NCBI GenBank assembly: GCA_001873995.1
Contig: MNVR01000032.1
Location: forward strand, 1 to 64,000
Length of the DNA stretch: 64,000 bases
Reading direction: 5' to 3'
From: Candidatus Phelpsiimicrobium noxiivivens
GTDB lineage: Bacteria > Omnitrophota > Gorgyraeia > Velamenicoccales > Velamenicoccaceae
Within the stretch, counting starts at the first letter, position 1. Every line of letters begins with the position of its first letter. This document shows positions 1 to 64,000 of the stretch, piece after piece. The position numbers and the translations under genes were made by a program. The notes under the pieces are model-generated. The model was not told the DNA's origin. It searched no databases and saw only the letters and a program-made list of their open reading frames with translations.

Positions 1-1
1 A

Positions 2-3000
2 AGCAGCCATCGTTCCGGCTTCGTTAAGGAGAATTGCCCGCGTGTCGTCCGCTTTTTCTCTGAGCACAAGATCGCGGATAAGAACGGGCAATCTAATATT
101 TTGAACGCGGCGTTGGTCATGATCCATTTTGAGGATCAGAAGCATAGTTCATCTCCTATGCTCATCGCTTCCAGCCTGGTCAGGGAGACATCCCATGACC
201 GGATGGAAGCTGTTATCGACGTGTGGCGCGGATACAGGCTGGCCGGAGAGCGGATGACCATGAAGGAAGTCTTGCTGCGCACGGCCTTTCATTTTGCCGC
301 GGAAGCAACACCGCAGGATTTGGAGGCGGCTTTGGGGCTTGCGGAAAAAACCGTGTATCTGCTGGGAGACGAATGGAGCATCCTGGCGGCTTCGCTGGCC
401 TTTGCGCATTCCGACAGCATCGAGGGGGAGTTTAAACGCAGATTGACCGGCAATTTTTATGCGCTGGGGTTGAACAACATGCGGTATATTGATCAATCGG
501 TCATCGCTGTTGAGAATATTCTCACGCTGACGGAACAAGCCCGGAAAGGGATCAAGGTTCAGGAACAAAGTTGCGGGCATATCAGGCGTTTGATTGGGAT
601 TTTAGATGAGGTCGGAGTTTTGGAGAAGGTCGCCTTGGATCAACCGAGGGCGGCGTTATTTTATTATGTGATCGCCTCATTTTTTCAGAGGCATACTATT
701 TCCGAAATTCATGAAAAGCTTAGAGCGATCGGACGTCAATCTTTGTTTGAATATTATTTTGATAATACCGGATGGAAACCAGACCACTTGAATAAACTCG
801 CTCTTCACGGGCGGGCAGGGATGTTTTCTTCCAGGAATATTCATGACGGGGTTGAAGCCGCCAGACAAGCGATGGATCGGGCGGTGGAGGAGATTTTGCC
901 GAATGATTTCGGGCCGCTTCATTTAAAGACGCCTGGCGAAGTTTACATTTGGCTGGCATTTAATTCAGGGAAGAAGCAAGTGGTTATGGAAAGATTAGCG
1001 CGGCCCGTTAAGTTTATCATTCAGATTCCTGTTGCCGGAGCAAAAGCCAGAGAGGCAGTGATCAGTGTCAACTGTAAAGCCGACCGGATCGGACTTCTTC
1101 ATGACATAACCGCGGTGCTGAAGGCCGCTCAGGTGAATATTAAAACGATTGTAACCAGGGGGAGGAAGGTCAGGATCGCCATCGGGCCTGCCATCCCATT
1201 GTCAGGCGTGATGGCCATGATGGATATTTTTTCCGGGAATTACGATGTCCATTTGACCGTGAGAGAAACCGGACGGAAAAAAGGATCTTCTTCGGCCCCT
1301 GTGGAAGAACCGGAATCTTCGCAGGGGGAGGGTCAGAGTGCTGCTGTTCCGGGCAGTGGTTCCAGCCCCATCCGGCAAACAGTCCGTGACCGGTTTTCGG
1401 AAATGAGGCTTTCGGCTTTGATCTTGAAGTATCTGGGCAGGGAACGAGCAGGGGATTTAATGAACCGTTTGATTGGGGCGCCCGGCCTTAAATTTGTAAC
1501 ATTTCTTGTGTTTACAGCGGCATTGTTCAGGAAAAATATCCGGCCTAAAGCGCGGCGTATCCGGTATTTCTTCCTGTCGATCGCGGGCCTCATTGCCATG
1601 TTTGATTTGCCGAGTACTAAAGAATGGAAGTTTCCGGATGTTCAGGCGGCGGAACTGGAGATCCCGGTTGAAAAAGCGGTTGTCTTGGAACAAAGGGCCG
1701 CTGAGTTAACGGGTTATCCGCTGCAGATGGAGGTTGATATAGAACGGTTTTCATCGCCTGAAGAATTGCGTGCGATCCGGTTTTCCAAGAGGCAGCCTTA
1801 TGTTGTCCGTCAATTGGAAGGCCGGCCGATTTATTATTTCGGGTTTTTTGACCGGCATATTCAGGGCGGGATGCTGGGCCGTATACAGATCTTTGTCGAG
1901 GTTAGGCCCGGGCAACTGGCGGATGAAAAGGAACTGATGGATTTGCACGGCGGAGTCAGGGGGCATGACTACCGCCTCTTAGACATCGCCCGGTTCTTCA
2001 CAGAGGCCTCAAGACAAAATATTTCTCTGAATATTCTAGAAATACGTCTGAAAAAAGAACTCCTGGCCGGCGGATTGCTTAAGAAGACCAGTCTCGGTTA
2101 TCAAGCCACGCAAGTTGCCGCCTTGATTAGCACGGTGCAGGGGGAGAAACTTGCTGTGATCGAGCATGAATTGATCCATGCCGCATATTTTACGGAGCCG
2201 TTGCTTGCGGACGCGTATGGACGTTTGTGGGATAGGCTCACGTCCGAAGAGCAGGCTCGGGTTACGCGTATTCTATTGGTTTTCAGTGATTATGATTTTA
2301 ACAATGATCACGATCTTTTGGTCAGGGAATTTATTGCGTATTTTCAAAATCCCGACGCCTTATTGATGCCGTATCTTCGGTTGTATGGGAGGTACCTGCC
2401 GTTTTCTTTTAAAGGGAGCTCCTTGGACAAGATCAAGGATTTGTACGGAAAGGACGGGGATCTTCGGCCTGAAGTAGTTGCCTGGATTGAGACTCTGGGA
2501 GAGAAGGTTGCTGCGGTCGAAAGGGCCTTTCGGCTTGATCAGAAAATCCCGGGTGGCGTCTCCAGCCCGGTTTTCACGCCTTTGCCGTTGATGGCCCCTG
2601 TTTTAGTCAGGACGGTTTTCGGTACATCGTCTCTCAGATATATCCTTCGGGGAGAAGAATCTCGCGATCCGGGAGACCTCGATGGAAGTTCACCGGTCAA
2701 TATAAAACTACCCTTTGGGGTCGCTCAGACCTTCCGTGGCTGGTTTGTCGATGCCGATCCTCTTGCTGATAATGGCGCAAGGGTAGTTTTGAAAATAAAA
2801 AGGGCAGATGTATCAGGTTCGCCCGCTAAGATAGATCGGAACGATTATAAGGCAAAAGAAAGGGGTGTAGGATGGTCAACTGCAAACTTCAGTTCAGTTT
2901 CTTCTTCGCGCGGTCAGACGGCGCCCTTTGTTGCTCTGCCTATGATGCCGCGCGCCGCGACTGCTTTGCCTATTGCATCCAGCCTGACGGGACGGTCCAC

Positions 3001-6000
3001 GAGCGCTGCGAATCATATCCGCTCAGCGAGTGGAAATATTTACCCGCAGCAGAGGCTGATATCGTCCGCGACCTCGCAGTCCGTTCCCAGCGCCTCATCC
3101 CCAATTACAGGGTGTAATGAAAAAGATCAGATGCAGCGCAGGATCGTCATTCCTATACGCATCGGCGCCAGCAAGGCGCAGATTTACAAGACCGTCAACA
3201 AGACAATGATCGAAGATGGCATGGCCTCATTTGGCTTGCGTTCCTCCAGCAGCCCTGTTTCAAACAACCTTATTACAGTTGTATCGGAGAAGGCTAAGTT
3301 TATCAGTAACAAGAGGTTGCCATTGGTTCTTGAAACGCGTCCTTTTGCCAAAGGCGAAGAAGTTCCGTTTGAAGGCCGCAGCGAAAGGGTTGTCTATGCA
3401 GAAGAGGGCGCAATAAAGGTTAGGTTAGCCGATGGCAAGGAAGTGGTTTTGGATCAAGGAGCCCTTTTTAAAACATATTTGGGAACAAAACTCTTCGCGC
3501 AGCAGGATTCTTTCGTGGCTATTGTCAGCGAAACACTGGATAATGATCTCGTTAAGCACGCCCTGGAAGCTGTTGCTTACATTGATGCCGAGATAGGTTG
3601 TCGCCAGGCCTCTATCCCGATCTTTGATTTTGTCCCAAAAATGTTTGAGTCGTCGTTGATTAATATCATCCGAAATGACATTTCCACAGATCAGGTGGCG
3701 GCCATGGAGATCGGCGCAGGGGACGGCTGGTTTGCATCCAAGATCAGGGCAGCGCTCCGCAGCGCTGGATTTGACGTCCGCCTGATTGCCGTTGAAAAAG
3801 ACGGGGCTATGGTGCAAAAAGCAGAAGAGCGGCATATCATCGCCGCCCACATGGATGTGGCTGAAGCTGTGTCGGCCTATTCGCCAAAATCCCAAGATAT
3901 TATTTTTATCAATGCACCGTGGCATCTGCACCAAATGCTTAGAGCCGCAGCTAAGCTTATCAAAGATAACGGCCTTGTTATCATTCGCCTGGATAGGGAA
4001 GGAGAAACAAATCGGCAGCTTGATACGGCAGCGATCAGACGTTCCTCCGATGAAGAAAGAAGGCCTATTGAGGTTTTAGAATATCTGCCGAGTAACTATC
4101 CGCATCGCTTTTGGCTCCTGGAAGAATATCCTAACGCCAATGGCCTCATTATTGTGGGGTCCGTTTCTTCGAAAAAGACTTCTTCCAGCCCGATATCGCC
4201 CGCAGAGGAGCTTGTCAAAAGAGTTATAACTGAGACAGAACAAAATTATGGGCGAGAGGACATAGAAGTTTTGAAAGAAGCGATGTATCTGGCGCAAGAT
4301 CTGTATCGCGCCAAGGAATTTGCATCTAAAGAAACATATTTAAATCATGCCCTTAAAGTAGCGCAGGTCTTGATCGAATGGCGCGCTGCGATAGAAGTAG
4401 TTCTGGCAGCGGTTTTGCACAAGGCCGGGAGGGATGCACTTGATCAGGCTCTTAGCGAAGAATCTCTGAGCGGGGGCTGGGTTTTAAAAAATAAAGATCT
4501 GGAAAAAATTAAGGCGATGGTTCTAAGGCTGCAGAGGATTGTTGACAGGTGGCCATATCTCGGCGGCTATATCCGTTATGTCAAAGGTAGCCGCACAGTT
4601 CAGAATTATCAGAACGCCATTATCCTCATGACCGAAGAGGATCCATTGACGCTTCTTTTGGTCTTTGCCGATAAGCTCCAGGCTGTTTCAAAAGAGGCAA
4701 CGAAAGAGGAGAGGGATTATCGCTATAACGAGCTCCAACACATTTTTATTCCTTTGGCAGCGCGTTTGAATGCTTATGATCTTTTCGAAGGATTACGTAA
4801 TAAGGCTTTTGAGTTGCATGATCCCGAGAAATTCCAGGATGCCAGGCAGATGCGCAGGAATACCTGGGGTCTTTCGTACGGAGCAATGAAAGAAGTGCTT
4901 GGCAAGGTTGTTGAAGAGTTATCCGCGGGGCTGGAGGAGAAGAACATTGCAGCTAAGGTCGAAAGCCGTGTCAAGACGACTTATAGTATCCATGAGAAGA
5001 TTGAGAGTGACAGGCGCCCAGTTTTCACCCAGGCCAAAGAGCTTAATGACGTCATGGGCATTCGTATAATCACGGATCAGACGGATGATGCTTTAACCTT
5101 TGCTACGAATTGGCTCAACGAGAGACAGTACCCGTACGAAGTCGTTCCTAAGTTAAAGTGGGAAAAAGGGTATGAGGCTGTGCATGTGCGCTTCCTGACA
5201 GAAGAGGCGCCGGATAAGGAGCTCTTGCCGTACGAGATCATGATCATGGCGCCTGCGGAGTATAAGAAGTATTTGAGCGGCGGGTCTCAGGAGCGCTATG
5301 TGCCGCCTGCCAAAGCCCATTGGATTTACAAAGGTATTGGTTTTGATATTGTTGGCACCGAGCAGGTTTTTGATGCTGATGCTATTGAGCTGGGAGCTGA
5401 TTTTGAGGAAAATTATGCTCATTTATATCATAGCCTGGAGAAAAAGGCTTTTGTGATGTACCTGGAAAAGACGTGGCGCGGCATGGAAATGCGAGTCATC
5501 GATTTACTCAAAGGTTCGTATCCGGTAAATTTAGCGGCGCTGCCGGAGATCAATAAGTTGAACGTTTCTTATGCTGGATTTTTTGACATCAAGATAGGTA
5601 AGAGCGGTGAGGAACCGGTCAAAGAGTTTGCCCGCGAAGAGCTGGATGAAATGTATCCTTTGGCTACAGGGGCGATCATTACGCTAAAAACATCCGGCGT
5701 TGCTTTAAACAAAGAGAGATTCGAAGCGATAGAGGCCATAATCCAACCAAGCCGCGCCAAATTGGTCTTGCGGAGCCTTTTTGAGAACAAGATGAATAAA
5801 TGGATCAGCGATGGCAAGAAGGCCGTGGTTGAACATGTCGGCCGGGTGAGCAAACATTGTTATCCGTTCATGAATGTCTTTGCCAAATCTAAAGGGCTGC
5901 AGGATGTCAATGAGCTCTACGCTGCCATAGGCACCGGTGTTATTGCGTTGGCGGACCTCTTGGTTTTTTACGAGGCGCAGACCAAGCGGGAAGCCATTGT

Positions 6001-9000
6001 TGTGGCGTCGGACCGTAAAGAGATCGTGTCCGATATTTCAGACGCTCTTCTTAAGTTGGACGGCCGTATTACCGACTTAAACGAAGAAGCGGAACACGAG
6101 CAAGACGGCCAACGCATGATTAGTTTGAGGCTTAAGCTCAAGTTTGAATGCGGCATAGACGAGCAGTCTCTTAAAAAACTTCTTCTTGATCCAAAGAAAA
6201 TCCCCGGCGTAAAGAAAGTGATCATTAAATCTTCTTCTTCGCCCATAGATGAAGATTTCGGGTTTGATGATTTCAGTTATGTCAAGCAGGAGAGGGACAC
6301 GCTGCTGGAAATGCTTTTGGGGCGATTAAAGTCAGAGAAATATAGAGAGAGGATTGAGGCCATGCAGTTACTCAGGGGTTTGAAGATCCTCGATCAAAGG
6401 ATATTGTCTGGCATGATGGAACTGATAAATAATAAGCAGACGACCATGTCTGATATGCAAATACTTGAACAGGCTTTTGAGATAAATAAAGCCATAAGGA
6501 CTTTATTCCACTATACCCCAAAGATTTCTGAGATGTACACGGTTATGGATATTGATAAGTTCTCTCCCATTGCCGAATACTATACTGGAAGCATAGACGC
6601 AAAGTTATTAAGCGATTTCAATGTTTTCCTTGGCGCCGTAAAGGCTGGGATACTGGAGGATCACCGTTCTCTTTTCAAAAACATCGTCTATCCGTACGGC
6701 TGCGAAATATTCTCCGCCAGGCTTAAGCCTTTGGTTGGCCGGTATGCGTTTGAAGGCGAGCTGGTGAAAACCCCATATGATAAAGTATTAGCTGCATTGC
6801 TTGGCATAGATTTTCACGCTTACTGGGTTATTTCGCTGGGGTCGCTGGACCTTATCTTTGATGTGGCAGCAGACCAGTTCGCAAAGATCGGCCGCGAAAA
6901 ATATGCTCAGATAGCGTCTGTTGTCATCCCGTTTGGTATTGTGCGCAATTCGCCGCAAAGATTTCCTATGTACAGTGCTGTTTTGCCTGGTGAGGAGATA
7001 TTAAATAGCGCGGGTGGTTCTTTCAGCCCTGTGGGTGATGGGGAAGAAGCCGGCAAAGGTAGCGGGGAGCGGGATGCCTTGAAGATCTATCTAAAGGAAA
7101 TCAGGGTTTTTGAATTACTTGGGGCAGACGAAGAAGAGAGGCTTAGTCGGATAATTTTGTCTTCTGAGCCGCCGAGCGATGACTATATGCAGGCCAGGGA
7201 GGTGCTGATCCAGTCGAACTTGAGACTTGTTGTGTCCATAGCGCGTAAGAATGAATGGAAGGGTTCAGGGGCCGGGCTGGACCTGCTCGACCTGATCCAG
7301 ACCGGGAATAAGATGCTCATACGCGTGGCTGAGAAGTTTGAGGCATCTAAGGGCAAGTTCTCTAACTACGCAGGCCGATGTATTGAATATGCGCTTAAGC
7401 GCGCCATAGGGGAGGAGCCGCAGTTGCCCGCAGACAAGTTACACAAGTTTTACGCCCTAAAAAAAGAATTAGGCGGGATGCCTACAGCACAGGAGGCGGC
7501 GAATAAATTTGGCGTAACAGATTACGAGTCCGGCCTTATATTAATGGCTAATCAGTATGACTCCCTGGAAAGGCCTGTGGGCGAAGACGGCGACAGCGCG
7601 TTAGGGGATTTCATCGCAGGGTCTGACGCCAGGACAGAAGACTTAGGCGGCATGGAATACAACGAATCCATAATGCTTTTGAAACGTTACATGGACAAGA
7701 TCGGGATAATAAAGCGGCATCAGGATATGTTCCTTATGCGCGAATATACCGAAGGAGAGCCGCCTTCGTTCAAAGATATTGGCATAGTTTTTAAAGATGC
7801 CGTAGGCGAGCGCCAGATCTCAGGCGTGAGGGTCAGGGCTATCATAGGATACGTTAAAAATAAGGTCCGCGATAATATGGAATCTGACGGAATAAGGGCG
7901 CTGGGTCGCGAGCAGATGGTTGAACTTTTTAAGGCGCATGGCATAAAAGACGGCGTTTCTTTGCTAATTACCGCTATTTTGCAGGCAGATATCGGCCATA
8001 ATTTGAGTTCAAGCCCGGTGGAAGAATGGAATGAAAATCTAAAAGAAATAAAGATAACTTCGCAGCGTCGAAGAGTTTTCCTTAAGAGCGTGATGGAATT
8101 TTTAAGAGAGTATAAGCCCTTGCGCAAAGATTTGGACCGGTTGGTTAAAGAATATGGCGATCTTTTGAGCAAGTTTGACCCAAAGAGAACGAATGCCGCA
8201 AGGCAGACTAAAGCCAAGGGTCAGGAATTGCGAGGCCTTTCGGGAAAATTTTTAGATATTATAGGATATCAGCCTTCAACTGCACTTCTGGCGCAAAAGC
8301 GGGTCTTTTCTCCATCAAGGGAATATTCTAATGTTCTTAGGTTTATTTTCGTCCACAACTCTATGTCCGTCTCCAATCTTCTCTTAGGACAGATATACCT
8401 TGCTAAAGTTTTGATAGACAAAGATCATTTAACCAGGAAACAAGCCGCTGATCTGTTTGTAGCGAAAGTGTTTAGCATCGCAAATCTATACATGCAGCGC
8501 TACTCTCAAGAGCTCGGTCATTGGCTCGATTTTATATTTAAGGGAGAGCTTTATAATGGAACGTATTTGTTCAAGATCTTTTCAGAGGGCCGGTTAGAGA
8601 TGCTGATCGCCAGTCTTTTGCATCTGACAGAGTTTGATCTGGAGCTTTTGCGTTTTGGCCTTGGATTTTCCCAGGACGAGGCCCAAAAATTCCACCCCGT
8701 AGGTGGAATTTATAGCGCCTTGCACGACATCGGCAAGCGCCATGTTGATATCGATCTTTTTGATTATTCGGCGGAATTGTTCGAAAAGGATCTACAGACC
8801 AATAATTCCAATGCGGGTTTGGATAATTCCAATGCGGGTTTGGAAGGGTTAAACGGCAGTGGCGCTTCCTCGCCGGTTAAGAATTTTTCCGGCTTGGCCC
8901 AGAATAAGAAGGTTTATCTCCTCTTGGAAAAGGCCGCTGATTTTATAAGGGCAAACAGATTAAATAATGCGCAGGCGTTGTTAGACGATATTTCAAGAGC

Positions 9001-10747
9001 TGACTTGAATAATTTTAATATGGTCGTGGTTTATTATCTGAGGGCCGAAATTTCGATACTAAAAGACACTCTATATTTAGCCGAGGAATATTATAAAGAG
9101 AGCCGTAAATATTTATACCTGGCAGAGAGTAATACAAGTTTTAACAATGGCGATGCCATAGTGTATACACTCGCTAAGTTTGATGAGCGCATCTGGCTTG
9201 CCCTGGCAGGAATAAGGAGGATGCGCGCAGAACAGATGGAAGCTAAATTCATGTCCGCAGGATTGTTCAGCAGCGCAGATATTGTTGCGGCGCTTAGGGA
9301 AATCAGGGTAAGCAATAGTTATATAGATGGATCCAAAAGGCCGATGGAAGGGCTCAATCCATCTTCTCCAATAATTGAACGTCCCTGGTGGCCTGTTCTT
9401 TCGGTAGAAGAATACCTATTGAAACTTGATTTTCTGGTAAACCTGAATCGCAAAATAAAGAGCTGGCCTGCCTCCTCGGCAGTAAGTATAAAACGAAATA
9501 CAAAAGATGCCAAGAAAAATTCTCTTGCCACCTCGTCGATCATGGGAGCTGGCTTTAAGGTTGACAGGAGTCTATTGTATGAGCTCTGGCCGGAGAAAAA
9601 AGGATTTATAGACAAACTAAAAGCGGTTTATGAAGAAGTTAGCCGGGAGGACGATTTTGAAATTTTACCCTTTGAAAGGCTGCCCAACTCCTATGTTATA
9701 CACAGGATTATTAACTCGGCAAGTATTCTAGAGGATGAAGATGAATATCTTGAGAGATATAGAGAAGCAATGAGACAGCGGACAACAAAAGAAAAGGAAT
9801 TGATTAAAAGGAGCAGAATGCCTTCTTATGCGGAAGGATCAACCCTGGGTTCATTAGATAGGGACCTCAGTATATTTTTTACCGAAGGCTTAAGGATGCC
9901 TTATTATTCTTTCGGCGCAAGAGTGCTGCTTAATCCAAATTTAAAGGGAGTATTTTTACTTCGGCAGAGATTGATAATCGCGCCGGGTGATGAGCATGAT
10001 GGTTTGTTTCATGAAGGCATTCATTTTGACAGCGAAGGATTTTCCTTGGAATGTATGGATGAGGGCTTCGTGCAGTTTATATGGCTAAAGTATGGGATGG
10101 CAAGAACAGAGTTTAAGCCTGATCTGTCCCGTCCGGTTATTAAAGAGGCATTTGATGCTGGAGGCATAGAATATGCGTATTTTGTTACAAGAGAATGCGG
10201 CTATAATTGTCGGCTGTCTTATAGCGGCGAAATTGCCTTTGCCTGCGGCTTGGTTAAACTCATAAGCGAAAAAGACTTATTGGACGCATTTATCAGGGGA
10301 AAATATTCGCCCCATATGAAAATGGTATTTGATAGGGACCTGTGGAAGACAATAGATAATTTTGAAACATACTTTTTTGGCAAGCAGTATTATGAAAATA
10401 AAGTGGCGATGATAAAGCAGATAGACGCAAAGATCAAGGCCAAGGTTGAGGAGGTTAATTCAGCGAGTAAAACCTCTTCGCCGGTTTTTCGCATCGCAGA
10501 TCTTATGCCTGCTAAAGCTTCATCTGAGAGTTACAGGAAGGTTTTTGGCGAGATCCTGCATTGTTTTCAGGTAGACGGCAGAAAAAATTATGATATCGGA
10601 ACGCCAAAGGCCGCGTTAGACTTATTGGCGCAAGAATTCACTGGAAAGGAGGCGGGGCGTTACAAAAGTAGCCTGATCCAAAATGTAACAGGCAAGGGCG
10701 CGATCGGTGAAATTCCAGTTCATTTGTTTAATATTGGCGTTAAGTAA
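2..10747 (+). CDS. Giant multidomain polyprotein-like protein (left-truncated)
   Basis: The frame is open from base 2, so the gene begins left of the window; TTG at 101 is only a nominal start. Residues here are numbered from 101. Domains seen in order: ACT-like (about 318-387); two hydrophobic stretches (about 448-495) and a zinc-peptidase motif HELIH at 689-693; Ser/Ala-rich region (about 900-1000); Rossmann methyltransferase-like region with EIGAGDGW near 1202; RelA/SpoT-like segment (1366-2043); helical unknown (2050-2306); sigma-70-like segment (2312-2635); HD-like LHDIGKRHVD near 2875; helical-repeat segment (2927-3087); second HEGIH at 3304-3308; short C-terminal piece. The segments are separated by S-S-S-P-V/I spacers whose prolines fall at 19, 400, 423, 823, 865, 1001, 1052, 1364, 2048, 2310, 2639, 2925, 3090 and 3461. 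The domain calls come from motifs; that the spacers are processing sites is my inference. No single family of this length is known to me. Confidence 0.85.
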   Translation, partial: SSHRSGFVKENCPRVVRFFSEHKIADKNGQSNILNAALVMIHFEDQKHSSSPMLIASSLVRETSHDRMEAVIDVWRGYRLAGERMTMKEVLLRTAFHFAAEATPQDLEAALGLAEKTVYLLGDEWSILAASLAFAHSDSIEGEFKRRLTGNFYALGLNNMRYIDQSVIAVENILTLTEQARKGIKVQEQSCGHIRRLIGILDEVGVLEKVALDQPRAALFYYVIASFFQRHTISEIHEKLRAIGRQSLFEYYFDNTGWKPDHLNKLALHGRAGMFSSRNIHDGVEAARQAMDRAVEEILPNDFGPLHLKTPGEVYIWLAFNSGKKQVVMERLARPVKFIIQIPVAGAKAREAVISVNCKADRIGLLHDITAVLKAAQVNIKTIVTRGRKVRIAIGPAIPLSGVMAMMDIFSGNYDVHLTVRETGRKKGSSSAPVEEPESSQGEGQSAAVPGSGSSPIRQTVRDRFSEMRLSALILKYLGRERAGDLMNRLIGAPGLKFVTFLVFTAALFRKNIRPKARRIRYFFLSIAGLIAMFDLPSTKEWKFPDVQAAELEIPVEKAVVLEQRAAELTGYPLQMEVDIERFSSPEELRAIRFSKRQPYVVRQLEGRPIYYFGFFDRHIQGGMLGRIQIFVEVRPGQLADEKELMDLHGGVRGHDYRLLDIARFFTEASRQNISLNILEIRLKKELLAGGLLKKTSLGYQATQVAALISTVQGEKLAVIEHELIHAAYFTEPLLADAYGRLWDRLTSEEQARVTRILLVFSDYDFNNDHDLLVREFIAYFQNPDALLMPYLRLYGRYLPFSFKGSSLDKIKDLYGKDGDLRPEVVAWIETLGEKVAAVERAFRLDQKIPGGVSSPVFTPLPLMAPVLVRTVFGTSSLRYILRGEESRDPGDLDGSSPVNIKLPFGVAQTFRGWFVDADPLADNGARVVLKIKRADVSGSPAKIDRNDYKAKERGVGWSTANFSSVSSSRGQTAPFVALPMMPRAATALPIASSLTGRSTSAANHIRSASGNIYPQQRLISSATSQSVPSASSPITGCNEKDQMQRRIVIPIRIGASKAQIYKTVNKTMIEDGMASFGLRSSSSPVSNNLITVVSEKAKFISNKRLPLVLETRPFAKGEEVPFEGRSERVVYAEEGAIKVRLADGKEVVLDQGALFKTYLGTKLFAQQDSFVAIVSETLDNDLVKHALEAVAYIDAEIGCRQASIPIFDFVPKMFESSLINIIRNDISTDQVAAMEIGAGDGWFASKIRAALRSAGFDVRLIAVEKDGAMVQKAEERHIIAAHMDVAEAVSAYSPKSQDIIFINAPWHLHQMLRAAAKLIKDNGLVIIRLDREGETNRQLDTAAIRRSSDEERRPIEVLEYLPSNYPHRFWLLEEYPNANGLIIVGSVSSKKTSSSPISPAEELVKRVITETEQNYGREDIEVLKEAMYLAQDLYRAKEFASKETYLNHALKVAQVLIEWRAAIEVVLAAVLHKAGRDALDQALSEESLSGGWVLKNKDLEKIKAMVLRLQRIVDRWPYLGGYIRYVKGSRTVQNYQNAIILMTEEDPLTLLLVFADKLQAVSKEATKEERDYRYNELQHIFIPLAARLNAYDLFEGLRNKAFELHDPEKFQDARQMRRNTWGLSYGAMKEVLGKVVEELSAGLEEKNIAAKVESRVKTTYSIHEKIESDRRPVFTQAKELNDVMGIRIITDQTDDALTFATNWLNERQYPYEVVPKLKWEKGYEAVHVRFLTEEAPDKELLPYEIMIMAPAEYKKYLSGGSQERYVPPAKAHWIYKGIGFDIVGTEQVFDADAIELGADFEENYAHLYHSLEKKAFVMYLEKTWRGMEMRVIDLLKGSYPVNLAALPEINKLNVSYAGFFDIKIGKSGEEPVKEFAREELDEMYPLATGAIITLKTSGVALNKERFEAIEAIIQPSRAKLVLRSLFENKMNKWISDGKKAVVEHVGRVSKHCYPFMNVFAKSKGLQDVNELYAAIGTGVIALADLLVFYEAQTKREAIVVASDRKEIVSDISDALLKLDGRITDLNEEAEHEQDGQRMISLRLKLKFECGIDEQSLKKLLLDPKKIPGVKKVIIKSSSSPIDEDFGFDDFSYVKQERDTLLEMLLGRLKSEKYRERIEAMQLLRGLKILDQRILSGMMELINNKQTTMSDMQILEQAFEINKAIRTLFHYTPKISEMYTVMDIDKFSPIAEYYTGSIDAKLLSDFNVFLGAVKAGILEDHRSLFKNIVYPYGCEIFSARLKPLVGRYAFEGELVKTPYDKVLAALLGIDFHAYWVISLGSLDLIFDVAADQFAKIGREKYAQIASVVIPFGIVRNSPQRFPMYSAVLPGEEILNSAGGSFSPVGDGEEAGKGSGERDALKIYLKEIRVFELLGADEEERLSRIILSSEPPSDDYMQAREVLIQSNLRLVVSIARKNEWKGSGAGLDLLDLIQTGNKMLIRVAEKFEASKGKFSNYAGRCIEYALKRAIGEEPQLPADKLHKFYALKKELGGMPTAQEAANKFGVTDYESGLILMANQYDSLERPVGEDGDSALGDFIAGSDARTEDLGGMEYNESIMLLKRYMDKIGIIKRHQDMFLMREYTEGEPPSFKDIGIVFKDAVGERQISGVRVRAIIGYVKNKVRDNMESDGIRALGREQMVELFKAHGIKDGVSLLITAILQADIGHNLSSSPVEEWNENLKEIKITSQRRRVFLKSVMEFLREYKPLRKDLDRLVKEYGDLLSKFDPKRTNAARQTKAKGQELRGLSGKFLDIIGYQPSTALLAQKRVFSPSREYSNVLRFIFVHNSMSVSNLLLGQIYLAKVLIDKDHLTRKQAADLFVAKVFSIANLYMQRYSQELGHWLDFIFKGELYNGTYLFKIFSEGRLEMLIASLLHLTEFDLELLRFGLGFSQDEAQKFHPVGGIYSALHDIGKRHVDIDLFDYSAELFEKDLQTNNSNAGLDNSNAGLEGLNGSGASSPVKNFSGLAQNKKVYLLLEKAADFIRANRLNNAQALLDDISRADLNNFNMVVVYYLRAEISILKDTLYLAEEYYKESRKYLYLAESNTSFNNGDAIVYTLAKFDERIWLALAGIRRMRAEQMEAKFMSAGLFSSADIVAALREIRVSNSYIDGSKRPMEGLNPSSPIIERPWWPVLSVEEYLLKLDFLVNLNRKIKSWPASSAVSIKRNTKDAKKNSLATSSIMGAGFKVDRSLLYELWPEKKGFIDKLKAVYEEVSREDDFEILPFERLPNSYVIHRIINSASILEDEDEYLERYREAMRQRTTKEKELIKRSRMPSYAEGSTLGSLDRDLSIFFTEGLRMPYYSFGARVLLNPNLKGVFLLRQRLIIAPGDEHDGLFHEGIHFDSEGFSLECMDEGFVQFIWLKYGMARTEFKPDLSRPVIKEAFDAGGIEYAYFVTRECGYNCRLSYSGEIAFACGLVKLISEKDLLDAFIRGKYSPHMKMVFDRDLWKTIDNFETYFFGKQYYENKVAMIKQIDAKIKAKVEEVNSASKTSSPVFRIADLMPAKASSESYRKVFGEILHCFQVDGRKNYDIGTPKAALDLLAQEFTGKEAGRYKSSLIQNVTGKGAIGEIPVHLFNIGVK
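2123..2390 (+). other. Zinc metallopeptidase-like motif region inside the giant ORF
   Basis: The frame reads HELIH (residues 689-693) and about 45 residues later LVREFIAYF, which could supply a third, glutamate ligand as in gluzincin-type peptidases. It lies between the spacers at residues 423 and 823, after two hydrophobic stretches, so this segment may be membrane anchored. Activity is inferred from the motif alone. Confidence 0.55.
4196..6229 (+). other. RelA/SpoT-like (p)ppGpp synthetase segment inside the giant ORF
   Basis: It lies between the spacers at prolines 1364 and 2048. The N-terminal HD-like part keeps a first His (1416) and a second His (1440), but the Asp of the HD pair reads Lys (HK at 1440-1441), so hydrolysis of (p)ppGpp is probably lost. 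The synthetase part keeps recognisable blocks: RVKTTYSIHEKIE from about 1623, ELNDVMGIRI, KGYEAVH and AKAHWIYKG. A TGS-like stretch (PLATGAIITLKTS) and an ACT-like tail follow, which is the normal RSH domain order. It is about 680 residues, close to a full-length RSH protein. Confidence 0.75.
7034..8005 (+). other. Sigma-70-like segment inside the giant ORF
   Basis: The segment between prolines 2310 and 2639 carries the sigma-70 order of blocks. Region 1.2-like DALKIYLKEI is followed by region 2 (SNLRLVVSIARK ... LDLLDLIQTGN ... GKFSNYA) at about 2374-2437. Region 3 reads GGMPTAQEAANKFGV and then SLERPVGEDGDSALGDFI. A divergent region 4-like helical stretch covers about 2525-2590. The -10-binding aromatic cluster of region 2.4 is poor (RCIEYALKRAI), so promoter recognition may be altered or lost. 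The family assignment is strong; function in this fused setting is unknown. Confidence 0.75.
8802..8843 (+). repeat. 21-bp tandem duplication inside the giant ORF
   Basis: Two exact 21-base units (ATAATTCCAATGCGGGTTTGG) at 8802-8822 and 8823-8843 encode the repeated peptide NSNAGL next to the spacer at proline 2925. The period is a multiple of three, so the frame is kept. Confidence 0.9.
9374..10474 (+). other. Second HExxH peptidase-like segment inside the giant ORF
   Basis: Between the spacers at prolines 3090 and 3461 the frame contains HEGIH (3304-3308), followed about 15 residues later by MDEGFVQF, which offers a glutamate third ligand. The rest of the segment is helical and unfamiliar to me. 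It is the second candidate protease in the same product. Confidence 0.45.
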
Positions 10748-10773
10748 AGTATAATGTATTAGGGGGTGTGCGT

Positions 10774-11157
10774 ATGGTTGAAGTAAAAAGAAGAGAGCTT
10801 GAAATCTTGCATGGAAATCCTTCATCAGATAATGATAACAGGATCTTTTGTCGTTTTGCTTTACACGATATGCCCGTAAGATTTAAAGACTTAAAGGTTG
10901 GAGAGAAAGGATCCGGCGTCTGTAAAGACATAAGCGGAGGAGGCATTAGCGCCGAGTTTGGCCGCGAGGTCAAGCCTAGGACGCCGTTGGAAATGTGGGT
11001 GGACCTGCCGGATGGTTTTGAACCTTTGCATCTGTTAGGTAAGGTTGTATGGTCAGATCTGCTGGGCGCGTCTTGCCGCGTAGGTATTGCTTTTGACAGG
11101 CCACGGCTTATGGGATTATCGCGTATATTAAAGTTTGGAACACCGGAGGCGATATGA
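10774..11157 (+). CDS. PilZ-domain protein (first of a pair)
   Basis: This is a small protein with a PilZ-type c-di-GMP-binding fold. NRIFCRF supplies an Arg-x3-4-Arg-like element and CKDISGGGI matches the D-x-S-x-x-G signature. The C-terminal strands (KVVWSD, CRVGIAF) are typical of the barrel. I chose ATG 10774 because AGGGGG sits seven bases upstream; a GTG at 10768 is also in frame. It starts 27 bases after the giant ORF and overlaps the next PilZ gene by ATGA. Single-domain PilZ proteins usually act as c-di-GMP effectors on motility, secretion or polysaccharide synthesis; the partner here is unknown. Confidence 0.8.
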   Translation: MVEVKRRELEILHGNPSSDNDNRIFCRFALHDMPVRFKDLKVGEKGSGVCKDISGGGISAEFGREVKPRTPLEMWVDLPDGFEPLHLLGKVVWSDLLGASCRVGIAFDRPRLMGLSRILKFGTPEAI

Positions 11158-11534
11158 ATGAAAACAGGAAGGCGGTTCGGTGGAACATAATCTTGCCAGT
11201 TCGTTATGTGGGCTTATTCAGAAATACGGAAAGTTCAGCTATGGCCAAAGACTTAAGCGTGCTTGGAGCAAGGCTTGCCATGGTAGAGAGGCACAAGCCG
11301 GGTGATAAGCTTGAGATGATGCTGGATATGCCCGCGGGAGAGAGCAGTAATACTATGTGTGTTGACGCGGATGTGGTATGGCAGAGGCCTGCAAGCGCTT
11401 TAGAAGAGGGATGTAACTATATGGCAGGAGTAGTATTTAGGAATATTATGGATTGCTATAGGAAGGGCATTGCTGAATACGTATCCATTAATCATCCTCA
11501 GGAGTTCAGGCAGCATTGGTGGGATGGGGTATAG
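11154..11534 (+). CDS. PilZ-domain protein (second of a pair)
   Basis: This is the second PilZ-type protein, 126 residues, overlapping the first by ATGA and therefore probably translationally coupled. RKAVRWNIILPVRY gives the Arg-rich element, AKDLSVLGARL matches D-x-S-x-x-G, and DVVWQ is the following strand. It is divergent from its neighbour, so the pair looks like old paralogues rather than a recent duplication. c-di-GMP binding is inferred from the motifs. Confidence 0.8.
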   Translation: MNENRKAVRWNIILPVRYVGLFRNTESSAMAKDLSVLGARLAMVERHKPGDKLEMMLDMPAGESSNTMCVDADVVWQRPASALEEGCNYMAGVVFRNIMDCYRKGIAEYVSINHPQEFRQHWWDGV

Positions 11535-11811
11535 CGGCAGAGGACAGAAAATAGAGGACAGAATACAGTTTTTCACTGACATCTGACCTCTGATACCTGA
11601 CTTCTAAAAGATGGTTTTTTGAATAATTATTGCTTGACCTCTAGGGGTCAATATGTTAGACTTTTGAAATCTATTTTCTATGGATATCAATGGGCTATGT
11701 AAAAAATACACACCCCTTGTTTAATCACTTCAAAAATTTCCTCTGGATATTTCTGAAGTAAACTTCAGGGTTGATTTTGTAAAGAAAAACAACTTAAAAA
11801 ATGCAAAATTA
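11535..11811 (+). promoter_or_regulatory. Intergenic regulatory region with two palindromes and a promoter-like element
   Basis: The 277-base gap upstream of the glycan locus holds TTGACCTCTAGGGGTCAA at 11634-11651 (6-bp arms) and a perfect palindrome CTGAAGTAAACTTCAG at 11753-11768. A promoter-like pair follows: TTGATT 11771-11776, 18-bp spacer, TAAAAA 11795-11800. The stretch 11763-11796 matches 18301-18334 at 27 of 34 bases. The palindromes are plausible operators for the LacI or ROK regulator further down; that link is inferred. Confidence 0.5.
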
Positions 11812-14259
11812 ATGAAATACGGACATTTTTCTTCTGACGGAACTGAATTTATTATTAATTATCCTGAAACTCCCACCCCTTGGATCAATTATCTGAGTAA
11901 TGAAAAATATTGCGCTATCATCTCGCAGACAGCTGGCGGCTACAGTTTCTTAAAAGATTGCCGTACTGACAGGATATTAAGATGGGCGCCTGATTATAAA
12001 AATTTTGACCGGCCCGGGCGTTATATTTATGTCCGGGAACTCGCGGGCAGGCAAACTCGTGAACACAAGAACCCAAAGGTCTGGTCGCTGACCTATCAGC
12101 CTTTGCGCGTTGAGCCTGACTTTTATGAATGCCGTCATGGTTTAGGTTATACTACGATCGCCTCCAAAAACAATTCTGTTAAGTCGCAAGTCACATATTT
12201 TCTTCCCGTTGACGACGATTGCGAACTCTGGTTTGTTTCGCTTACCAACGACTCAAAAAAAGAAAAGAAACTGGAGCTTTATCCATATGTGGAGTGGCTC
12301 ATCGGAGATTACCACGAAGAACTCCGTTACCGCAATATAATGAACCTATATAACAGGATGTGGTTTGACGAGGCGCACAACCTGATATTCGGCTGGAAGA
12401 CCGCGTTCTGGCAAGGCATGAATATTAAAGAATTCAAGAATTATTCTTTTTTTGCAACCAGCCTTGAAGTTAAAGGCTACGCAACGCGCAAAGAGGAGTT
12501 TTTAGGCCGCTATAATACAGAGGCCAACCCCGACGCTATTTTAAACGGCAGATTTAAGAATTCGCCTCTCTGTTCCGGAGAAGACGGCATAGGGTGTTTT
12601 AAACATGTTGTTAAGTTAGGCCCTAAAGAGACAAAAGAATTCGTAGTTATTTTAGGCGCGGCTGAAGGCCAGAATAATGCCGTTAAACTTGTTAACAAAT
12701 ATAGAGACTTGGATGTTGTCAAAAAGGCCCTTGAAGATACTAAGGCCCTGTGGAAATCTCGCATTGTCGGAAACGTCACCATAAAGACACCGGATAATGA
12801 CTTTGACACTATGGTCAATGTCTGGGTGAAGTATCAGGTTTATATGTGTAATCTATGGTCGCGCTCTCCGTCTTTCTATCACGAGGGGTCCGGCGGCAGG
12901 GGCTATCGCGATTCCTGCCAGGACTCTGAGTCCATCGCTTCTATTAATTCCGGGCTAACGCGTAAAAGGATATTGCAGTTAGCTTCGCTTATACGTAAAG
13001 ATGGCACATCAGCGCCGGGTTGGTCGGATACTGCCGGGCCTGGTCAACACCGCCCTAATAAAGACCATCAGATATGGCTTACCGCGACAGTGCGCGCGTA
13101 TATCCAGGAAACAGGGGATAAAGATATTTTAAAAGAATATGCCCCTTATTTAAAAGACAAATGGGTAGGCGGCTGGGAGACAGACCCTGAGCACAAAGGC
13201 GGCCCTAAAGCCGAAGGAGAGGGCACCCTTTTTGAGCACCTTGAAAAAAATCTTAATTTTTGTTTTAACGATGCAGGGGAACGCGGCCTGCCTAAAATAG
13301 GCCACGCTGATTGGAATGACGCCATTGACGCCGCGGGTAAAAAGCATAAAGGCGAAAGTGTCTGGCTTGCCCAGGCCCTGGTTCGTTCTCAGAAATATTT
13401 TGCAGAGTTGGCCGAGCTCGTTGGCGATAAGGAAAAGGCGAAAGAGTTTTTGGATAAGGCAAAGACCATGTCAGAGCGTGTAAACGCGATAGCGTGGGAC
13501 GGTGATTGGTATGCGCGCGGATTTACGGATGATGGCGTCCCTTACGGCGTCAAGGCGTATGATGAAGGAAAGATATTCATTATGAGCCAGGCATGGGCTA
13601 TTCTTTCTGGTATCGCCGAAGGCGAGCGCTTGCAGAAGGTTTTAAAGTCTTGTGACAAATATTTAGATGGGTCTCACGGCATAGCCATGTTCTATCCGGC
13701 ATTTACTAAGTTTCGCCCTGAATTGGGCCGTATCAGCATGTTTTCCGAAGGCACAAAAGAGAACGCGGCTATTTTTTGCCATGCCGCGCATTTCCTCATC
13801 GTTGCCTATTGTATGGCAGGCCGGGGGACTAAAGCCTATGAATCTATGTCTAAGATAATGCCTAACAAACAGAAAAACTATGACCTATATAAAGCAGAGC
13901 CTTATGTCTATGCCGAGTATCTCGTAGGCCCTGAGAATCCTTATCGTTATGGCGAAGGCCAGTTTACCTGGATAACAGGCGCGTCGGGCTGGGCCTTTAT
14001 GGCAGCTACAGAATGGCTTCTGGGCGTGCGCCGCGATTACGAAGGCCTGCGTATAGACCCATGTGTGCCATCTCACTGGAAGAAGTGCTCTATAAGGCGC
14101 CCTTTTAGAGGAGATGTGTACGAAGTAGAAATTGAAAATCCCAATGGGGTTGAAAAAGGCGTAAAAGAGGTATATGTGGATAATAAGCCGATAGAGGGTA
14201 ATTTAGTCAAGGTTGTAGGCGATGGCAAGGCGCATAATGTCCGCGTCGTAATGGGTTAA
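11812..14259 (+). CDS. GH94-family glycoside phosphorylase (cellobiose-phosphorylase-like)
   Basis: GH94 enzymes split beta-linked disaccharides or oligosaccharides with phosphate, giving a sugar 1-phosphate. The 815 residues match the family length. An N-terminal beta-sandwich is followed by an (alpha/alpha)6 barrel with GYRDSCQD and GLPKIGHADWNDAID; Asp500 of ADWND aligns with the catalytic acid of cellobiose phosphorylases. There is no signal peptide, so it is cytosolic. No Shine-Dalgarno precedes the ATG, and the predicted promoter would leave a leader of only a few bases. A GPH sugar symporter follows, so imported oligosaccharide is probably phosphorolysed here. The exact substrate (cello-, laminari- or chito-oligosaccharide) cannot be set from sequence alone. 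Confidence 0.88.
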   Translation: MKYGHFSSDGTEFIINYPETPTPWINYLSNEKYCAIISQTAGGYSFLKDCRTDRILRWAPDYKNFDRPGRYIYVRELAGRQTREHKNPKVWSLTYQPLRVEPDFYECRHGLGYTTIASKNNSVKSQVTYFLPVDDDCELWFVSLTNDSKKEKKLELYPYVEWLIGDYHEELRYRNIMNLYNRMWFDEAHNLIFGWKTAFWQGMNIKEFKNYSFFATSLEVKGYATRKEEFLGRYNTEANPDAILNGRFKNSPLCSGEDGIGCFKHVVKLGPKETKEFVVILGAAEGQNNAVKLVNKYRDLDVVKKALEDTKALWKSRIVGNVTIKTPDNDFDTMVNVWVKYQVYMCNLWSRSPSFYHEGSGGRGYRDSCQDSESIASINSGLTRKRILQLASLIRKDGTSAPGWSDTAGPGQHRPNKDHQIWLTATVRAYIQETGDKDILKEYAPYLKDKWVGGWETDPEHKGGPKAEGEGTLFEHLEKNLNFCFNDAGERGLPKIGHADWNDAIDAAGKKHKGESVWLAQALVRSQKYFAELAELVGDKEKAKEFLDKAKTMSERVNAIAWDGDWYARGFTDDGVPYGVKAYDEGKIFIMSQAWAILSGIAEGERLQKVLKSCDKYLDGSHGIAMFYPAFTKFRPELGRISMFSEGTKENAAIFCHAAHFLIVAYCMAGRGTKAYESMSKIMPNKQKNYDLYKAEPYVYAEYLVGPENPYRYGEGQFTWITGASGWAFMAATEWLLGVRRDYEGLRIDPCVPSHWKKCSIRRPFRGDVYEVEIENPNGVEKGVKEVYVDNKPIEGNLVKVVGDGKAHNVRVVMG

Positions 14260-14287
14260 TGAGACAAATTGAGAGGGGGGTTATTTA

Positions 14288-15790
14288 ATGGAACAGGCAC
14301 CCGATAAAGCACAGCATCATGTTACAGCTCGCGCGGATCGCATTTCTTTTTTTCAAAAAGCCGCCTACAGCATAGGATCGCTTGTTAATCAATTTCAGGC
14401 CGCCGCTATAGGCGCGCTAGTCATTGTTTTAAATCTCGGATTAGGCATGAACCCCGCCTTAGTCGGCCTTATTGGAGCCATCCCCCGCCTTATTGATGCT
14501 TTTTCAGATCCTTTAATAGGTTACAGCTCAGATAATACCCGGACTAGATTTGGCCGCCGCAGGCCATGGATATTCTTTGGAGCTATTGCTTCAGGTGTTT
14601 TATTCGCCCTTATGTTCCAGCTCTATAAAGGGCATACTGAAAGTTACTATTTCTGGTATTTCTTAGTGGTTCAATGTTTCTTTGTCGTTGCTTTTGCCTG
14701 TTATTCTATTCCCTGGATCGCTCTTGGGTATGAAATGACGCCCGATTATCATGAGCGGACACGGTTGCAGGGTTTTAGTAATTTCTTCGCTCAAATTGCC
14801 TGGCTTGTAGCTCCCTGGTTTTTCGCGATCATGAATAATAAGGCAATGTTCACGGATATTGTCCATGGAGCGCGGTCGCTCTCTATTATAGTAGGTGTCT
14901 TTATCGTGGTTGGCGGTATCCTTCCAGCTATTTTGAATAAGGAAATGTTTGGTAATTTACCAAGGCCTGAAAAAGTAAAGGGCCATTTCAATGTGATCAA
15001 GGACCTTTTAAGCAATTGTGCCACGTCCTTCAAATGCAAGCCATATGTTAAGCTTATCGCGGTAACATTCCTGATCTTCAACGGGTTTATGTTGGCTAGC
15101 GCTTTCACGTTGTATGTCATTGTCTACTATGTCTATGGCGGCGATTGGGGGAAAGGTGGAACATTACTTGGATGGTTTGGGACCTTAAGTTCAGTCTGTA
15201 CTCTTTGCGCCATCTCTTTGACAACATGGATATCCACAAAGATCGGAAAGCGAAAGACTTTTTTGATCACCATGTGTATCGCGATGATCGGCTATGTCTT
15301 GAAATGGGTAGGGTATAATCCTCATAATCCCTATTTATTGTTGATCGCGGCTCCCTTTTTAGCGTTTCATTTGGGAGCGTTATTCACAATGGTTCCTTCT
15401 ATGGTCGCGGATGTTTGCGACCTGGATGAATTACAAACCGGCACGCGCAGAGAAGGCATGTTTAGCGGTATTTATTGGTGGATACAAAAATTGGGCATGG
15501 CCGGGGCATCTGTTCTCTCCGGGGTTCTCTTAGTTTGGACCGGTTTCAATGTTGAATTAGGCGCTAATCAATCAGTCCACACTTTATTATTTATGAGGCT
15601 CTTTGATGTAGGTATTCCAATTGTGACTTCTCTAATCGCTATTTTTATTATCGCGACTTTTGATATTTCAGAAGCTAAGGCATATGACATCCGCGCGCAG
15701 GTTGAACGCAGAAGGGCGGATAGGCGAAGCGAAGAAAGGCGAGTGGAAGAAGAAAGGCGAGGTAGAGAAAGGCGAGGAGAAGAAAAGTGA
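14288..15790 (+). CDS. GPH-family sugar:cation symporter
   Basis: This is a 500-residue, roughly twelve-helix transporter of the glycoside-pentoside-hexuronide family in the MFS. SDPLIGYSSDNT and RFGRRRPW (about residues 86-93) form the conserved loop between helices 2 and 3. A good ribosome site (GAGGGGGG) precedes ATG 14288. It follows the GH94 gene by 28 bases and overlaps the next gene by GTGA, so it likely imports the glycoside that GH94 cleaves. Oddity: the last 30 or so residues are an Arg/Glu-rich tail encoded by a degenerate GAAAGGCGAG micro-repeat (about 15703-15787) not typical of the family. Confidence 0.88.
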   Translation: MEQAPDKAQHHVTARADRISFFQKAAYSIGSLVNQFQAAAIGALVIVLNLGLGMNPALVGLIGAIPRLIDAFSDPLIGYSSDNTRTRFGRRRPWIFFGAIASGVLFALMFQLYKGHTESYYFWYFLVVQCFFVVAFACYSIPWIALGYEMTPDYHERTRLQGFSNFFAQIAWLVAPWFFAIMNNKAMFTDIVHGARSLSIIVGVFIVVGGILPAILNKEMFGNLPRPEKVKGHFNVIKDLLSNCATSFKCKPYVKLIAVTFLIFNGFMLASAFTLYVIVYYVYGGDWGKGGTLLGWFGTLSSVCTLCAISLTTWISTKIGKRKTFLITMCIAMIGYVLKWVGYNPHNPYLLLIAAPFLAFHLGALFTMVPSMVADVCDLDELQTGTRREGMFSGIYWWIQKLGMAGASVLSGVLLVWTGFNVELGANQSVHTLLFMRLFDVGIPIVTSLIAIFIIATFDISEAKAYDIRAQVERRRADRRSEERRVEEERRGRERRGEEK

Positions 15791-18237
15791 GCAAAGAAGT
15801 AATATCGGCCTATAATTATAAACTTAGGTATCGCGTATTGTGTATCGCGTATCGCTTTTTTGTTTTGTCTATGGCCTATGGCCTATCGTCTAACATCTGC
15901 CTTGCTCAGAATGAGGCCGCGCAGGCGAATGTGACTTCTGCCAACGTTACCGCGAACGTGCCTGCGCAACCGGACGCGTCCGTTGGGCAATCCGCGGCGC
16001 CTACGCGGGAAGCGCCAAAACAGCTGTCTCTTTCCGAGCTTTTGGTGTCAGCGCGTAAAGCAAAAGACAAAGGTGAGTTTGATAAAGTCTACGAGCTGGC
16101 TACGCAGGCGATGCAGCGTTTTGGCAATGATGCGCGCGCTCAACAGAAGGCCCTTAAAGATTTTCCTCCGTCCGAACAGATAAATAATTATGCTGAACTT
16201 AATAATATGGCAGAGTGCCAGTTTATAAAAGCTGAGGCATTGAAAAATCAGGGCAAAAAGGATGGATCAATAGCCGCCTTTAAAGTGATCGTGACTGATT
16301 TTTCTTTTGCGCAGGCCTGGGACCCAAGAGGCTGGTTCTATAAACTCGCGAAGACAGCGCGGGAAGCTATTGATAGAATGGAAGGCCGTGATGTTGAGGC
16401 CGAGAAGTGTGGCGCCCTCCACTCTACAAAATTAGTTCTAAACGACTCAGGAAAAGAAGAGATAGTTAATTATGATAATTACGGCGATTTTGAAGGGGCC
16501 GGCACAAAAGATTATAAATTCGTTGTCAAATCCCAGGGGGGGCTTTCAGAGGCTGTAGGCGAAGGCATCTACCCTAACACGATGAGTGTGCGATGGGACC
16601 CGGCATTTCAGGCAGTCAAGAAAGAGCGCAGGATTGAAGGAAGCCACTGGGATTTTGTCCATTCGCCTGACCTGGAAGCGGCATTTTTTAAATGGGCGCT
16701 TGCCCCAGAGCCTCCGGGTATAAGGCTTTTTTATACAGCGCTTATCTTAGAGCGGGCCGGCTTATACAAGCACGCTGTCAAGGCATATTACGCCATTGTC
16801 GTCCATTATCCTCGGACCGTTGGCTGGACCTATTGGCATACCCCGTGGTATATCGGCCCGGCATCTATTGCTAAGATAAAATACCTATGTAAAAAATATC
16901 CGCAGGTGAATATGAAATTGGTTGATTCAAAGATAGATGTCCAGAACGGTTTTGATACTGATATCTCTAATGATATCTTTATCGTTGAGCCTGGCAGGCT
17001 TATTAAGAACCATATCCCGGAGACATTTTCTGATAAATTCAATAAATTCATGGCAAAACGCAAGACGCAGTCAAACATTATAAGAAAATTGGGAGATGGT
17101 AAAGTGCGTTTTGTCCAATATGCTAATGGCCATTGGCAGCTTTTGGTTGATGATAAACCCTATATGATCCACGGCATTACCTATAGTATCGCTAAAGCCG
17201 GGCAGAGCCCTGACGACGGCACGCTAAAGAGCTGGATGGACTATGACTATAATAATAACGGCAAGTGCGACGGCCCATATGATGCTTTTGTGGACGCTAA
17301 CAAGAACAATAAGCAGGATGCTGACGAACCCAGCGTAGGCGATTATCAATTAATGAAACGCATGGGTGTCAATACCATCCGGTTGTATCATCAGCCCTTT
17401 CCTATAAAGAAAGAGCTTCTTCGTGATCTGTATGCCAGGTTTGGCATCCGCGTTATCATGGGCGATTTTCTGGGTAAATATGCCTTAGGCTCCGGAGCTG
17501 ATTGGAATCCGGGCACTGATTACGAGAACCCGGAGCATTGCGCCAAGATGCTGGGATCAGTTAAGCAGATGGTATTAGAACACAAAGATGAACCGTACCT
17601 GCTCATGTGGATGTTAGGCAATGAAAATGTGTATGGTGTAGCTTGTAATGCTGACAAGAAGCCTGAAGCTTTTTATAAATTCGTCAATGAGGCCGCAAAG
17701 CTTATTAAATCTCTGGATAAAGGCCATCCTGTGGTGATCGCCAACGGTGACGTTTTTTATTTGGACAAGTTCGCGAAATACGCGCCTGACGTGGATGCCT
17801 TTGGCGCTAATGCTTACCGGGGTGATTATGGTTTTGGGACATTTTGGGAGATGGTAAAGAATTTGGTTGACAGGCCGGCTTTTATCACCGAATACGGTTG
17901 TTCCGCGTATGTATATTGCTTTTCGCGCGAAGCAGCAGAGGAGAAGCAGGCTGATTATCTTGAAGCGGCCTGGAGAGATATCGTTGATAATAGCGCTTTC
18001 GCGGGCGGCCAGGGGAACGCGGTTGGTGGCATCCTTTTTGAATGGCTTGATGAGTGGTGGAAGGGGTATGAACCCAGTATACATGACACAAAAGGGCTTT
18101 GGGTAGGCCCATTCCCCGACGGTTTTATGCATGAAGAGTGGTTGGGTGTGGCAGGACAGGGCGATGGGATTTTGAGCCCGTTCTTAAGGCAGTTAAGGAA
18201 AAGTTATTACGTGTATCAGAAGTTGTGGGAGAAGTGA
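15787..18237 (+). CDS. Secreted TPR-like plus TIM-barrel glycoside hydrolase
   Basis: This 816-residue protein has an N-terminal signal-like hydrophobic segment ending near CLAQ and an Ala/Pro/Val linker. A helical TPR-like region (about 80-330) precedes a C-terminal TIM-barrel glycosidase of the GH2/GH5 clan-A type. Glu613 in MLGNENVY fits the acid/base and Glu702 in FITEYG the nucleophile. Before the barrel core lie two calcium-loop-like stretches (DYNNNGKCDG and DANKNNKQDADE). The GTG start overlaps the transporter stop. The first codons cover a short TATCGCGTA repeat (15829-15856), so the extreme N-terminus may be recent. The barrel is a paralogue of the enzyme at 19638. Substrate unknown. 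Confidence 0.75.
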   Translation: MSKEVISAYNYKLRYRVLCIAYRFFVLSMAYGLSSNICLAQNEAAQANVTSANVTANVPAQPDASVGQSAAPTREAPKQLSLSELLVSARKAKDKGEFDKVYELATQAMQRFGNDARAQQKALKDFPPSEQINNYAELNNMAECQFIKAEALKNQGKKDGSIAAFKVIVTDFSFAQAWDPRGWFYKLAKTAREAIDRMEGRDVEAEKCGALHSTKLVLNDSGKEEIVNYDNYGDFEGAGTKDYKFVVKSQGGLSEAVGEGIYPNTMSVRWDPAFQAVKKERRIEGSHWDFVHSPDLEAAFFKWALAPEPPGIRLFYTALILERAGLYKHAVKAYYAIVVHYPRTVGWTYWHTPWYIGPASIAKIKYLCKKYPQVNMKLVDSKIDVQNGFDTDISNDIFIVEPGRLIKNHIPETFSDKFNKFMAKRKTQSNIIRKLGDGKVRFVQYANGHWQLLVDDKPYMIHGITYSIAKAGQSPDDGTLKSWMDYDYNNNGKCDGPYDAFVDANKNNKQDADEPSVGDYQLMKRMGVNTIRLYHQPFPIKKELLRDLYARFGIRVIMGDFLGKYALGSGADWNPGTDYENPEHCAKMLGSVKQMVLEHKDEPYLLMWMLGNENVYGVACNADKKPEAFYKFVNEAAKLIKSLDKGHPVVIANGDVFYLDKFAKYAPDVDAFGANAYRGDYGFGTFWEMVKNLVDRPAFITEYGCSAYVYCFSREAAEEKQADYLEAAWRDIVDNSAFAGGQGNAVGGILFEWLDEWWKGYEPSIHDTKGLWVGPFPDGFMHEEWLGVAGQGDGILSPFLRQLRKSYYVYQKLWEK

Positions 18238-18243
18238 TCCCTT

Positions 18244-18301
18244 GCCAACCCACTTGTGAATTTTAGCACGACAATCTTGTGCAAAAATTTACTACGTTGG
18301 C
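18244..18301 (+). other. Imperfect hairpin between glycosidase and beta-sandwich genes
   Basis: Outer arms GCCAAC/GTTGGC (18244-18249, 18296-18301) and inner arms AATTTTAGCAC/GTGCAAAAATT (18259-18269, 18279-18289) form a nested imperfect stem. No T tract follows, so it is more likely an mRNA end or processing structure than a standard terminator. Confidence 0.4.
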
Positions 18302-18338
18302 TTCGGGATTAACTTTGTAAGGAAAAATCACTTACAAT
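18301..18338 (+). promoter_or_regulatory. Promoter-like element shared with 11763-11796
   Basis: TTAACT (18309-18314), 18-bp spacer, TACAAT (18333-18338) lies upstream of the secreted beta-sandwich gene. Bases 18301-18334 match 11763-11796 at 27 of 34 positions with no gaps, which points to a common promoter or operator in the glycan locus. Confidence 0.5.
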
Positions 18339-18361
18339 ATACCAAAGTTAAGGAGGGCACC

Positions 18362-19540
18362 ATGAAAAAGTTAACAGTAGTTATGGCGGCAATGGCGATA
18401 AGTTTCGCTTGTTGCCTGGCGTATGCGGAGGACGCAGCGCCTGCGGCCGTTAATGTCAAGCCCGCGGCAAGCACAAAGGATTTCGCTGTTTATTCTGACG
18501 GCAGATCTCCTGACAATCACTTTATCCCATCGGGTTTTATGGGCGACTATGGTGATCTGTCAATGGATGACAAGTATATGGGCGAGCCGCATTCGGGAAC
18601 GACCTCTATCAAGTTCATCTACACGGCGAAGCGGTCGCAGAACCAGGGCTGGGCTGGTATTTATTGGCAGAATCCGGCCAATAACTGGGGTTCCAAAAAA
18701 GGCGGTTTTGACCTGACTGGTTTGAACAAACTCACCTTTTGGGTGCGCGGAGAAAAAGGCGGAGAGATCATTGACAAGTTTAACGTAGGCGGCATCAAGG
18801 GGACTTATCCTGATACTACGGAAGTCTCTATCGGGCCAGTGGAATTAACAAGTTCGTGGCAGCAATGCACCGTAAATCTGGTAGGCAAGGACATTTCTTA
18901 CATTAATGGCGCTTTGAACTGGGTCGTTACCGCGGATTCCAATCCGGCAGGAATGACTTTCTATATTGATGACATAAGGTTTGAATATGACCCTCTGTTA
19001 AAAGAGGCTGGCAAGAAGATACAGGAAGTGCCGTTTTACGTCTACGCGGATAGGGGTTCTATCATGAACCATTTTATTCCATCTGGATGGATGGGCGACT
19101 TCAGCGATCTAAAGATCGATACAGGCTCGGTTGAGAATCCTTACTTTGGTAAGACCTGTTTAAAGATCACTTATCTGGATAAGGCCTCTAACGGCGCGCG
19201 TTGGGCCGGTATATACTGGCAGAATCCTCCCAATAATTGGGGCGGCGTGGATGGCGGTTTTGATCTATCTCACGCCACGAAAGTGACCTTCTGGGCAAGG
19301 GGTGAAAAAGGCGGCGAGCGCGTGGAAGAGTTCAAGATAGGCGGCATTATGGGCGAGTATTCGGATTCAGACACAGCCGGTATCGGCCCTGTGGTGTTAG
19401 AAAAGGATTGGAAGCAATACACGATAGACCTTAACGGCAAAGACCTTTCCTATATTATAGGAGGTTTTGCCTGGGCGTCTAACCTGGATGTAAATCCTGA
19501 CGGCGCTGTGTTCTATTTAGATGAAATAAAGTACGAATAA
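18362..19540 (+). CDS. Secreted tandem beta-sandwich protein, carbohydrate-binding-like
   Basis: A clear signal peptide (MKKLTVVMAAMAISFACC... cut near AYA-ED) is followed by two similar domains of about 170 residues (roughly 37-215 and 222-392). Each repeat contains HFIPSGxMGD, WAGIYWQNPxNNWG, GGFDL, FWxRGEKGGE and ends in a strand such as FYxDxI. Repeated Trp and Tyr residues suggest sugar stacking, and the fold resembles CBM11-like or other jelly-roll modules; no catalytic residues are evident. It has a strong ribosome site (AAGGAGGG) and lies between two glycosidases, so a role in binding the polymer at the cell surface or periplasm is likely but inferred. Confidence 0.7.
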   Translation: MKKLTVVMAAMAISFACCLAYAEDAAPAAVNVKPAASTKDFAVYSDGRSPDNHFIPSGFMGDYGDLSMDDKYMGEPHSGTTSIKFIYTAKRSQNQGWAGIYWQNPANNWGSKKGGFDLTGLNKLTFWVRGEKGGEIIDKFNVGGIKGTYPDTTEVSIGPVELTSSWQQCTVNLVGKDISYINGALNWVVTADSNPAGMTFYIDDIRFEYDPLLKEAGKKIQEVPFYVYADRGSIMNHFIPSGWMGDFSDLKIDTGSVENPYFGKTCLKITYLDKASNGARWAGIYWQNPPNNWGGVDGGFDLSHATKVTFWARGEKGGERVEEFKIGGIMGEYSDSDTAGIGPVVLEKDWKQYTIDLNGKDLSYIIGGFAWASNLDVNPDGAVFYLDEIKYE

Positions 19541-19568
19541 TTAATTGCGCCCCTGCGCGCCAGCATCT

Positions 19569-19626
19569 CAGCGCCCCAGTGAAAAAATTTTACCGGGGCG
19601 CTGGGGAGCCGGGGCGCTGGGGAGCC
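19569..19626 (+). repeat. Hairpin and 16-bp tandem duplication
   Basis: CAGCGCCCC at 19569-19577 pairs with GGGGCGCTG at 19595-19603. The 16-base unit GGGGCGCTGGGGAGCC occurs twice exactly at 19595-19610 and 19611-19626. There is no T tract, so a simple terminator is unlikely. It lies just before the start of the next gene. Confidence 0.8.
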
Positions 19627-19637
19627 GGATGCGAAGT

Positions 19638-20876
19638 ATGAAGAAGTTATTTATTATATCTATATTGCTGTCGGCGTGTTTTATGCTGACAGGCATGGGC
19701 GAGGCGCCTGTGTCAGCCAAAAAGGCCTTTGTTAAGACTTTAAAGAACGGGCATTATCAGCTCATTGTCAAAGGTAAGCCATATATAGTAAAAGGCGTTT
19801 GCTACAATCCGATGCCCATAGGTAAGTCTAACGATTACGATTTTTGGTTAGACCCAAACGAGCCGTGGAAGAAGGACGGCGAGCTTATGAAGAAGATGGG
19901 TGTTAACACCGTGCGTTTCTATCATCCGGGAGAGGACTTTGAACCCGTTAAAAAGGTAGTCTCAGGCCTGTATAAGCTTTACGGTATACGCACGGCCATG
20001 GGTGATTGGCTTGAGTTTTGGAATTACCCGGCGCCCTTTTATGATGATAAGGATTTCAGGGATAAAGTTAAGAAAAGTGTTCTTAACATGGTCACAGTCT
20101 TAAAGAACGAGGAAGGGATGCTTTGCTGGATCCTTGGTAATGAGAATAACTATTCTTTTAGCGGCAAGATTAATCCATGGTCAAGCCCAAGGATAGATAA
20201 GATGGGCGACCCGCGTCAATGTATGCTCGCGCGCGCGGAGAGTTATTATACCTTGATCAACGAAATAGCGCGGGAGATCCACAAGATAGACCCTGACCAT
20301 CCGGTGGTGATGGGCAATGGCGAGTTGATCTGCCTTGATGTCGCGAAAGAGTACGCCAAAGATATTGATATTATCGGCTGTGTTATATATAGAGGAAAGA
20401 CATTTGGTAACTTCTTCCACACATTAAAGAATACTTTTGATAAGCCGGTGCTCTTTATTGAATTCGGGGCTGACGCCTATAATGCCCTGGAAAAGGCGGA
20501 AGACGAAGATATGCAGGCAATGTTTTTAGAGAATCAGTGGTCTGAGATCTATAAAAATCTGGCGAATGATCCTGTCGGCGCAGGTAATTGCTTGGGCGGG
20601 ACGATGTTTGAATGGACGGACGAGTGGTGGAAGCATGAAGAGTGGGATGTCCAGGGGCTTTCCAGGCACGATACTGAGTCTAATTGGTCTAATGGCGCTT
20701 ACTATTATGATATCAAGGCTGAGGCCAATATGAATATGAATGAAGAGTGGTTCGGCATAGTCAAGCTTGAGCCAGGCCCAGGCCTTAATAAACGTATCCC
20801 GCGCAAGGCTTATTACGTGCTGCGGGAATTCTGGAAAAAACCGTATGATGCGAAAGGCAGAACGAAGAGTAAATAG
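19638..20876 (+). CDS. Secreted TIM-barrel glycoside hydrolase, paralogue of 15787 C-domain
   Basis: I place the start at ATG 19638 (MKKLFIISILLSACF), which gives a good signal peptide; ATG 19629 is an alternative, and the open frame further upstream covers repeats and is unlikely to be coding. The mature protein is a clan-A glycosidase of GH2/GH5 type. NGHYQLIVKGKPYIVKGV opens the domain, Glu169 of LGNENNY fits the acid/base and Glu275 of FIEFG the nucleophile. FEWTDEWWK near the C-terminus parallels FEWLDEWWK in the upstream paralogue. It lacks the TPR region and calcium-loop-like stretches of that paralogue. Substrate unknown; the locus suggests a beta-glucan or related polymer. Confidence 0.75.
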   Translation: MKKLFIISILLSACFMLTGMGEAPVSAKKAFVKTLKNGHYQLIVKGKPYIVKGVCYNPMPIGKSNDYDFWLDPNEPWKKDGELMKKMGVNTVRFYHPGEDFEPVKKVVSGLYKLYGIRTAMGDWLEFWNYPAPFYDDKDFRDKVKKSVLNMVTVLKNEEGMLCWILGNENNYSFSGKINPWSSPRIDKMGDPRQCMLARAESYYTLINEIAREIHKIDPDHPVVMGNGELICLDVAKEYAKDIDIIGCVIYRGKTFGNFFHTLKNTFDKPVLFIEFGADAYNALEKAEDEDMQAMFLENQWSEIYKNLANDPVGAGNCLGGTMFEWTDEWWKHEEWDVQGLSRHDTESNWSNGAYYYDIKAEANMNMNEEWFGIVKLEPGPGLNKRIPRKAYYVLREFWKKPYDAKGRTKSK

Positions 20877-20968
20877 TATATAGTTAATAGTAAATAGTTA
20901 ATAGGGGAAGCAGGAGCTGAACAAAGGCTAAAAAGTTTTCCCATATAAACTATAAACGAAGCGCTCAT

Positions 20969-22531
20969 ATGAATAAAAATATTATTATACTGATACTGGC
21001 ATTTTTAATATTCGCGCCGGTGGCTGTTTTTGCTCAAGAACGGGCTGAACAGAAAACCGAACAGAAAACCGATCTGGGCCTTGCTGGGATCTCACAGGAG
21101 TATTTTGCCAAGGGAGATTATGAAGGATTTTATCAGTATATAAAAGGTTTAAAGGCTTTATCGCCTGAGGCATATTATTATCTGGCGCTTACGCGTCAGC
21201 GCGAGATAGACTCGTGGAAAAAAGTGAAGAATTGGGAGGGCGTTTATGATAAAGGCCCAACCTATAAAAAAGAGATTTCCGACGCTTTAAAAGAAGCCCA
21301 GGCAAAAGTTAAGAATGACGCGGAACTTCTATTGAATATTAAATATTTGAATTGGCAAAGCACGCGCGAAGACGATGCTGACCGCGGCATAGGATCATTT
21401 AATGATCTAGTCAATACAGCGCGCGATATGGCCCTGGGCCCTAATGCCCTTTTAAGGGTCAAGGCCTTTGCTGATGAGATCTCTAAGTTAGAGGATAAGA
21501 ACCTTGCGCGCAGGCTTTATGAAGTCTATGTGGCTAAGCTTTTAGGTCCAGGATCATCAAAAGAAGACGTAAATGCCCAGGCCCAACAGTTTTTAAACGA
21601 AGGCAACGCCTATCTTGCGAAGTCTTTATTTGATGTTTATATAAATTCTTTTTCGGATAATAAGGAGCTTAGGGCGCGCGAGATAATAGCTGTAGCTGAT
21701 AAGTTCGCCAATGGCGACGCCGCGGAAGGCTTAGACCCTGCATTTGCCGAAGAGATGTACAGAAAAGCATTTGAGCAGGCGGGCAAAGTTGCTTTTAATA
21801 GTAATTCGTCGTATCGCAGGGCGTATAATCTGGAACGTATGAAAGAATTCAGCGCCGCTTACGACGGCTACAACGGCCTGCTCGCGGACTCGCCGGATTA
21901 CGCGGGTAAGCAAAATATCTATTTCAGGCTGGGAGTTATCGCCGCTTACGCCAAGAAGGACGCGGGCAAAGCCGCGGAATATTTTTTAAAGATAAAAGAT
22001 GAATTCCCTAATGACATATTAGCGGCCAGCGGGCTCTATCAGTTAGGGCTGCTGAGCCAGTTTAATAAAGATCTCCAGAAGGCGAAAGAATATTACGAGG
22101 CCCTTATCGCGAGCGCCAAGCTTATAGGCCTTGACGCCGATAAAAATGAGTTGGTGCTTCTTACGCGAGAGAGGCTTAAAGAGATAGAAGAAACGAGAGA
22201 ACTGAAATATGGCCTGAAGTTATTTATGGAGGGCGTGTTTAAGGCATTGCCGCTTAGCGTTGATCTTACCGCGCGTCCTTGGCAGGGCGCGATCGGCGAG
22301 CCAATAAAGTTTGTCGTGGCTACGTCTGATCCGCAGACCGGATGCATGACACCTATTTATTCTTATGAGTGGTCAGGTGAGACAGGGAGCGTTCCAAACA
22401 TCCCTAACGCGCCTGAATTGGCCACGAATTACGCCTCCGTGGGTATCAAAGTGGTTTATGTGGCGCTCGTAGGCCCTCAGGGCCCTGAGGGCGTGGGTTT
22501 TGAAATGGTGCAGATCAAGGAGAATAAATAA
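20969..22531 (+). CDS. Secreted TPR-like protein with C-terminal Ig-like domain
   Basis: The signal peptide ends near VFAQ. The body (about residues 35-400) is built of TPR-like helical pairs, for example YYLALTRQREID, ARRLYEVYVAKLL and GLYQLGLLSQFNKDLQKAKEYYEAL. A final roughly 85-residue beta domain (LTARPWQGAIGEPIKFVVAT ... YSYEWSGETG) resembles a PKD/Ig-like fold. The product is probably periplasmic or surface-attached and scaffolds the glycan machinery. It sits directly upstream of the GH116-like gene (2-base gap). The 92-base gap before it is A/T-rich with short repeats (AGTTAATAG twice) and no clear promoter. Confidence 0.6.
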   Translation: MNKNIIILILAFLIFAPVAVFAQERAEQKTEQKTDLGLAGISQEYFAKGDYEGFYQYIKGLKALSPEAYYYLALTRQREIDSWKKVKNWEGVYDKGPTYKKEISDALKEAQAKVKNDAELLLNIKYLNWQSTREDDADRGIGSFNDLVNTARDMALGPNALLRVKAFADEISKLEDKNLARRLYEVYVAKLLGPGSSKEDVNAQAQQFLNEGNAYLAKSLFDVYINSFSDNKELRAREIIAVADKFANGDAAEGLDPAFAEEMYRKAFEQAGKVAFNSNSSYRRAYNLERMKEFSAAYDGYNGLLADSPDYAGKQNIYFRLGVIAAYAKKDAGKAAEYFLKIKDEFPNDILAASGLYQLGLLSQFNKDLQKAKEYYEALIASAKLIGLDADKNELVLLTRERLKEIEETRELKYGLKLFMEGVFKALPLSVDLTARPWQGAIGEPIKFVVATSDPQTGCMTPIYSYEWSGETGSVPNIPNAPELATNYASVGIKVVYVALVGPQGPEGVGFEMVQIKENK

Positions 22532-22533
22532 CC

Positions 22534-24714
22534 ATGCCTATTTATACGTCAGGCCAGAATGTAAGGTCAGGAGTCCCGTTAGGCGGTATAGGCGCCGGCA
22601 AGCTTGATATAATGCCGACTGGTGTTCTTGACAATTTTACTTTTTTAAATAACATCCATAAGCCCCTTAACTCCGGCGATCCTAAAGACTTAAGCGGTGT
22701 TCCGGGATTCAATTTTGTTCTCTGGGTAAAAGACAAAAATAAAAAGTTCTTAAAGCTTCTGTCTACCCAGCCTGTCCTGGATTGCTCTAATATTGAGTCT
22801 ATTAAGTTCAACGGTTCTTTTCCTTTCGCGCGTTTAGATTATCAGGGCCGTGATCTGCCGATAGAAGTGAGCCTTGAGGCGTTTTCGCCTTTCGTAAAGC
22901 ATGATGAAAAAAGTTCAGGCATGCCATTCGCGTTCTTTAAGTTTAAGTTGACCAATACTCTATCGCGTTCTGTGAGCGTCTCTCTTATGGGCGTTGGGCG
23001 CAACATCATCGGTGATTGGGCTGTCGGCCGTTTCAATCAGGTAGTTGATATGGATAAGGCCCTTAACCTGTACTTTTATAATAAAAAGGCCCAGAGCCAC
23101 GACCCAGCCGCGGGTGAGATGGGCTTAAGCCTTCTCAAGAATAAAAAATTAGAATGCAGTTATCTTGGCGAGTGGAATATGCAGTCCCGCCATTTTGTAT
23201 TTGATAAGACAAGCTTGACGCTGGCAGAGGCGTGCGGGGTTTTAGGTGTGGATGGCCTTTTGCCCAATATCAATACTGAAAAATGCGTGGCCGCTGAAAG
23301 TTTTCAGCTTGGCGGTTCAGTAGCCGCTAAGCATCTGTTAAAGCCAAAGTCGTCGGTGACCGTGACATTTGTTTTATCGTGGTATTTTCCGGGTTTTGGC
23401 GAGGGCCACAGTTATGAGGCGTGGTTTAGGTCAGTCCTAGAAGTATCTCAGTATGCCTGCGAGCACTATGACGAACTTCTCACAGGCACAAGAGCATGGA
23501 TGAAGGAACTAAACGCTTTAAATATTGCCCCATGGCTTAAAGACGCGCTGTCCAATAATCTTTATCCTTTAGTATCAAGCAGTTTATGGTCTAAGAGAGG
23601 CAGGTTCGGCATTTTTGAATCTCCGCAGGCGTGCCCTCTTCTGGGGACCATGGATGTGCGCTTCTACGGCTCTTTGCCTCTGGCATTCTTTTTTCCCGCG
23701 CTTGAATTAAAGGAGATGCTGGAATTCGCCGAGGCGCAAAGGCCTCAGGGTTATATCCCGCATGACTTAGGTTCTAAGAGAAGCGACCTTCCTTCCAACA
23801 GCACCAACGGTTTTTTCTGGAAGGATGTTAATTCTAAATTCATTCTGCTTACCTACAGGGATTTTTTGATGTCCCAAGACGAGGGCTTTTTAAAAAAGAC
23901 ATATCCTTTTGTCAAAAAGGCTTTTTATTGGCTGGTTGCTGCGGATAAGAATAAAGATTATCTGCCTGACAACGAGGGCCCTGACCAGACTTTTGACCTC
24001 TGGAGTTTTTATGGCGCGAGTTCTTATACTTCAAGTATTTTTTTGGCTGCTCTCCTTGCTCTTGAGCGTATCGCGGCGCTAATGCATGATGAAGAAATGG
24101 TTAAAGAAGCCTCCTTGTGGTTTAAAAAAGGCGGGGTTAGCTTTGAGAAAAAACTATGGCGTAAAAAGTATTTTATAGCGTATAATAATGCTAAAGAAGG
24201 ATTGTCCGAAAAGCAGATAGCGCACCATGTTAAGACTCAGAAAGTAAATATTTCTTGCATGGCATCTCAGCTGGCGGGGCAATGGATAGCGCACCTTTTG
24301 GGATTGGGGTATATTGTTTCTCAGGATAAGGTGCGAAAAGCCGTGAGCACAATATTTGAGTTAAATGGCTCAGCATCTGCTTTTGGAGTAGTAAACGCCG
24401 TATCAGAAAGCGGCGAAAAAGACAGGTCAAACTGGCATTCTGAAAATATATGGTTTGGAATGACGTATTGCCTGGCGAGCCTCGCTATTTATGAAGGTTT
24501 TCAGGAGCAGGGCTTAGAGCTTGCCAAAAAAGCGTGGGATAACGCGGTATTAAATGTCAGAAATCCATGGGATCAGCCTGATATGTATTCTTCCACCGAC
24601 GGCAGCTATATTTTTGGTGACCACTATATGAGGAACATGGTGATCTGGTCGCTTCTTTTCGCGTTAGGCCGAAAAGATAAAAAAATAGAGGAATTCCTGA
24701 GGTTTAAAAAGTGA
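22534..24714 (+). CDS. GH116-like glucosidase (GBA2/DUF608-type)
   Basis: This 726-residue protein opens with GVPLGGIGAGKLDI, the hallmark of the GH116/bile-acid-glucosidase family N-terminal domain. Its (alpha/alpha)6 barrel includes PDNEGPDQTFDLW followed by GASSYTSSIFLAAL, matching the region that holds the catalytic acid Asp in this family. No signal peptide is present, so it is probably cytosolic and hydrolyses imported beta-glucosides or beta-xylosides. It is tightly linked to the TPR gene upstream and overlaps the ROK regulator by GTGA. Exact substrate not determined. Confidence 0.8.
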   Translation: MPIYTSGQNVRSGVPLGGIGAGKLDIMPTGVLDNFTFLNNIHKPLNSGDPKDLSGVPGFNFVLWVKDKNKKFLKLLSTQPVLDCSNIESIKFNGSFPFARLDYQGRDLPIEVSLEAFSPFVKHDEKSSGMPFAFFKFKLTNTLSRSVSVSLMGVGRNIIGDWAVGRFNQVVDMDKALNLYFYNKKAQSHDPAAGEMGLSLLKNKKLECSYLGEWNMQSRHFVFDKTSLTLAEACGVLGVDGLLPNINTEKCVAAESFQLGGSVAAKHLLKPKSSVTVTFVLSWYFPGFGEGHSYEAWFRSVLEVSQYACEHYDELLTGTRAWMKELNALNIAPWLKDALSNNLYPLVSSSLWSKRGRFGIFESPQACPLLGTMDVRFYGSLPLAFFFPALELKEMLEFAEAQRPQGYIPHDLGSKRSDLPSNSTNGFFWKDVNSKFILLTYRDFLMSQDEGFLKKTYPFVKKAFYWLVAADKNKDYLPDNEGPDQTFDLWSFYGASSYTSSIFLAALLALERIAALMHDEEMVKEASLWFKKGGVSFEKKLWRKKYFIAYNNAKEGLSEKQIAHHVKTQKVNISCMASQLAGQWIAHLLGLGYIVSQDKVRKAVSTIFELNGSASAFGVVNAVSESGEKDRSNWHSENIWFGMTYCLASLAIYEGFQEQGLELAKKAWDNAVLNVRNPWDQPDMYSSTDGSYIFGDHYMRNMVIWSLLFALGRKDKKIEEFLRFKK

Positions 24715-25916
24715 AAGAACCATATTTTAAGGGCGAAAATTTATCGGAGCGCGCGCGCAAGAATTTGTTCATACTTGACGCTATCCGTCGCCGCGGCCCT
24801 ATAAGCAAGACTGATATCTCGGGCCTCATCGGGCTCAACGTCGTCACTGTGTCTAATTATGTTGATGAATTCCTGCGTCATAAGATAGTTTTTGAAAAAG
24901 AGTTTGATATATCAAAGGGCGGCCGCAGGCCTTTGCTTTTGGACCTGAATACATCGGCAGGCTATTCCGTAGGCATCGGCGTCAATTTATTGAGCACCAT
25001 GGGCGTTGTGACGGACTTAAGCGGTAAGGTTATGCTTGAGGTCAAGAGAGAAAAGTTAACCCATACCGCCAAAGAGGCTGTTGATACGGTGATTGAGATC
25101 ATCACGGAAATTTTAGATAAAGCAAAAGGAGTGCACCCGAAGATAAAGGGTATTGGTATAGCCATGGGCGGCGTGGTTGATTCACGCAGGGAAAAAGTCC
25201 GTTGGCCGGAAAGGGTGGGAGATAGTTACCACTACGTTGATGTAACTGTTCCCTTAAAAGACATCCTGGAACGCGAATTTCGTTTTCCAGTAATGATAGA
25301 GAATGACGCGACCTTAGCTTGTTTCGGCGAGCAGTGGCTCGCGCTTGAGTCAGATGTCAAAGATCTCGTGTATATGTTCTCAGGCGTGGGCTGCGGCATA
25401 ATGCTCAACAACGAGATCTACCGCGGGGCATCAGGATGCGCCGGAGAGGTAGCGATACATAGCGACAAAAGAGAGACGCCTTATTTCTTGGAGAGGTGGG
25501 AGGCTGACCTCGGTATCAAACAGGATTATCTAAAGGCGATGAAGTGGAATAAAAAAGGCGCGGATGCCTTTGGCGCCGCGGTTGTAGGAGAAACGACTTT
25601 ATCGGCGATATTTGAGTCTGCCAAGAAGGGCGCGTCTCCTGCCGTGGATGTCATCAGAGAAGCGGGTAGGCGGTTAGGTATCCGTGTAGCGCATCTCGTA
25701 AATCTTTTAAATCCTGAAATGGTCATTATAGGCGGCGGCATAGAGCAGGCAGGCATGCATTTGATAGAAGAGGTAAAGGCCGCTGTCAGCGAGTGGTGTT
25801 TCCAGGAAACAGCAAATGCCGTCAAGATTGTCCCTTCCAGATTAGGGGAAGCAGCCGCGGCTTTAGGCGCGGCCAGCCTTATTACCCGCCATACCTTTGC
25901 CGAGCTCAGCGATTGA
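24711..25916 (+). CDS. ROK-family transcriptional regulator (NagC/XylR type)
   Basis: An N-terminal winged helix (about residues 15-70: ISKTDISGLIGLNVVTVSNYVDE) is joined to a ROK sugar-kinase-like domain with IENDATLACFGE (about residue 197) and a conserved glycine-rich end (EMVIIGGGIEQAG). The usual Cys-rich zinc motif of ROK kinases and repressors is missing (the segment reads IHSDKRETPYF), and the ATP-loop Asp-x-Gly is altered, so it probably senses a sugar without phosphorylating it. The GTG start overlaps the GH116 gene, which suggests local control of the glycan operon. Confidence 0.82.
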   Translation: MKEPYFKGENLSERARKNLFILDAIRRRGPISKTDISGLIGLNVVTVSNYVDEFLRHKIVFEKEFDISKGGRRPLLLDLNTSAGYSVGIGVNLLSTMGVVTDLSGKVMLEVKREKLTHTAKEAVDTVIEIITEILDKAKGVHPKIKGIGIAMGGVVDSRREKVRWPERVGDSYHYVDVTVPLKDILEREFRFPVMIENDATLACFGEQWLALESDVKDLVYMFSGVGCGIMLNNEIYRGASGCAGEVAIHSDKRETPYFLERWEADLGIKQDYLKAMKWNKKGADAFGAAVVGETTLSAIFESAKKGASPAVDVIREAGRRLGIRVAHLVNLLNPEMVIIGGGIEQAGMHLIEEVKAAVSEWCFQETANAVKIVPSRLGEAAAALGAASLITRHTFAELSD

Positions 25917-26004
25917 CGCAGAAAACGTCAGACCGGCGCAACACAGAAAGTGTGGGCCTTGCTGATACCATATAAAGGAGGGGTCCAATTCCTTATAAGC
26001 GCCG

Positions 26005-26078
26005 GGTCTAACCTATTGGTCTAACCCCCTGGCAGATAATAAGTAAACCCCGTTAGAGAATTTTGTTATCTAACGGGG
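26005..26078 (+). promoter_or_regulatory. Direct repeat and strong hairpin downstream of the ROK gene
   Basis: GGTCTAACC occurs at 26005-26013 and 26018-26026. A perfect 10-bp stem CCCCGTTAGA/TCTAACGGGG spans 26048-26078 with an 11-base loop. It is followed by TAAAATGAAA rather than a T run, so it could end transcription only weakly; operator or RNA-stability roles are equally possible. Confidence 0.45.
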
Positions 26079-26105
26079 TAAAATGAAAAAAGAGATAAAT
26101 TTTTC

Positions 26106-26134
26106 TTGCGTTACTCCTTATATTATGATATATC
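26106..26134 (+). promoter_or_regulatory. Possible promoter for the coiled-coil gene
   Basis: TTGCGT (26106-26111), 17-bp spacer and TATATC (26129-26134) are followed 22 bases later by ATG 26157 with AGGGAGG in between. The match to the sigma-70 consensus is moderate. Confidence 0.35.
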
Positions 26135-26156
26135 TACATCTAATAAGGGAGGTGTA

Positions 26157-27374
26157 ATGAATAGTAAAATTAAGATTTTGCTCGTCGGCTTAGCCGTCGT
26201 ATGTGCTATCTCTTTGGTTATCGCCTTCCAATTAAATGCCGTTACTAAAACTCTTCGTAATCAACTTAGCTCAGAAGAACAAGCATTCGCCCAGGAAAAA
26301 CAGAGCCTCAACCGCCAATTGGCCGCTTTATTAGAAAGTAAAAAGAAGTTGGATGTTGAACTTGGCGACCTGCGCGCAAAATTTGATTCCCTTAAAAAAG
26401 ATAAAGATGGGCTGCAGGGTAAATTTGAGCTCGTGACAAAAGAACGCGCCAGCCTCGTAGAGAAGGTCCAGGATATGGCGTCTCAAAAGAAAAAATTGGA
26501 AGAAGAAGTAGTTAAGCTTAAACAGTCAGGCGCGGATACTTCGGCCACAGCCCCTATTTCCGCTGGCGGCGTGTCTAAAGACGACGCGTATTGGGCGACT
26601 GTCCTAAGAGATAAGGCATCGCTTGAAATAAAAGTTGCCAGCCTGGAAAAAGAGCTCTCAGATGTGCAGTTGAAGACCTCAACCGCCATGGAGGAAGGGC
26701 GCAAGCTGGATTTGCAGCTCAAGACCGTTACCGAGGCCAGGGGTGACTTGGATCGTCGGATAGTTTACAATGAGAAGTTAGCCGAGACCTTATCGGAAGA
26801 TCTAGTCCGTGAGAAGAGGGATAAGAAGGCTATAGTTGACCAACTTGAGAATTTAAGGCGGGAGAATTTTGAATTAAAGACGCGGCTCATGGCTATGGGC
26901 GATAAAAAGGTTTCCCTGGAAGGTAAGCTCGTGGACCTTCAGCAGGAACGCGAGATCCTTTCCAAGCGGCTCGCTGAATTAGACCAGATCTTGCAGGACC
27001 GCGTGGACCAGATAATTCAGGTCAAGGATGATATTAAGGCTGTGCGTTCCGAGGCCAAAGAGGCCAACACTAAAGATAGCCGCGTTGTGTCATTACAGCC
27101 TATCGTTGTCAAAGCCTCAGAAAAGGCCTCTTCAAATAAGAATAAGCCGGCGAGCGCCGGCCAGGTTTTAGCTATTAATGAAGAAAACAATTTCGTCATT
27201 GTGGATATGGGTGAGGACGACGGCGCCAAAGTCGGCCAGGCCCTTACTATTTTCCGCAATAGCCAGAAGGTCGCGACAGTTGAGGTCATCCAGACAAGAA
27301 AAGAGATCTCCGCGGCGGATATCAAGAGCGTGACTGCGGGTTCTAAGATCAAAATAGGGGATATGGTCAGTTAG
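26157..27374 (+). CDS. Membrane-anchored coiled-coil protein with C-terminal beta domain
   Basis: ATG 26157 is chosen because AGGGAGG lies seven bases upstream. An N-terminal transmembrane helix (about residues 5-24: ILLVGLAVVCAISLVIAF) is followed by a long heptad-rich coiled coil (about 30-310) and a Lys/Asn linker. A small beta-rich end (AGQVLAINEENNFVIVDMG ... KIKIGDMVS, about 330-405) looks like the barrel found at the end of envelope-spanning coiled-coil proteins. I do not recognise a named family. It is likely an envelope structural protein; the regulators on either side give no direct hint. Confidence 0.6.
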   Translation: MNSKIKILLVGLAVVCAISLVIAFQLNAVTKTLRNQLSSEEQAFAQEKQSLNRQLAALLESKKKLDVELGDLRAKFDSLKKDKDGLQGKFELVTKERASLVEKVQDMASQKKKLEEEVVKLKQSGADTSATAPISAGGVSKDDAYWATVLRDKASLEIKVASLEKELSDVQLKTSTAMEEGRKLDLQLKTVTEARGDLDRRIVYNEKLAETLSEDLVREKRDKKAIVDQLENLRRENFELKTRLMAMGDKKVSLEGKLVDLQQEREILSKRLAELDQILQDRVDQIIQVKDDIKAVRSEAKEANTKDSRVVSLQPIVVKASEKASSNKNKPASAGQVLAINEENNFVIVDMGEDDGAKVGQALTIFRNSQKVATVEVIQTRKEISAADIKSVTAGSKIKIGDMVS

Positions 27375-27378
27375 GCGA

Positions 27379-27392
27379 GCCTGCCGGCAGGC
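27379..27392. repeat. GCCTGCCGGCAGGC palindrome
   Basis: This is a perfect 14-bp palindrome just after the coiled-coil gene. A longer relative lies at 55709-55728. The directly following GCCTGCGGGGCAAGCCTGCGGGC (about 27427-27449) is a related degenerate repeat. Confidence 0.8.
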
Positions 27393-27467
27393 CTTGGTTG
27401 CTATCCATTCAATAGTAAGAAAAGAGCCTGCGGGGCAAGCCTGCGGGCTTTACAATTTATTCCGCTT

Positions 27468-28484
27468 ATGAAAAAAACTAAAAAAATGATAAGTATTGAA
27501 GATATAGCGCTTGCCGCGAGTGTGTCTATAACGACTGTTTCGCGCGTGATCAATAAATTTCCTACTGTTAAAGAAGCGAACCGCAAAAGTGTGGAAGAGG
27601 CCATAAAAAAATTCAATTTTAAACCCAATCTTTCTGCCCAGCGATTGGCAAGCGGTTCCAATAATACCATAGGCCTTGAAATACCCCGCTATGAAGGTAT
27701 TTTTTATTCATTTTACGCCATGGAAATATTCCGAAGCGTAGGCATAGCCTGTGACACGTTTAAAGTGGATTTTCTTATGCATCTGACTGACGGCAAGAGT
27801 TCCATAAATGCCTCGGCTATAGGTGGTGTCGTTTTCGCGGATGTCATCAATAATAAAAAGCACGTTGAAGACATGTTGGCATTAGGCATGCCCGTTGTCC
27901 TTATGAATTATATGTCAACGGACTTAGAAGAGGCGTCAAGCGTTTCTGTGGATAATCTAAAGGGCGCCAAGACCGCCACGGAATATCTTATTAGCCTTGG
28001 GCATGAAAAAATAGCTTTTGTCTCAGGAGACCTCATGACCCAGGCAGCGCAAGAGAGGATGTCAGGTTACAGGGCATCTTTAGAAAAATCAGGCATTGCT
28101 ATCCAAGATGAGTATATTTTAAAAGGAGATTATTCGCGCAAATCCGCGCGCGCCGCGACTGAGCGCATCCTTGAATTAAAACAGAAGCCTACGGCTATAT
28201 TCGTATCAAGCGATGATATGGCTAGTGAGGTTGTTACGGTGTTAATGGAAAATGGGCTTAAGGTCCCTGACGATATGTCGATCATAGGTTTTGACGATGA
28301 CCCTGTATGCCTTTACGGGCCGGTGTCGTTGACGACCATGATGCAGCCTTTAAAAGAAATGGCGCAGATGGCAGTTAAAGAGCTATATTTGAAAATGCAG
28401 GACCCGGACCGCGCGGTAAACCGCATCGTGTTGTCTCCGGAACTGATCATCAGGGATTCCGTGCGGTCGCCAAGACAGGGCTAA
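27468..28484 (+). CDS. LacI-family transcriptional regulator
   Basis: The N-terminal helix-turn-helix (about residues 8-30: SIEDIALAASVSITTVSRVIN) and hinge (NLSAQRLASG) are typical. The periplasmic-binding-protein-like ligand domain follows, ending in MIGFDD-type and REMAQMAV-type blocks (SIIGFDDDPVCLYGPVSLTT, KEMAQMAVKEL). Its 338 residues fit the family. It is a good candidate for binding the palindromes upstream of the glycan locus, with a sugar as inducer. The next gene starts four bases after its stop. Confidence 0.88.
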   Translation: MKKTKKMISIEDIALAASVSITTVSRVINKFPTVKEANRKSVEEAIKKFNFKPNLSAQRLASGSNNTIGLEIPRYEGIFYSFYAMEIFRSVGIACDTFKVDFLMHLTDGKSSINASAIGGVVFADVINNKKHVEDMLALGMPVVLMNYMSTDLEEASSVSVDNLKGAKTATEYLISLGHEKIAFVSGDLMTQAAQERMSGYRASLEKSGIAIQDEYILKGDYSRKSARAATERILELKQKPTAIFVSSDDMASEVVTVLMENGLKVPDDMSIIGFDDDPVCLYGPVSLTTMMQPLKEMAQMAVKELYLKMQDPDRAVNRIVLSPELIIRDSVRSPRQG

Positions 28485-28487
28485 AGG

Positions 28488-29522
28488 ATGACAGGATTCT
28501 TATCTGATATAAAAAACAATTTTTTAGCCACAGGCGTGGGAAGCCTGCCTTTTAAAGGCCCTAAGGCCGCTCTTAACTTCGTATTTGACGATCTTTCTTA
28601 TCACATTCCGTTCTGGCCTCAGCTTCCGCAGTCTTCTTTTTATGAAAATATGTATGTCCAGTTCTCTGAACAGATACCAGGCATCCATATAGACGAGGAA
28701 CAAAGGTCTATTTGGGTAGATACCGCGAGCCCCGGCTATATGGGAGAACTTGAGGAGTGTTTTAATAAGTGCCAGGTTTCTGACGTAGGCTACTTCGCCA
28801 TAAGCCGTAAGTCTGCCGAGAGCTTGTATCTTTTTTCGCAAAGGTTGATGGCGTTGAGCTGGCAGGGCTGGGTGAAGGCCCAGATAATAGGCCCTTTTAG
28901 TTTAGGCTTAAGCCTTCTTGATGAAAAGAAGAACCCCATTCTTTATAACGCGGAACTCAGTGAACTTTTGCCTTTGATATTGTCCCTAAAGGCGGCGTGG
29001 CTTATAAAGCAGATAAAAGCGCATGCCAAAACAAAAATGATTATTGTTATTGACGAGCCTTACCTCGTGGCCGTGGGGACAAGCCAGTGTTCTACGCCTA
29101 AAGAGGCGATAGTAGATAAAATAAATCAAATGGCAAGGGTTATCCATGACAACGGCGCCTGCGTAGGCCTGCATTGCTGCGGCAATACGGATTGGGAAAT
29201 GGTCATGTCTATGGATATAGATATCCTGAATTTTGACGCGTATGGTTTTATGGATAAACTCTTTTTATACGAAAAAGCCCTGGATGCTTTTTTAAAAAAA
29301 GGCAGGATACCGGCGATCGGCATTGTGCCTAATAACGATGAGCTCCTGCGGGAAGGCCTTCAGGAGCGGCTCTTTGATATTTTAAAAAAGCGCGCGTCTT
29401 TATTTAAAAATGGCGCTCTTATTACTACGAGCTGTGGCTGTAGCGCGTTATCAGAGGAGTTGACGCGAAAAGCATTTGGCATGTGCGTATCGTTAGCTGA
29501 AAGGCTTAGGGGGGAATTTTAA
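28488..29522 (+). CDS. MetE/UroD-superfamily methyltransferase-like protein
   Basis: This 344-residue TIM-barrel protein resembles the C-terminal half of cobalamin-independent methionine synthase and UroD-like methyltransferases. It starts with TGVGSLPF, has IDEPYL near the middle, GLHCCGNTDW (His and Cys that could bind zinc) and ITTSCGCSAL near the end (a further Cys), in the order used for zinc binding in MetE. It lacks the MetE N-terminal domain. It could move a methyl group to homocysteine or another thiol from a corrinoid or other donor; the donor is unknown. It is translated just after LacI (4-base gap). Confidence 0.65.
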   Translation: MTGFLSDIKNNFLATGVGSLPFKGPKAALNFVFDDLSYHIPFWPQLPQSSFYENMYVQFSEQIPGIHIDEEQRSIWVDTASPGYMGELEECFNKCQVSDVGYFAISRKSAESLYLFSQRLMALSWQGWVKAQIIGPFSLGLSLLDEKKNPILYNAELSELLPLILSLKAAWLIKQIKAHAKTKMIIVIDEPYLVAVGTSQCSTPKEAIVDKINQMARVIHDNGACVGLHCCGNTDWEMVMSMDIDILNFDAYGFMDKLFLYEKALDAFLKKGRIPAIGIVPNNDELLREGLQERLFDILKKRASLFKNGALITTSCGCSALSEELTRKAFGMCVSLAERLRGEF

Positions 29523-29548
29523 CCATGTTTTTAACCGGGGGGTGTAGG

Positions 29549-30139
29549 ATGAAAGTTGCAAGAAGAGCGTTGGGATCGTGTATTATTTTATTTGTGGCCC
29601 TTGCGTTTGCGTCTAGTATTTTCGCTCAGGCTGAGACGGAAGTGGAGACTCTGGAAGGCGTTCAGCAAGAGACGGCGCCAGGAGAAGCTGTTATCCAGGC
29701 AGGATCTCCGGAGCAAGTTGCACCAACAGAACCTGAAGCGCGAGTGATGCCAACAGGATCCGCGGCGTCGGTTGCGCCAGAGCCCGCGGTACCCACAGAG
29801 GCGAAGCCTACTGAGTGGGTTTGGGGAGAAGTTGTCTCTGTTGACGCGGCGAACAAACAGATCGTGATAAAACATCTTGATTATGACACATATGAAGAAG
29901 TCCAGACTATTTTAAAAGTAGGCGATAAGACTCTTTTTGAGAATGTTGCCGCTTTAGGAGATATCAAAGCGGGCAATCATTTAACAGCTGATTTTAAAAT
30001 AGTAGAAGGTTCAAATGTTGCCGATCTTATTGTAGTTGAGAAGGATGCCCAGAGAGAGGGCGCAATCCCGGAAACAGCGGCAACTCCCGAGGCGGCAATA
30101 TCGTCCGTGCCGGGCAATGAGACAACCTTGAGCAACTAA
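29549..30139 (+). CDS. Secreted small protein with Pro/Glu-rich linker
   Basis: ATG 29549, with GGGGTGTAGG just upstream, is preferred over the in-frame ATG 29525. The signal peptide ends near IFAQ, then comes a Glu/Pro/Ala/Thr-rich linker (about 25-90). A compact beta-rich region follows (WGEVVSVDAANKQIVIKHLDY ... GNHLTADFKIVEG, about 92-165), similar in feel to small OB-like secreted domains. The stop overlaps the YggT start (TAATG). No named family recognised. Confidence 0.55.
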   Translation: MKVARRALGSCIILFVALAFASSIFAQAETEVETLEGVQQETAPGEAVIQAGSPEQVAPTEPEARVMPTGSAASVAPEPAVPTEAKPTEWVWGEVVSVDAANKQIVIKHLDYDTYEEVQTILKVGDKTLFENVAALGDIKAGNHLTADFKIVEGSNVADLIVVEKDAQREGAIPETAATPEAAISSVPGNETTLSN

Positions 30140-30441
30140 TGTTTATTGTATCTAATCTTTTGGCAGCTTTTGCGCAGGTCCTGGATGTCGTCTTCACTGT
30201 GTTATACTGGATGATCATTGTCAGGGCTCTGATAAGCTGGGTCAATCCTGATCCTTGCAATCCTATTGTTCAGTTTTTGCAGGCTGTTACAGAGCCGATA
30301 CTAGCTCCTATAAGAAGGCTCTTGCCGCAGGCAATGCGCTGGGGATTGGATATATCACCGATCATTGCCATACTTGCTGTAATGTTCCTTAAGTCGTTTT
30401 TGGTGAGGACCCTTCTTGACTTAACCCAGATCTTGCGTTAA
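30139..30441 (+). CDS. YggT-family membrane protein
   Basis: This is a 100-residue integral membrane protein with two helices and the YggT signature (RALISWVNPDPCNPIVQFLQAVTEPIL, APIRRLLP). Family members occur next to cell-division or pyrroline-5-carboxylate reductase genes and are linked to osmotic or envelope functions. The start codon overlaps the preceding stop. Confidence 0.85.
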   Translation: MFIVSNLLAAFAQVLDVVFTVLYWMIIVRALISWVNPDPCNPIVQFLQAVTEPILAPIRRLLPQAMRWGLDISPIIAILAVMFLKSFLVRTLLDLTQILR

Positions 30442-30523
30442 CAAGATCTGCCCGTAGGGCCGCCTGATTAGATCTCCACTAAGATCTGATCAAGAATGGC
30501 GGGATATAACCCAAATTCTACCT

Positions 30524-31753
30524 ATGCCTCACATATCGCTTCTTAAATTCCTGCTTTTAGTAATTTTATTGGCGTTTTCCGCGTTTTTTTCAGGCGCGGA
30601 GACCGCTTTATTTTCTCTGGATTCCATAAAATTAAGAAGGATAGCGCAGGCAGGTAAAAGCACTTCTCTCATCTTAAAACTGCTTGAGAATTCAATGAAG
30701 TGCCTGACCACTATTCTTTTCGGCAATACGATAGTCAATATCGTCATATCCGCCATCATTACTTCTCTTTTAATTGATTTTTTTGGCAATAATGGTGTCA
30801 GTATTTCCATAGGCGTTACTACGCTTATTTTGCTCTTGTTCGGGGAAGTAACGCCTAAGACCATTGCCATACATAATAACGAGAGATTGTCTTATATTTT
30901 TTCTTTTCCTTTGTATTTTTTCGGCCGCTTGATGTCGCCTTTTCTGTTCCTATCTACAATGGCCTGCGATAATATCATTTCTTTTTTTGGCCTTAATTTA
31001 AAGAAAGAGCCGACGTTGACGGAAGAAGAATTTAAGACTGTTATGGAGATCGGCCATCGCAACGGGGTGGTAGGAAAAAACGAGAAGGAAATGGTTGTTT
31101 CTATTTTAGAGTTGACTACAACCACTGCCCAGGATGTGATGACGCCGCGCATGGATATCAAAGCTATCTCAGACGTCTGGGACAGGGAAAGGGCTGTCTC
31201 TTTTGCCAAGCAGGTAAAGCATTCTAAACTGCCGGTTTACAAGGATTATTATGATAATATCTTCGGCGTTATTTTTACAAGGGAACTTTTTTTAGAAGAG
31301 GCCAAAACCCCTGCCGGGTTGATCAAGCCTGTCATGTTCGTGCCTGAGACCAAAAAAATAAGTGAGCTTATAATGGAGTTCTACAGGCAAAAAGCAAAAA
31401 TAGCTATCGTAGTGGATGAACACGGCGGCACATCTGGGTTAGTGACGTTAGAGGACGTTTTAGCTGAGATCTTCGGAGAGATACACGACGGCGCTGTGGC
31501 TGCCGAGAACCTGATAGAACCGCTTGGCCCAAAAATTTTTCGCGTCGCAGGCAAGGCCCCCATTGATAAAGTGAACGACGATTGCGACCTTTCTATAGCC
31601 CAGGGCGATTATGATACGCTCGCCGGATTTCTTTTGGATAAGTTCGGTAAAATACCTCAGGAAGGCGAACGGATAGGAACCGCCGAAGCTGTCTTTACCA
31701 TTGAAAAAGTATTGGGACGCCGTATTAAGAGCGTCATCTTGGAGAAGAAGTGA
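30524..31753 (+). CDS. CNNM/CorC-type membrane protein with CBS and CorC_HlyC domains
   Basis: The 409 residues comprise an N-terminal DUF21/CNNM transmembrane domain (SAFFSGAETALFSLD near the start; about 1-180), a CBS pair (about 205-325, DVMTPRMDIKAI and HGGTSGLVTLEDVLAEIFG) and a C-terminal CorC_HlyC domain (about 335-405, ILAGFLLDKFGKIP-like). Family members are Mg2+ or Co2+ efflux or Mg2+-homeostasis proteins. A second, shorter paralogue follows with a GTGA overlap, so they probably form a heteromer or a duplicated pair. Confidence 0.85.
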   Translation: MPHISLLKFLLLVILLAFSAFFSGAETALFSLDSIKLRRIAQAGKSTSLILKLLENSMKCLTTILFGNTIVNIVISAIITSLLIDFFGNNGVSISIGVTTLILLLFGEVTPKTIAIHNNERLSYIFSFPLYFFGRLMSPFLFLSTMACDNIISFFGLNLKKEPTLTEEEFKTVMEIGHRNGVVGKNEKEMVVSILELTTTTAQDVMTPRMDIKAISDVWDRERAVSFAKQVKHSKLPVYKDYYDNIFGVIFTRELFLEEAKTPAGLIKPVMFVPETKKISELIMEFYRQKAKIAIVVDEHGGTSGLVTLEDVLAEIFGEIHDGAVAAENLIEPLGPKIFRVAGKAPIDKVNDDCDLSIAQGDYDTLAGFLLDKFGKIPQEGERIGTAEAVFTIEKVLGRRIKSVILEKK

Positions 31754-32712
31754 TAATATTATTGATTTTGTTGGTGTTCTCGTTAATAACTGAGGCCTTT
31801 TTTGAAGGCGCGGAGACTGCCTTTGTCTCTATCAATTTTTTAAAACTCATGCATCTGATAGAGAAAAAAAACAAGCGCGCTATGCTCGTCCATGACCTCA
31901 TTAAGAAACCTGACAGGCTGCTTACGACAACACTTTTGGGCACGAACTTGAGTGTTGTCGTATCCGCGGTTTGCGTAACTGCTATTATTGAAAAATATTA
32001 TCCAGCCTACAGCATTCTTTTGGCGACTATCATTTTGACGCCTTTTTCTTTTATTTTTTGCCAGCTTTTGCCCAAGGCAGTAGCCCGCTATAACGCGAAC
32101 CGCATATGTCTTTCTTTGGCCGGCCCTTTGAAGTGGAGCGAGAGGGCGTTTTGGCCGTTCGTCAATTTTTTCGTATTTTTTGCCAATACGTTAGGCCGCG
32201 TAGTGAGCCCCAAAGGTTTGAGAAAAAATCCATTTTTGACCAAAGATGATATCAAATCTCTTATTAAAGAGATCTCGCGTGAGGGTATCTTAGAGGCTCA
32301 CGAGAAAGAGGCCATGGATAAGATATTTGATATGACGCTTGCCCGCGCGGCGGATATAATGGTGCCTATGAAGAATGTGGCGGTTTTTGACGCCGGCGAT
32401 ACACTGGAGGCCGTTAAAGCCAAAGCGCTGGTTTCTGGATTCACGCGTTTCCCGGTGTTAAAAGGTAAGGAACTGGCAGGCATTATAAATATTTTTGACA
32501 TTTTTTATAATCCGGTCGGCGACTGGCAGGCGTTTATCAGGCCATTGATCAAGATAGAGTATGACCAGAGCGTGGACAAGGTCTTTTCCAGCATGCAGCC
32601 CAGTAAAGAAGTGATAGCGGCTGTGTTTAAGGGCCCTGAGATGGCAGGTATCCTGACCATGGAAGACCTGATGGAAAATATCGCCCCTAAGTTAACCCCG
32701 GCGAAGAAGTGA
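31750..32712 (+). CDS. CNNM/DUF21-CBS membrane protein lacking the CorC_HlyC domain
   Basis: The GTG start overlaps the stop of the upstream paralogue. The N-terminus repeats the CNNM pattern (TEAFFEGAETAFVSIN) and CBS-like repeats follow (ADIMVPMKNVAV, GILTMEDLMENI). At 320 residues it stops before the CorC_HlyC domain, so it is a naturally shortened partner. A function in Mg2+ or other divalent-metal balance is inferred from the family. Confidence 0.82.
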   Translation: MIILLILLVFSLITEAFFEGAETAFVSINFLKLMHLIEKKNKRAMLVHDLIKKPDRLLTTTLLGTNLSVVVSAVCVTAIIEKYYPAYSILLATIILTPFSFIFCQLLPKAVARYNANRICLSLAGPLKWSERAFWPFVNFFVFFANTLGRVVSPKGLRKNPFLTKDDIKSLIKEISREGILEAHEKEAMDKIFDMTLARAADIMVPMKNVAVFDAGDTLEAVKAKALVSGFTRFPVLKGKELAGIINIFDIFYNPVGDWQAFIRPLIKIEYDQSVDKVFSSMQPSKEVIAAVFKGPEMAGILTMEDLMENIAPKLTPAKK

Positions 32713-32719
32713 GGTATTG

Positions 32720-33922
32720 GTGAAAAATATAAAATATTTTATCCCAGGTGTTTTTTCGGCGGTCATTCTGGCCTTTTTGGTATTTGCCCCTCGGGGAGTT
32801 CTTGCGCAGGATGCCGCGCTAGAGGCTGGGCCGCAGGCCAGGCTATCGGTTACTGTTTTCCATATGCCTACCTGCAAGGCCTGCCAGAAAGTGATATCCG
32901 ATGTCATTCCGTCTGTCGCGCGGAAATATGGTGATAAGGTCAACTGGTTGTATGTTGACATAACATCAGAATTAAATTATAAGCGTTTTCTGGAACTGGG
33001 AAAACAGACAGATAAGCATTTGGCAACTCCGGCTATTGTTATAGGTAAAACAGTCCTTATTGGTGTTGCGGACGCGGCAGACTCCCTTGATAAGACTATT
33101 AATGCTGCCCTTGCCTCGCGGTCGTTTAAGTCTTTCGCGCTTGAAGGTAAGGGGGTAGACCTTCTTGAGCGTTTCAGGTCTTTCGGCCCATGGGCTATTG
33201 TCGGCGCGGGCCTTATTGACGGCATTAACCCCTGCGCTTTTACGGTCATCGTATTTTTTGTTTCTTTCTTAAGTGTCATGGGATATAAGCGCGCGGAGAT
33301 GGCCCTTATCGGCGCGTTTTATATTATGGCTGTATTTTTTACATATCTTGCTTTAGGGCTTGGATTTTTTAAGGCATTTTACAGCCTAAAGTCTTTTTAT
33401 CTTGTTTCAAAGTTGGCTTATATGGGCATAGGCGCTTTAAGCCTTTATTTCGGCATCTTGGCTATAAAAGATTATATTATTTATAAAAAGACAGGCGATA
33501 CCTCAGGCATGGCATTGCAACTGCCGAGGCTTATTAAAAATAAGATACACGCGGTCGTAGGCGCCTATTACAGGAAAGATAAGTCCGCTGGGAAAAAAGC
33601 CCTTTTTGGTTTAGTGTTTAGCGCTCTGGTGGTGGGTTTTCTGGTCTCGCTTTTAGAAGCGGTTTGCACAGGCCAGCTGTATTTGCCTACGATCGTATTC
33701 GTTTTGAAAGAAGCCTCGTTGCGCGCGCGAGCCATTTTTTATTTGGTGGCCTATAATTTTATGTTTATCTTGCCTCTTGTCCTCGTTTTGCTATTGGCCC
33801 TCTTTGGTGTTTCATCTAACCAGTTTGAAAACTATGCCAGAAGAAATTTAGGCCTGGTAAAGCTGTTAATGGCCGCTGTTTTTCTGGCTTTAGGCATTGT
33901 CCTGTTGCGTGGTTTGTTTTAA
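32720..33922 (+). CDS. Thioredoxin-like plus CcdA/DsbD-like membrane fusion
   Basis: GTG 32720 is favoured because GAGG lies five bases upstream (TTG 32717 is too close). A signal anchor is followed by a periplasmic thioredoxin-like domain with Cys52-x-x-Cys55 (PTCKACQ). A multi-helix membrane domain then carries INPCAF and LLEAVCTGQ, two cysteines placed as in CcdA/DsbD electron carriers. It probably moves electrons across the inner membrane to periplasmic thiols. The C-terminal DsbD thioredoxin and the N-terminal DsbD-alpha domain are absent. Confidence 0.8.
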   Translation: MKNIKYFIPGVFSAVILAFLVFAPRGVLAQDAALEAGPQARLSVTVFHMPTCKACQKVISDVIPSVARKYGDKVNWLYVDITSELNYKRFLELGKQTDKHLATPAIVIGKTVLIGVADAADSLDKTINAALASRSFKSFALEGKGVDLLERFRSFGPWAIVGAGLIDGINPCAFTVIVFFVSFLSVMGYKRAEMALIGAFYIMAVFFTYLALGLGFFKAFYSLKSFYLVSKLAYMGIGALSLYFGILAIKDYIIYKKTGDTSGMALQLPRLIKNKIHAVVGAYYRKDKSAGKKALFGLVFSALVVGFLVSLLEAVCTGQLYLPTIVFVLKEASLRARAIFYLVAYNFMFILPLVLVLLLALFGVSSNQFENYARRNLGLVKLLMAAVFLALGIVLLRGLF

Positions 33923-35643
33923 TGAAGCCCCCCCAATTTTTACCAACCAATAAAAATGAAATGCGTCAACGCGGGTGGGATGCCTGTGACGTGATATTTA
34001 TCACGGCTGACGCTTATTGCGACCACCCGAGTTTTGGCGTGGCTCTTCTCTCCAGGCTTTTGGAAGACGAGGGTTACAAGGTCGGCATTATCGCCCAGCC
34101 CGATTGGCATAAAAATGATGATTTTCAGAGGCTGGGGCGGCCCCGCCTGTTTTTTGGTATTACCGCGGGCAACCTGGACTCTATGCTTAACATTTATACC
34201 TCCAATATGAATTTAAGAAAGTTAGATAAGTATTCTCCCGGAGGAGCTGTCGGGCTTCGCCCCAAACTTCCTACCATTGTCTACGCTAATAAGGCGCGTG
34301 AGCTTTTTAGCGGCGTGCCTGTTGTCATAGGAGGGATAGAAGCGAGCATGCGCAGGCTCGCGCATTATGATTTTTGGTCTGACAAAGTAAAGCGTTCTAT
34401 TCTTTTTGATTCAAAGGCTGACATGCTTATCTATGGCATGGGGGAGCGCCAGGTATCTGAGCTTGCCCGCCGCCTTAAAAAAGGCGAGGTTATAAATAAT
34501 ATTAATGATATACGCGGCACGGCCGTGGCGCGAAAAGACTTGTCGTTCTTGGAAGGCTTTGTTACTCTGCCTTCTTTTGAAGAGGTCGTAGCTGATAAGC
34601 ATAAATTTTTGGAGGCGTTTAAGCTTTACTCAGGAGAGCTTGGCCCTTTTTCGGCGCGTCCGGTAGTTCAGAAGGTTGACACGCGTTTCTGCGTCCAGCT
34701 TGCGCCTGCGCAGCCTTTGACTACAGAGGAACTGGATAGGATCTATGCTTTAAAATTTACCAGGCTCTGCCATCCGCGGTATGAGGCATTTGGCGGCGTG
34801 CCAGCGTTAAAGACCGTGGATACTTCTATTACGAGCCATCGTGGTTGCGCGGCGTCCTGTTCTTTTTGTTCGTTGTCTCTGCATCAGGGCCGCGTTATTC
34901 AGAGCCGCTCTGCTGAGTCGATTGTGCGCGAAGCCAAGGATATCTCATCACAGCCGGATTTTAAAGGCGTTATCTCCGACGTAGGAGGCCCGACGGCAAA
35001 TATGTATGCCGCTACATGCGCCGTAAAGAATATATGCGAAAGGACAGATTGCCTCTGGCCTAAGATATGCCCGAATTTTAAAATTGGCTGCGCTAAACAA
35101 CTGGAAGTTCTTCGGGCGCTGCGTTCGTTAAAAGGCGTTAAGCAAGTCAATATCCAAAGCGGCGTGCGTTATGACCTTTTACTCTTGTCTGAAGCAAAAG
35201 AATATTTTAAAGAGCTTTGCAGTTACCACGTTTCAGGCCAGTTAAAAGTTGCGCCTGAACATGTCTCTGATAAAGTATTGCATCTTATGCGAAAGCCGGC
35301 ATTTAAGGTTTATGAAGAATTTGTAAAGGCATTTGATGAGATAAACGGGGAGCTTGGCAGCGCCTCCGGCGAAGTGCCCGGCAGGGCAAAAAAACAGTAC
35401 CTCGTGCAATATTTTATCACTGCGCATCCGGGCTGCGATGCTGTTGACGCCCATAAGCTCGCGCTATTTACAAAAAAGATGGGTTACACGCCAGAACAAA
35501 TACAGGATTTTATACCTCTGCCCATGACGCGTTCAAGCGTTATGTATTATACAGGCCTTGACCCTGAGACTGGCAAGCCGCTGTATGTTCCTAAAGGCAG
35601 GTCCGCGCGTTCTATGCAAAGAGAAGCGATCCAGGGTACCTAA
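33922..35643 (+). CDS. ygiQ: YgiQ-family radical SAM protein
   Basis: The 573 residues show the YgiQ N-terminal block (FITADAYCDHPSFGVALLSRLLE) and the conserved RPRLFFGITAGNLDSMLN-like motif. The radical-SAM cluster motif is Cys309-x3-Cys313-x2-Cys316 (HRGCAASCSFCS), and the C-terminal part contains QYFITAHPGC. The protein binds a 4Fe-4S cluster and SAM; the substrate of the family is unknown. The ATG overlaps the upstream stop. Confidence 0.88.
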   Translation: MKPPQFLPTNKNEMRQRGWDACDVIFITADAYCDHPSFGVALLSRLLEDEGYKVGIIAQPDWHKNDDFQRLGRPRLFFGITAGNLDSMLNIYTSNMNLRKLDKYSPGGAVGLRPKLPTIVYANKARELFSGVPVVIGGIEASMRRLAHYDFWSDKVKRSILFDSKADMLIYGMGERQVSELARRLKKGEVINNINDIRGTAVARKDLSFLEGFVTLPSFEEVVADKHKFLEAFKLYSGELGPFSARPVVQKVDTRFCVQLAPAQPLTTEELDRIYALKFTRLCHPRYEAFGGVPALKTVDTSITSHRGCAASCSFCSLSLHQGRVIQSRSAESIVREAKDISSQPDFKGVISDVGGPTANMYAATCAVKNICERTDCLWPKICPNFKIGCAKQLEVLRALRSLKGVKQVNIQSGVRYDLLLLSEAKEYFKELCSYHVSGQLKVAPEHVSDKVLHLMRKPAFKVYEEFVKAFDEINGELGSASGEVPGRAKKQYLVQYFITAHPGCDAVDAHKLALFTKKMGYTPEQIQDFIPLPMTRSSVMYYTGLDPETGKPLYVPKGRSARSMQREAIQGT

Positions 35644-35770
35644 GAAAGCTTCAGAAATACCTAAAAAATTAAATTTAGCCCAGTGCACAAAAATTTGTCG
35701 TAACTCATTTATAGTTATACTGTTAGCTAAATTACGTGCCATAAACTTGAGAAAGCTTCATAAATTTTTG

Positions 35771-35825
35771 TTGACAAGTAAGATCCCTAAGGTATAATTA
35801 TGACATTGATAATCAATATCATTAT
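35771..35825 (+). promoter_or_regulatory. Strong sigma-70 promoter with Fur-box-like site upstream of fur
   Basis: TTGACA (35771-35776), 16-bp spacer and TATAAT (35793-35798) form a near-consensus promoter. Directly downstream, ATTGATAATCAATATCATTAT (35805-35825) resembles a Fur box, which implies autoregulation of the Fur-family gene. Confidence 0.7.
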
Positions 35826-35841
35826 GTAGCAAGGAGTAGTT

Positions 35842-36279
35842 ATGGAGCGCAAGAAAGAAGAAGAGGTCTTTGCTGATTACGCGCGGCGCAAGAACTTAAA
35901 GCACAGCGTCCAGCGCGAGGCGATCCTGAAGATATTTTTAAAAAACGAAAGGCATTTAACAGTAGATGAGCTTTATCAAGCGGCCAAAAAGGCCGCGCCA
36001 GGCATAGGTTTCGCGACTATTTACAGGACATTAAAACATCTCTGTGACAGCGGGTTATGCCGGGAGCTAAAGTGTGAAGACGGCGTCACCCGTTACGAAC
36101 ATCTCTACGGGCATTCGCATCATGATCATTTGATCTGCACCAAATGTGGCAAGTTCGTTGAAGTTGTTGATTTCGGCATTGAAAAGCTGCAGGAAGCGCT
36201 TGCCAGGAAGGAGGGGTTTATGCTGACAAAACATAAGTTGGAGCTTTATGGCCTTTGTAAAGACTGCCAAAAGGAATAA
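35842..36279 (+). CDS. fur: Fur-family metal-responsive regulator
   Basis: The 145 residues show a winged helix (VQREAILKIFLKN ... GFATIYRTLKHL) and then the metal-binding HEHLYGHSHHDHLI-like block, CTKCGK and a terminal CKDC. These supply the sensing and structural sites of Fur/PerR/Zur proteins. Fur-box-like sequences both in its own promoter and before the next gene, with feoB and a DtxR-FeoA gene downstream, point to iron as the signal; PerR or Zur roles are less likely but not excluded. Confidence 0.85.
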   Translation: MERKKEEEVFADYARRKNLKHSVQREAILKIFLKNERHLTVDELYQAAKKAAPGIGFATIYRTLKHLCDSGLCRELKCEDGVTRYEHLYGHSHHDHLICTKCGKFVEVVDFGIEKLQEALARKEGFMLTKHKLELYGLCKDCQKE

Positions 36280-36302
36280 TTAAGATTTTTTTTGAGTTAA
36301 CA

Positions 36303-36326
36303 TTGATAATGATTATCATAATCATA
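36303..36326 (+). promoter_or_regulatory. Double Fur box before the iron locus
   Basis: Two perfect 7-1-7 palindromes overlap by six-base offset: TGATAATGATTATCA (36304-36318) and TGATTATCATAATCA (36310-36324). This is the classic two-dimer Fur site. It overlaps a promoter-like TTGAGT (36292-36297) with the -10 region near 36315-36320. Confidence 0.75.
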
Positions 36327-36343
36327 TTGGGAGAGTAAAGATA

Positions 36344-37072
36344 ATGTTCTTAAAAAGAATAGTGATCTCGTTTGTCTTAGTAGGAATGTATTTTGTAAAC
36401 TCAGTTTCGTGCGTTTTTGCTGACCGCAGGAGTTACGTCTGGACATACGAATATATGACAATGCTCAAGGGCCGTTTTGAGTTTGAATATTATGTGACCA
36501 GCAAGATCCCCGATGCCGATAGGTCGGGTATAAATACGTTCGAGCATTGGCTAGAATTGGAGTACGGCATCACCGATCGCTGGGACGCAGCTATTTATCA
36601 ACAGTTTAAACATGCTCAAAAAGCCGCAGAGGCGGAGTTTACTTATGATGGGTTTAAAGCCAGGACCCGGTACCGTTTTGGCGAAAAAGGGGAATATATT
36701 CTTGATCCGCTTATTTACCTTGAATATATACGCAGTTCCGATCTTTCAAAACCTAATACAATAGAGGCAAAATTGATCCTGGCTAAAGATATCGGAAAGT
36801 TTAATTTTGCTTATAATCAGGTCTTAAAACAGGAAGTAGAGCACGACGGCTTGACTGAGCACGAGTACGTTGTTGCATTGGGATATAGGCCTATGCCCAA
36901 ACTTGGTGTAGGTTTAGAGTCAAAAGGAAACTGCGCAAAAGATAAATATGCTCTGGGTCCTACAGTTTCGTATAGAGGCAAAGGTTGGTGGGTTGCCCTG
37001 GGGGCGGTCTTTGGGCTCAATCACAGGACTAATGATATTGAAACAAGAATGATCGTAGGAATATTATTTTAA
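36344..37072 (+). CDS. Predicted outer-membrane beta-barrel protein, iron locus
   Basis: A signal peptide ends near VFADRR. The remaining roughly 215 residues alternate polar and aromatic positions as in a beta-barrel (FEFEYYVTSK, HWLELEYGITDRWDAAIY, EYVVALGYRPM, WVALGAVFGLN) and end in a Phe (VGILF), the usual outer-membrane assembly signal. It sits immediately after a double Fur box, so it is probably induced by iron shortage and may help iron cross the outer membrane. No named family. Confidence 0.65.
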   Translation: MFLKRIVISFVLVGMYFVNSVSCVFADRRSYVWTYEYMTMLKGRFEFEYYVTSKIPDADRSGINTFEHWLELEYGITDRWDAAIYQQFKHAQKAAEAEFTYDGFKARTRYRFGEKGEYILDPLIYLEYIRSSDLSKPNTIEAKLILAKDIGKFNFAYNQVLKQEVEHDGLTEHEYVVALGYRPMPKLGVGLESKGNCAKDKYALGPTVSYRGKGWWVALGAVFGLNHRTNDIETRMIVGILF

Positions 37073-37092
37073 TTAATGAAAGATAGAGAGTT

Positions 37093-38408
37093 ATGAAGAA
37101 GTTTTTCTGTGTTTTTGTTTTGAACATGTTCATTTGTCTGAATTTCGCTTTTGCTTCGGAGATCCATCATGATCCGACCAAGACATGTGGTGAGGACGAA
37201 GAGTATATAAAAGACGAAGCTGCCTGAGTTTTTACAATGGGCGGCTAGGTCAGATTGCGCGGTGACTTTGCAACTAACCAGAACCTTGGCAATCTTAGTT
37301 TTGCTCCCGGCCCCCATGATGGATAGCTTCTGGCAAGGACAAGATTGAATGCGTCATTAAAGCCTTATGTCTGGCTGGAAACGTTGTCCAGGGCCAGTAT
37401 TATACGCGTCGCGGTAACAGCGATTTTTCCAAGGTTGATCTTTATCAGGCCTATGTGGAGCTTTCCGATATCGACCATATGCCGTTTGATCTTAAAGTCG
37501 GGCGGCAGGAATTTTGTTACGGCTCGGCGTTTTTCATTGGAGCCAACGACTTCTATGAGGGGCTTGTTTGGGATGGGGTTAAAGCCAGGGTTGCACCCTT
37601 GGATAACTTCTGGATAGATCTGATCGGAGCGCGCTACGTAAAACTCAATGAAAACAAGAGCGACCCGGAGCCCGCGCTATACGGTATATATTCCAGTTAT
37701 AATTTAAAAAAAGATGCTGATCTTGATGTGTATTTCTTCTATCATAAGGGTGGTTTTAGTTTTTTCCATGCTGATCAGCCTGATGGCGCGAAATGGTTCA
37801 CTTTAGGAGCAAGGGGCGTAGGTAAGATCAATGAACAGTTTGATTATGAGATCGAACCCAGCTATCAGTTCGGAAAAATCGATAACACAACGCGCGCGGA
37901 TAGTGATACAATTATTGCTTATGGAGGCCACGCAGAAGCAGGTTATACGTTTAAGTCACGGTCTAACCCGCGCATATTTGCGGGGTATGCCTTTGGGAGC
38001 GGCGATAACGATACATCAGATAAGAAATATCGGGAATTCCACGGAAATATTTATAATGATAATTACATTGTTGGCGATATTAGCATTGTCCCTGACTTAA
38101 GTGGCTTGACAGTCGGCGCGGCAAGAGCCAGCGGTATGCGCATAGGGTTGGTCGGTATATCAGCGGATATTTCACCTAAGCTAAACTTGAACTTTGACTA
38201 TCATTATTTTTCCGCGGACAAGACGCCTTCCGGAATAAGCAGAGATATCGGCAGCGAGATCAACTTTATAGCGGCTTGCAAGCTTTCCAAAGACGTTAAT
38301 ATCATTATTGGCGCCAACAGGTTTTTTACAGCTGATTTTTTTATGGACGCATCCGGTTCCGGCAAGGACGTCAACTATCTTTACTTGCAGACACAACTTA
38401 ATTTTTGA
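37093..38408 (+). pseudogene. Decayed alginate-export-like porin gene
   Basis: ATG 37093 starts a signal peptide (MKKFFCVFVLNMFICLNFAFA). The same frame meets TGA 37225, TAG 37246 and TAG 37324, yet between and after them it still reads porin-like sequence (LRGDFATNQNLGNL; LLARTRLNASLKPYVWLE). The frame then shifts near 37390 into the long frame that runs to 38408 (QGQYYTRRG ... YQAYVEL ... DLKVGRQEF), typical of alginate_exp porins. Several independent lesions make it a pseudogene; the long 3' piece (37455-38408) alone would lack a signal peptide. Confidence 0.75.
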
Positions 38409-38438
38409 TCATCGCCGAAGGCGCAACGAGGAGATCTT

Positions 38439-40547
38439 ATGGGCCTAGTTAAAAAAATATTTGATAAATTCAGGTCTAATTCTTCTTGCTGCGGTGAAGG
38501 CAGCAAGATGAATAAATCGCATGATTTGTGCAAGATAGCGATCGTGGGTTCGCCCAACGTCGGCAAGTCCGTTATCTTCGGGTGTCTCACCGGCACCTAC
38601 GTGACCGTTTCCAATTATCCCGGCACGACGGTAGAGGTGATACGCGGTAAGGCCAAAATAGGCGAGACTGAGTTTGAGGTTATTGATACGCCCGGGATGT
38701 ATGCCTTTTTATCCATTACGGAGGAAGAGAAGGTCGCCCGAAACATCTTAATGGAGGAATCTCCGGATGTGATCCTCCACGTCGTAGATAGCAAGAACTT
38801 AGAGAGGATGCTCCCTTTGACATTACAGCTCTTGGAGGCTGATCTTCCTCTTATTCTCGTTCTTAATATCGTTGATGAAGCGCAAAGCCTTGGGATGAAG
38901 ATCGATCTTAATGTTTTGGGCAAAGAGCTTAAAGTACCCGTTGTTGCGACCGTAGGCACTACGGGCAAGGGTATGGATATCTTAAAGGGAAAAATTGAGG
39001 CTTTTGTTCAGAGCGGTGCCTGCAATAGGAGGCTCAGGGAGGTTCAAAACCTGCTCTCCGTATCCCCCTTAGAGGTCAAACTTCCTCAACAGGCAGCCAG
39101 GACTATCAGGCATAAGGACACAACGGATATATTTCAGATGGGCCTGGAGACCATAGAGCTCTTATTAAAAAAAGATTATGGCGTATCCAAGCGTTCTATG
39201 GCGCTTCTTTTGCTTCAGGAAGATGCTGATATCGTCGCAAAGGTCCGGTCTGATGAGCCGCAAGTCTTTGACGAGTTATGCCGTATCACAGAAGAAGTTA
39301 AAAGTTTTTGCCACGAACCTGTTTCTTATGTCGTGAGCCTGCAGAGGCAACAGGAAGCCAGCCGTATCTGTAGAGTTTCTGTGGAATATTCTCCTCAAGG
39401 AAAGCTTCCTTTTAGGGAAAGGTTAAGCCGTTTGATGATCGATCCTATTACGGGACTGCCCATTTTACTGCTTATACTTTATTATGGGCTCTATAAATTT
39501 GTGGGTGAGTTCGGCGCAGGCACTGTCGTTGATTTTATAGAGACGGATATATTTGAGAAAAACATAAATCCATGGATAATAGGGATTTTTGGCACGGTAA
39601 TTCCCTGGAAGGTTTTGAGGGATCTGTTCGTAGGAGAATACGGGATGCTCACCCTGGGCATCCGCTACGCGGTTGCGCTGATCCTACCTATTGTCACCAC
39701 GTTCTTTATTGCCTTTGCCGTGATAGAAGATACGGGGTATCTGCCACGATTGGCGCTTCTTATTGACAGGCTTTTTAAGAAGATCGGCCTGACAGGCCGC
39801 GCCGTCATACCTATGGTTTTGGGGTTGGGTTGTGATACTATGGCGACCATGGTAACGCGCACATTGCCGACAAAAAGAGAGAGGATCATTGCGACTCTTC
39901 TCTTGGCTTTGGCTATTCCCTGTTCGGCGCAGCTGGGCGTGATACTCTCATTGCTGGAAGGAAACCCTATAGGCCTTTGGGTTTGGTTAGGTGTATTAAG
40001 CTTGGTTTTTCTCTTGGTGGGGTTTTTATCTTCTATGGTTTTGCCCGGTGAAGCGCCTTCTTTTTATATGGAGATACCGCCTCTGCGCCTGCCAAAGGTC
40101 TCCAATGTATTGATCAAGACCCTGACGCGAGTCCAGTGGTATTTTGCCGAGATATTCCCTATGTTTATTTTAGCCAGCGTCCTTATTTGGCTGGGCCAGT
40201 TAACAGGCCTATTTGCTTTCTGCGTTCGGCTCCTGGAACATCCTATGCGTTGGATCGGGCTTCCTGATAAAGCGGCAGTTGCTTTCCTCTTTGGTTTTTT
40301 CCGCAGGGATTACGGCGTCGCCGGGCTTTATGATCTTAAGCAGTCGGGATTATTGAGCGGTAATCAGGTGGTTGTGGCTTGCGTCGCGCTTACTCTTTTT
40401 CTGCCTTGTGTGGCGCAGTTTTTGATGAATGTCAAAGAAAGGGGTTTGAGGGCCGGAATGCTTATGTCGGTTTTTGTCCTGTTCATTTCGTTCGCTGTGG
40501 CGTTCCTGGTCAATCTCGCGTTTGTTTCATTCGGTATAAAACTATGA
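38439..40547 (+). CDS. feoB: Ferrous iron transporter B (FeoB)
   Basis: The 702-residue protein starts with a Cys/Ser-rich stretch and then an N-terminal GTPase with GSPNVGKS (from residue 37), the conserved YPGTTVE switch and DTPGMYAF. The transmembrane part has the two Gate motifs (LGLGCDTMATMVTRT, LAIPCSAQLG). It imports Fe2+ across the inner membrane. The ribosome site GAGGAGA precedes ATG 38439; ATG 38508 is an alternative. It is the centre of the Fur-box locus and overlaps the zinc-ribbon gene by ATGA. Confidence 0.92.
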   Translation: MGLVKKIFDKFRSNSSCCGEGSKMNKSHDLCKIAIVGSPNVGKSVIFGCLTGTYVTVSNYPGTTVEVIRGKAKIGETEFEVIDTPGMYAFLSITEEEKVARNILMEESPDVILHVVDSKNLERMLPLTLQLLEADLPLILVLNIVDEAQSLGMKIDLNVLGKELKVPVVATVGTTGKGMDILKGKIEAFVQSGACNRRLREVQNLLSVSPLEVKLPQQAARTIRHKDTTDIFQMGLETIELLLKKDYGVSKRSMALLLLQEDADIVAKVRSDEPQVFDELCRITEEVKSFCHEPVSYVVSLQRQQEASRICRVSVEYSPQGKLPFRERLSRLMIDPITGLPILLLILYYGLYKFVGEFGAGTVVDFIETDIFEKNINPWIIGIFGTVIPWKVLRDLFVGEYGMLTLGIRYAVALILPIVTTFFIAFAVIEDTGYLPRLALLIDRLFKKIGLTGRAVIPMVLGLGCDTMATMVTRTLPTKRERIIATLLLALAIPCSAQLGVILSLLEGNPIGLWVWLGVLSLVFLLVGFLSSMVLPGEAPSFYMEIPPLRLPKVSNVLIKTLTRVQWYFAEIFPMFILASVLIWLGQLTGLFAFCVRLLEHPMRWIGLPDKAAVAFLFGFFRRDYGVAGLYDLKQSGLLSGNQVVVACVALTLFLPCVAQFLMNVKERGLRAGMLMSVFVLFISFAVAFLVNLAFVSFGIKL

Positions 40548-40717
40548 AATGTACGCTATGCGGGTATGAGTTCAATGAAAAAGATGCCCAGAGGGCGTGC
40601 AAAAATTGCCCGGTCATGAAAGGGTGTAAACTTATAAAATGCCCTAAGTGCGGGTTTGAAACACCGCCGGAACCTAAATGGCTGAAACTTTTTAGAAAAC
40701 GAAAGGAATGTAAATGA
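40544..40717 (+). CDS. Small zinc-ribbon protein next to feoB
   Basis: The 57 residues carry CTLCGYEF, CKNCP, CKLIKCPKCGFETP; paired CxxC motifs imply zinc or iron binding. ATG 40544 overlaps the FeoB stop and its own TGA overlaps the next ATG. The genomic position suggests a FeoB accessory, comparable to FeoC or the Cys-rich FeoB-associated proteins of other phyla, but I see no clear homology. Confidence 0.7.
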   Translation: MKCTLCGYEFNEKDAQRACKNCPVMKGCKLIKCPKCGFETPPEPKWLKLFRKRKECK

Positions 40718-41355
40718 AGATAAGTGAACGTGCGGAAGAAATTTTAGAGACGCTCTGGGGACACTCAGGCGAGGAAAAGCAGGGGGCCGTAGATGTGGGT
40801 TTGACCAAGGGCAATCCTGATGTAGAAGAGTTGATCAGTTTGGGTTATGTCAAACTGATGAATGAGAAGATATCTTTGACCGAAAAAGGCAAGTCGGAGG
40901 GGCAGAAGATAGTGCGTCGCCACAGGCTGGCGGAGAGATTATTTACTGATGTTCTGGATGTAAAAAAGAAGCTTGTGCATCCTGTCAGCTGTCAATTTGA
41001 GCATCTTCTTCATGAGGGCATAGAGGATAATATTTGCATTCTTTTAGGGCATCCTAAAACCTGCCCTCATGGAAGGCCTATACCCGAGGGTGAATGCTGC
41101 CGGAAATCCGAAGAAAGTATTAATAAGATAATTTCGTCCCTTGATAATCTGCGTGTGGGTCAAAAAGGCAAGGTAGCTTATCTCCACACCCACAATCACA
41201 AAAGGCTTCAGAAGATAATGGCTATGGGTATCTTGCCCGGGATGACCGTAAGCCTTATTCAGAAATTTCCTTCCTATGTGCTTCAGATCGGCAATTCGCA
41301 GTTTGCGATAGATCGTGACATTGCCTCGGCTATCCATGTTCTATTGACAAAATAA
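40714..41355 (+). CDS. DtxR-type metal regulator fused to FeoA domain
   Basis: An N-terminal winged helix (about residues 1-65) and a dimerisation/metal-binding region (HRLAERLF, CQFEH, CPHGRPIP, ECC) follow the DtxR/MntR/IdeR pattern. The C-terminal 70 residues (RVGQKGKVAYL ... IMAMGILPGMTVSL) are a FeoA SH3-like domain. Fusion of the regulator and FeoA fits the immediate feoB neighbourhood: it may sense Fe2+ or Mn2+ and touch the transporter. It overlaps the zinc-ribbon gene by ATGA. Confidence 0.82.
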   Translation: MKISERAEEILETLWGHSGEEKQGAVDVGLTKGNPDVEELISLGYVKLMNEKISLTEKGKSEGQKIVRRHRLAERLFTDVLDVKKKLVHPVSCQFEHLLHEGIEDNICILLGHPKTCPHGRPIPEGECCRKSEESINKIISSLDNLRVGQKGKVAYLHTHNHKRLQKIMAMGILPGMTVSLIQKFPSYVLQIGNSQFAIDRDIASAIHVLLTK

Positions 41356-41378
41356 TCCAAGCCTATATAGTAAGATTC

Positions 41379-42377
41379 ATGAAGATCAAGGCGATATCGC
41401 TTATTTCAGGAGGATTGGATAGTACCCTGGCTACAAAAGTAATGTTGGAGCAGGGGATAGAGGTCATCGCGGCTAACTTTGTATCTCCGTTCTGCAGATG
41501 TAATCATCGCGCGGGCTGTCAACATGAGGCGAAGTTCATTTCGGGCGAATTAGGCATACCCCTGAGAGTCATAAATGTGAGCAAAGATTTTCTTGAGGTC
41601 CTAAAGTCCCCCAAACACGGCTATGGCAGCCATATGAATCCTTGCATTGATTGCCGTATCCTTATGCTGAAAAAAGCTAAAGAATTGATGAAAGAAGTAG
41701 GCGCGTCTTTTTTAATAACAGGCGAAGTGCTTGGCCAGAGGCCCATGTCTCAGAGAAGAGACGCTATGCTGATAATTGAAAAAGACGCGGGAGTTAAAGG
41801 CCTGATCCTGCGGCCTTTGTCAGCAAAGTTGTTAGAGCCGACTATTCCCGAAAAAAAGGGCTGGGTGGATAGAACTAAACTACTTAATATATCCGGCCGC
41901 GGCCGCAAACCTCAGATACAGTTGGCCAGTGATTTCAATATTAAAGATTATCCATGTCCCGCGGGAGGATGCCTTTTAACAGACCCAGCTTTTTCTTTGC
42001 GCGTCAAAGACCTGATAGGCCACAACGAATTGACTCAGGAAGATGTGAGCTTTTTAAATCACGGCAGGCATTTTAGGATAGAAGAGACTGCCAAGCTTAT
42101 CGTAGGGCGTAATGAATATGATAATAAGGCCTTGGAAGATAAAGTATATGGTGTTATTTTTATGCCAGAGGATGAGGTTGCTGGCGCCACAGCTTTAGGC
42201 AGGGGGGATTTCTCAAAGCAGGAGACAATTCTGTTAGCCTGCCGGATTACCGCGCGTTATTTTGATAAAAAAAACGATAGCCAAACCGCCCGCGTTGTAG
42301 TCAAATATAAAGATAAGAGTGATATAATAGAAGTTGAGCCTTTTACCGACACCCAAGCCAAACAATATCTGATCTAA
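41379..42377 (+). CDS. PP-loop tRNA-thiolase-like protein with NFACT-R-like C-domain
   Basis: SGGLDSTLA near the N-terminus is the PP-loop for ATP-dependent adenylation, and CIDCRILML with CPAGGC provide cysteines as in MnmA/ThiI-like thiolases. The C-terminal part (FRIEETAKLIVGRNEYDNKAL) resembles the DUF814/NFACT-R region. The 332-residue combination is known from anaerobes and is annotated as a tRNA-thiolation-like protein, but its substrate is unknown. It is read from ATG 41379, 24 bases after the DtxR-FeoA gene. Confidence 0.75.
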   Translation: MKIKAISLISGGLDSTLATKVMLEQGIEVIAANFVSPFCRCNHRAGCQHEAKFISGELGIPLRVINVSKDFLEVLKSPKHGYGSHMNPCIDCRILMLKKAKELMKEVGASFLITGEVLGQRPMSQRRDAMLIIEKDAGVKGLILRPLSAKLLEPTIPEKKGWVDRTKLLNISGRGRKPQIQLASDFNIKDYPCPAGGCLLTDPAFSLRVKDLIGHNELTQEDVSFLNHGRHFRIEETAKLIVGRNEYDNKALEDKVYGVIFMPEDEVAGATALGRGDFSKQETILLACRITARYFDKKNDSQTARVVVKYKDKSDIIEVEPFTDTQAKQYLI

Positions 42378-42500
42378 GTGTTACATTTTGAGTCAGACTG
42401 GTTTTGTAACATTGAGGATTATGACGCGCATCGCACCAAGTATCAACGCATGATCCGCGAATTGCTCGATAGGTATGCTTTATTATATGGTAAAAATTAG
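42378..42500 (+). CDS. Possible 40-residue small protein
   Basis: GTG 42378 follows the previous stop without a gap. The translated product has a protein-like composition (VLHFESDWFCNIEDYDAHR, then KYQRMIRELLDRYALLYGKN) but no known motif and no good ribosome site. It might also be the tail of a decayed gene. Confidence 0.3.
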   Translation: MLHFESDWFCNIEDYDAHRTKYQRMIRELLDRYALLYGKN

Positions 42501-42509
42501 ATAACATTT

Positions 42510-42710
42510 ATGTTTACGCAATGCCCGGGAAGGGATAAGGGCCTTAAGGTCCGTTATATCAAATGTCCCAGCTGTTCTGAGGAGATAGAGTTTTTCTCTG
42601 ATGAGGCCAAGAGAAAATGTCCGAAGTGCAAAAAAGACGTAGTCTATACTGAGAATGACTCATGTATTTACTGGTGTAAGATGGCGAAGGATTGCCTTAT
42701 GCGTTTCTAG
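42510..42710 (+). CDS. Small zinc-ribbon protein
   Basis: The 66-residue protein has CPSC and CPKC knuckles plus CIYWCKMAKDC, so it should bind one or two zinc ions. It resembles the small ribbon proteins found beside metal and tRNA-thiolation genes and the ribbon next to feoB in this window, without close identity. No function can be assigned. Confidence 0.65.
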   Translation: MFTQCPGRDKGLKVRYIKCPSCSEEIEFFSDEAKRKCPKCKKDVVYTENDSCIYWCKMAKDCLMRF

Positions 42711-42770
42711 CAACAAGTCCCACTGTCCCGAACAACTTGGAAACAGTTTCCAGAAGAGCACCAGAAGAGC

Positions 42771-45485
42771 ATGACTATGACAGAAAAAAAACTTTATCAT
42801 TTATCCGTTGAGGCGTGTGAAGCTGTTTTAGATACTGATATTGACGCTGGGCTAAGCGCTCAAGAAGCAGAAAAGCGTTTGTTGGCTTTTGGCGCGAACC
42901 AGCTTACAGAGAAAAAGGCAGTCAGTCCCTGGAGTATATTTTTTGAACAATTCCAGGATTTTATTATATGGATCCTTATGGGCGCCGCCTTTGTGTCGGG
43001 TTTTTTAAAAGAGTGGGTAGATGCCCTTGCCATAATAGTTATCGTCATAGTCAATGCTATTCTAGGTTTTATTCAGGAATACAGAGCTGAAAAGTCACTC
43101 GCCGCTTTGAAGAAACTCTCCAGCCCTAATTCAAAAGTATTCAGGGATGGCCAACGCGCGGTAGTGCCATCCGCTCAATTAGTCGCAGGCGACTTGGTTG
43201 AAATAGAAGCCGGAGATAATGCGCCTGCTGATAGCCGTGTTGTTTGGCATAGTTCAAATTTTAGCGTGCAGGAGGCAAGCCTTACCGGCGAGTCAACGCC
43301 TGTTGCTAAGACGGGTATAGCCCTTGAAGAAAGAGAGATACCTTTGGCTGACAGGGCTAATATGGTTTACATGGGCACGTTCGTTTCCAGCGGCAAAGCG
43401 AAAGTGTTGGTTGTAGATACTGGCATGCGCACGGAATTAGGCAAAATAGCGGGTATGGTCCAGAACATAGGCAAAGAGACAACACCCCTACAGAAAAAAC
43501 TTGAGGAATTCGGCAAGTGGATAGTTTACCTTTGTTTTATTTTAGTAGGTATCGTATTTTTACTTGAGTGGATACGAGGGGCAAAGATCATTGATGTGTT
43601 TTTAACCGCGGTAAGCCTTGCTGTAGCGGCTATTCCTGAAGGCCTGCCAGCTGTTGTGACAATAGCTTTGGCGCTTGGCGTGCACCGGATGGTAAAGAGG
43701 CACGCCATTATCAGGAAACTGCCATCTGTTGAGACCTTAGGATGCGCGACAGTCATCTGTTCGGATAAGACAGGGACTTTGACCAAAAATGAGATGACCG
43801 TGCAGGTTGTTTTCGCGGGCGGCCGCCTATATAAGGTAAAGGGCATAGGCTATGAGCCTTCCGGAGAGTTCACGCTGGATGGAAAAACTATTTCTGCGGA
43901 TGGGCATCCTGACCTTAACAAGGCACTTTCATGCGGAATATTATGCAACGCGGCCCAGCTTATAGAGAAAGACGGTGTATATAAAATAATAGGCGATCCT
44001 ACTGAGGCGGCAATACTGACGGCGGCCGCCAAAGCCGGCATTTGGAAAGAAGATGAAGAGGAGCAGTTTGTTTTTATTGACGAAATACCTTTTGATTCTG
44101 AGCGTAAAAAAATGACCATTGTGCGCCGCCACAAAAACGAGCTATTCGCTTTTGTTAAGGGAGCGCCTGACGTGCTTTTGAATGATTGCGCCTTTATCCA
44201 GGATAACGGCAGCTCTCGCGCCTTGAGCGCTGATGACAGAAAGCGCGTTTTAGACGCCAACAATGCTTTAGCGGATCAGGCGATGCGTGTTTTGGGCATA
44301 GCTTACAGGCCTTTGGAAGAGCCTAAAGAAAAATTTGAAGCAGAGTCTGTTGAAAAAGGCCTTATTTTCGCGGGCCTGGTAGCAATGATAGATCCGCCAC
44401 GCCCCGAAGTTAAGGTAGCTATGCAGGAGTGCAAGTCAGCAGGCATAAAGACCGTTATGATAACAGGCGACCATAAGAATACGGCAATTGCCATAGCCAG
44501 AGACTTGGGATTTTTTAAGGATGATTCTCTGGCGTTGACTGGGGAAGAATTGGACAAGTTAAGCGATAATGAGTTTTATGGCTTGGTAGAGAGGATACCT
44601 GTATATGCGCGCGTTTCACCTGAGCATAAGTTAAGGATTGTGCGCGCGTGGCGTAAACATAACGAAGTCGTAGCCATGACAGGTGACGGCGTCAATGACG
44701 CTCCTGCCGTTAAAGAGGCGGACATAGGCGTCGCCATGGGCATAACAGGGACTGACGTGACCAAGGAAGTTTCAGATATGGTTATTACCGACGACAACTT
44801 TGCTTCTATTGTCGCTGCAATTGAAGAAGGCCGGGGCATTTATGATAATATCAAAAAATTCATTCACTATCTTTTATCATGTAACGCCGGAGAAATACTT
44901 GTCATGTTCGTATCTTCTTTAGTCGGCCTGCCCGTGCCCCTTTTACCTATACAAATACTCTGGGTCAATTTGGTGACTGATGGTTTGCCGGCTTTAGCTT
45001 TGGGCGTGGATCCTGCGGACTTGCATGTAATGCAACGGCCTCCGCGCGCGCCTAACGAATCCGTGGTCACCAGGAAAAGGGCTTTTTTAATGTTATCTCA
45101 GGGCGCGTTTATAGCTTTTTGCAGCCTTTTGGCTTTTGTATTCGTGTTATTTATTGAAAAAGAAGGCATAGTCCGCGCCAGGACAGCAGCCTTTATTGTT
45201 CTTTCGTGCAGCCAGCTTTTCCATTCTTTTAACTGCCGTAATTTAGACATATCTTTATTTAAGATAGGTGTTTTTTCTAATATTCAACTCGTTTTGGCAT
45301 GCGGTATATCATTTTCTTTGCAGATGCTTGCTGTCTATGCGCCATTTTTACAGCGTGTTTTTAAAACAGAGGCGCTTGGAGTATTCGATTGGGTGCTCGT
45401 AATACTGATATCATCGTTTCCGTTGTGGGCTATGGAGGCAATTAAGCTTTTTAAGGGCAAAAAGACTGCTTTATCACCGCTTTAA
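42771..45485 (+). CDS. P-type Ca2+-transporting ATPase (P2-type)
   Basis: The 904 residues match P2-type ATPases: cation ATPase N-domain (AGLSAQEAEKRLLAFGANQL), TGES, VAAIPEGLPAVVTIAL (the PEGL motif of the calcium site), SDKTGTLTKNEMT with the phosphorylated Asp, KGAPD, and MTGDGVNDAPA. About ten transmembrane helices are visible. Ca2+ is the likely ion (SERCA/PMCA-like); Na+ or Mn2+ cannot be excluded. No strong ribosome site; ATG 42777 is an alternative start. Confidence 0.88.
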   Translation: MTMTEKKLYHLSVEACEAVLDTDIDAGLSAQEAEKRLLAFGANQLTEKKAVSPWSIFFEQFQDFIIWILMGAAFVSGFLKEWVDALAIIVIVIVNAILGFIQEYRAEKSLAALKKLSSPNSKVFRDGQRAVVPSAQLVAGDLVEIEAGDNAPADSRVVWHSSNFSVQEASLTGESTPVAKTGIALEEREIPLADRANMVYMGTFVSSGKAKVLVVDTGMRTELGKIAGMVQNIGKETTPLQKKLEEFGKWIVYLCFILVGIVFLLEWIRGAKIIDVFLTAVSLAVAAIPEGLPAVVTIALALGVHRMVKRHAIIRKLPSVETLGCATVICSDKTGTLTKNEMTVQVVFAGGRLYKVKGIGYEPSGEFTLDGKTISADGHPDLNKALSCGILCNAAQLIEKDGVYKIIGDPTEAAILTAAAKAGIWKEDEEEQFVFIDEIPFDSERKKMTIVRRHKNELFAFVKGAPDVLLNDCAFIQDNGSSRALSADDRKRVLDANNALADQAMRVLGIAYRPLEEPKEKFEAESVEKGLIFAGLVAMIDPPRPEVKVAMQECKSAGIKTVMITGDHKNTAIAIARDLGFFKDDSLALTGEELDKLSDNEFYGLVERIPVYARVSPEHKLRIVRAWRKHNEVVAMTGDGVNDAPAVKEADIGVAMGITGTDVTKEVSDMVITDDNFASIVAAIEEGRGIYDNIKKFIHYLLSCNAGEILVMFVSSLVGLPVPLLPIQILWVNLVTDGLPALALGVDPADLHVMQRPPRAPNESVVTRKRAFLMLSQGAFIAFCSLLAFVFVLFIEKEGIVRARTAAFIVLSCSQLFHSFNCRNLDISLFKIGVFSNIQLVLACGISFSLQMLAVYAPFLQRVFKTEALGVFDWVLVILISSFPLWAMEAIKLFKGKKTALSPL

Positions 45486-45493
45486 TTCATTTC

Positions 45494-45522
45494 TTGATTG
45501 AAAGGGGGCTTAGTGGTAATAT
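45494..45522 (+). promoter_or_regulatory. Possible sigma-70 promoter for the YHS gene
   Basis: TTGATT (45494-45499), 17-bp spacer and TAATAT (45517-45522) lie about 127 bases before ATG 45649, leaving a long leader. The rest of the 163-base gap is purine-rich and holds the ribosome site AAAGGAGGAG. Confidence 0.4.
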
Positions 45523-45648
45523 GCCCAACATTGGTATTTAAAAGGATATAAGGAAAGGAGGGAAGGCCAGATGTAAAAGTGCACCCGGTATTATTTTTAA
45601 AAATTTTCCGATGTAAAAAAAGAACAGTAATTCTAAAGGAGGAGTAAC

Positions 45649-46014
45649 ATGTTTAAGAAATTGAGTATGGCAGTAATAGTGGTATGCGCCTTGTTAATGG
45701 TAGCGGGCGTTGTAATGGCTCAGGAAGCAGCAAAGACAGAAACAGCTCCTGCGGCAGTGACAGTTTCGGAAGTCGCTCCAGCGGCAGCAGTTAATGTCGG
45801 CAATAAGACCTGCCCGGTTACAGGTGAGACAATCAAAGAACTTGGCAAAGATACGGTTGAGTATGAAGGTAAGATCTACAATATGTGCTGCCCGATGTGC
45901 AAAGATAAATTCTTAGCTGATCCTGCTAAGTATATCGCGGTAGTTGACCAGGAATTAGCAAAAGAAAAAGCAGCTGCTGAAGCATCTGTCCCGGCTCCTG
46001 CGGAAGTAAAGTAA
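45649..46014 (+). CDS. Secreted YHS/TRASH-domain metal-binding protein
   Basis: The signal peptide ends near VMAQ. After an Ala/Thr/Val linker, a YHS-type domain has CPVTGETI, VEYEGKIYNMCCPMCKDKF and ADPAKYI. The cysteines are placed for metal binding, as in YHS/TRASH domains of copper or heavy-metal proteins. It sits downstream of the P-type ATPase gene and ends in a hairpin-rich region. Confidence 0.78.
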   Translation: MFKKLSMAVIVVCALLMVAGVVMAQEAAKTETAPAAVTVSEVAPAAAVNVGNKTCPVTGETIKELGKDTVEYEGKIYNMCCPMCKDKFLADPAKYIAVVDQELAKEKAAAEASVPAPAEVK

Positions 46015-46029
46015 CCTAAGCTTATATAG

Positions 46030-46060
46030 TGAGACAAATCATTCTGTTTGATTTGTCTCA
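46030..46060 (+). terminator. GAGACAAATCA-type hairpin, probable terminator of the YHS gene
   Basis: TGAGACAAATCA pairs with TGATTTGTCTCA around a short loop, followed by TTCGTTTTATCG. It is also a copy of a repeat seen again at 46121-46159 and 52877-52915. Confidence 0.55.
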
Positions 46061-46080
46061 TTCGTTTTATCGTTTCACTG

Positions 46081-46108
46081 CGGCGCCCAGTAACCCGGGC
46101 GCCGTTTT
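46081..46108 (+). terminator. Intrinsic terminator
   Basis: CGGCGCCC (46081-46088) pairs with GGGCGCCG (46097-46104) and is followed by TTTTATT. This is a good rho-independent signature just after the first hairpin. Confidence 0.7.
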
Positions 46109-46120
46109 ATTAAATGAGCC

Positions 46121-46159
46121 CCAATGAGACAAATCAAACAGGATGATTTGTCTCATTGG
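46121..46159. repeat. GAGACAAATCA inverted repeat, copy 2
   Basis: The 16-bp arms CCAATGAGACAAATCA/TGATTTGTCTCATTGG are perfect, with a 7-base loop. It ends seven bases before the -35 of the Rrf2 promoter. Confidence 0.8.
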
Positions 46160-46166
46160 TTTATAC

Positions 46167-46195
46167 TTGACAAAAGATATCGGGTATTGTATACT
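46167..46195 (+). promoter_or_regulatory. Near-consensus promoter for the Rrf2 gene
   Basis: TTGACA (46167-46172), 17-bp spacer and TATACT (46190-46195). The expected start of transcription falls at or next to ATG 46202, so the message is probably leaderless. Confidence 0.75.
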
Positions 46196-46201
46196 ACGTT
46201 T

Positions 46202-46609
46202 ATGCGAATAACAACGCAGGGTGATTACGCGCTAAGGTGCATTTTAAGCATTGCGCGGAACTACAAGAACGGCCCTGTTGCTATAAGCCGCATTGTTGAG
46301 GACGAGGGCCTGCCTGTGGATTATATAGAGCAGCTTTTGATGAAACTCAGGCGAAAAAATATCATTAAGAGCATAAGGGGGGCGAGGGGAGGTTATCTGT
46401 TAAATAAGCCGCCGTTGGACATTACCATTAAGGATGTTATTGAAGCGGTAGAGGGAGAGGCATTTAAGATCATCTGTGACCGGTATAAGAAGCACAAATT
46501 AAAGTACTGCGATGGGGTTGACGGTTGCCTTTTAAAAGGCGTTTGGGTAGGCTTAAAAAAAGAGATAGAAGGGTATTTGGATAAAAAAACAATAGCTTCA
46601 CTATTGTAA
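46202..46609 (+). CDS. Rrf2-family regulator (IscR-like)
   Basis: ATG 46202 is the start because MRITTQGDYALRCIL is the canonical Rrf2 N-terminus; no Shine-Dalgarno precedes it. A winged helix (about 1-80, including ARGGYLLNKPP) is followed by three cysteines (ICDRYKKHKLKYCDGVDGC) placed like the 2Fe-2S ligands of IscR. The downstream NifU-domain, LarE and cysteine-desulfurase genes make Fe-S or sulfur sensing the natural reading (inferred). Confidence 0.85.
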   Translation: MRITTQGDYALRCILSIARNYKNGPVAISRIVEDEGLPVDYIEQLLMKLRRKNIIKSIRGARGGYLLNKPPLDITIKDVIEAVEGEAFKIICDRYKKHKLKYCDGVDGCLLKGVWVGLKKEIEGYLDKKTIASLL

Positions 46610-46623
46610 CGTTGGAGGCGATC

Positions 46624-46821
46624 ATGATCAAAGTCAGGACGTTTACTCAGAATCTGGAGATTATGAAGACCATTGGCGAACTGAACAAACTGGATGACGT
46701 TGTGAATAACTTTTTAAAAACTGAAAAAGTCAAGAAAGTCTTATCCGTCAGTGATGCAGTTACGACGAACAACGAGGGTATGACTATGGGTATTATCCGT
46801 GTGTTAACGTATGAATTGTGA
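46624..46821 (+). CDS. Conserved-looking small protein of unknown function
   Basis: ATG 46624 has GGAGGCG just upstream. The 65 residues (MIKVRTFTQNLEIMKTIGEL ... GMTMGIIRVLTYEL) form an alpha/beta pattern without cysteines. I recognise no family. It lies between the Rrf2 and NifU-domain genes, so a role in sulfur or Fe-S handling is only suggested by position. Confidence 0.7.
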   Translation: MIKVRTFTQNLEIMKTIGELNKLDDVVNNFLKTEKVKKVLSVSDAVTTNNEGMTMGIIRVLTYEL

Positions 46822-46836
46822 TCAAGGGAGGATGAA

Positions 46837-47064
46837 ATGACACTAAAAGAAAAAGTAGAAAACGCGTTAAAAGAAGTGCGGCCTATGCTTGAGGCAGACG
46901 GCGGCAATGTAGAGCTTATCAGCGTCACAGACGCTGGCGAGGTAACGTTAAAGCTTACAGGGGCTTGCGGTTCGTGCCCTATGTCTCAGATGACGCTGAA
47001 AATGGGTGTTGAGCGCGTCATCAAAAAGCAAGTGCCGGAGATAAAAGAGGTCATAGCTGCGTGA
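46837..47064 (+). CDS. NifU C-terminal-domain Fe-S scaffold
   Basis: The 75-residue protein corresponds to the NifU C-terminal domain: EVRPMLEADGGNVEL, and CGSCPMS holding the two cluster cysteines. It carries or transfers 4Fe-4S clusters. It overlaps LarE by GTGA and belongs to the Rrf2-led operon. Confidence 0.9.
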   Translation: MTLKEKVENALKEVRPMLEADGGNVELISVTDAGEVTLKLTGACGSCPMSQMTLKMGVERVIKKQVPEIKEVIAA

Positions 47065-47858
47065 ACGCGTTAGGCGTAAAATTAACAGATCTGCGCGTCA
47101 GGCTCAAAAGCTTAGGTTCTGTGCTCGTGGCATATTCAGGCGGGGCGGATAGTTCTCTTTTGGTGAAGGTCGCTAAAGACGTGTTAGGTAACAAGGTAGT
47201 TGCCGTGACCGCCGTTTCTGAGACTTATCCTTTGTCAGAAGCCAAAAGCGCTAAAAGCTTAGCTCAAAAACACGGCGTTCGGCATGAGTTTATAAAGACA
47301 CGCGAGCTTAAAGATCCGCTTTTTAGGAATAATCCTAAAAACCGGTGTTATATATGCAAAAAAGAATTATTTTCAAAATTAACAACTCTTTCCCGGGCGT
47401 TTGGCTTAGACGCGATAGTTGACGGCTCAAACGTAGACGACCTTGCGGATCATAGGCCAGGAAGCCTGGCTAAAAAAGAATTTAATGTGATCTCTCCGCT
47501 TCAGGAAGCGGGTTTTACAAAAGAAGACGTCAGGCGCCTGTCCAAACAACTGGGGTTGTCCACTTGGTCTAAGCCGGCTCAGGCGTGCCTTGCGTCAAGG
47601 ATACCGTACAATTCTAAAATAACCCGGGAGCGGTTAGTCAATATAAATAAAGCTGAGGAAATATTAAGGAAAGCGTTTAAGATAAAAGGGAACTTGCGTG
47701 TAAGGGATTTTCAGGGCACAGCAAGCATAGAGGTAGATAAAAAAGATATTAAACGCGTTGCAGCCTCAGATAGGGCAACGGTGTTGTTGGAAGCCTTGGG
47801 CTACAAGAAGGTCGTGATCGATCCAAGAGGGTACAGGCGCGGGAGTTTAAATGAATAA
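47061..47858 (+). CDS. larE: LarE-type ATP-dependent sacrificial sulfur transferase
   Basis: The PP-loop SGGADSSLL near residue 27 adenylates the substrate, and RCYICKKELF plus ACLASRIPYN follow the LarE pattern. The Cys in ACLASR corresponds to the residue that gives up its sulfur in LarE from Lactobacillus plantarum. LarE makes the nickel-pincer nucleotide cofactor; larB and larC are not in the window, so a related thiolation role is possible. The GTG start overlaps the NifU-domain gene. Confidence 0.85.
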   Translation: MNALGVKLTDLRVRLKSLGSVLVAYSGGADSSLLVKVAKDVLGNKVVAVTAVSETYPLSEAKSAKSLAQKHGVRHEFIKTRELKDPLFRNNPKNRCYICKKELFSKLTTLSRAFGLDAIVDGSNVDDLADHRPGSLAKKEFNVISPLQEAGFTKEDVRRLSKQLGLSTWSKPAQACLASRIPYNSKITRERLVNINKAEEILRKAFKIKGNLRVRDFQGTASIEVDKKDIKRVAASDRATVLLEALGYKKVVIDPRGYRRGSLNE

Positions 47859-48753
47859 CATGATAGGGCAATTTTTCTTTCATTTGAGGCATTATTCAAT
47901 AGAGGTTTTGCCTGCTTTGGCAATAGGATTTCTGCTAAGCGGGATTGCCCATGAGTTCATACCGCAGAGCTGGGTAGACCGCAATCTGGGTAATAAGGGC
48001 TTAAGGGCCATACTTATGGCAACATTTGTTGGCGCTCTGTTACCTATATGTTGCTGGGGGTCATTGCCTGTGGCTATTGGGTTTTATAAAAAGGGCGCTA
48101 AACTGGGGCCTGTCCTGGCATTTTTAGTGGCAACTCCTGCTACGTCTATAAGCGCCTTATTAGTCACTTACGTATTGCTTGGCCTTAAATTTGCCATCTT
48201 TATATTTATAGCAGTTATTGTTATGGGCATTATTGTCGGTATGGCCGGCAATATGCTGCATTACGAACAAAAACATCAGGGACCGCCTGAGAAATGCCCT
48301 CATTGTCACCAAGAGGCCGCTACATGTAAGCACAGGACAGATATGTTTTGCAGAGTGAAATCTGTCTTGAAATATTCTTTTATTGATATGCCTAAAGAGC
48401 TCGGCCTTGAGATGCTAATAGGCCTGTTGCTGGCAGCGTTGGTCATGGCTTACGCGCCTTTAGGCGAGCTTATAGGAAAATATCTTTTCGGCGCGGCTGG
48501 CTATGCGTTTAGCTTAATATTTGGGCTTTTAACGTATGTCTGTTCCACGGCGACTGTCCCATTGGTAGACGCGTTCATTAAGCAGGGTATGAACGTTGGC
48601 GCTGCAATGGTGTTTTTGCTTGTCGGCCCGATTACAAGTTACGGCACTATCTTTGTCCTGCGTAAAGAGTTCGGTGCAAAAATACTCTTTATTTATCTTG
48701 GCCTCATCAGTATAATATCCCTATTGTTCGGCATTTTATACGCTAACCTGTAG
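47851..48753 (+). CDS. YraQ/ArsP-type permease with cytoplasmic Cys/His loop
   Basis: This is an eight-helix permease of the DUF318/YraQ family (GALLPICCWGSLPVAIGFYKKG; VCSTATVPLVDAF). A central loop carries CPHCHQEAATCKH, which could bind a metal. Family members include ArsP exporters of organoarsenicals and proteins placed with metal or sulfur genes. It overlaps LarE by eight bases; a role moving a thio-compound or metal is inferred from position. Confidence 0.75.
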   Translation: MNNMIGQFFFHLRHYSIEVLPALAIGFLLSGIAHEFIPQSWVDRNLGNKGLRAILMATFVGALLPICCWGSLPVAIGFYKKGAKLGPVLAFLVATPATSISALLVTYVLLGLKFAIFIFIAVIVMGIIVGMAGNMLHYEQKHQGPPEKCPHCHQEAATCKHRTDMFCRVKSVLKYSFIDMPKELGLEMLIGLLLAALVMAYAPLGELIGKYLFGAAGYAFSLIFGLLTYVCSTATVPLVDAFIKQGMNVGAAMVFLLVGPITSYGTIFVLRKEFGAKILFIYLGLISIISLLFGILYANL

Positions 48754-48756
48754 TGT

Positions 48757-48771
48757 CGAGGTCCGACCTCG
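48757..48771. repeat. CGAGGTCCGACCTCG palindrome
   Basis: Perfect 6-bp arms CGAGGT/ACCTCG lie just after the permease stop. A G/C-rich, imperfectly repeated stretch continues to about 48800. Confidence 0.6.
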
Positions 48772-48812
48772 CCATTCGGGGCCGAGGCCGGGCTTCGGTA
48801 AGAAAGGCAGTT

Positions 48813-49982
48813 ATGGACAGAATATATTTAGACTACGCGGCTACAACGCCCACAGACCCGGCTGTTATTGAGGCGATGCGGCCTTACTTTTTTGATAAAT
48901 TCGGCAATCCATCCAGTATTCACTTTTTTGGCCAGGAAGCCAAAAAGGCTATGGAGGACGCCAGGTCCAAAGTCGCCGCTTTTTTAGGCGCTAAGGAAGA
49001 GGAGATCGTATTTACCTCAGGCGGCACAGAGTCTGACAACTCTGTCCTTTTTGGCACTGTGTGGGCCGGGGCGTCAAAGGGCAACCATATTATAACGACA
49101 GCCATTGAGCATCACGCTATATTAGAGCCTGCTAAGTTCTTAGAAAAATCCGGTTATAAAGTTACCTATATCAAGCCTGACCAACACGGCATAGTTTCGC
49201 CTGATGATATTGCCGGCGCCATAACCGATAAGACTGTCCTTATTTCGGTGATGCACGCTAATAACGAGATAGGCGCTATCCAACCCATTAAGGAAATAGG
49301 CCGCATCGCCCGCGACAAAGGCATTTCTTTTCATACGGACGCTGTGCAGACTGTAGGCCACATACCTGTTAATGTTGATGAATTAAATGTAGACCTGTTG
49401 TCTCTTTCAGCTCATAAATTCTATGGCCCTAAAGGCATTGGTTGTCTTTATGTAAGAAAAGGCACGCGTATCCAGCCATATCTGCGCGGCGGCGGGCAGG
49501 AGAGGCATAGGCGCGCATCAACCGAGAATATCCCAGGCATTGTAGGCTTAGGCAAGGCAATTGAACTCTGCGCCAAAAATATGGCTAAAGAGTCTAAAGA
49601 GCAGTCTCATTTACGCGATAAGCTGATAAAAGAAATACCGAAAAAAATAGACCGCGTATATCTTAACGGCCATCCGACGCTAAGGCTACCCAATAACGTA
49701 AATTTTTCCGTTGAATATATTGAAGGTGAATCCATGTTGTTGAACCTTGATATGTTAGGTATTGCCGCTTCAACCGGCTCAGCGTGCACCTCAGGCGACC
49801 TTGAGCCGTCGCACGTCCTGCTTTCTATCGGCAGGCCGCACGAGTTGTGCCATGGTTCTCTGCGTATTACTTTGGGCCGTTTCACCAAAGGATCAGAAAT
49901 AAACCGCTTTCTTGAAGTATTTCCCAAGATCGTCTCCAAACTGCGCGCTATGTCTCCTCTCTACGATGAAAAAAAGCAGTAG
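48813..49982 (+). CDS. Cysteine desulfurase (NifS/IscS family)
   Basis: ATG 48813 (MDRIYLDYAATTP) is the canonical start. It has GNPSSIH, the PLP-binding SAHKFYGPKG with the lysine, and the active-site loop STGSACTSGDLEPSHVL holding the catalytic Cys. It frees sulfur from cysteine for Fe-S clusters, MnmA (present downstream) and LarE-like enzymes. The active-site loop marks it as group I (IscS/NifS). Confidence 0.92.
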   Translation: MDRIYLDYAATTPTDPAVIEAMRPYFFDKFGNPSSIHFFGQEAKKAMEDARSKVAAFLGAKEEEIVFTSGGTESDNSVLFGTVWAGASKGNHIITTAIEHHAILEPAKFLEKSGYKVTYIKPDQHGIVSPDDIAGAITDKTVLISVMHANNEIGAIQPIKEIGRIARDKGISFHTDAVQTVGHIPVNVDELNVDLLSLSAHKFYGPKGIGCLYVRKGTRIQPYLRGGGQERHRRASTENIPGIVGLGKAIELCAKNMAKESKEQSHLRDKLIKEIPKKIDRVYLNGHPTLRLPNNVNFSVEYIEGESMLLNLDMLGIAASTGSACTSGDLEPSHVLLSIGRPHELCHGSLRITLGRFTKGSEINRFLEVFPKIVSKLRAMSPLYDEKKQ

Positions 49983-51795
49983 CGCGCGATCGTCTCGCGC
50001 CTTATCTTTAACCCTGATCATATTCATATCCTCCGCGGTTAGCTTACGCGCGGCTACGGAGTTAGAGCCTATTGTCGTCAGGCAGTCGGTTTATGGCAGC
50101 GCGGGTTCCGGGCCTGTCAGCGGCGTTATAACTTCCGAAGATATCAAAGGCATGCCGGTTAATACGCCTGAGGGCCTGTTGGACCGCCTGGGCGTTGATG
50201 TGCAGGCCCGCGGCCCATACGGCGTAAAATCAGATGTATCCATTAATGCCTCTACCTTTCAGCAGGTGCTCATATTAGTCAACGGCGTTCCGATAAAAGA
50301 CTCTCAGACCTCGCATCACGACCTGGATCTTTATTTCAATCTTGATGATGTTGAAAGAGTGGAGGTTATTCCCGCGGCGGCTTCTGCCAAATATGGGCCT
50401 GGCGGTTTAGGAGGCGCCATAAATTTTGTATTAAAGAAAGCAGGCGCGGCCGCGGCTACGGGCTCGGATAAAAATTTTATTTCAGCGGCCGGGGGCAACC
50501 ACTATACCGCCGAACAAAAACTTGGCCTTTCATACAGCCTTTTTAAAGCAAAAAACAGATTTTCTTTTTCTAATTCTTCATCCGGCGGTTCGCGCTATGA
50601 CACGGATTTCAGGACAGACACCTTTTTCAGCTCATCCACATGGGAAAATAGGGACACATCCTATTTTCTTGATGGCGGGTATAATGAAAAGGAATTCGGC
50701 GCGTATGATTTTTATACGCCTGGCAAAGGCTATCCTTCAAAAGAATGGACCAATACTAAATTTATTGACGCCCGCGCCGTATTAAAGGGCGAACGGATAG
50801 TTTTTGAGCCGAGGCTGAATTTCAGGCAGCATAACGATAAGTTTATGCTGGATATCACAAGACCTAATCTATATTTAAATCACCACACGACCGATACTTA
50901 CCAGGCAGGCGGCCGCCTTAGCGCGCCTTTTGGGAAAAACGACCTGGGGCTGGGAGCTGATTATGGACAAGAACATATAATCTCAAACAATTTAGGCAGG
51001 CATACGCGCGGCCGCTGGGACGCGTATTTAGACCCGACTTTTGAGTTGTCAGCGTCTACTTCGCTTAACCTTACCGCAAGGGTTGACAGCTACACTACTT
51101 TTGACGAGGAATTCACCGGGGCGCTATCGCTAAAACATATTATTGACGAGAAGAACGACGTATACGCGGCATTTGGCCGCGCTATAAGGGTGCCTACATT
51201 CACTGAACTTTACTACAGCGACCCTACAACAACTGGTGACGCCAACCTTAAACCTGAAAGCGCCTTAAATTTTGAGACAGGCTGGGGCCGCAAGATCTCT
51301 GAAACGCTCAAAGGCTCGTTTTCATTTTTTGTAAGGAGCGAATCTGACACTATTGATTATACTAAGATCACTATAGCAGACCCAAAGTTCATAGCGCGCA
51401 ATATAGCTAAGGCAACAACGAATGGCATTAACGCCTATCTGAAGTGGGAGGCGGGTAAGTCGGCGTCTTTTGACGTAAGGTATATTTTTAATAATAAGCG
51501 CCGAGATAATAATGGGCAGATATTTAAATATGGATCAAGCTATTTAAAACACATGATGGACCTGGGTATAGACAATAAATTTTCAGGTGGCAAAAACAGG
51601 GTGGATTTCATTATGAAAAAGAAACCTGGCCGCCGAGACTGGGTATTGGTCAATGATAGGGTCTCATTTGACGTGAAAAAAGATGTTGAGTTGTTTATTG
51701 AAGTGTATAACCTCTTAAACGTTGAATTTCAGGAAATATCCGGTGTACCCGAGCAGGGGCGCTTGTTCAAGGGCGGAGTAAAATTAAGCTGGTAG
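49966..51795 (+). CDS. TonB-dependent outer-membrane receptor
   Basis: ATG 49966 begins a signal peptide (SLTLIIFISSAVSLRAA), overlapping the desulfurase end. The plug domain follows (ILVNGVPIKDSQTSHHDLD, YGPGGLGGAINFVLKK) and then a barrel of about 470 residues with LKPESALNFETGWG and a terminal aromatic strand ending in LSW. It takes up an iron complex, vitamin B12 or another ligand; the ligand is unknown. Its place among sulfur/Fe-S genes is unusual. Confidence 0.85.
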   Translation: MKKSSSARSSRALSLTLIIFISSAVSLRAATELEPIVVRQSVYGSAGSGPVSGVITSEDIKGMPVNTPEGLLDRLGVDVQARGPYGVKSDVSINASTFQQVLILVNGVPIKDSQTSHHDLDLYFNLDDVERVEVIPAAASAKYGPGGLGGAINFVLKKAGAAAATGSDKNFISAAGGNHYTAEQKLGLSYSLFKAKNRFSFSNSSSGGSRYDTDFRTDTFFSSSTWENRDTSYFLDGGYNEKEFGAYDFYTPGKGYPSKEWTNTKFIDARAVLKGERIVFEPRLNFRQHNDKFMLDITRPNLYLNHHTTDTYQAGGRLSAPFGKNDLGLGADYGQEHIISNNLGRHTRGRWDAYLDPTFELSASTSLNLTARVDSYTTFDEEFTGALSLKHIIDEKNDVYAAFGRAIRVPTFTELYYSDPTTTGDANLKPESALNFETGWGRKISETLKGSFSFFVRSESDTIDYTKITIADPKFIARNIAKATTNGINAYLKWEAGKSASFDVRYIFNNKRRDNNGQIFKYGSSYLKHMMDLGIDNKFSGGKNRVDFIMKKKPGRRDWVLVNDRVSFDVKKDVELFIEVYNLLNVEFQEISGVPEQGRLFKGGVKLSW

Positions 51796-51815
51796 TGCGG
51801 GCAACAAGGTTGGAT

Positions 51816-52880
51816 ATGAATAAAAAAGTTTTAGTAGGCATGAGCGGCGGAGTGGATTCTTCTGTCGCCGCGCTTCTTTTAAAAGACGCCGGATACGATG
51901 TCGTAGGTGTCACTATGTGCTTTAACATAGCTTCGGGCGCGCGTAACCGCCCGAGCTGTTGCGGGATAGAGGGTATTGAAGACGCGAAAAAAGTAGCGCA
52001 TCAGATAGGCATACCTCATTACGTCCTTAATTTCGGCAAAAACCTGGAAGAGACAGTTATATTGGATTTTATAAACGAGTATATTTCAGGAAGGACACCT
52101 AATCCTTGCGTGCGCTGTAATCAATATTTGAAATTCGGCGCGTTGCTAAAAAAAGCAAAGGCCCTTGGGTGCGGCCGCGTGGCAACAGGCCACTTCGCGC
52201 GCGTAGAGAAGAATGGCAGGGCATTTTTATTAAAAAAAGGTGTAGACTCGAAGAAAGACCAGTCTTACTTTTTATGCGAGGTTGAGGCGAGGCATCTTGC
52301 GCGTATATTATTCCCTGTGGGTGATATGACAAAAGAAGAGGTGCGTGATATCGCCCAAAAAAGAGGCCTTTATGTGGCTAATAAGCAGGCAAGCCAGGAG
52401 ATATGTTTTATACCGGATAATGATTACCGCGCGTTTTTAAAAAGCCGTTTGAATAAGGCATATTTTAAAAAAGGCGCCATTGTTGATACAAAAGGTAATG
52501 TCTTAGGCCATCATCAAGGCATATTTAATTTTACTTTAGGCCAAAGAGAGGGGCTGGGCATATCAGCGCCTCATCCATTATACGTGATCGGACTTTCCCA
52601 AAAATATAACCGTGTTGTTGTAGGGCCAAAAGAAGATGTTTTTTCCGATAGCCTCATTGCCCGCGAGCCTAACTTTTTTGTCAGAGGCTCAATAAAAAAA
52701 TCTACTTTAGTCTATGCCAAAATAAGGTATAATCATAAGGTCGCGAAAGCCAAGGCCACTCTTCTATCCAAAGGTATCCTAAAAGTGGATTTTGCGCAGC
52801 CCCAGGCAGCTATCACTCCGGGCCAGTTCGTAGTTTTATATAAAGGCGACACTGTGCTTTGCGGCGCCAAGATCATCTAA
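51816..52880 (+). CDS. mnmA: tRNA-specific 2-thiouridylase MnmA
   Basis: ATG 51816 (MNKKVLVGMSGGVDSSVA) has AAGGTTGGA upstream. The PP-loop SGGVDSS, CVRCNQYLKFG (first catalytic Cys), KKDQSYFL and QEICFIPDNDY (second catalytic Cys) are all intact, giving about 354 residues. It puts sulfur on U34 of tRNAs using persulfide from the cysteine desulfurase encoded upstream. Confidence 0.93.
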   Translation: MNKKVLVGMSGGVDSSVAALLLKDAGYDVVGVTMCFNIASGARNRPSCCGIEGIEDAKKVAHQIGIPHYVLNFGKNLEETVILDFINEYISGRTPNPCVRCNQYLKFGALLKKAKALGCGRVATGHFARVEKNGRAFLLKKGVDSKKDQSYFLCEVEARHLARILFPVGDMTKEEVRDIAQKRGLYVANKQASQEICFIPDNDYRAFLKSRLNKAYFKKGAIVDTKGNVLGHHQGIFNFTLGQREGLGISAPHPLYVIGLSQKYNRVVVGPKEDVFSDSLIAREPNFFVRGSIKKSTLVYAKIRYNHKVAKAKATLLSKGILKVDFAQPQAAITPGQFVVLYKGDTVLCGAKII

Positions 52881-52915
52881 TGAGACAGATCAAGCAGGAT
52901 GGTTTGTCTCATTAG
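52877..52915. repeat. GAGACAAATCA inverted repeat, copy 3
   Basis: CTAATGAGACAGATCA pairs imperfectly with TGGTTTGTCTCATTAG around AGCAGGA. It contains the MnmA stop codon and is followed by a partial extra right arm (GGTTTGTTTCATTGAGG). Confidence 0.75.
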
Positions 52916-52940
52916 GATGGTTTGTTTCATTGAGGAAAAG

Positions 52941-53846
52941 ATGTTAAAGGAACTAGTAAAGAAAATAGAGCAGTTAAAGAAGGGCCGTAATGCCGTTATA
53001 CTGGTCCACAATTATCAATTGCCTGAAGTCCAGGATATAGCCGACTTCAGCGGAGATTCTCTTGGGCTTAGCCGCGAGGCGGCAAAGTCAAAGGCAAAGG
53101 TTATAGTCTTCTGCGGCGTATATTTTATGGCAGAGACAGCGTCAATACTTTGCCCTGATAAGATCATCCTTATCGCCGACCCTCTGGCAGGATGTCCGAT
53201 GGCCAATATGATAACAGTTGAAGACGTAAAACAGCTAAAAAAACGCCACCCTAAGGCGGTTGTCGTAGGTTACGTTAATACGCCCGCTGATGTTAAGGCA
53301 GAGCTTGATGTGTGCTGCACCTCAGCCAATGCTGTTGAGGTTGTCTCTAAGATAAAAGATGATGAAATAATTTTCGTGCCTGATAAATACTTAGGCGACT
53401 ATGTCTCTAAAAAAACAGGAAAACGTCTTATAACCTGGGAAGGGTATTGCCCTACGCACGTGAAGATCCTGCCTGAAGATATTGTTAAGCAGGTCCGTTT
53501 GCATCCGGGAGCGGAGGTAATGGTACATCCAGAATGCCGCCCTGAAGTAATCGAGTTAGCCGACCATGTTTTTTCAACTGGCAAGATGTGTACCTATGTC
53601 AAAAGATCACCTCTAAAGGAATTCATCATAGGGACAGAAACTGGCATGGTTTATCGCCTGCAGAAAGATAACCCAGGCAAAAAATTTTACCCCGCTACAG
53701 AACACGCGGTATGCCCTAACATGAAACGCACTACATTAGAAAAAGTCCTATGGTCTTTGCAAGAGTTAAAGACCGAGGTTAGGGTTTCTGATGAAGTGCG
53801 CCGCAAAGCACGCCGCGCCATTGACAAGATGGTTGAACTCGCGTAA
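52941..53846 (+). CDS. nadA: Quinolinate synthase
   Basis: ATG 52941 has GAGGAAAAG upstream. The three iron-cluster cysteines are visible in VFCGVYFMAETA, CCTSANAVEV and AVCPNMKRTTLEK, with HNYQLPEVQDIADFSGDSL at the N-terminus. NadA joins iminoaspartate and DHAP for NAD synthesis and needs a 4Fe-4S cluster, which fits the Fe-S gene neighbourhood. nadB and nadC are not in the window. Confidence 0.92.
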   Translation: MLKELVKKIEQLKKGRNAVILVHNYQLPEVQDIADFSGDSLGLSREAAKSKAKVIVFCGVYFMAETASILCPDKIILIADPLAGCPMANMITVEDVKQLKKRHPKAVVVGYVNTPADVKAELDVCCTSANAVEVVSKIKDDEIIFVPDKYLGDYVSKKTGKRLITWEGYCPTHVKILPEDIVKQVRLHPGAEVMVHPECRPEVIELADHVFSTGKMCTYVKRSPLKEFIIGTETGMVYRLQKDNPGKKFYPATEHAVCPNMKRTTLEKVLWSLQELKTEVRVSDEVRRKARRAIDKMVELA

Positions 53847-53953
53847 ACCCTGTTGATGTCCGGCCTCGGAGCATACCTTAGAGTAAATTATACCCTTTAA
53901 GGTACATCTCGCTTTAAATTGTATTACAATTAGTATAAAATATAAGAAAAACA

Positions 53954-53982
53954 TTGAAATTATACCCGATAGGTGGTATATT
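53954..53982 (+). promoter_or_regulatory. hip promoter with HipB-operator-like palindrome
   Basis: TTGAAA (53954-53959), 17-bp spacer and TATATT (53977-53982) form the promoter. TATACC-N8-GGTATA (53961-53980) lies inside it, the same layout as the E. coli HipB operator TATCC-N8-GGATA. ATG 53992 is only about ten bases after the -10, so the leader would be a few bases at most. Confidence 0.6.
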
Positions 53983-53991
53983 TTAAATACA

Positions 53992-54210
53992 ATGAACATT
54001 CATGAGGAAATCAAAAGTTTAAGAAAGAGATCTGAATTAACCCAGGTAGAGTTTGCTAAAAGAACCGGTGTCGGGCTAAGATTTATCCGGGAACTTGAGC
54101 ATGGTAAAGCTACGGTTCGTCTTGATAAGGTTGCTCAAGTCTTGGAATTTTTGGGCTATCATTTAGAATTGGCAAGGAACGCGCGGAAAATAACGAATTA
54201 TGGAAAATAA
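53992..54210 (+). CDS. hipB: HipB-type antitoxin/repressor
   Basis: The 72-residue XRE-family helix-turn-helix (LTQVEFAKRTGVGLRFIRELEHGKA) is typical of HipB. It overlaps the HipS-like gene by 11 bases. It likely binds the TATACC-N8-GGTATA palindrome in its own promoter and represses the operon. Confidence 0.85.
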   Translation: MNIHEEIKSLRKRSELTQVEFAKRTGVGLRFIRELEHGKATVRLDKVAQVLEFLGYHLELARNARKITNYGK

Positions 54211-54538
54211 GATCTTAAGACAAGCGGATGTTTATTATAAAGATGAACTCGCGGGCCGTTTATCGGAAACGGATGCAGGATATATATTTCAATATGATGA
54301 AAAATTTTTAAGAAAGAATATTTTTATTTCTTCGTCTTTGCCTCCGAAGGAAGAGGCGTATAGATCAAAAGAACTTTTCTCATTTTTTAAGGGTTTGCTG
54401 CCTGAAGGTTGGTATCTTGATATAGTAAGCGCAACACAGAGAGTTGATGAAAAGGATTCATTTGGTATTCTTTTGTCAACTGCCGGAAGTGATACAATAG
54501 GCGCGGTCACCATTCGCAAGGTTGGCGACAATGTTTAA
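54200..54538 (+). CDS. hipS: HipS-like protein (separate HipA N-terminal subdomain)
   Basis: The 112 residues cover only the N-terminal subdomain that in HipA is part of the kinase (ADVYYKDELAGRLSE, YRSKELFSFFKGLLPEGW, LLSTAGSDTIGAVTI). A stand-alone HipS between HipB and a shortened HipA-like kinase is the HipBST arrangement, where HipS acts as the antitoxin. Its end overlaps the kinase start. Confidence 0.85.
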   Translation: MENKILRQADVYYKDELAGRLSETDAGYIFQYDEKFLRKNIFISSSLPPKEEAYRSKELFSFFKGLLPEGWYLDIVSATQRVDEKDSFGILLSTAGSDTIGAVTIRKVGDNV

Positions 54539-55373
54539 TGGTAAAGAGTTGCCGAGAATAGAATTTGGTTTGGCGGACATATCTCAGGAAGCCCAGAAAA
54601 TGGCCGGAAAATTATCTATTTCCGGAGTTCAGCCTAAGTTGTCGGTCAAGTGGGATAGAAAGAAAAATTTATTAGTTTCTGTGGCCGTCGGAGGTGGGTA
54701 TATCTTAAAACCACAAACACAGAATTTTCCGAATATTCCGGAAAATGAACAATGTTGCATGGATATGGCTCAAATTTTAGGCATAGGCATACCCGAGCAT
54801 TGCCTGATCCCCTTGAGCGACGGGAGTTTGTCGTATTGTATAGCGCGTTTTGACAGAAAAGGCCTGAAAAAGATACACCAGGAGGATTTCGCGCAAATAT
54901 TAGGCAGAGGAGATAAATACAAGGGGTCTGTTGAAGAGATCGGCATGGAATTGAAACAGATATCTTCAGCCCCTGGGCTGGATGCGCAGTTATTTTTTGA
55001 AAGGGTCGTTTTTAATTTTTTGATCGGGAATGGAGACGCGCATTTGAAAAATTATTCAATATTATACTCTGACGAAAACGAAGCGAGATTGACGCCTGCT
55101 TATGACCTTGTGTCTTCTAAATTAGTCATATTAGGCGAGGCAGATTCGGCGCTGACGATCAATGGCAAAAAAAATAAATTATCCGGCAATGATTTTCAAG
55201 GTTTGGCGCGATATTTGAACATACCGCAAAAAATACGCTACGAAAAATTTGATCGAAAATTGAATATTATGAGCAAGGCCATAAAAAATTCAAAATTAGA
55301 TAAAGAAAAACGGGCTGCGTTTGTTGAAATAATAAATGAGCGTTTCCAGAGGATCGGGCTTCAGGTGGTGTAA
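54531..55373 (+). CDS. hipT: HipT-like serine/threonine kinase toxin
   Basis: I use ATG 54531 (MFNGKELPRIEFG); TTG 54522 is also in frame. The protein lacks the HipA N-subdomain (supplied by HipS). It keeps Ser29-Ile-Ser31 in LSISGVQPKLS, matching the S-I-S autophosphorylation loop of E. coli HipT, Lys60 in YILKP, Asp169 in GNGDAHLKN and Asp192 in PAYDLVS. It probably phosphorylates an aminoacyl-tRNA synthetase; in E. coli HipT the target is TrpS. The target here is unknown. Confidence 0.85.
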   Translation: MFNGKELPRIEFGLADISQEAQKMAGKLSISGVQPKLSVKWDRKKNLLVSVAVGGGYILKPQTQNFPNIPENEQCCMDMAQILGIGIPEHCLIPLSDGSLSYCIARFDRKGLKKIHQEDFAQILGRGDKYKGSVEEIGMELKQISSAPGLDAQLFFERVVFNFLIGNGDAHLKNYSILYSDENEARLTPAYDLVSSKLVILGEADSALTINGKKNKLSGNDFQGLARYLNIPQKIRYEKFDRKLNIMSKAIKNSKLDKEKRAAFVEIINERFQRIGLQVV

Positions 55374-55593
55374 GTTATGACTGATCGAGGCGCCGAGGAC
55401 GGGCCTGAACAACGGGTGTATACAAAAAGCAACACTGTGGTGATATAGAACGCGACATCCTCGCAACACGGCCGCAACATCTGGTTTGTAGCAAAAAAGC
55501 CTCAAAAAACTTCCTGAAAATAATCTTCTTGTAACAGCTTTAAATCCAAAGAGTTAAGATTGTAGTAAAATTTTTTTTCTGAAAATCCTGGTT
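55374..55593 (+). other. Intergenic gap between hip and EPS operons, no gene
   Basis: This part of the 364-base gap holds no convincing gene or hairpin. It contains imperfect G/C-rich repeats (GCAACAC twice) and leads into the sigma-54-like promoter. Confidence 0.5.
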
Positions 55594-55609
55594 TGGCACG
55601 CGGCCTGCA
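55594..55609 (+). promoter_or_regulatory. Sigma-54-type promoter of the EPS operon
   Basis: TGGCACGCGGCCTGCA fits the RpoN consensus TGGCACG-N4-TTGCA with a single C for T change and correct GG-to-GC spacing. Transcription would start near 55620, about 118 bases before ATG 55738. Confidence 0.7.
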
Positions 55610-55632
55610 TATATAGGATTATGTAGGTCGGT

Positions 55633-55672
55633 CCAAGACATACTAGGACATACCAAGACATAATAGGACAAA
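55633..55672 (+). repeat. 20-bp tandem repeat in the EPS leader
   Basis: CCAAGACATACTAGGACATA and CCAAGACATAATAGGACAAA are adjacent units with two differences. They lie downstream of the predicted sigma-54 start, so they would be in the mRNA leader or bind a regulator there. Confidence 0.75.
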
Positions 55673-55708
55673 AATATTGTAATAATCTGGTTTTTGCGGT
55701 ATAACAAG

Positions 55709-55728
55709 CCTGCCTGCCGGCAGGCAGG
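55709..55728. repeat. CCTGCCTGCCGGCAGGCAGG palindrome
   Basis: This is a perfect 20-bp palindrome just before the ribosome site of the next gene. The minus-strand reading gives LPAGRQA, a peptide common in candidate-phylum ORF calls. A shorter relative lies at 27379-27392. Confidence 0.85.
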
Positions 55729-55737
55729 GAGAATAAA

Positions 55738-56745
55738 ATGGACAATGGTAACGGTGATTTTTTGACTATTACAGAAGCTGCAAGGCTGATCGGCGTATCG
55801 TCTAAGACCATAGTGCGCTGGGAAAAGGCAGGCAAGGTGCGCCGCTCAAAGCGCGACTTCCGCGGATGGAGGGTTTTTGACGGTAAAGACTTAAAGAAAC
55901 TCAAGGCCTTTCGCGAAACGATTTTTTATGTATTTGTAACAATGGCCCTTGTTTTAGGCAGCGTTGTATTCGCCGCGGACCTGGAGGTGGTCAGCGAAAC
56001 AGCGCCTGCTCAAGCGCCAGCTTCAACGCCAGCTGAAGCCCCAGCCGCAATGTCAACTTCAGTTTCTTCGCCAACCATAGAAAAAGCAAAGGATGATGCC
56101 ACACCCGCCAGCACCAAGAAACTTATGCCGATGCCGCCCGCTGTTAAAACTCCGGTTATTGGCGAGCCCACGCGTTACACTTTAGGCCCTGATGACGTAA
56201 TTGAAATAATTGTCAGGCGCCATCCGGAATTCAGCGACAAATTCATTATTAACGGCGAAGGAAAGATACAGTATAAATTTGTAGGTGATATTGAGATAAA
56301 AGGCCTTACAAAGACAGAAGTCAAAGACAGAATATCGAAAATATTAGGTAAGTTCATTATCAGCCCTGACGTGGACGTGACAATATTAGATTATCGCAGC
56401 AAGATCATTTATGTTATAGGCGAAGTCGGCAACCCTGGCAAATATTATATGAAGTCTGACCAGATCTCTTTGCGCGAGGCAGTGGTGCAGGCAGGCCTGC
56501 CTACGTTGTCTGCGGCGATGAGGCGTACGACCTTAGTCCGTCCTGATAAGAGCGGTAAGCCAAAAGAGAAGGTTGTAGACCTATACGCGCTATTATATGA
56601 AGGTAAGCTTAACTTAGACCAGATAATGATACCCGGAGATGTTTTGGTAGTTCCCGCGACACTTTTTGCCAAGATATTCCGTGTGATAAATCCTATTTCG
56701 TCCGCGGCTAATTCAGCCCGGTCGGTCACACCTTACGGTATGTAA
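55738..56745 (+). CDS. MerR-type HTH / transmembrane / Wza-like export fusion
   Basis: Residues about 8-60 are a MerR-type helix-turn-helix (LTITEAARLIGVSSKTIVRWEKAGKVR). Residues about 60-81 are a transmembrane segment (TIFYVFVTMALVLGSVVFAA), followed by an Ala/Pro/Thr linker. Residues about 142-215 are a polysaccharide-export domain (YTLGPDDVIEIIVRRHPE) and then an SLBB-like part (VIGEVGNPGKYYM ... SLREAVVQAGG-like). A DNA-binding domain joined in one chain to a periplasmic Wza-like domain is not a usual architecture; it could be a membrane-tethered regulator or an exporter with a captured HTH. It heads the EPS operon behind the sigma-54-type promoter. Confidence 0.8.
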   Translation: MDNGNGDFLTITEAARLIGVSSKTIVRWEKAGKVRRSKRDFRGWRVFDGKDLKKLKAFRETIFYVFVTMALVLGSVVFAADLEVVSETAPAQAPASTPAEAPAAMSTSVSSPTIEKAKDDATPASTKKLMPMPPAVKTPVIGEPTRYTLGPDDVIEIIVRRHPEFSDKFIINGEGKIQYKFVGDIEIKGLTKTEVKDRISKILGKFIISPDVDVTILDYRSKIIYVIGEVGNPGKYYMKSDQISLREAVVQAGLPTLSAAMRRTTLVRPDKSGKPKEKVVDLYALLYEGKLNLDQIMIPGDVLVVPATLFAKIFRVINPISSAANSARSVTPYGM

Positions 56746-56773
56746 TTATTGCATCCCTACACAAGGAGCATTT

Positions 56774-58114
56774 ATGAATGGATCGTTTATGGACTCTGCA
56801 CAATTACCCCTGCGGTATCTGAAGATATTCTTCAGGCGCAAATGGTTTTTAATAGTCCCCGCGGTCGTCGGACTTATCGGAGGCATTATGGCAGGCGGCA
56901 TGCTGCCAAAGGTCTATGAGTCTTCCAGCGTTGTCTTAGTTGAGGAAGAAAAGACGCTTAACCCTTTGATCAGCGGTTTGGCTGTTTCAGTGGATATCAA
57001 CAGCCGAATGCGCACTATCCGCGAGCAGATATTAGGGTGGAACAGCTTGGTCCAGCTTGTTGACAGGCTTAATCTCGCTAAGAACGTAAGATCACAGATC
57101 GAGTACGAAAAACTTATTTTAGGCTTACGCGATAAAGTAGAGGTCCGTATGAAAGGCCCCAGCCTTATCAAGATAGCTTATACAAGCCAGGATCCGCAAG
57201 AGGCTAAAAAAGTAGTCCAGACAGTTAATGATATATTTATTGAAGAGAATATGAAGTCTCAGGAAAAAGAGTCTTCAGTGGCCATTACGTTTTTAAAAGA
57301 CCAGATAAAGGTCTATCGCAGAAAGATAAAAGAGTCTGAGATAGCAGATATGAAAGATAAGCTTAAAGAGCTGCTTGTTGATTCAACGGAAGAGCATCCC
57401 ATGGTCAAAGACCTGCGCGTGAAGATAGCGGAGGCCGACAAGTCGCTGAAAGCGGATAAGGATGATTTTGATGTTGAGAACGCTAAGCCCATGCCCTTAT
57501 CTTCTAACGCCGCGTATGATACTATCATCAAAGATAAGATAGACGCGGCAGTGCAGAGCGTGGAAGCCTCTGGCTCTGTGCAAAGACCTTTAACGCCGTT
57601 AGACAGGATCAACCCGGTCCAAACAGGCTCTAACGAAAACTTATACCAGCTCTTGCTTTTGGATAAGCTTGATAATACGATGGCGCGTGATGCTAAGGTC
57701 AATGAGAGCATATATAATATGCTCTTACAGCGCCTTGAAACTGCAAAAATAACACAGCGCCTTGAGGCGTCAAAACAAGGCACGCGTTATACAGTGCTTG
57801 ACCCTCCGCGTTTGCCTCTAAAACCCGTTAAACCCAATAAGCTCCTTGTCATTATTATGGGTATATTCCTGGGAGGTTCTGTGGGTGTGGGCATGGTACT
57901 TCTTTTAGAGTTTACAGACCATTCTTTCTTAGGCATAGATGAGGCAAAAGAGTTTTTAGAGTTTCCTTTATTAGGCGGTATTTCAAAAATACTAACAGAG
58001 GGCGATATAGCCGTAATACGCGAAAAAAACAGGTTTACAACAACCGTGTTTGTAACAGTCAGCACAATACTGGTAATTTTATCAAGCCTATATTCGTTAT
58101 TCCATAAGGTTTAA
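56774..58114 (+). CDS. Wzz/GumC-type polysaccharide chain-length regulator
   Basis: The 446 residues have two main transmembrane helices (about 25-48 and 365-385) plus a third near the C-terminus, and a large periplasmic coiled-coil domain. KVYESSSVVLVEEE and the PPRLPLKPVKPNK block before the second helix are typical of Wzz/PCP proteins. It controls polymer length and normally works with the BY-kinase encoded three genes on. Confidence 0.85.
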   Translation: MNGSFMDSAQLPLRYLKIFFRRKWFLIVPAVVGLIGGIMAGGMLPKVYESSSVVLVEEEKTLNPLISGLAVSVDINSRMRTIREQILGWNSLVQLVDRLNLAKNVRSQIEYEKLILGLRDKVEVRMKGPSLIKIAYTSQDPQEAKKVVQTVNDIFIEENMKSQEKESSVAITFLKDQIKVYRRKIKESEIADMKDKLKELLVDSTEEHPMVKDLRVKIAEADKSLKADKDDFDVENAKPMPLSSNAAYDTIIKDKIDAAVQSVEASGSVQRPLTPLDRINPVQTGSNENLYQLLLLDKLDNTMARDAKVNESIYNMLLQRLETAKITQRLEASKQGTRYTVLDPPRLPLKPVKPNKLLVIIMGIFLGGSVGVGMVLLLEFTDHSFLGIDEAKEFLEFPLLGGISKILTEGDIAVIREKNRFTTTVFVTVSTILVILSSLYSLFHKV

Positions 58115-58126
58115 AAAGGCCTAGCG

Positions 58127-59098
58127 ATGTATACCAAATTCTATAACCTTAAAGAAAAACCTTTTAATAATAATCCTGACCCAAAGTTCTTTTATCCGAG
58201 CCCTAAGCACCAGGAGGCATTGGACAGGCTGCTTTACGCTATTAATGAGCATAAGGGGTTTGTGGTTATCACAGGCGAGATAGGCTCTGGCAAGACCACG
58301 GTATGCCGCACCCTTTTAAATAGGCTGGGTAATAAAAAAGAGATCGCCATGATAACTAACACCCATCTTAACTCAAAAGAACTTTTGATGTCTATTTTAG
58401 AGGACTTAGGCGTTGTTTATAAGCCAGGGACCAAGATCAAACTTCTTTATCAACTCAATGATTATCTTATAAAGAAGATGGAGGACGGAGAGGACGTAGT
58501 CCTTATTATTGACGAGGCGCAGAATTTAACGCCGTCGGTCTTGGAAGAATTGCGCATGCTTTCAAACCTTGAGACAGACACAGAGAAACTTATTCAGATA
58601 ATACTTTTAGGCCAGCCTCAGCTCAGGGAAAAACTAAAACTTAAAGAGCTTGAACAGCTAAAGCAGCGCGTGGCTGTGCATTATCATCTTTATCCTTTGA
58701 CCAAAGAAGAGATGTTCGGCTATGTGAACTCAAGGCTTGCCACTGCTTCTGCCAATGGTTCTCTGGCGCATATCTTTGAACCGGAGGCGCTCGAGGTAGT
58801 TTATAAATTTTCAAAAGGCATACCTCGCCTGATCAACTATGCTTGTGACAACGCGCTTTTAAGCGGGTTCGTATATGAGAGAAAAACTGTTAACAAGGCG
58901 CTCATGACTGAAGTCACTAATGAATCACACCTAAAATTTAAAGAAGAAAGGGAAGTCATAAATACCTATTGTTGTGTCCAGTGCCAGCAGCATAACAACT
59001 GCGCGACTAAGTGGACACGGGGCCAAAAAGGCGAAGAACAACTTTGCTGTGAAGCGTGCGCTAAATACGACGCTTGCCACGAAGGGCATCTACTGTAA
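58127..59098 (+). CDS. ExeA/GspA-like AAA ATPase with C-terminal Cys-rich tail
   Basis: MYTKFYNLKEKPFNNNPDPKF is the conserved N-terminus; Walker A GEIGSGKTT (about 50-58) and DEAQNLTP follow, as in ExeA/GspA and XrtA-linked EPS ATPases. Oddity: after residue about 280 the protein carries CCVQCQQHNNC and CCEACAKYDAC, a compact Cys-rich module that I do not know in this family and that could bind zinc or a cluster. It lies between the Wzz and BY-kinase genes. Confidence 0.82.
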   Translation: MYTKFYNLKEKPFNNNPDPKFFYPSPKHQEALDRLLYAINEHKGFVVITGEIGSGKTTVCRTLLNRLGNKKEIAMITNTHLNSKELLMSILEDLGVVYKPGTKIKLLYQLNDYLIKKMEDGEDVVLIIDEAQNLTPSVLEELRMLSNLETDTEKLIQIILLGQPQLREKLKLKELEQLKQRVAVHYHLYPLTKEEMFGYVNSRLATASANGSLAHIFEPEALEVVYKFSKGIPRLINYACDNALLSGFVYERKTVNKALMTEVTNESHLKFKEEREVINTYCCVQCQQHNNCATKWTRGQKGEEQLCCEACAKYDACHEGHLL

Positions 59099-59187
59099 CA
59101 CCCTACGCTGATCGGAATCGGGCTCATCCCTTCTGGGTTGCGTCGGTGTTTCGCTAAACAAACGTTAAGGAGCTCAAGGAGAGACCT

Positions 59188-59964
59188 ATGGGAAAGTTTA
59201 CGGAAGCTATCAGAAAAGCCGCGGAAAAAAGGATAGAGAGGGTTGAGAAGAAAGAAGAATTCAAACCCTACGTCATAAGGACTGTGTCGGATTCAAAGAT
59301 AGACCCGCACGTTGTAACGTATTTTGACCCGACATCCCCTATATCTGAGCAATACAGGACATTGCGCACGAACTTACAGGCGCTGGATAAGGCCAATCCG
59401 CCAAAGGTCCTTGCTATTACCAGCGCTATACATGGGGAAGGTAAGACCATAACATCCATTAATATGGCCATTACTTTTGCCCATGACCTGAATAATAAAT
59501 CCATTCTGCTTGTGGACGCTGACCTGCGCAAGGGTAATCTCACCAAAGCCCTCGGCCTTAAAGCAGACAAAGGTTTCGCGGATATTTTAACGGACGGGAC
59601 GACTGTTGAAGATTCTCTGCTTAGTATTGATATTAAAAACCTTCACATCCTGCCTGTGGGTAATAAGCCCAACAATCCTGCGGAGCTTATGGGCTCGGCA
59701 AAGATGAGGCAATTTATTTCAGAAGTGAGAAAACAATACGATTACGTATTTTTTGATTGCCCGCCTGTCATACCTGTAACAGACGCGAGTGTGTTAGCGC
59801 ATCAGTGTGACGGCGCGCTTATGATACTTCAGGCAGGCAGGACCCAAAAAGGCATCATATCTCACGCGCAGGACAGGATGAGCCAAGCTAAGGTAAAAGT
59901 ATTGGGTTACGTAATGACGAACATTGAGTATCATATCCCCGAATATATTTATAGATATTTGTGA
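59188..59964 (+). CDS. BY-kinase (CpsD/CapB-like tyrosine kinase)
   Basis: HGEGKT (Walker A, about residue 82), VDADLRKGN (Walker A') and FDCPP (Walker B) identify a bacterial tyrosine kinase of the Wzc/CpsD group. The C-terminus is a tyrosine cluster (YHIPEYIYRYL) suited to autophosphorylation. It controls EPS polymerisation together with Wzz. Confidence 0.85.
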   Translation: MGKFTEAIRKAAEKRIERVEKKEEFKPYVIRTVSDSKIDPHVVTYFDPTSPISEQYRTLRTNLQALDKANPPKVLAITSAIHGEGKTITSINMAITFAHDLNNKSILLVDADLRKGNLTKALGLKADKGFADILTDGTTVEDSLLSIDIKNLHILPVGNKPNNPAELMGSAKMRQFISEVRKQYDYVFFDCPPVIPVTDASVLAHQCDGALMILQAGRTQKGIISHAQDRMSQAKVKVLGYVMTNIEYHIPEYIYRYL

Positions 59965-59972
59965 GGTAAACA

Positions 59973-60356
59973 ATGTATAGAAGGACGATATTACAGAGTT
60001 TTAAGCTTGCGTGGGGAGGCGTCCAATTTATTTTTACCAGCGAGCGCAATATGAAGATACACTGCGTTTTCGCTGTGCTTGCCGTAATCTCTTCTTTTGT
60101 TTTTAGGATAACTGAGATAGAGTTTATCTTCGTTATTTTTGCTATCGCCCTTGTTATGATCACTGAAGCCGCTAACACGGCGTTTGAGCTGCTTTTGGAT
60201 TATGTGCACGGAGACCGTTATCATCCGGATATCAAGCTCTTAAAAGATATTCTGGCAGGCGCTGTGCTTATCTCCGCTCTTAACGCCTTCGTAGTCGGTA
60301 TCGTCATCTTTATGCCTAAAATAGTTAAAGTGGGTTTATCCATCTGTAAACTGTAG
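59973..60356 (+). CDS. Diacylglycerol/undecaprenol kinase family (DgkA)
   Basis: The 127-residue membrane protein has ERNMKIH, ITEAANTAFE and KDILAGAVL, matching the DgkA/UndA family active site. In EPS gene clusters this enzyme probably recycles undecaprenol or diacylglycerol used in glycan transfer. It follows the BY-kinase by eight bases. Confidence 0.82.
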   Translation: MYRRTILQSFKLAWGGVQFIFTSERNMKIHCVFAVLAVISSFVFRITEIEFIFVIFAIALVMITEAANTAFELLLDYVHGDRYHPDIKLLKDILAGAVLISALNAFVVGIVIFMPKIVKVGLSICKL

Positions 60357-60364
60357 GAGGAGCA

Positions 60365-61657
60365 ATGAAATTAGTTGATAAGATACGCCAAAGAAAGATA
60401 AGGAGCGCTGTTATAGGATTAGGTTACGTAGGCCTGCCTTTGGCAGTTGAATTAGCCGAGGCTGGAGTTGAAGTGGTGGGTATAGACCTTGATAAGTCTA
60501 AGATAGACGCTATCAATAACAAAAAGTCCTACATCCAGGACGTGCCTACGTCTAAAGTAAAAGCATTGGTTGAGAAGGGTATGCTTACCGCGACTAACGT
60601 TTACAGCGCGCTTATGAACGTGGACACTATTAATATCTGCGTGCCAACGCCTTTGCGCAAGACCAAAGAGCCTGATATATCCTATATCGTCAAATCATCT
60701 GAGCAGATAGCCCGTTATCTCAAAAAAGGCCAGTTGATAATTTTAGAGAGTACTACGTATCCTGGCACAACGGATGAGGTGCTTTTGCCCATGTTTGAGG
60801 CAAAGGGCTTAAAGGTAGGCAAAGACTTTTTTCTCGCGTTCTCACCTGAGCGCGTTGACCCGGCCAATCCGCAGTTTAATACAAGGAATATACCTAAGGT
60901 CGTTGGCGGCGTGACGCCTGCTTGCACAGAGGCGGCAAAAGCGCTGTATGAACTGGCCATTGATACGGTTTTTCCTGTTTCTTCCACGCGCGTGGCAGAG
61001 ACCGTTAAACTGCTTGAAAATACATTTCGTTCCGTAAATATCGGCCTTGTCAATGAACTCGCCCTTATGTGCGACAAGATGAAGATAAACGTCTGGGAGG
61101 TTATTGACGCGGCAAAGACCAAACCCTTTGGCTATATGGCGTTCTATCCGGGCCCCGGCATAGGCGGCCACTGTATACCGCTTGACCCATATTATCTTTC
61201 GTGGAAGGCGCGCCTTTTTGGTTTTGAGGCAAGGATGATAGAGTTGGCAGGCCAGATAAATGGCTCTATGCCCGAGCATGTCGTCACAAAAGTAGGCGAC
61301 GCGCTTAATGAGAGGGGCAAGAGCATCAAAGGCGCCAAGATCCTTATCTTAGGCGTTGCCTACAAGAAGAACGTCAGCGATTTTCGCGAATCACCGGCAT
61401 TTGAAGTCATACATTTCTTAAACCAAAAAGGCGCGGCCGTCTCTTACAGCGACCCTCACGTGCCAAGCATCAAAGAGGACGGGGTTACCATGAAGAGCGT
61501 TAAGCTTACGCCCGAGGCCCTAAAAAAGAGCGATTGCGTTGTCGTTATTACAGATCACGCGAAATTTGATTATTCCTGGATAGTTCAGCACGCGAACCTC
61601 ATTTTAGATACACGCAACGCCATCAAGGCCAAGAGCGCCAAAGTAGTGAAGTTGTAG
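60365..61657 (+). CDS. UDP-sugar 6-dehydrogenase (UDP-ManNAc/UDP-Glc type)
   Basis: N-terminal GLGYVGLPLA binds NAD. The catalytic Cys270 sits in GGHCIPLDP, and SPERVDPANP and FTNIPKVVGG-like blocks place it in the WecC/TviB/UDP-glucose dehydrogenase family (430 residues). It makes a UDP-uronic acid for the EPS. The exact sugar cannot be read from sequence. It ends the operon; its stop begins the 35-bp repeat. Confidence 0.88.
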   Translation: MKLVDKIRQRKIRSAVIGLGYVGLPLAVELAEAGVEVVGIDLDKSKIDAINNKKSYIQDVPTSKVKALVEKGMLTATNVYSALMNVDTINICVPTPLRKTKEPDISYIVKSSEQIARYLKKGQLIILESTTYPGTTDEVLLPMFEAKGLKVGKDFFLAFSPERVDPANPQFNTRNIPKVVGGVTPACTEAAKALYELAIDTVFPVSSTRVAETVKLLENTFRSVNIGLVNELALMCDKMKINVWEVIDAAKTKPFGYMAFYPGPGIGGHCIPLDPYYLSWKARLFGFEARMIELAGQINGSMPEHVVTKVGDALNERGKSIKGAKILILGVAYKKNVSDFRESPAFEVIHFLNQKGAAVSYSDPHVPSIKEDGVTMKSVKLTPEALKKSDCVVVITDHAKFDYSWIVQHANLILDTRNAIKAKSAKVVKL

Positions 61658-61689
61658 CATATTCCATTGCAATAAGTTAACAGATATGT
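61655..61689 (+). repeat. 35-bp direct repeat, left copy
   Basis: This is near-identical (33 of 35) to 62706-62740; both copies begin with the TAG stop of the gene before. The left copy carries TTGCAA (61667-61672) and runs into TATAAT. Confidence 0.85.
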
Positions 61690-61694
61690 ATAAT
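61667..61694 (+). promoter_or_regulatory. Promoter of the MNT-HEPN operon
   Basis: TTGCAA (61667-61672), 16-bp spacer and TATAAT (61689-61694). The -10 overlaps the left arm of an inverted repeat. Confidence 0.65.
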
Positions 61695-61723
61695 AAAATA
61701 TACAGATGTATAATTTATTATAC
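61688..61723 (+). promoter_or_regulatory. Inverted repeat before the MNT gene
   Basis: GTATAATAAA (61688-61697) and TTTATTATAC (61714-61723) are perfect 10-bp arms overlapping the -10, a likely operator for the winged helix in the MNT protein. Confidence 0.6.
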
Positions 61724-61737
61724 GTATGGAGGAGATA

Positions 61738-62283
61738 ATGAAAAAGAGAACAGGGGATATATTCATTGCGACGAATCCTTTAAGGGTTATAGCTTTTATG
61801 TCGGCTTATCCGGAGCGCGAATTTTTAAGCAACGAAATACAAAAACCATTGAAGATGAGCCGTATGGGGGTTTATTTGGCCTTGCGTGTTTTAGCCAAGG
61901 AAAAATTGATCCTTAGGTCAAAAAAGGGCAAATTTTTTATCTACACCGTTAATAGAAGTTATCCTGTTGTAAGCCAATTTAAAGTATTGCGTCACGTGGT
62001 TGAGCTTTTTCCTTTGGTGGAACGCCTTAGGGTTTTTTCAAAGAAGATTGTTCTTTACGGTAGCGTTAGCCGGGGAGAAGACACTTCTGACAGCGATATG
62101 GATTTGTTTATTTTAACAGCAGAGCCCGAAGCAGTCGCTAAAAAAATTCCTCAACAATGGGCTGGACGTAAGGTCCAGGCTGTGGTTAAAACTCCTGTTG
62201 ATTGGGCTGAGTTTAAAGATAAAGAGCCTGTTTTTTATGAAGAAGTTGGCCGTGGAATTGTTCTATGGGAGACCCAGTCATGA
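61738..62283 (+). CDS. MNT nucleotidyltransferase antitoxin with N-terminal winged helix
   Basis: ATG 61738 has GGAGGAGATA upstream (ATG 61726 is an alternative). A winged helix (about 10-70) precedes a minimal nucleotidyltransferase with GSVSRGEDTSDSDMDLF (about residue 108). MNT proteins pair with HEPN toxins and can modify them, for example by AMP transfer. The ATG of the HEPN gene overlaps its stop (ATGA). Confidence 0.82.
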   Translation: MKKRTGDIFIATNPLRVIAFMSAYPEREFLSNEIQKPLKMSRMGVYLALRVLAKEKLILRSKKGKFFIYTVNRSYPVVSQFKVLRHVVELFPLVERLRVFSKKIVLYGSVSRGEDTSDSDMDLFILTAEPEAVAKKIPQQWAGRKVQAVVKTPVDWAEFKDKEPVFYEEVGRGIVLWETQS

Positions 62284-62708
62284 AAATTGTGTATAACGAT
62301 TGTCTTAAAAAAGGCAAGATCAAGAAGTTTTCGCGGGGGATTGCTTTAGTGCCTAAGGAATTGGAAACAGCTGTTTTTGATCTGGGAAGAGCGCGCAAGT
62401 CTTTCAAGGATGGTGATTATAAGTGGGCAACTATCTAGGTTTATTATGCGATGTTTCACGCGGCCCGCGCTTTGTTATATGCTAAGAATTATCGTGAACA
62501 TAGCCATTTTTGTTTGATTGCGGCTATTCGGATGCTGTATGTTGTAACCAAACAATTCCCCGCGAATTTGCTTGAAGCTCTCCAAGAGGCTAAATCTTTA
62601 AGAGAGGAAGCAGATTATCATAATCGTTGGTCAAAGGCAGGGTGTGAAAAGCTTTTGAATTCGGCTGAGGAGTTTATAAAGAAAGCAGAAGCCCTTGTTA
62701 GGGCTTAG
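62280..62708 (+). pseudogene. HEPN toxin gene interrupted by an amber codon
   Basis: From ATG 62280 the frame reads MKIVYNDCLKKGKIKK ... DYKWATI, stops at TAG 62436-62438 and continues in the same frame with VYYAMFHAARALLYAKNYREHSH, the HEPN signature, to 62708. A single CAG-to-TAG change would explain it, since Gln usually precedes this Tyr-Tyr-Ala-Met-Phe-His block. Part of the product may be made from ATG 62451. TAG ends other genes here, so suppression is unlikely. Confidence 0.7.
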
Positions 62709-62740
62709 CATATTCTATTGCAATAAGTTAACAAATATGT
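62706..62740 (+). repeat. 35-bp direct repeat, right copy
   Basis: This copy lies after the HEPN stop and upstream of the AbiE-type pair. It contains a perfect TTAACA-AATA-TGTTAA palindrome (62729-62744 region) and TTGCAA as -35, with a weak TTAATT -10 at 62740-62745. Confidence 0.85.
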
Positions 62741-62809
62741 TAATTTAGTGTTGTTTCCATAAGTAATCATATTTGATTATTTAAAGAAATACAATAAAAG
62801 AGTACAAAA

Positions 62810-63451
62810 ATGCTTTATCCTGATTTTAAAAAGATCTGCCGGAATAGGCCTTTTATCACGAGTAAGGATATTATTGTTCCTGAAAAAGAAAGGCAGGGGT
62901 TGCGTAATCAGCTTGGCCGCTGGGAGAAAAAGGGGCTTATTATACAACTCAAGCGGGGGGTTTATCTCTTGAATGAAGACGAGAGATCGATCCATCCGAG
63001 CCGGTTTTTTATCGCCAATCAATTATATGGCCCGTCATATGTAAGCTTGGAATACGCGCTGAATTATTATGATTTGATCCCAGAAAAGGTCGTTGTTGTC
63101 ACGTCTATCACAACCAAGAAAACCAAGGTTTTTGAAAACGCCATGGGGAAATTTACATACCAGCACCTGCAGCCGCGGGCGTTTAGGGGATTTAGGGCCA
63201 TTAAGGATGATGCAGGATTTTCTTTTTTTATGGCTGATCCGGAAAAAGCCATCGTGGATTTCGTTTATCTGAATCTGCCGCGTTTTAAAGTCGGAGATAC
63301 TGATATTTTTGAAGAGTCGTACCGTTATCAGAACTTAGAACAGCTTAAATTGGCTAAGCTCAACGACGCAGCATCTTATTTTCAAAGCCATAAACTGACA
63401 AGGATCGTTGAGGATTTCTGTCAGTTACTTAAAAAGAGGGGAAATAGATGA
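62810..63451 (+). CDS. AbiEi-like antitoxin/regulator
   Basis: The 213-residue protein has an N-terminal winged helix (FITSKDIIVPEKERQGLRNQLGRWEKKGLIIQLKRGVYLL) and the C-terminal block FMADPEKAIVDFVYL typical of AbiEi-type antitoxins. It overlaps the AbiEii-like gene by ATGA. Such proteins repress the operon and counter the toxin. Confidence 0.8.
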   Translation: MLYPDFKKICRNRPFITSKDIIVPEKERQGLRNQLGRWEKKGLIIQLKRGVYLLNEDERSIHPSRFFIANQLYGPSYVSLEYALNYYDLIPEKVVVVTSITTKKTKVFENAMGKFTYQHLQPRAFRGFRAIKDDAGFSFFMADPEKAIVDFVYLNLPRFKVGDTDIFEESYRYQNLEQLKLAKLNDAASYFQSHKLTRIVEDFCQLLKKRGNR

Positions 63452-64000
63452 TCGATCTTCTCAAGCAAGAGTTAGCGGGGGTTGTTTCTACTGATGTTGC
63501 CTTAAGGCTTCATCGCGTAAGGGAATTTTTGCAGATCCTTTCTTTGAAGATCATTTATGATGCCGGATATTTTGAAAACTTGGGTTTTGTCGGAGGCACG
63601 GCATTGCGTATCCTATATGGCCTGCGGCGTTTTTCCGAAGACCTGGATTTTTCACTTGTTTTGAAAAAGGATTATAGTTTTACGCGGCTTACCGCCGATC
63701 TTAAGCGGGGTTTTGAACTTAACGGATTTCGCGCGGAAATGGATCCAAAGGAAGATAAGACAGTCCACAGCAGCTTTATAAAATTTCAAGGCCTCTTAAA
63801 AGAGCTTGGGTTATCGGCGTTAAAAGACCAGAAGCTGGCGATCAAGTTTGAGATTGACACTAATCCTCCGCAAGGGGGGCATCTCACGCGGACGTTGGTG
63901 AACAAAACATTTATTTTTACTGTGAATCATTTTGATATCCCGTCGCTTTATGCAACTAAGTTGCATGCTTGTTTTTTCCGCAAGTACATCAAGGGGCGAG
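63448..64000 (+). CDS. AbiEii-like nucleotidyltransferase toxin (right-truncated)
   Basis: ATG 63448 overlaps the AbiEi stop. The open frame reaches the window edge. It carries FVGGTALRILYGLRRFSEDLDFSL with the Asp-x-Asp of nucleotidyltransferases, then IKFEIDTNPP and TKLHACFFRKYIKGR, matching AbiEii/AbiGII toxins. The gene continues outside the window. Confidence 0.82.
   Translation, partial: MIDLLKQELAGVVSTDVALRLHRVREFLQILSLKIIYDAGYFENLGFVGGTALRILYGLRRFSEDLDFSLVLKKDYSFTRLTADLKRGFELNGFRAEMDPKEDKTVHSSFIKFQGLLKELGLSALKDQKLAIKFEIDTNPPQGGHLTRTLVNKTFIFTVNHFDIPSLYATKLHACFFRKYIKGR

Follow-up and report, generated by a model that had tools for sequence, protein, structure and literature searches.

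A giant Omnitrophota reading frame with recurring Ser-Ser-Pro joints between unrelated units, read as the end of a putative processed polyprotein

The giant genes of Candidatus Omnitrophota are among the longest bacterial reading frames, and both the role of their products and the question whether these stay whole are open (PMC10066038, PMC12057145). Published accounts treat each of them as one extracellular protein that forms a coat, acts as an adhesin or serves predation, and note few annotated domains in it (PMC10066038; West-Roberts et al. 2023 preprint via PMC12057145); their post-transcriptional integrity has been called unclear (PMC12057145). Within the open-access literature on these giants, a scope outside which the giant-gene preprint and Kizina et al. 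2022 lie, we found no paper that reports a joint motif, a polyprotein reading or embedded Tat signals.

The window analysed here, a stretch of 64,000 nucleotides, is the start of contig C9 in a 1.56-Mb, 39-contig genome of a tiny, probably predatory bacterium (C9 and C32 denote contigs of this source genome; G006, G008, G205 and similar handles denote related genomes that were compared). A single frame of 3,581 codons occupies 2..10747 on the plus strand; it is open at the contig start and not complete, the contig end being the start of the window. We propose that this ORF is, with fair probability, the C-terminal part of a chromosomally encoded Omnitrophota polyprotein that would be processed after synthesis. 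The observation that led to this proposal, fourteen SSP-type spacers listed in an earlier note, held for every proline: eleven joints read SSP[VI], one reads SSPM and two are variants. One additional SSP in the ORF, SSPE at about residue 586, is not of joint type. On the assumption of independent residues, composition predicts 0.09 SSP[VI] in the ORF, where 11 are observed, and 1.49 in the 64,788 aa of non-giant ORFs of the same genome, including the rest of the window, where there are none. In an unbiased ranking of 4-mers, SSPV, SSPI and SSSP came out on top in the window ORF and at or near the top in joint-rich relatives. The regular spacing claimed at the outset was too strong a description, as inter-joint distances have a median of 279 residues with an interquartile range of 106-518. 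Nineteen percent of the intervals are shorter than 60 aa, too short for a protein, and some joints lie only 5-20 aa apart.

The joints divide the plus-strand frame as follows, with residues numbered from base 2 (33 above the numbering of the earlier note). After the joint SSPM (P52, 149..160), a unit of residues 53-432 (161..1291) ends in a weak ACT domain (Pfam ACT, E=7e-5, below the Pfam cut-off), followed by the variant joint SAPV within SSSAPV (P433, 1292..1303) and by SSPI (P456, 1361..1372). The next unit, residues 457-855 (1373..2560), is without a Pfam match and carries a hydrophobic stretch and a metallopeptidase-like HELIH (HExxH) motif. It is closed by SSPV (P856, 2561..2572), with a second SSPV (P898, 2687..2698) ahead of a low-complexity unit (2699..3094) whose conservation in the giants of G006 and G007 extends as far as the same SSPITG-like joint. 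SSPI (P1034, 3095..3106) and SSPV (P1085, 3248..3259) follow, the latter of which also opens a block with 73% identity in G006. Residues 1086-1396 (3260..4183) combine this N-terminal block common to G006 with a methyltransferase-like domain (Methyltransf_25, E=4e-4, below cut-off). Between SSPI (P1397, 4184..4195) and SSPI (P2081, 6236..6247) lies a complete RelA/SpoT homologue (4196..6235). Residues 2082-2342 (6248..7021) match no family and precede the second variant joint, FSPV within SFSPV (P2343, 7022..7033), recognised from the sequence. A sigma-70-like unit (7034..8008) extends from there to SSPV (P2672, 8009..8020); across residues 2343-2672, regions 1.2, 2 and 3 match while region 4 does not, and the full set of regions is thus not present. 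Two units without a significant family match, residues 2673-2957 (8021..8866) and 2959-3122 (8879..9361), are separated by SSPV (P2958, 8867..8878) and closed by SSPI (P3123, 9362..9373). The final joint, SSPV (P3494, 10475..10486), bounds a unit of residues 3124-3493 (9374..10474) that has an HEGIH (HExxH) motif and no Pfam match. The HELIH and HEGIH units may be metallopeptidases carried in the chain. For the final 909 aa of the ORF, no homologue was found among 292 genomes of the class, which indicates that these units are lineage-specific or fast-changing.

A profile search returned matches exclusively in Candidatus Omnitrophota records, and gene order connects the ORF to a described giant. 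The single-contig genome G008, which belongs to the same family and measures 1,974,201 bp, holds a frame of 39,687 codons (119 kb) at 29823-148883. The giant ORF of Ca. Velamenicoccus archaeovorus LiM encodes 39,678 aa (PMC10066038), and from this ORF length, the single-contig genome and the shared family we take G008 to be this organism. Directly downstream of the window ORF and outside the putative polyprotein, the PilZ, PilZ and GH94 genes (10768..14259, plus strand) stand in the same order as directly past the G008 giant; identities to the genes past the G008 stop are 58% and 47% for the two PilZ genes, 80% for GH94 and 68% for GH2. This part of the window (11812-25916) is a sugar-use cluster of GH94 phosphorylase, MFS_2 transporter, GH2, GH116 and ROK genes, partly conserved beside the giant in G008. 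The source genome has a second giant ORF, on contig C32, of 9,945 codons (29.8 kb), which runs off the contig end. The beginnings of this ORF and of the G008 giant align (32% over 1,403 columns) and have the FLPEQVAWAVDYN signal peptide in common, and the upstream genes of the two correspond as well. The contig ends of C32 and C9 do not overlap, and the link between them rests on synteny instead: given upstream synteny for C32 and downstream synteny for the window ORF, they most likely represent opposite ends of a single gene with no fewer than 13,526 codons, from which any middle part is missing. Measured against 20 kb, the size above which an Omnitrophota ORF counts as a giant, the G008 frame and the C32 part each exceed the limit, and the window part, cut by the contig end, contributes 10.7 kb. 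Cargo differs between the window ORF and the G008 giant, and the window units have no match in the readable part of the latter, of which about 40 kb reads N.

The same joint recurs in related giants of several families, which span 7,000-57,000 aa and carry it 10-100 times over expectation. Giants of the same family contain 14, 43, 20, 41 and 15 SSP[VI] against fewer than 0.5 expected in each; a 57,099-codon frame of another family (G205) has 97 SSP[VIL] against 2.65 expected; and the G008 giant has 32 SSPA against 0.52, with joints in its roughly 40 kb of N uncounted. We found the joint also in G047, G092, G241, G272, G284, G258 and G021, weakly in some of them. Other giants are joint-poor (G036, G064, G094, G154, G190, G194, G275 and others), which shows that giant ORFs need not carry the joint and come in jointed and unjointed kinds. 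Masked stretches may have inflated the length of long frames elsewhere, such as one of 70,450 codons in G230.

The joint is a short, disordered peptide with the consensus [small/hydrophobic]-Ser-Ser-Pro-[V/I/L/M/A], at which predicted disorder propensity peaks. Within a giant the joints share a dialect, with V preferred in G006, I in G047 and C32, L in G272 and A in G008, and the mutual information between the residue after the proline and the giant is 0.42 against 0.18 +/- 0.01 when permuted, with a weak signal also at control positions. Because the Ser codons at joints mix TCN and AGY and the 30-nt flanks are 26-30% identical, as random sequences are, the joint is conserved as a peptide and not as DNA. 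A DNA pattern for the joint was too degenerate for use genome-wide, its matches being as numerous as those of a reversed control. These properties bear on the possibility that the joints are left over from a DNA insertion element or that internal starts give rise to separately translated units, to which we give hardly any credence. The recurrence of AGCTCGCCGGTG in G007 and G205 would fit an element, but the flanks are without DNA similarity, and a copied element, the stock linker of the earlier note, is disfavoured by the diverse codons and the random flanks despite the intergenic-looking repeats of the G007 giants. Internal starts were rejected, as Shine-Dalgarno-like motifs upstream of joints are rarer than chance (25 against 42.8) and Met is not enriched. 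As for the repeats themselves, G007:C37 (L034-L036) contains translated short repeats, RPPQSMARL, SKLIAHGKE and TKHGEASLSLRPPQ, for example within residues 772-790 and 1034-1090 and from 15521 onward. They resemble intergenic repeat DNA within an open frame and often lie right at joints; AGCTCGCCGGTG is found there repeatedly, as it is in G205.

Joints separate units rather than interrupt them. In four annotated giants, only one of 137 joints falls inside a Pfam envelope, against 14.6 expected, and in this sole case the envelope is that of a Tat-signal model with its start at the joint. The claim that spacers lie between domain-sized units is thereby borne out, and the opposite outcome, spacers equally frequent inside domains, was not what we found. 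Of 314 homologous-block ends, 86 are no more than 15 aa from a joint, against 21.8 +/- 5.5 with rotated joints and a maximum of 45 in 1,000 rotations, although these blocks are not all independent because the RelA/SpoT unit recurs. Joints mark both limits of homologous units whose neighbours differ from giant to giant, and complete units are bounded by the conserved short motif. The Pfam domains of the giants include Dus, Maf, GGDEF, response regulators, histidine kinase ATPase, NUDIX, DnaJ and methyltransferases, as well as alpha-amylase, PHP, SLT transglycosylase, SPOR and a Tse3-like muramidase. The Dus domain of G006 is partial (68-240 of 311), and a full stand-alone copy is encoded elsewhere. 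Given such partial or diverged units, among them the sigma-like unit without region 4, this Dus and a RelA/SpoT unit with its HD lost, not every unit need be functional.

The RelA/SpoT unit (residues 1397-2081) is the clearest example of a protein framed by joints. In most joint-rich giants in which its ends are seen, SSP stands at both bounds, with differing neighbours and across several families; homologues thus retain the same joints, where their loss would have spoken against the spacer. Elsewhere, the homologue is an ORF of about 700-1,000 codons without a joint. The unit corresponds to almost the full length of Rel (profile 5-657 of 665 against chain 82-791 of 797, in two stretches), and Foldseek returned RelA/SpoT. 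AlphaFold predicts the unit with a pLDDT of 82 and places the main disordered stretches at the two joints, both with pLDDT below 50. Of the residues that we take to be catalytic, the hydrolase HD is changed to HK in the window and to HK or HR in every member with the HD region aligned, including Omnitrophota relatives outside giants; the synthetase Asp and Glu are kept in the window and largely kept across members. The unit is hence a diverged member without the full HD and synthetase set, and its hydrolase is presumably dead. It is also the only RelA_SpoT domain found in the source genome (90.9% complete). The sole RelA_SpoT match sits in a giant-type frame in eight joint-type genomes, although that frame has just 1,062 codons in G133.

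Disordered joints between confidently predicted domains are what one would expect of permanent, Ser/Pro-rich flexible linkers that space the enzymes of an uncut scaffold, and such linkers are common in natural fusions. A passive linker, however, needs neither a fixed SSP core nor a genome dialect nor an adjoining Tat signal, and exported and cytosolic units of one uncut chain would span two compartments. We therefore regard a scaffold as unlikely. Of the interpretations offered by the earlier note, we favour cleavage over scaffold, by inference from the Tat signals directly after joints and the genome-specific dialects; the disorder of the joints is a third ground for favouring cutting.

Twin-arginine motifs followed by a hydrophobic stretch were located after SSP in all seven cases in the first giants, at distances of 3-21 residues (seven of seven with a filter that we had loosened once, three of three with the stricter version), although only 5.7% of residues lie within 25 aa of SSP. 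Other dipeptides had no such bias toward joints. One of one Tat signal in the later giant set and three of three in G008 (at 5, 5 and 28 residues) likewise follow SSP, which brings the total in joint-rich giants to 11 of 11 within 28 residues. Homologous copies of one Tat unit in two families are 55-57% identical, and both retain the signal after the joint. A PDB sequence search with it found no match, and a structure search identified an alpha/alpha barrel of the epimerase/glycosidase type. In C32, another Tat signal stands ahead of a muramidase-like domain, and a counterpart exists in G008. Tat signals work only at an N-terminus, and the Tat route exports folded proteins; processing after folding would thus fit. 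A modifying enzyme that recognises the joint, for example by O-glycosylation of Ser-Ser-Pro, would account for the dialects and the peptide-level conservation as well as any trans-acting recogniser could, but it leaves the Tat signals and the unit ends at joints unexplained, and we hold it to be very improbable.

The start of the chain raises another possibility, namely that the whole chain is exported as a coat or adhesin, or delivered to prey, with joints that come into use or are cut only outside the cell, in the manner of multi-effector proteins. Giants open with a conserved Sec signal peptide (FxPEQVAWAxxYN; L027:7229-8488, L066:14595-15854 and G008:C1 from 29823), which suggests that at least the front of the chain would be exported. 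A Peptidase_C39-like domain lies near the chain start in C32 and G021, and muramidase, SLT and glycosidase-like units also suit an extracellular role. Peptides of the V. archaeovorus giant rise upon attachment to prey, and a coat has been proposed (PMC10066038). Internal Tat signals, however, would be useless outside the cell, and eight genomes have their sole RelA/SpoT match in a frame of this type. We judge export of the whole chain improbable. The giant parts of the source genome contain few TM-like segments (3 and 4) and place SLT and muramidase-like units beside units of cytosolic type.

We return to processing inside the cell, which we regard as the probable course: cleavage at the joints would release each unit. 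Translation would yield one chain of many unrelated units, of which at least some are complete proteins, and a trans-acting endoprotease would recognise the joint and cut the folded chain, giving each unit its own N-terminus. Units of cytosolic type (RelA/SpoT, sigma-like, Dus, GGDEF) would stay inside, Tat-tagged glycosidase-like and muramidase-like units would leave already folded by the Tat route, and the N-terminal unit with the Sec signal and C39-like domain would leave by Sec. Closely spaced joints need another explanation, for example successive trimming. In shape, Ser-Ser-Pro followed by a hydrophobic residue is similar to what elastase- or subtilisin-like serine proteases accept at P4-P1. 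Among the joint-type genomes, we found no common protease. An HtrA-type protease is unlikely as the common cutter, as Trypsin_2 is without a match in five of seven joint-type genomes (78-96% complete). The C39-like domain at the chain start is only a candidate for the joint protease; 126 of 292 genomes of the class have PF03412 matches, and the ORFs concerned range over every size up to 45,037 codons. The broader proposal stands at about even chances: that part of the proteome, including the only RelA/SpoT-family protein and several Tat-exported enzymes, is made as a single chromosomally encoded polyprotein, tens of thousands of residues long, which a dedicated protease cuts; the specificity of this protease would co-evolve with all joints of the genome, with cargo exchanged freely.

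Reading one class of giants as jointed polyproteins provides a parts list for each of them and helps to explain why earlier descriptions recorded few annotated domains. If the joint is a cutting site, these giants would be bacterial polyproteins rather than single surface proteins, and processed chromosomal polyproteins of such scale would constitute a new bacterial way to express and sort proteins. Because V. archaeovorus proteome data exist (PXD025008, as cited in PMC12583861), the question is testable now.

Among known systems, viral polyproteins likewise string complete proteins with different targets into a long chain, and one class of short site bounds each of them; the giants differ in being encoded on a bacterial chromosome, in being far longer (to 57,099 codons) and in unit content that varies by species, and no protease has been found for them. 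MARTX-type multi-effector proteins also are single secreted chains with exchangeable effector units that are released by proteolysis, whereas the giants have no identified repeat arms or autoprocessing domain and contain many units of cytosolic type, some units having their own Tat signals. NRPS and PKS megasynthases are very long modular enzymes too, but the giants are without their repeated catalytic module logic and have unrelated enzymes as units. The giant ORFs of the Omnitrophota, as in V. archaeovorus LiM, are the same gene class, and the window ORF is most likely the 3' end of a syntenic counterpart.
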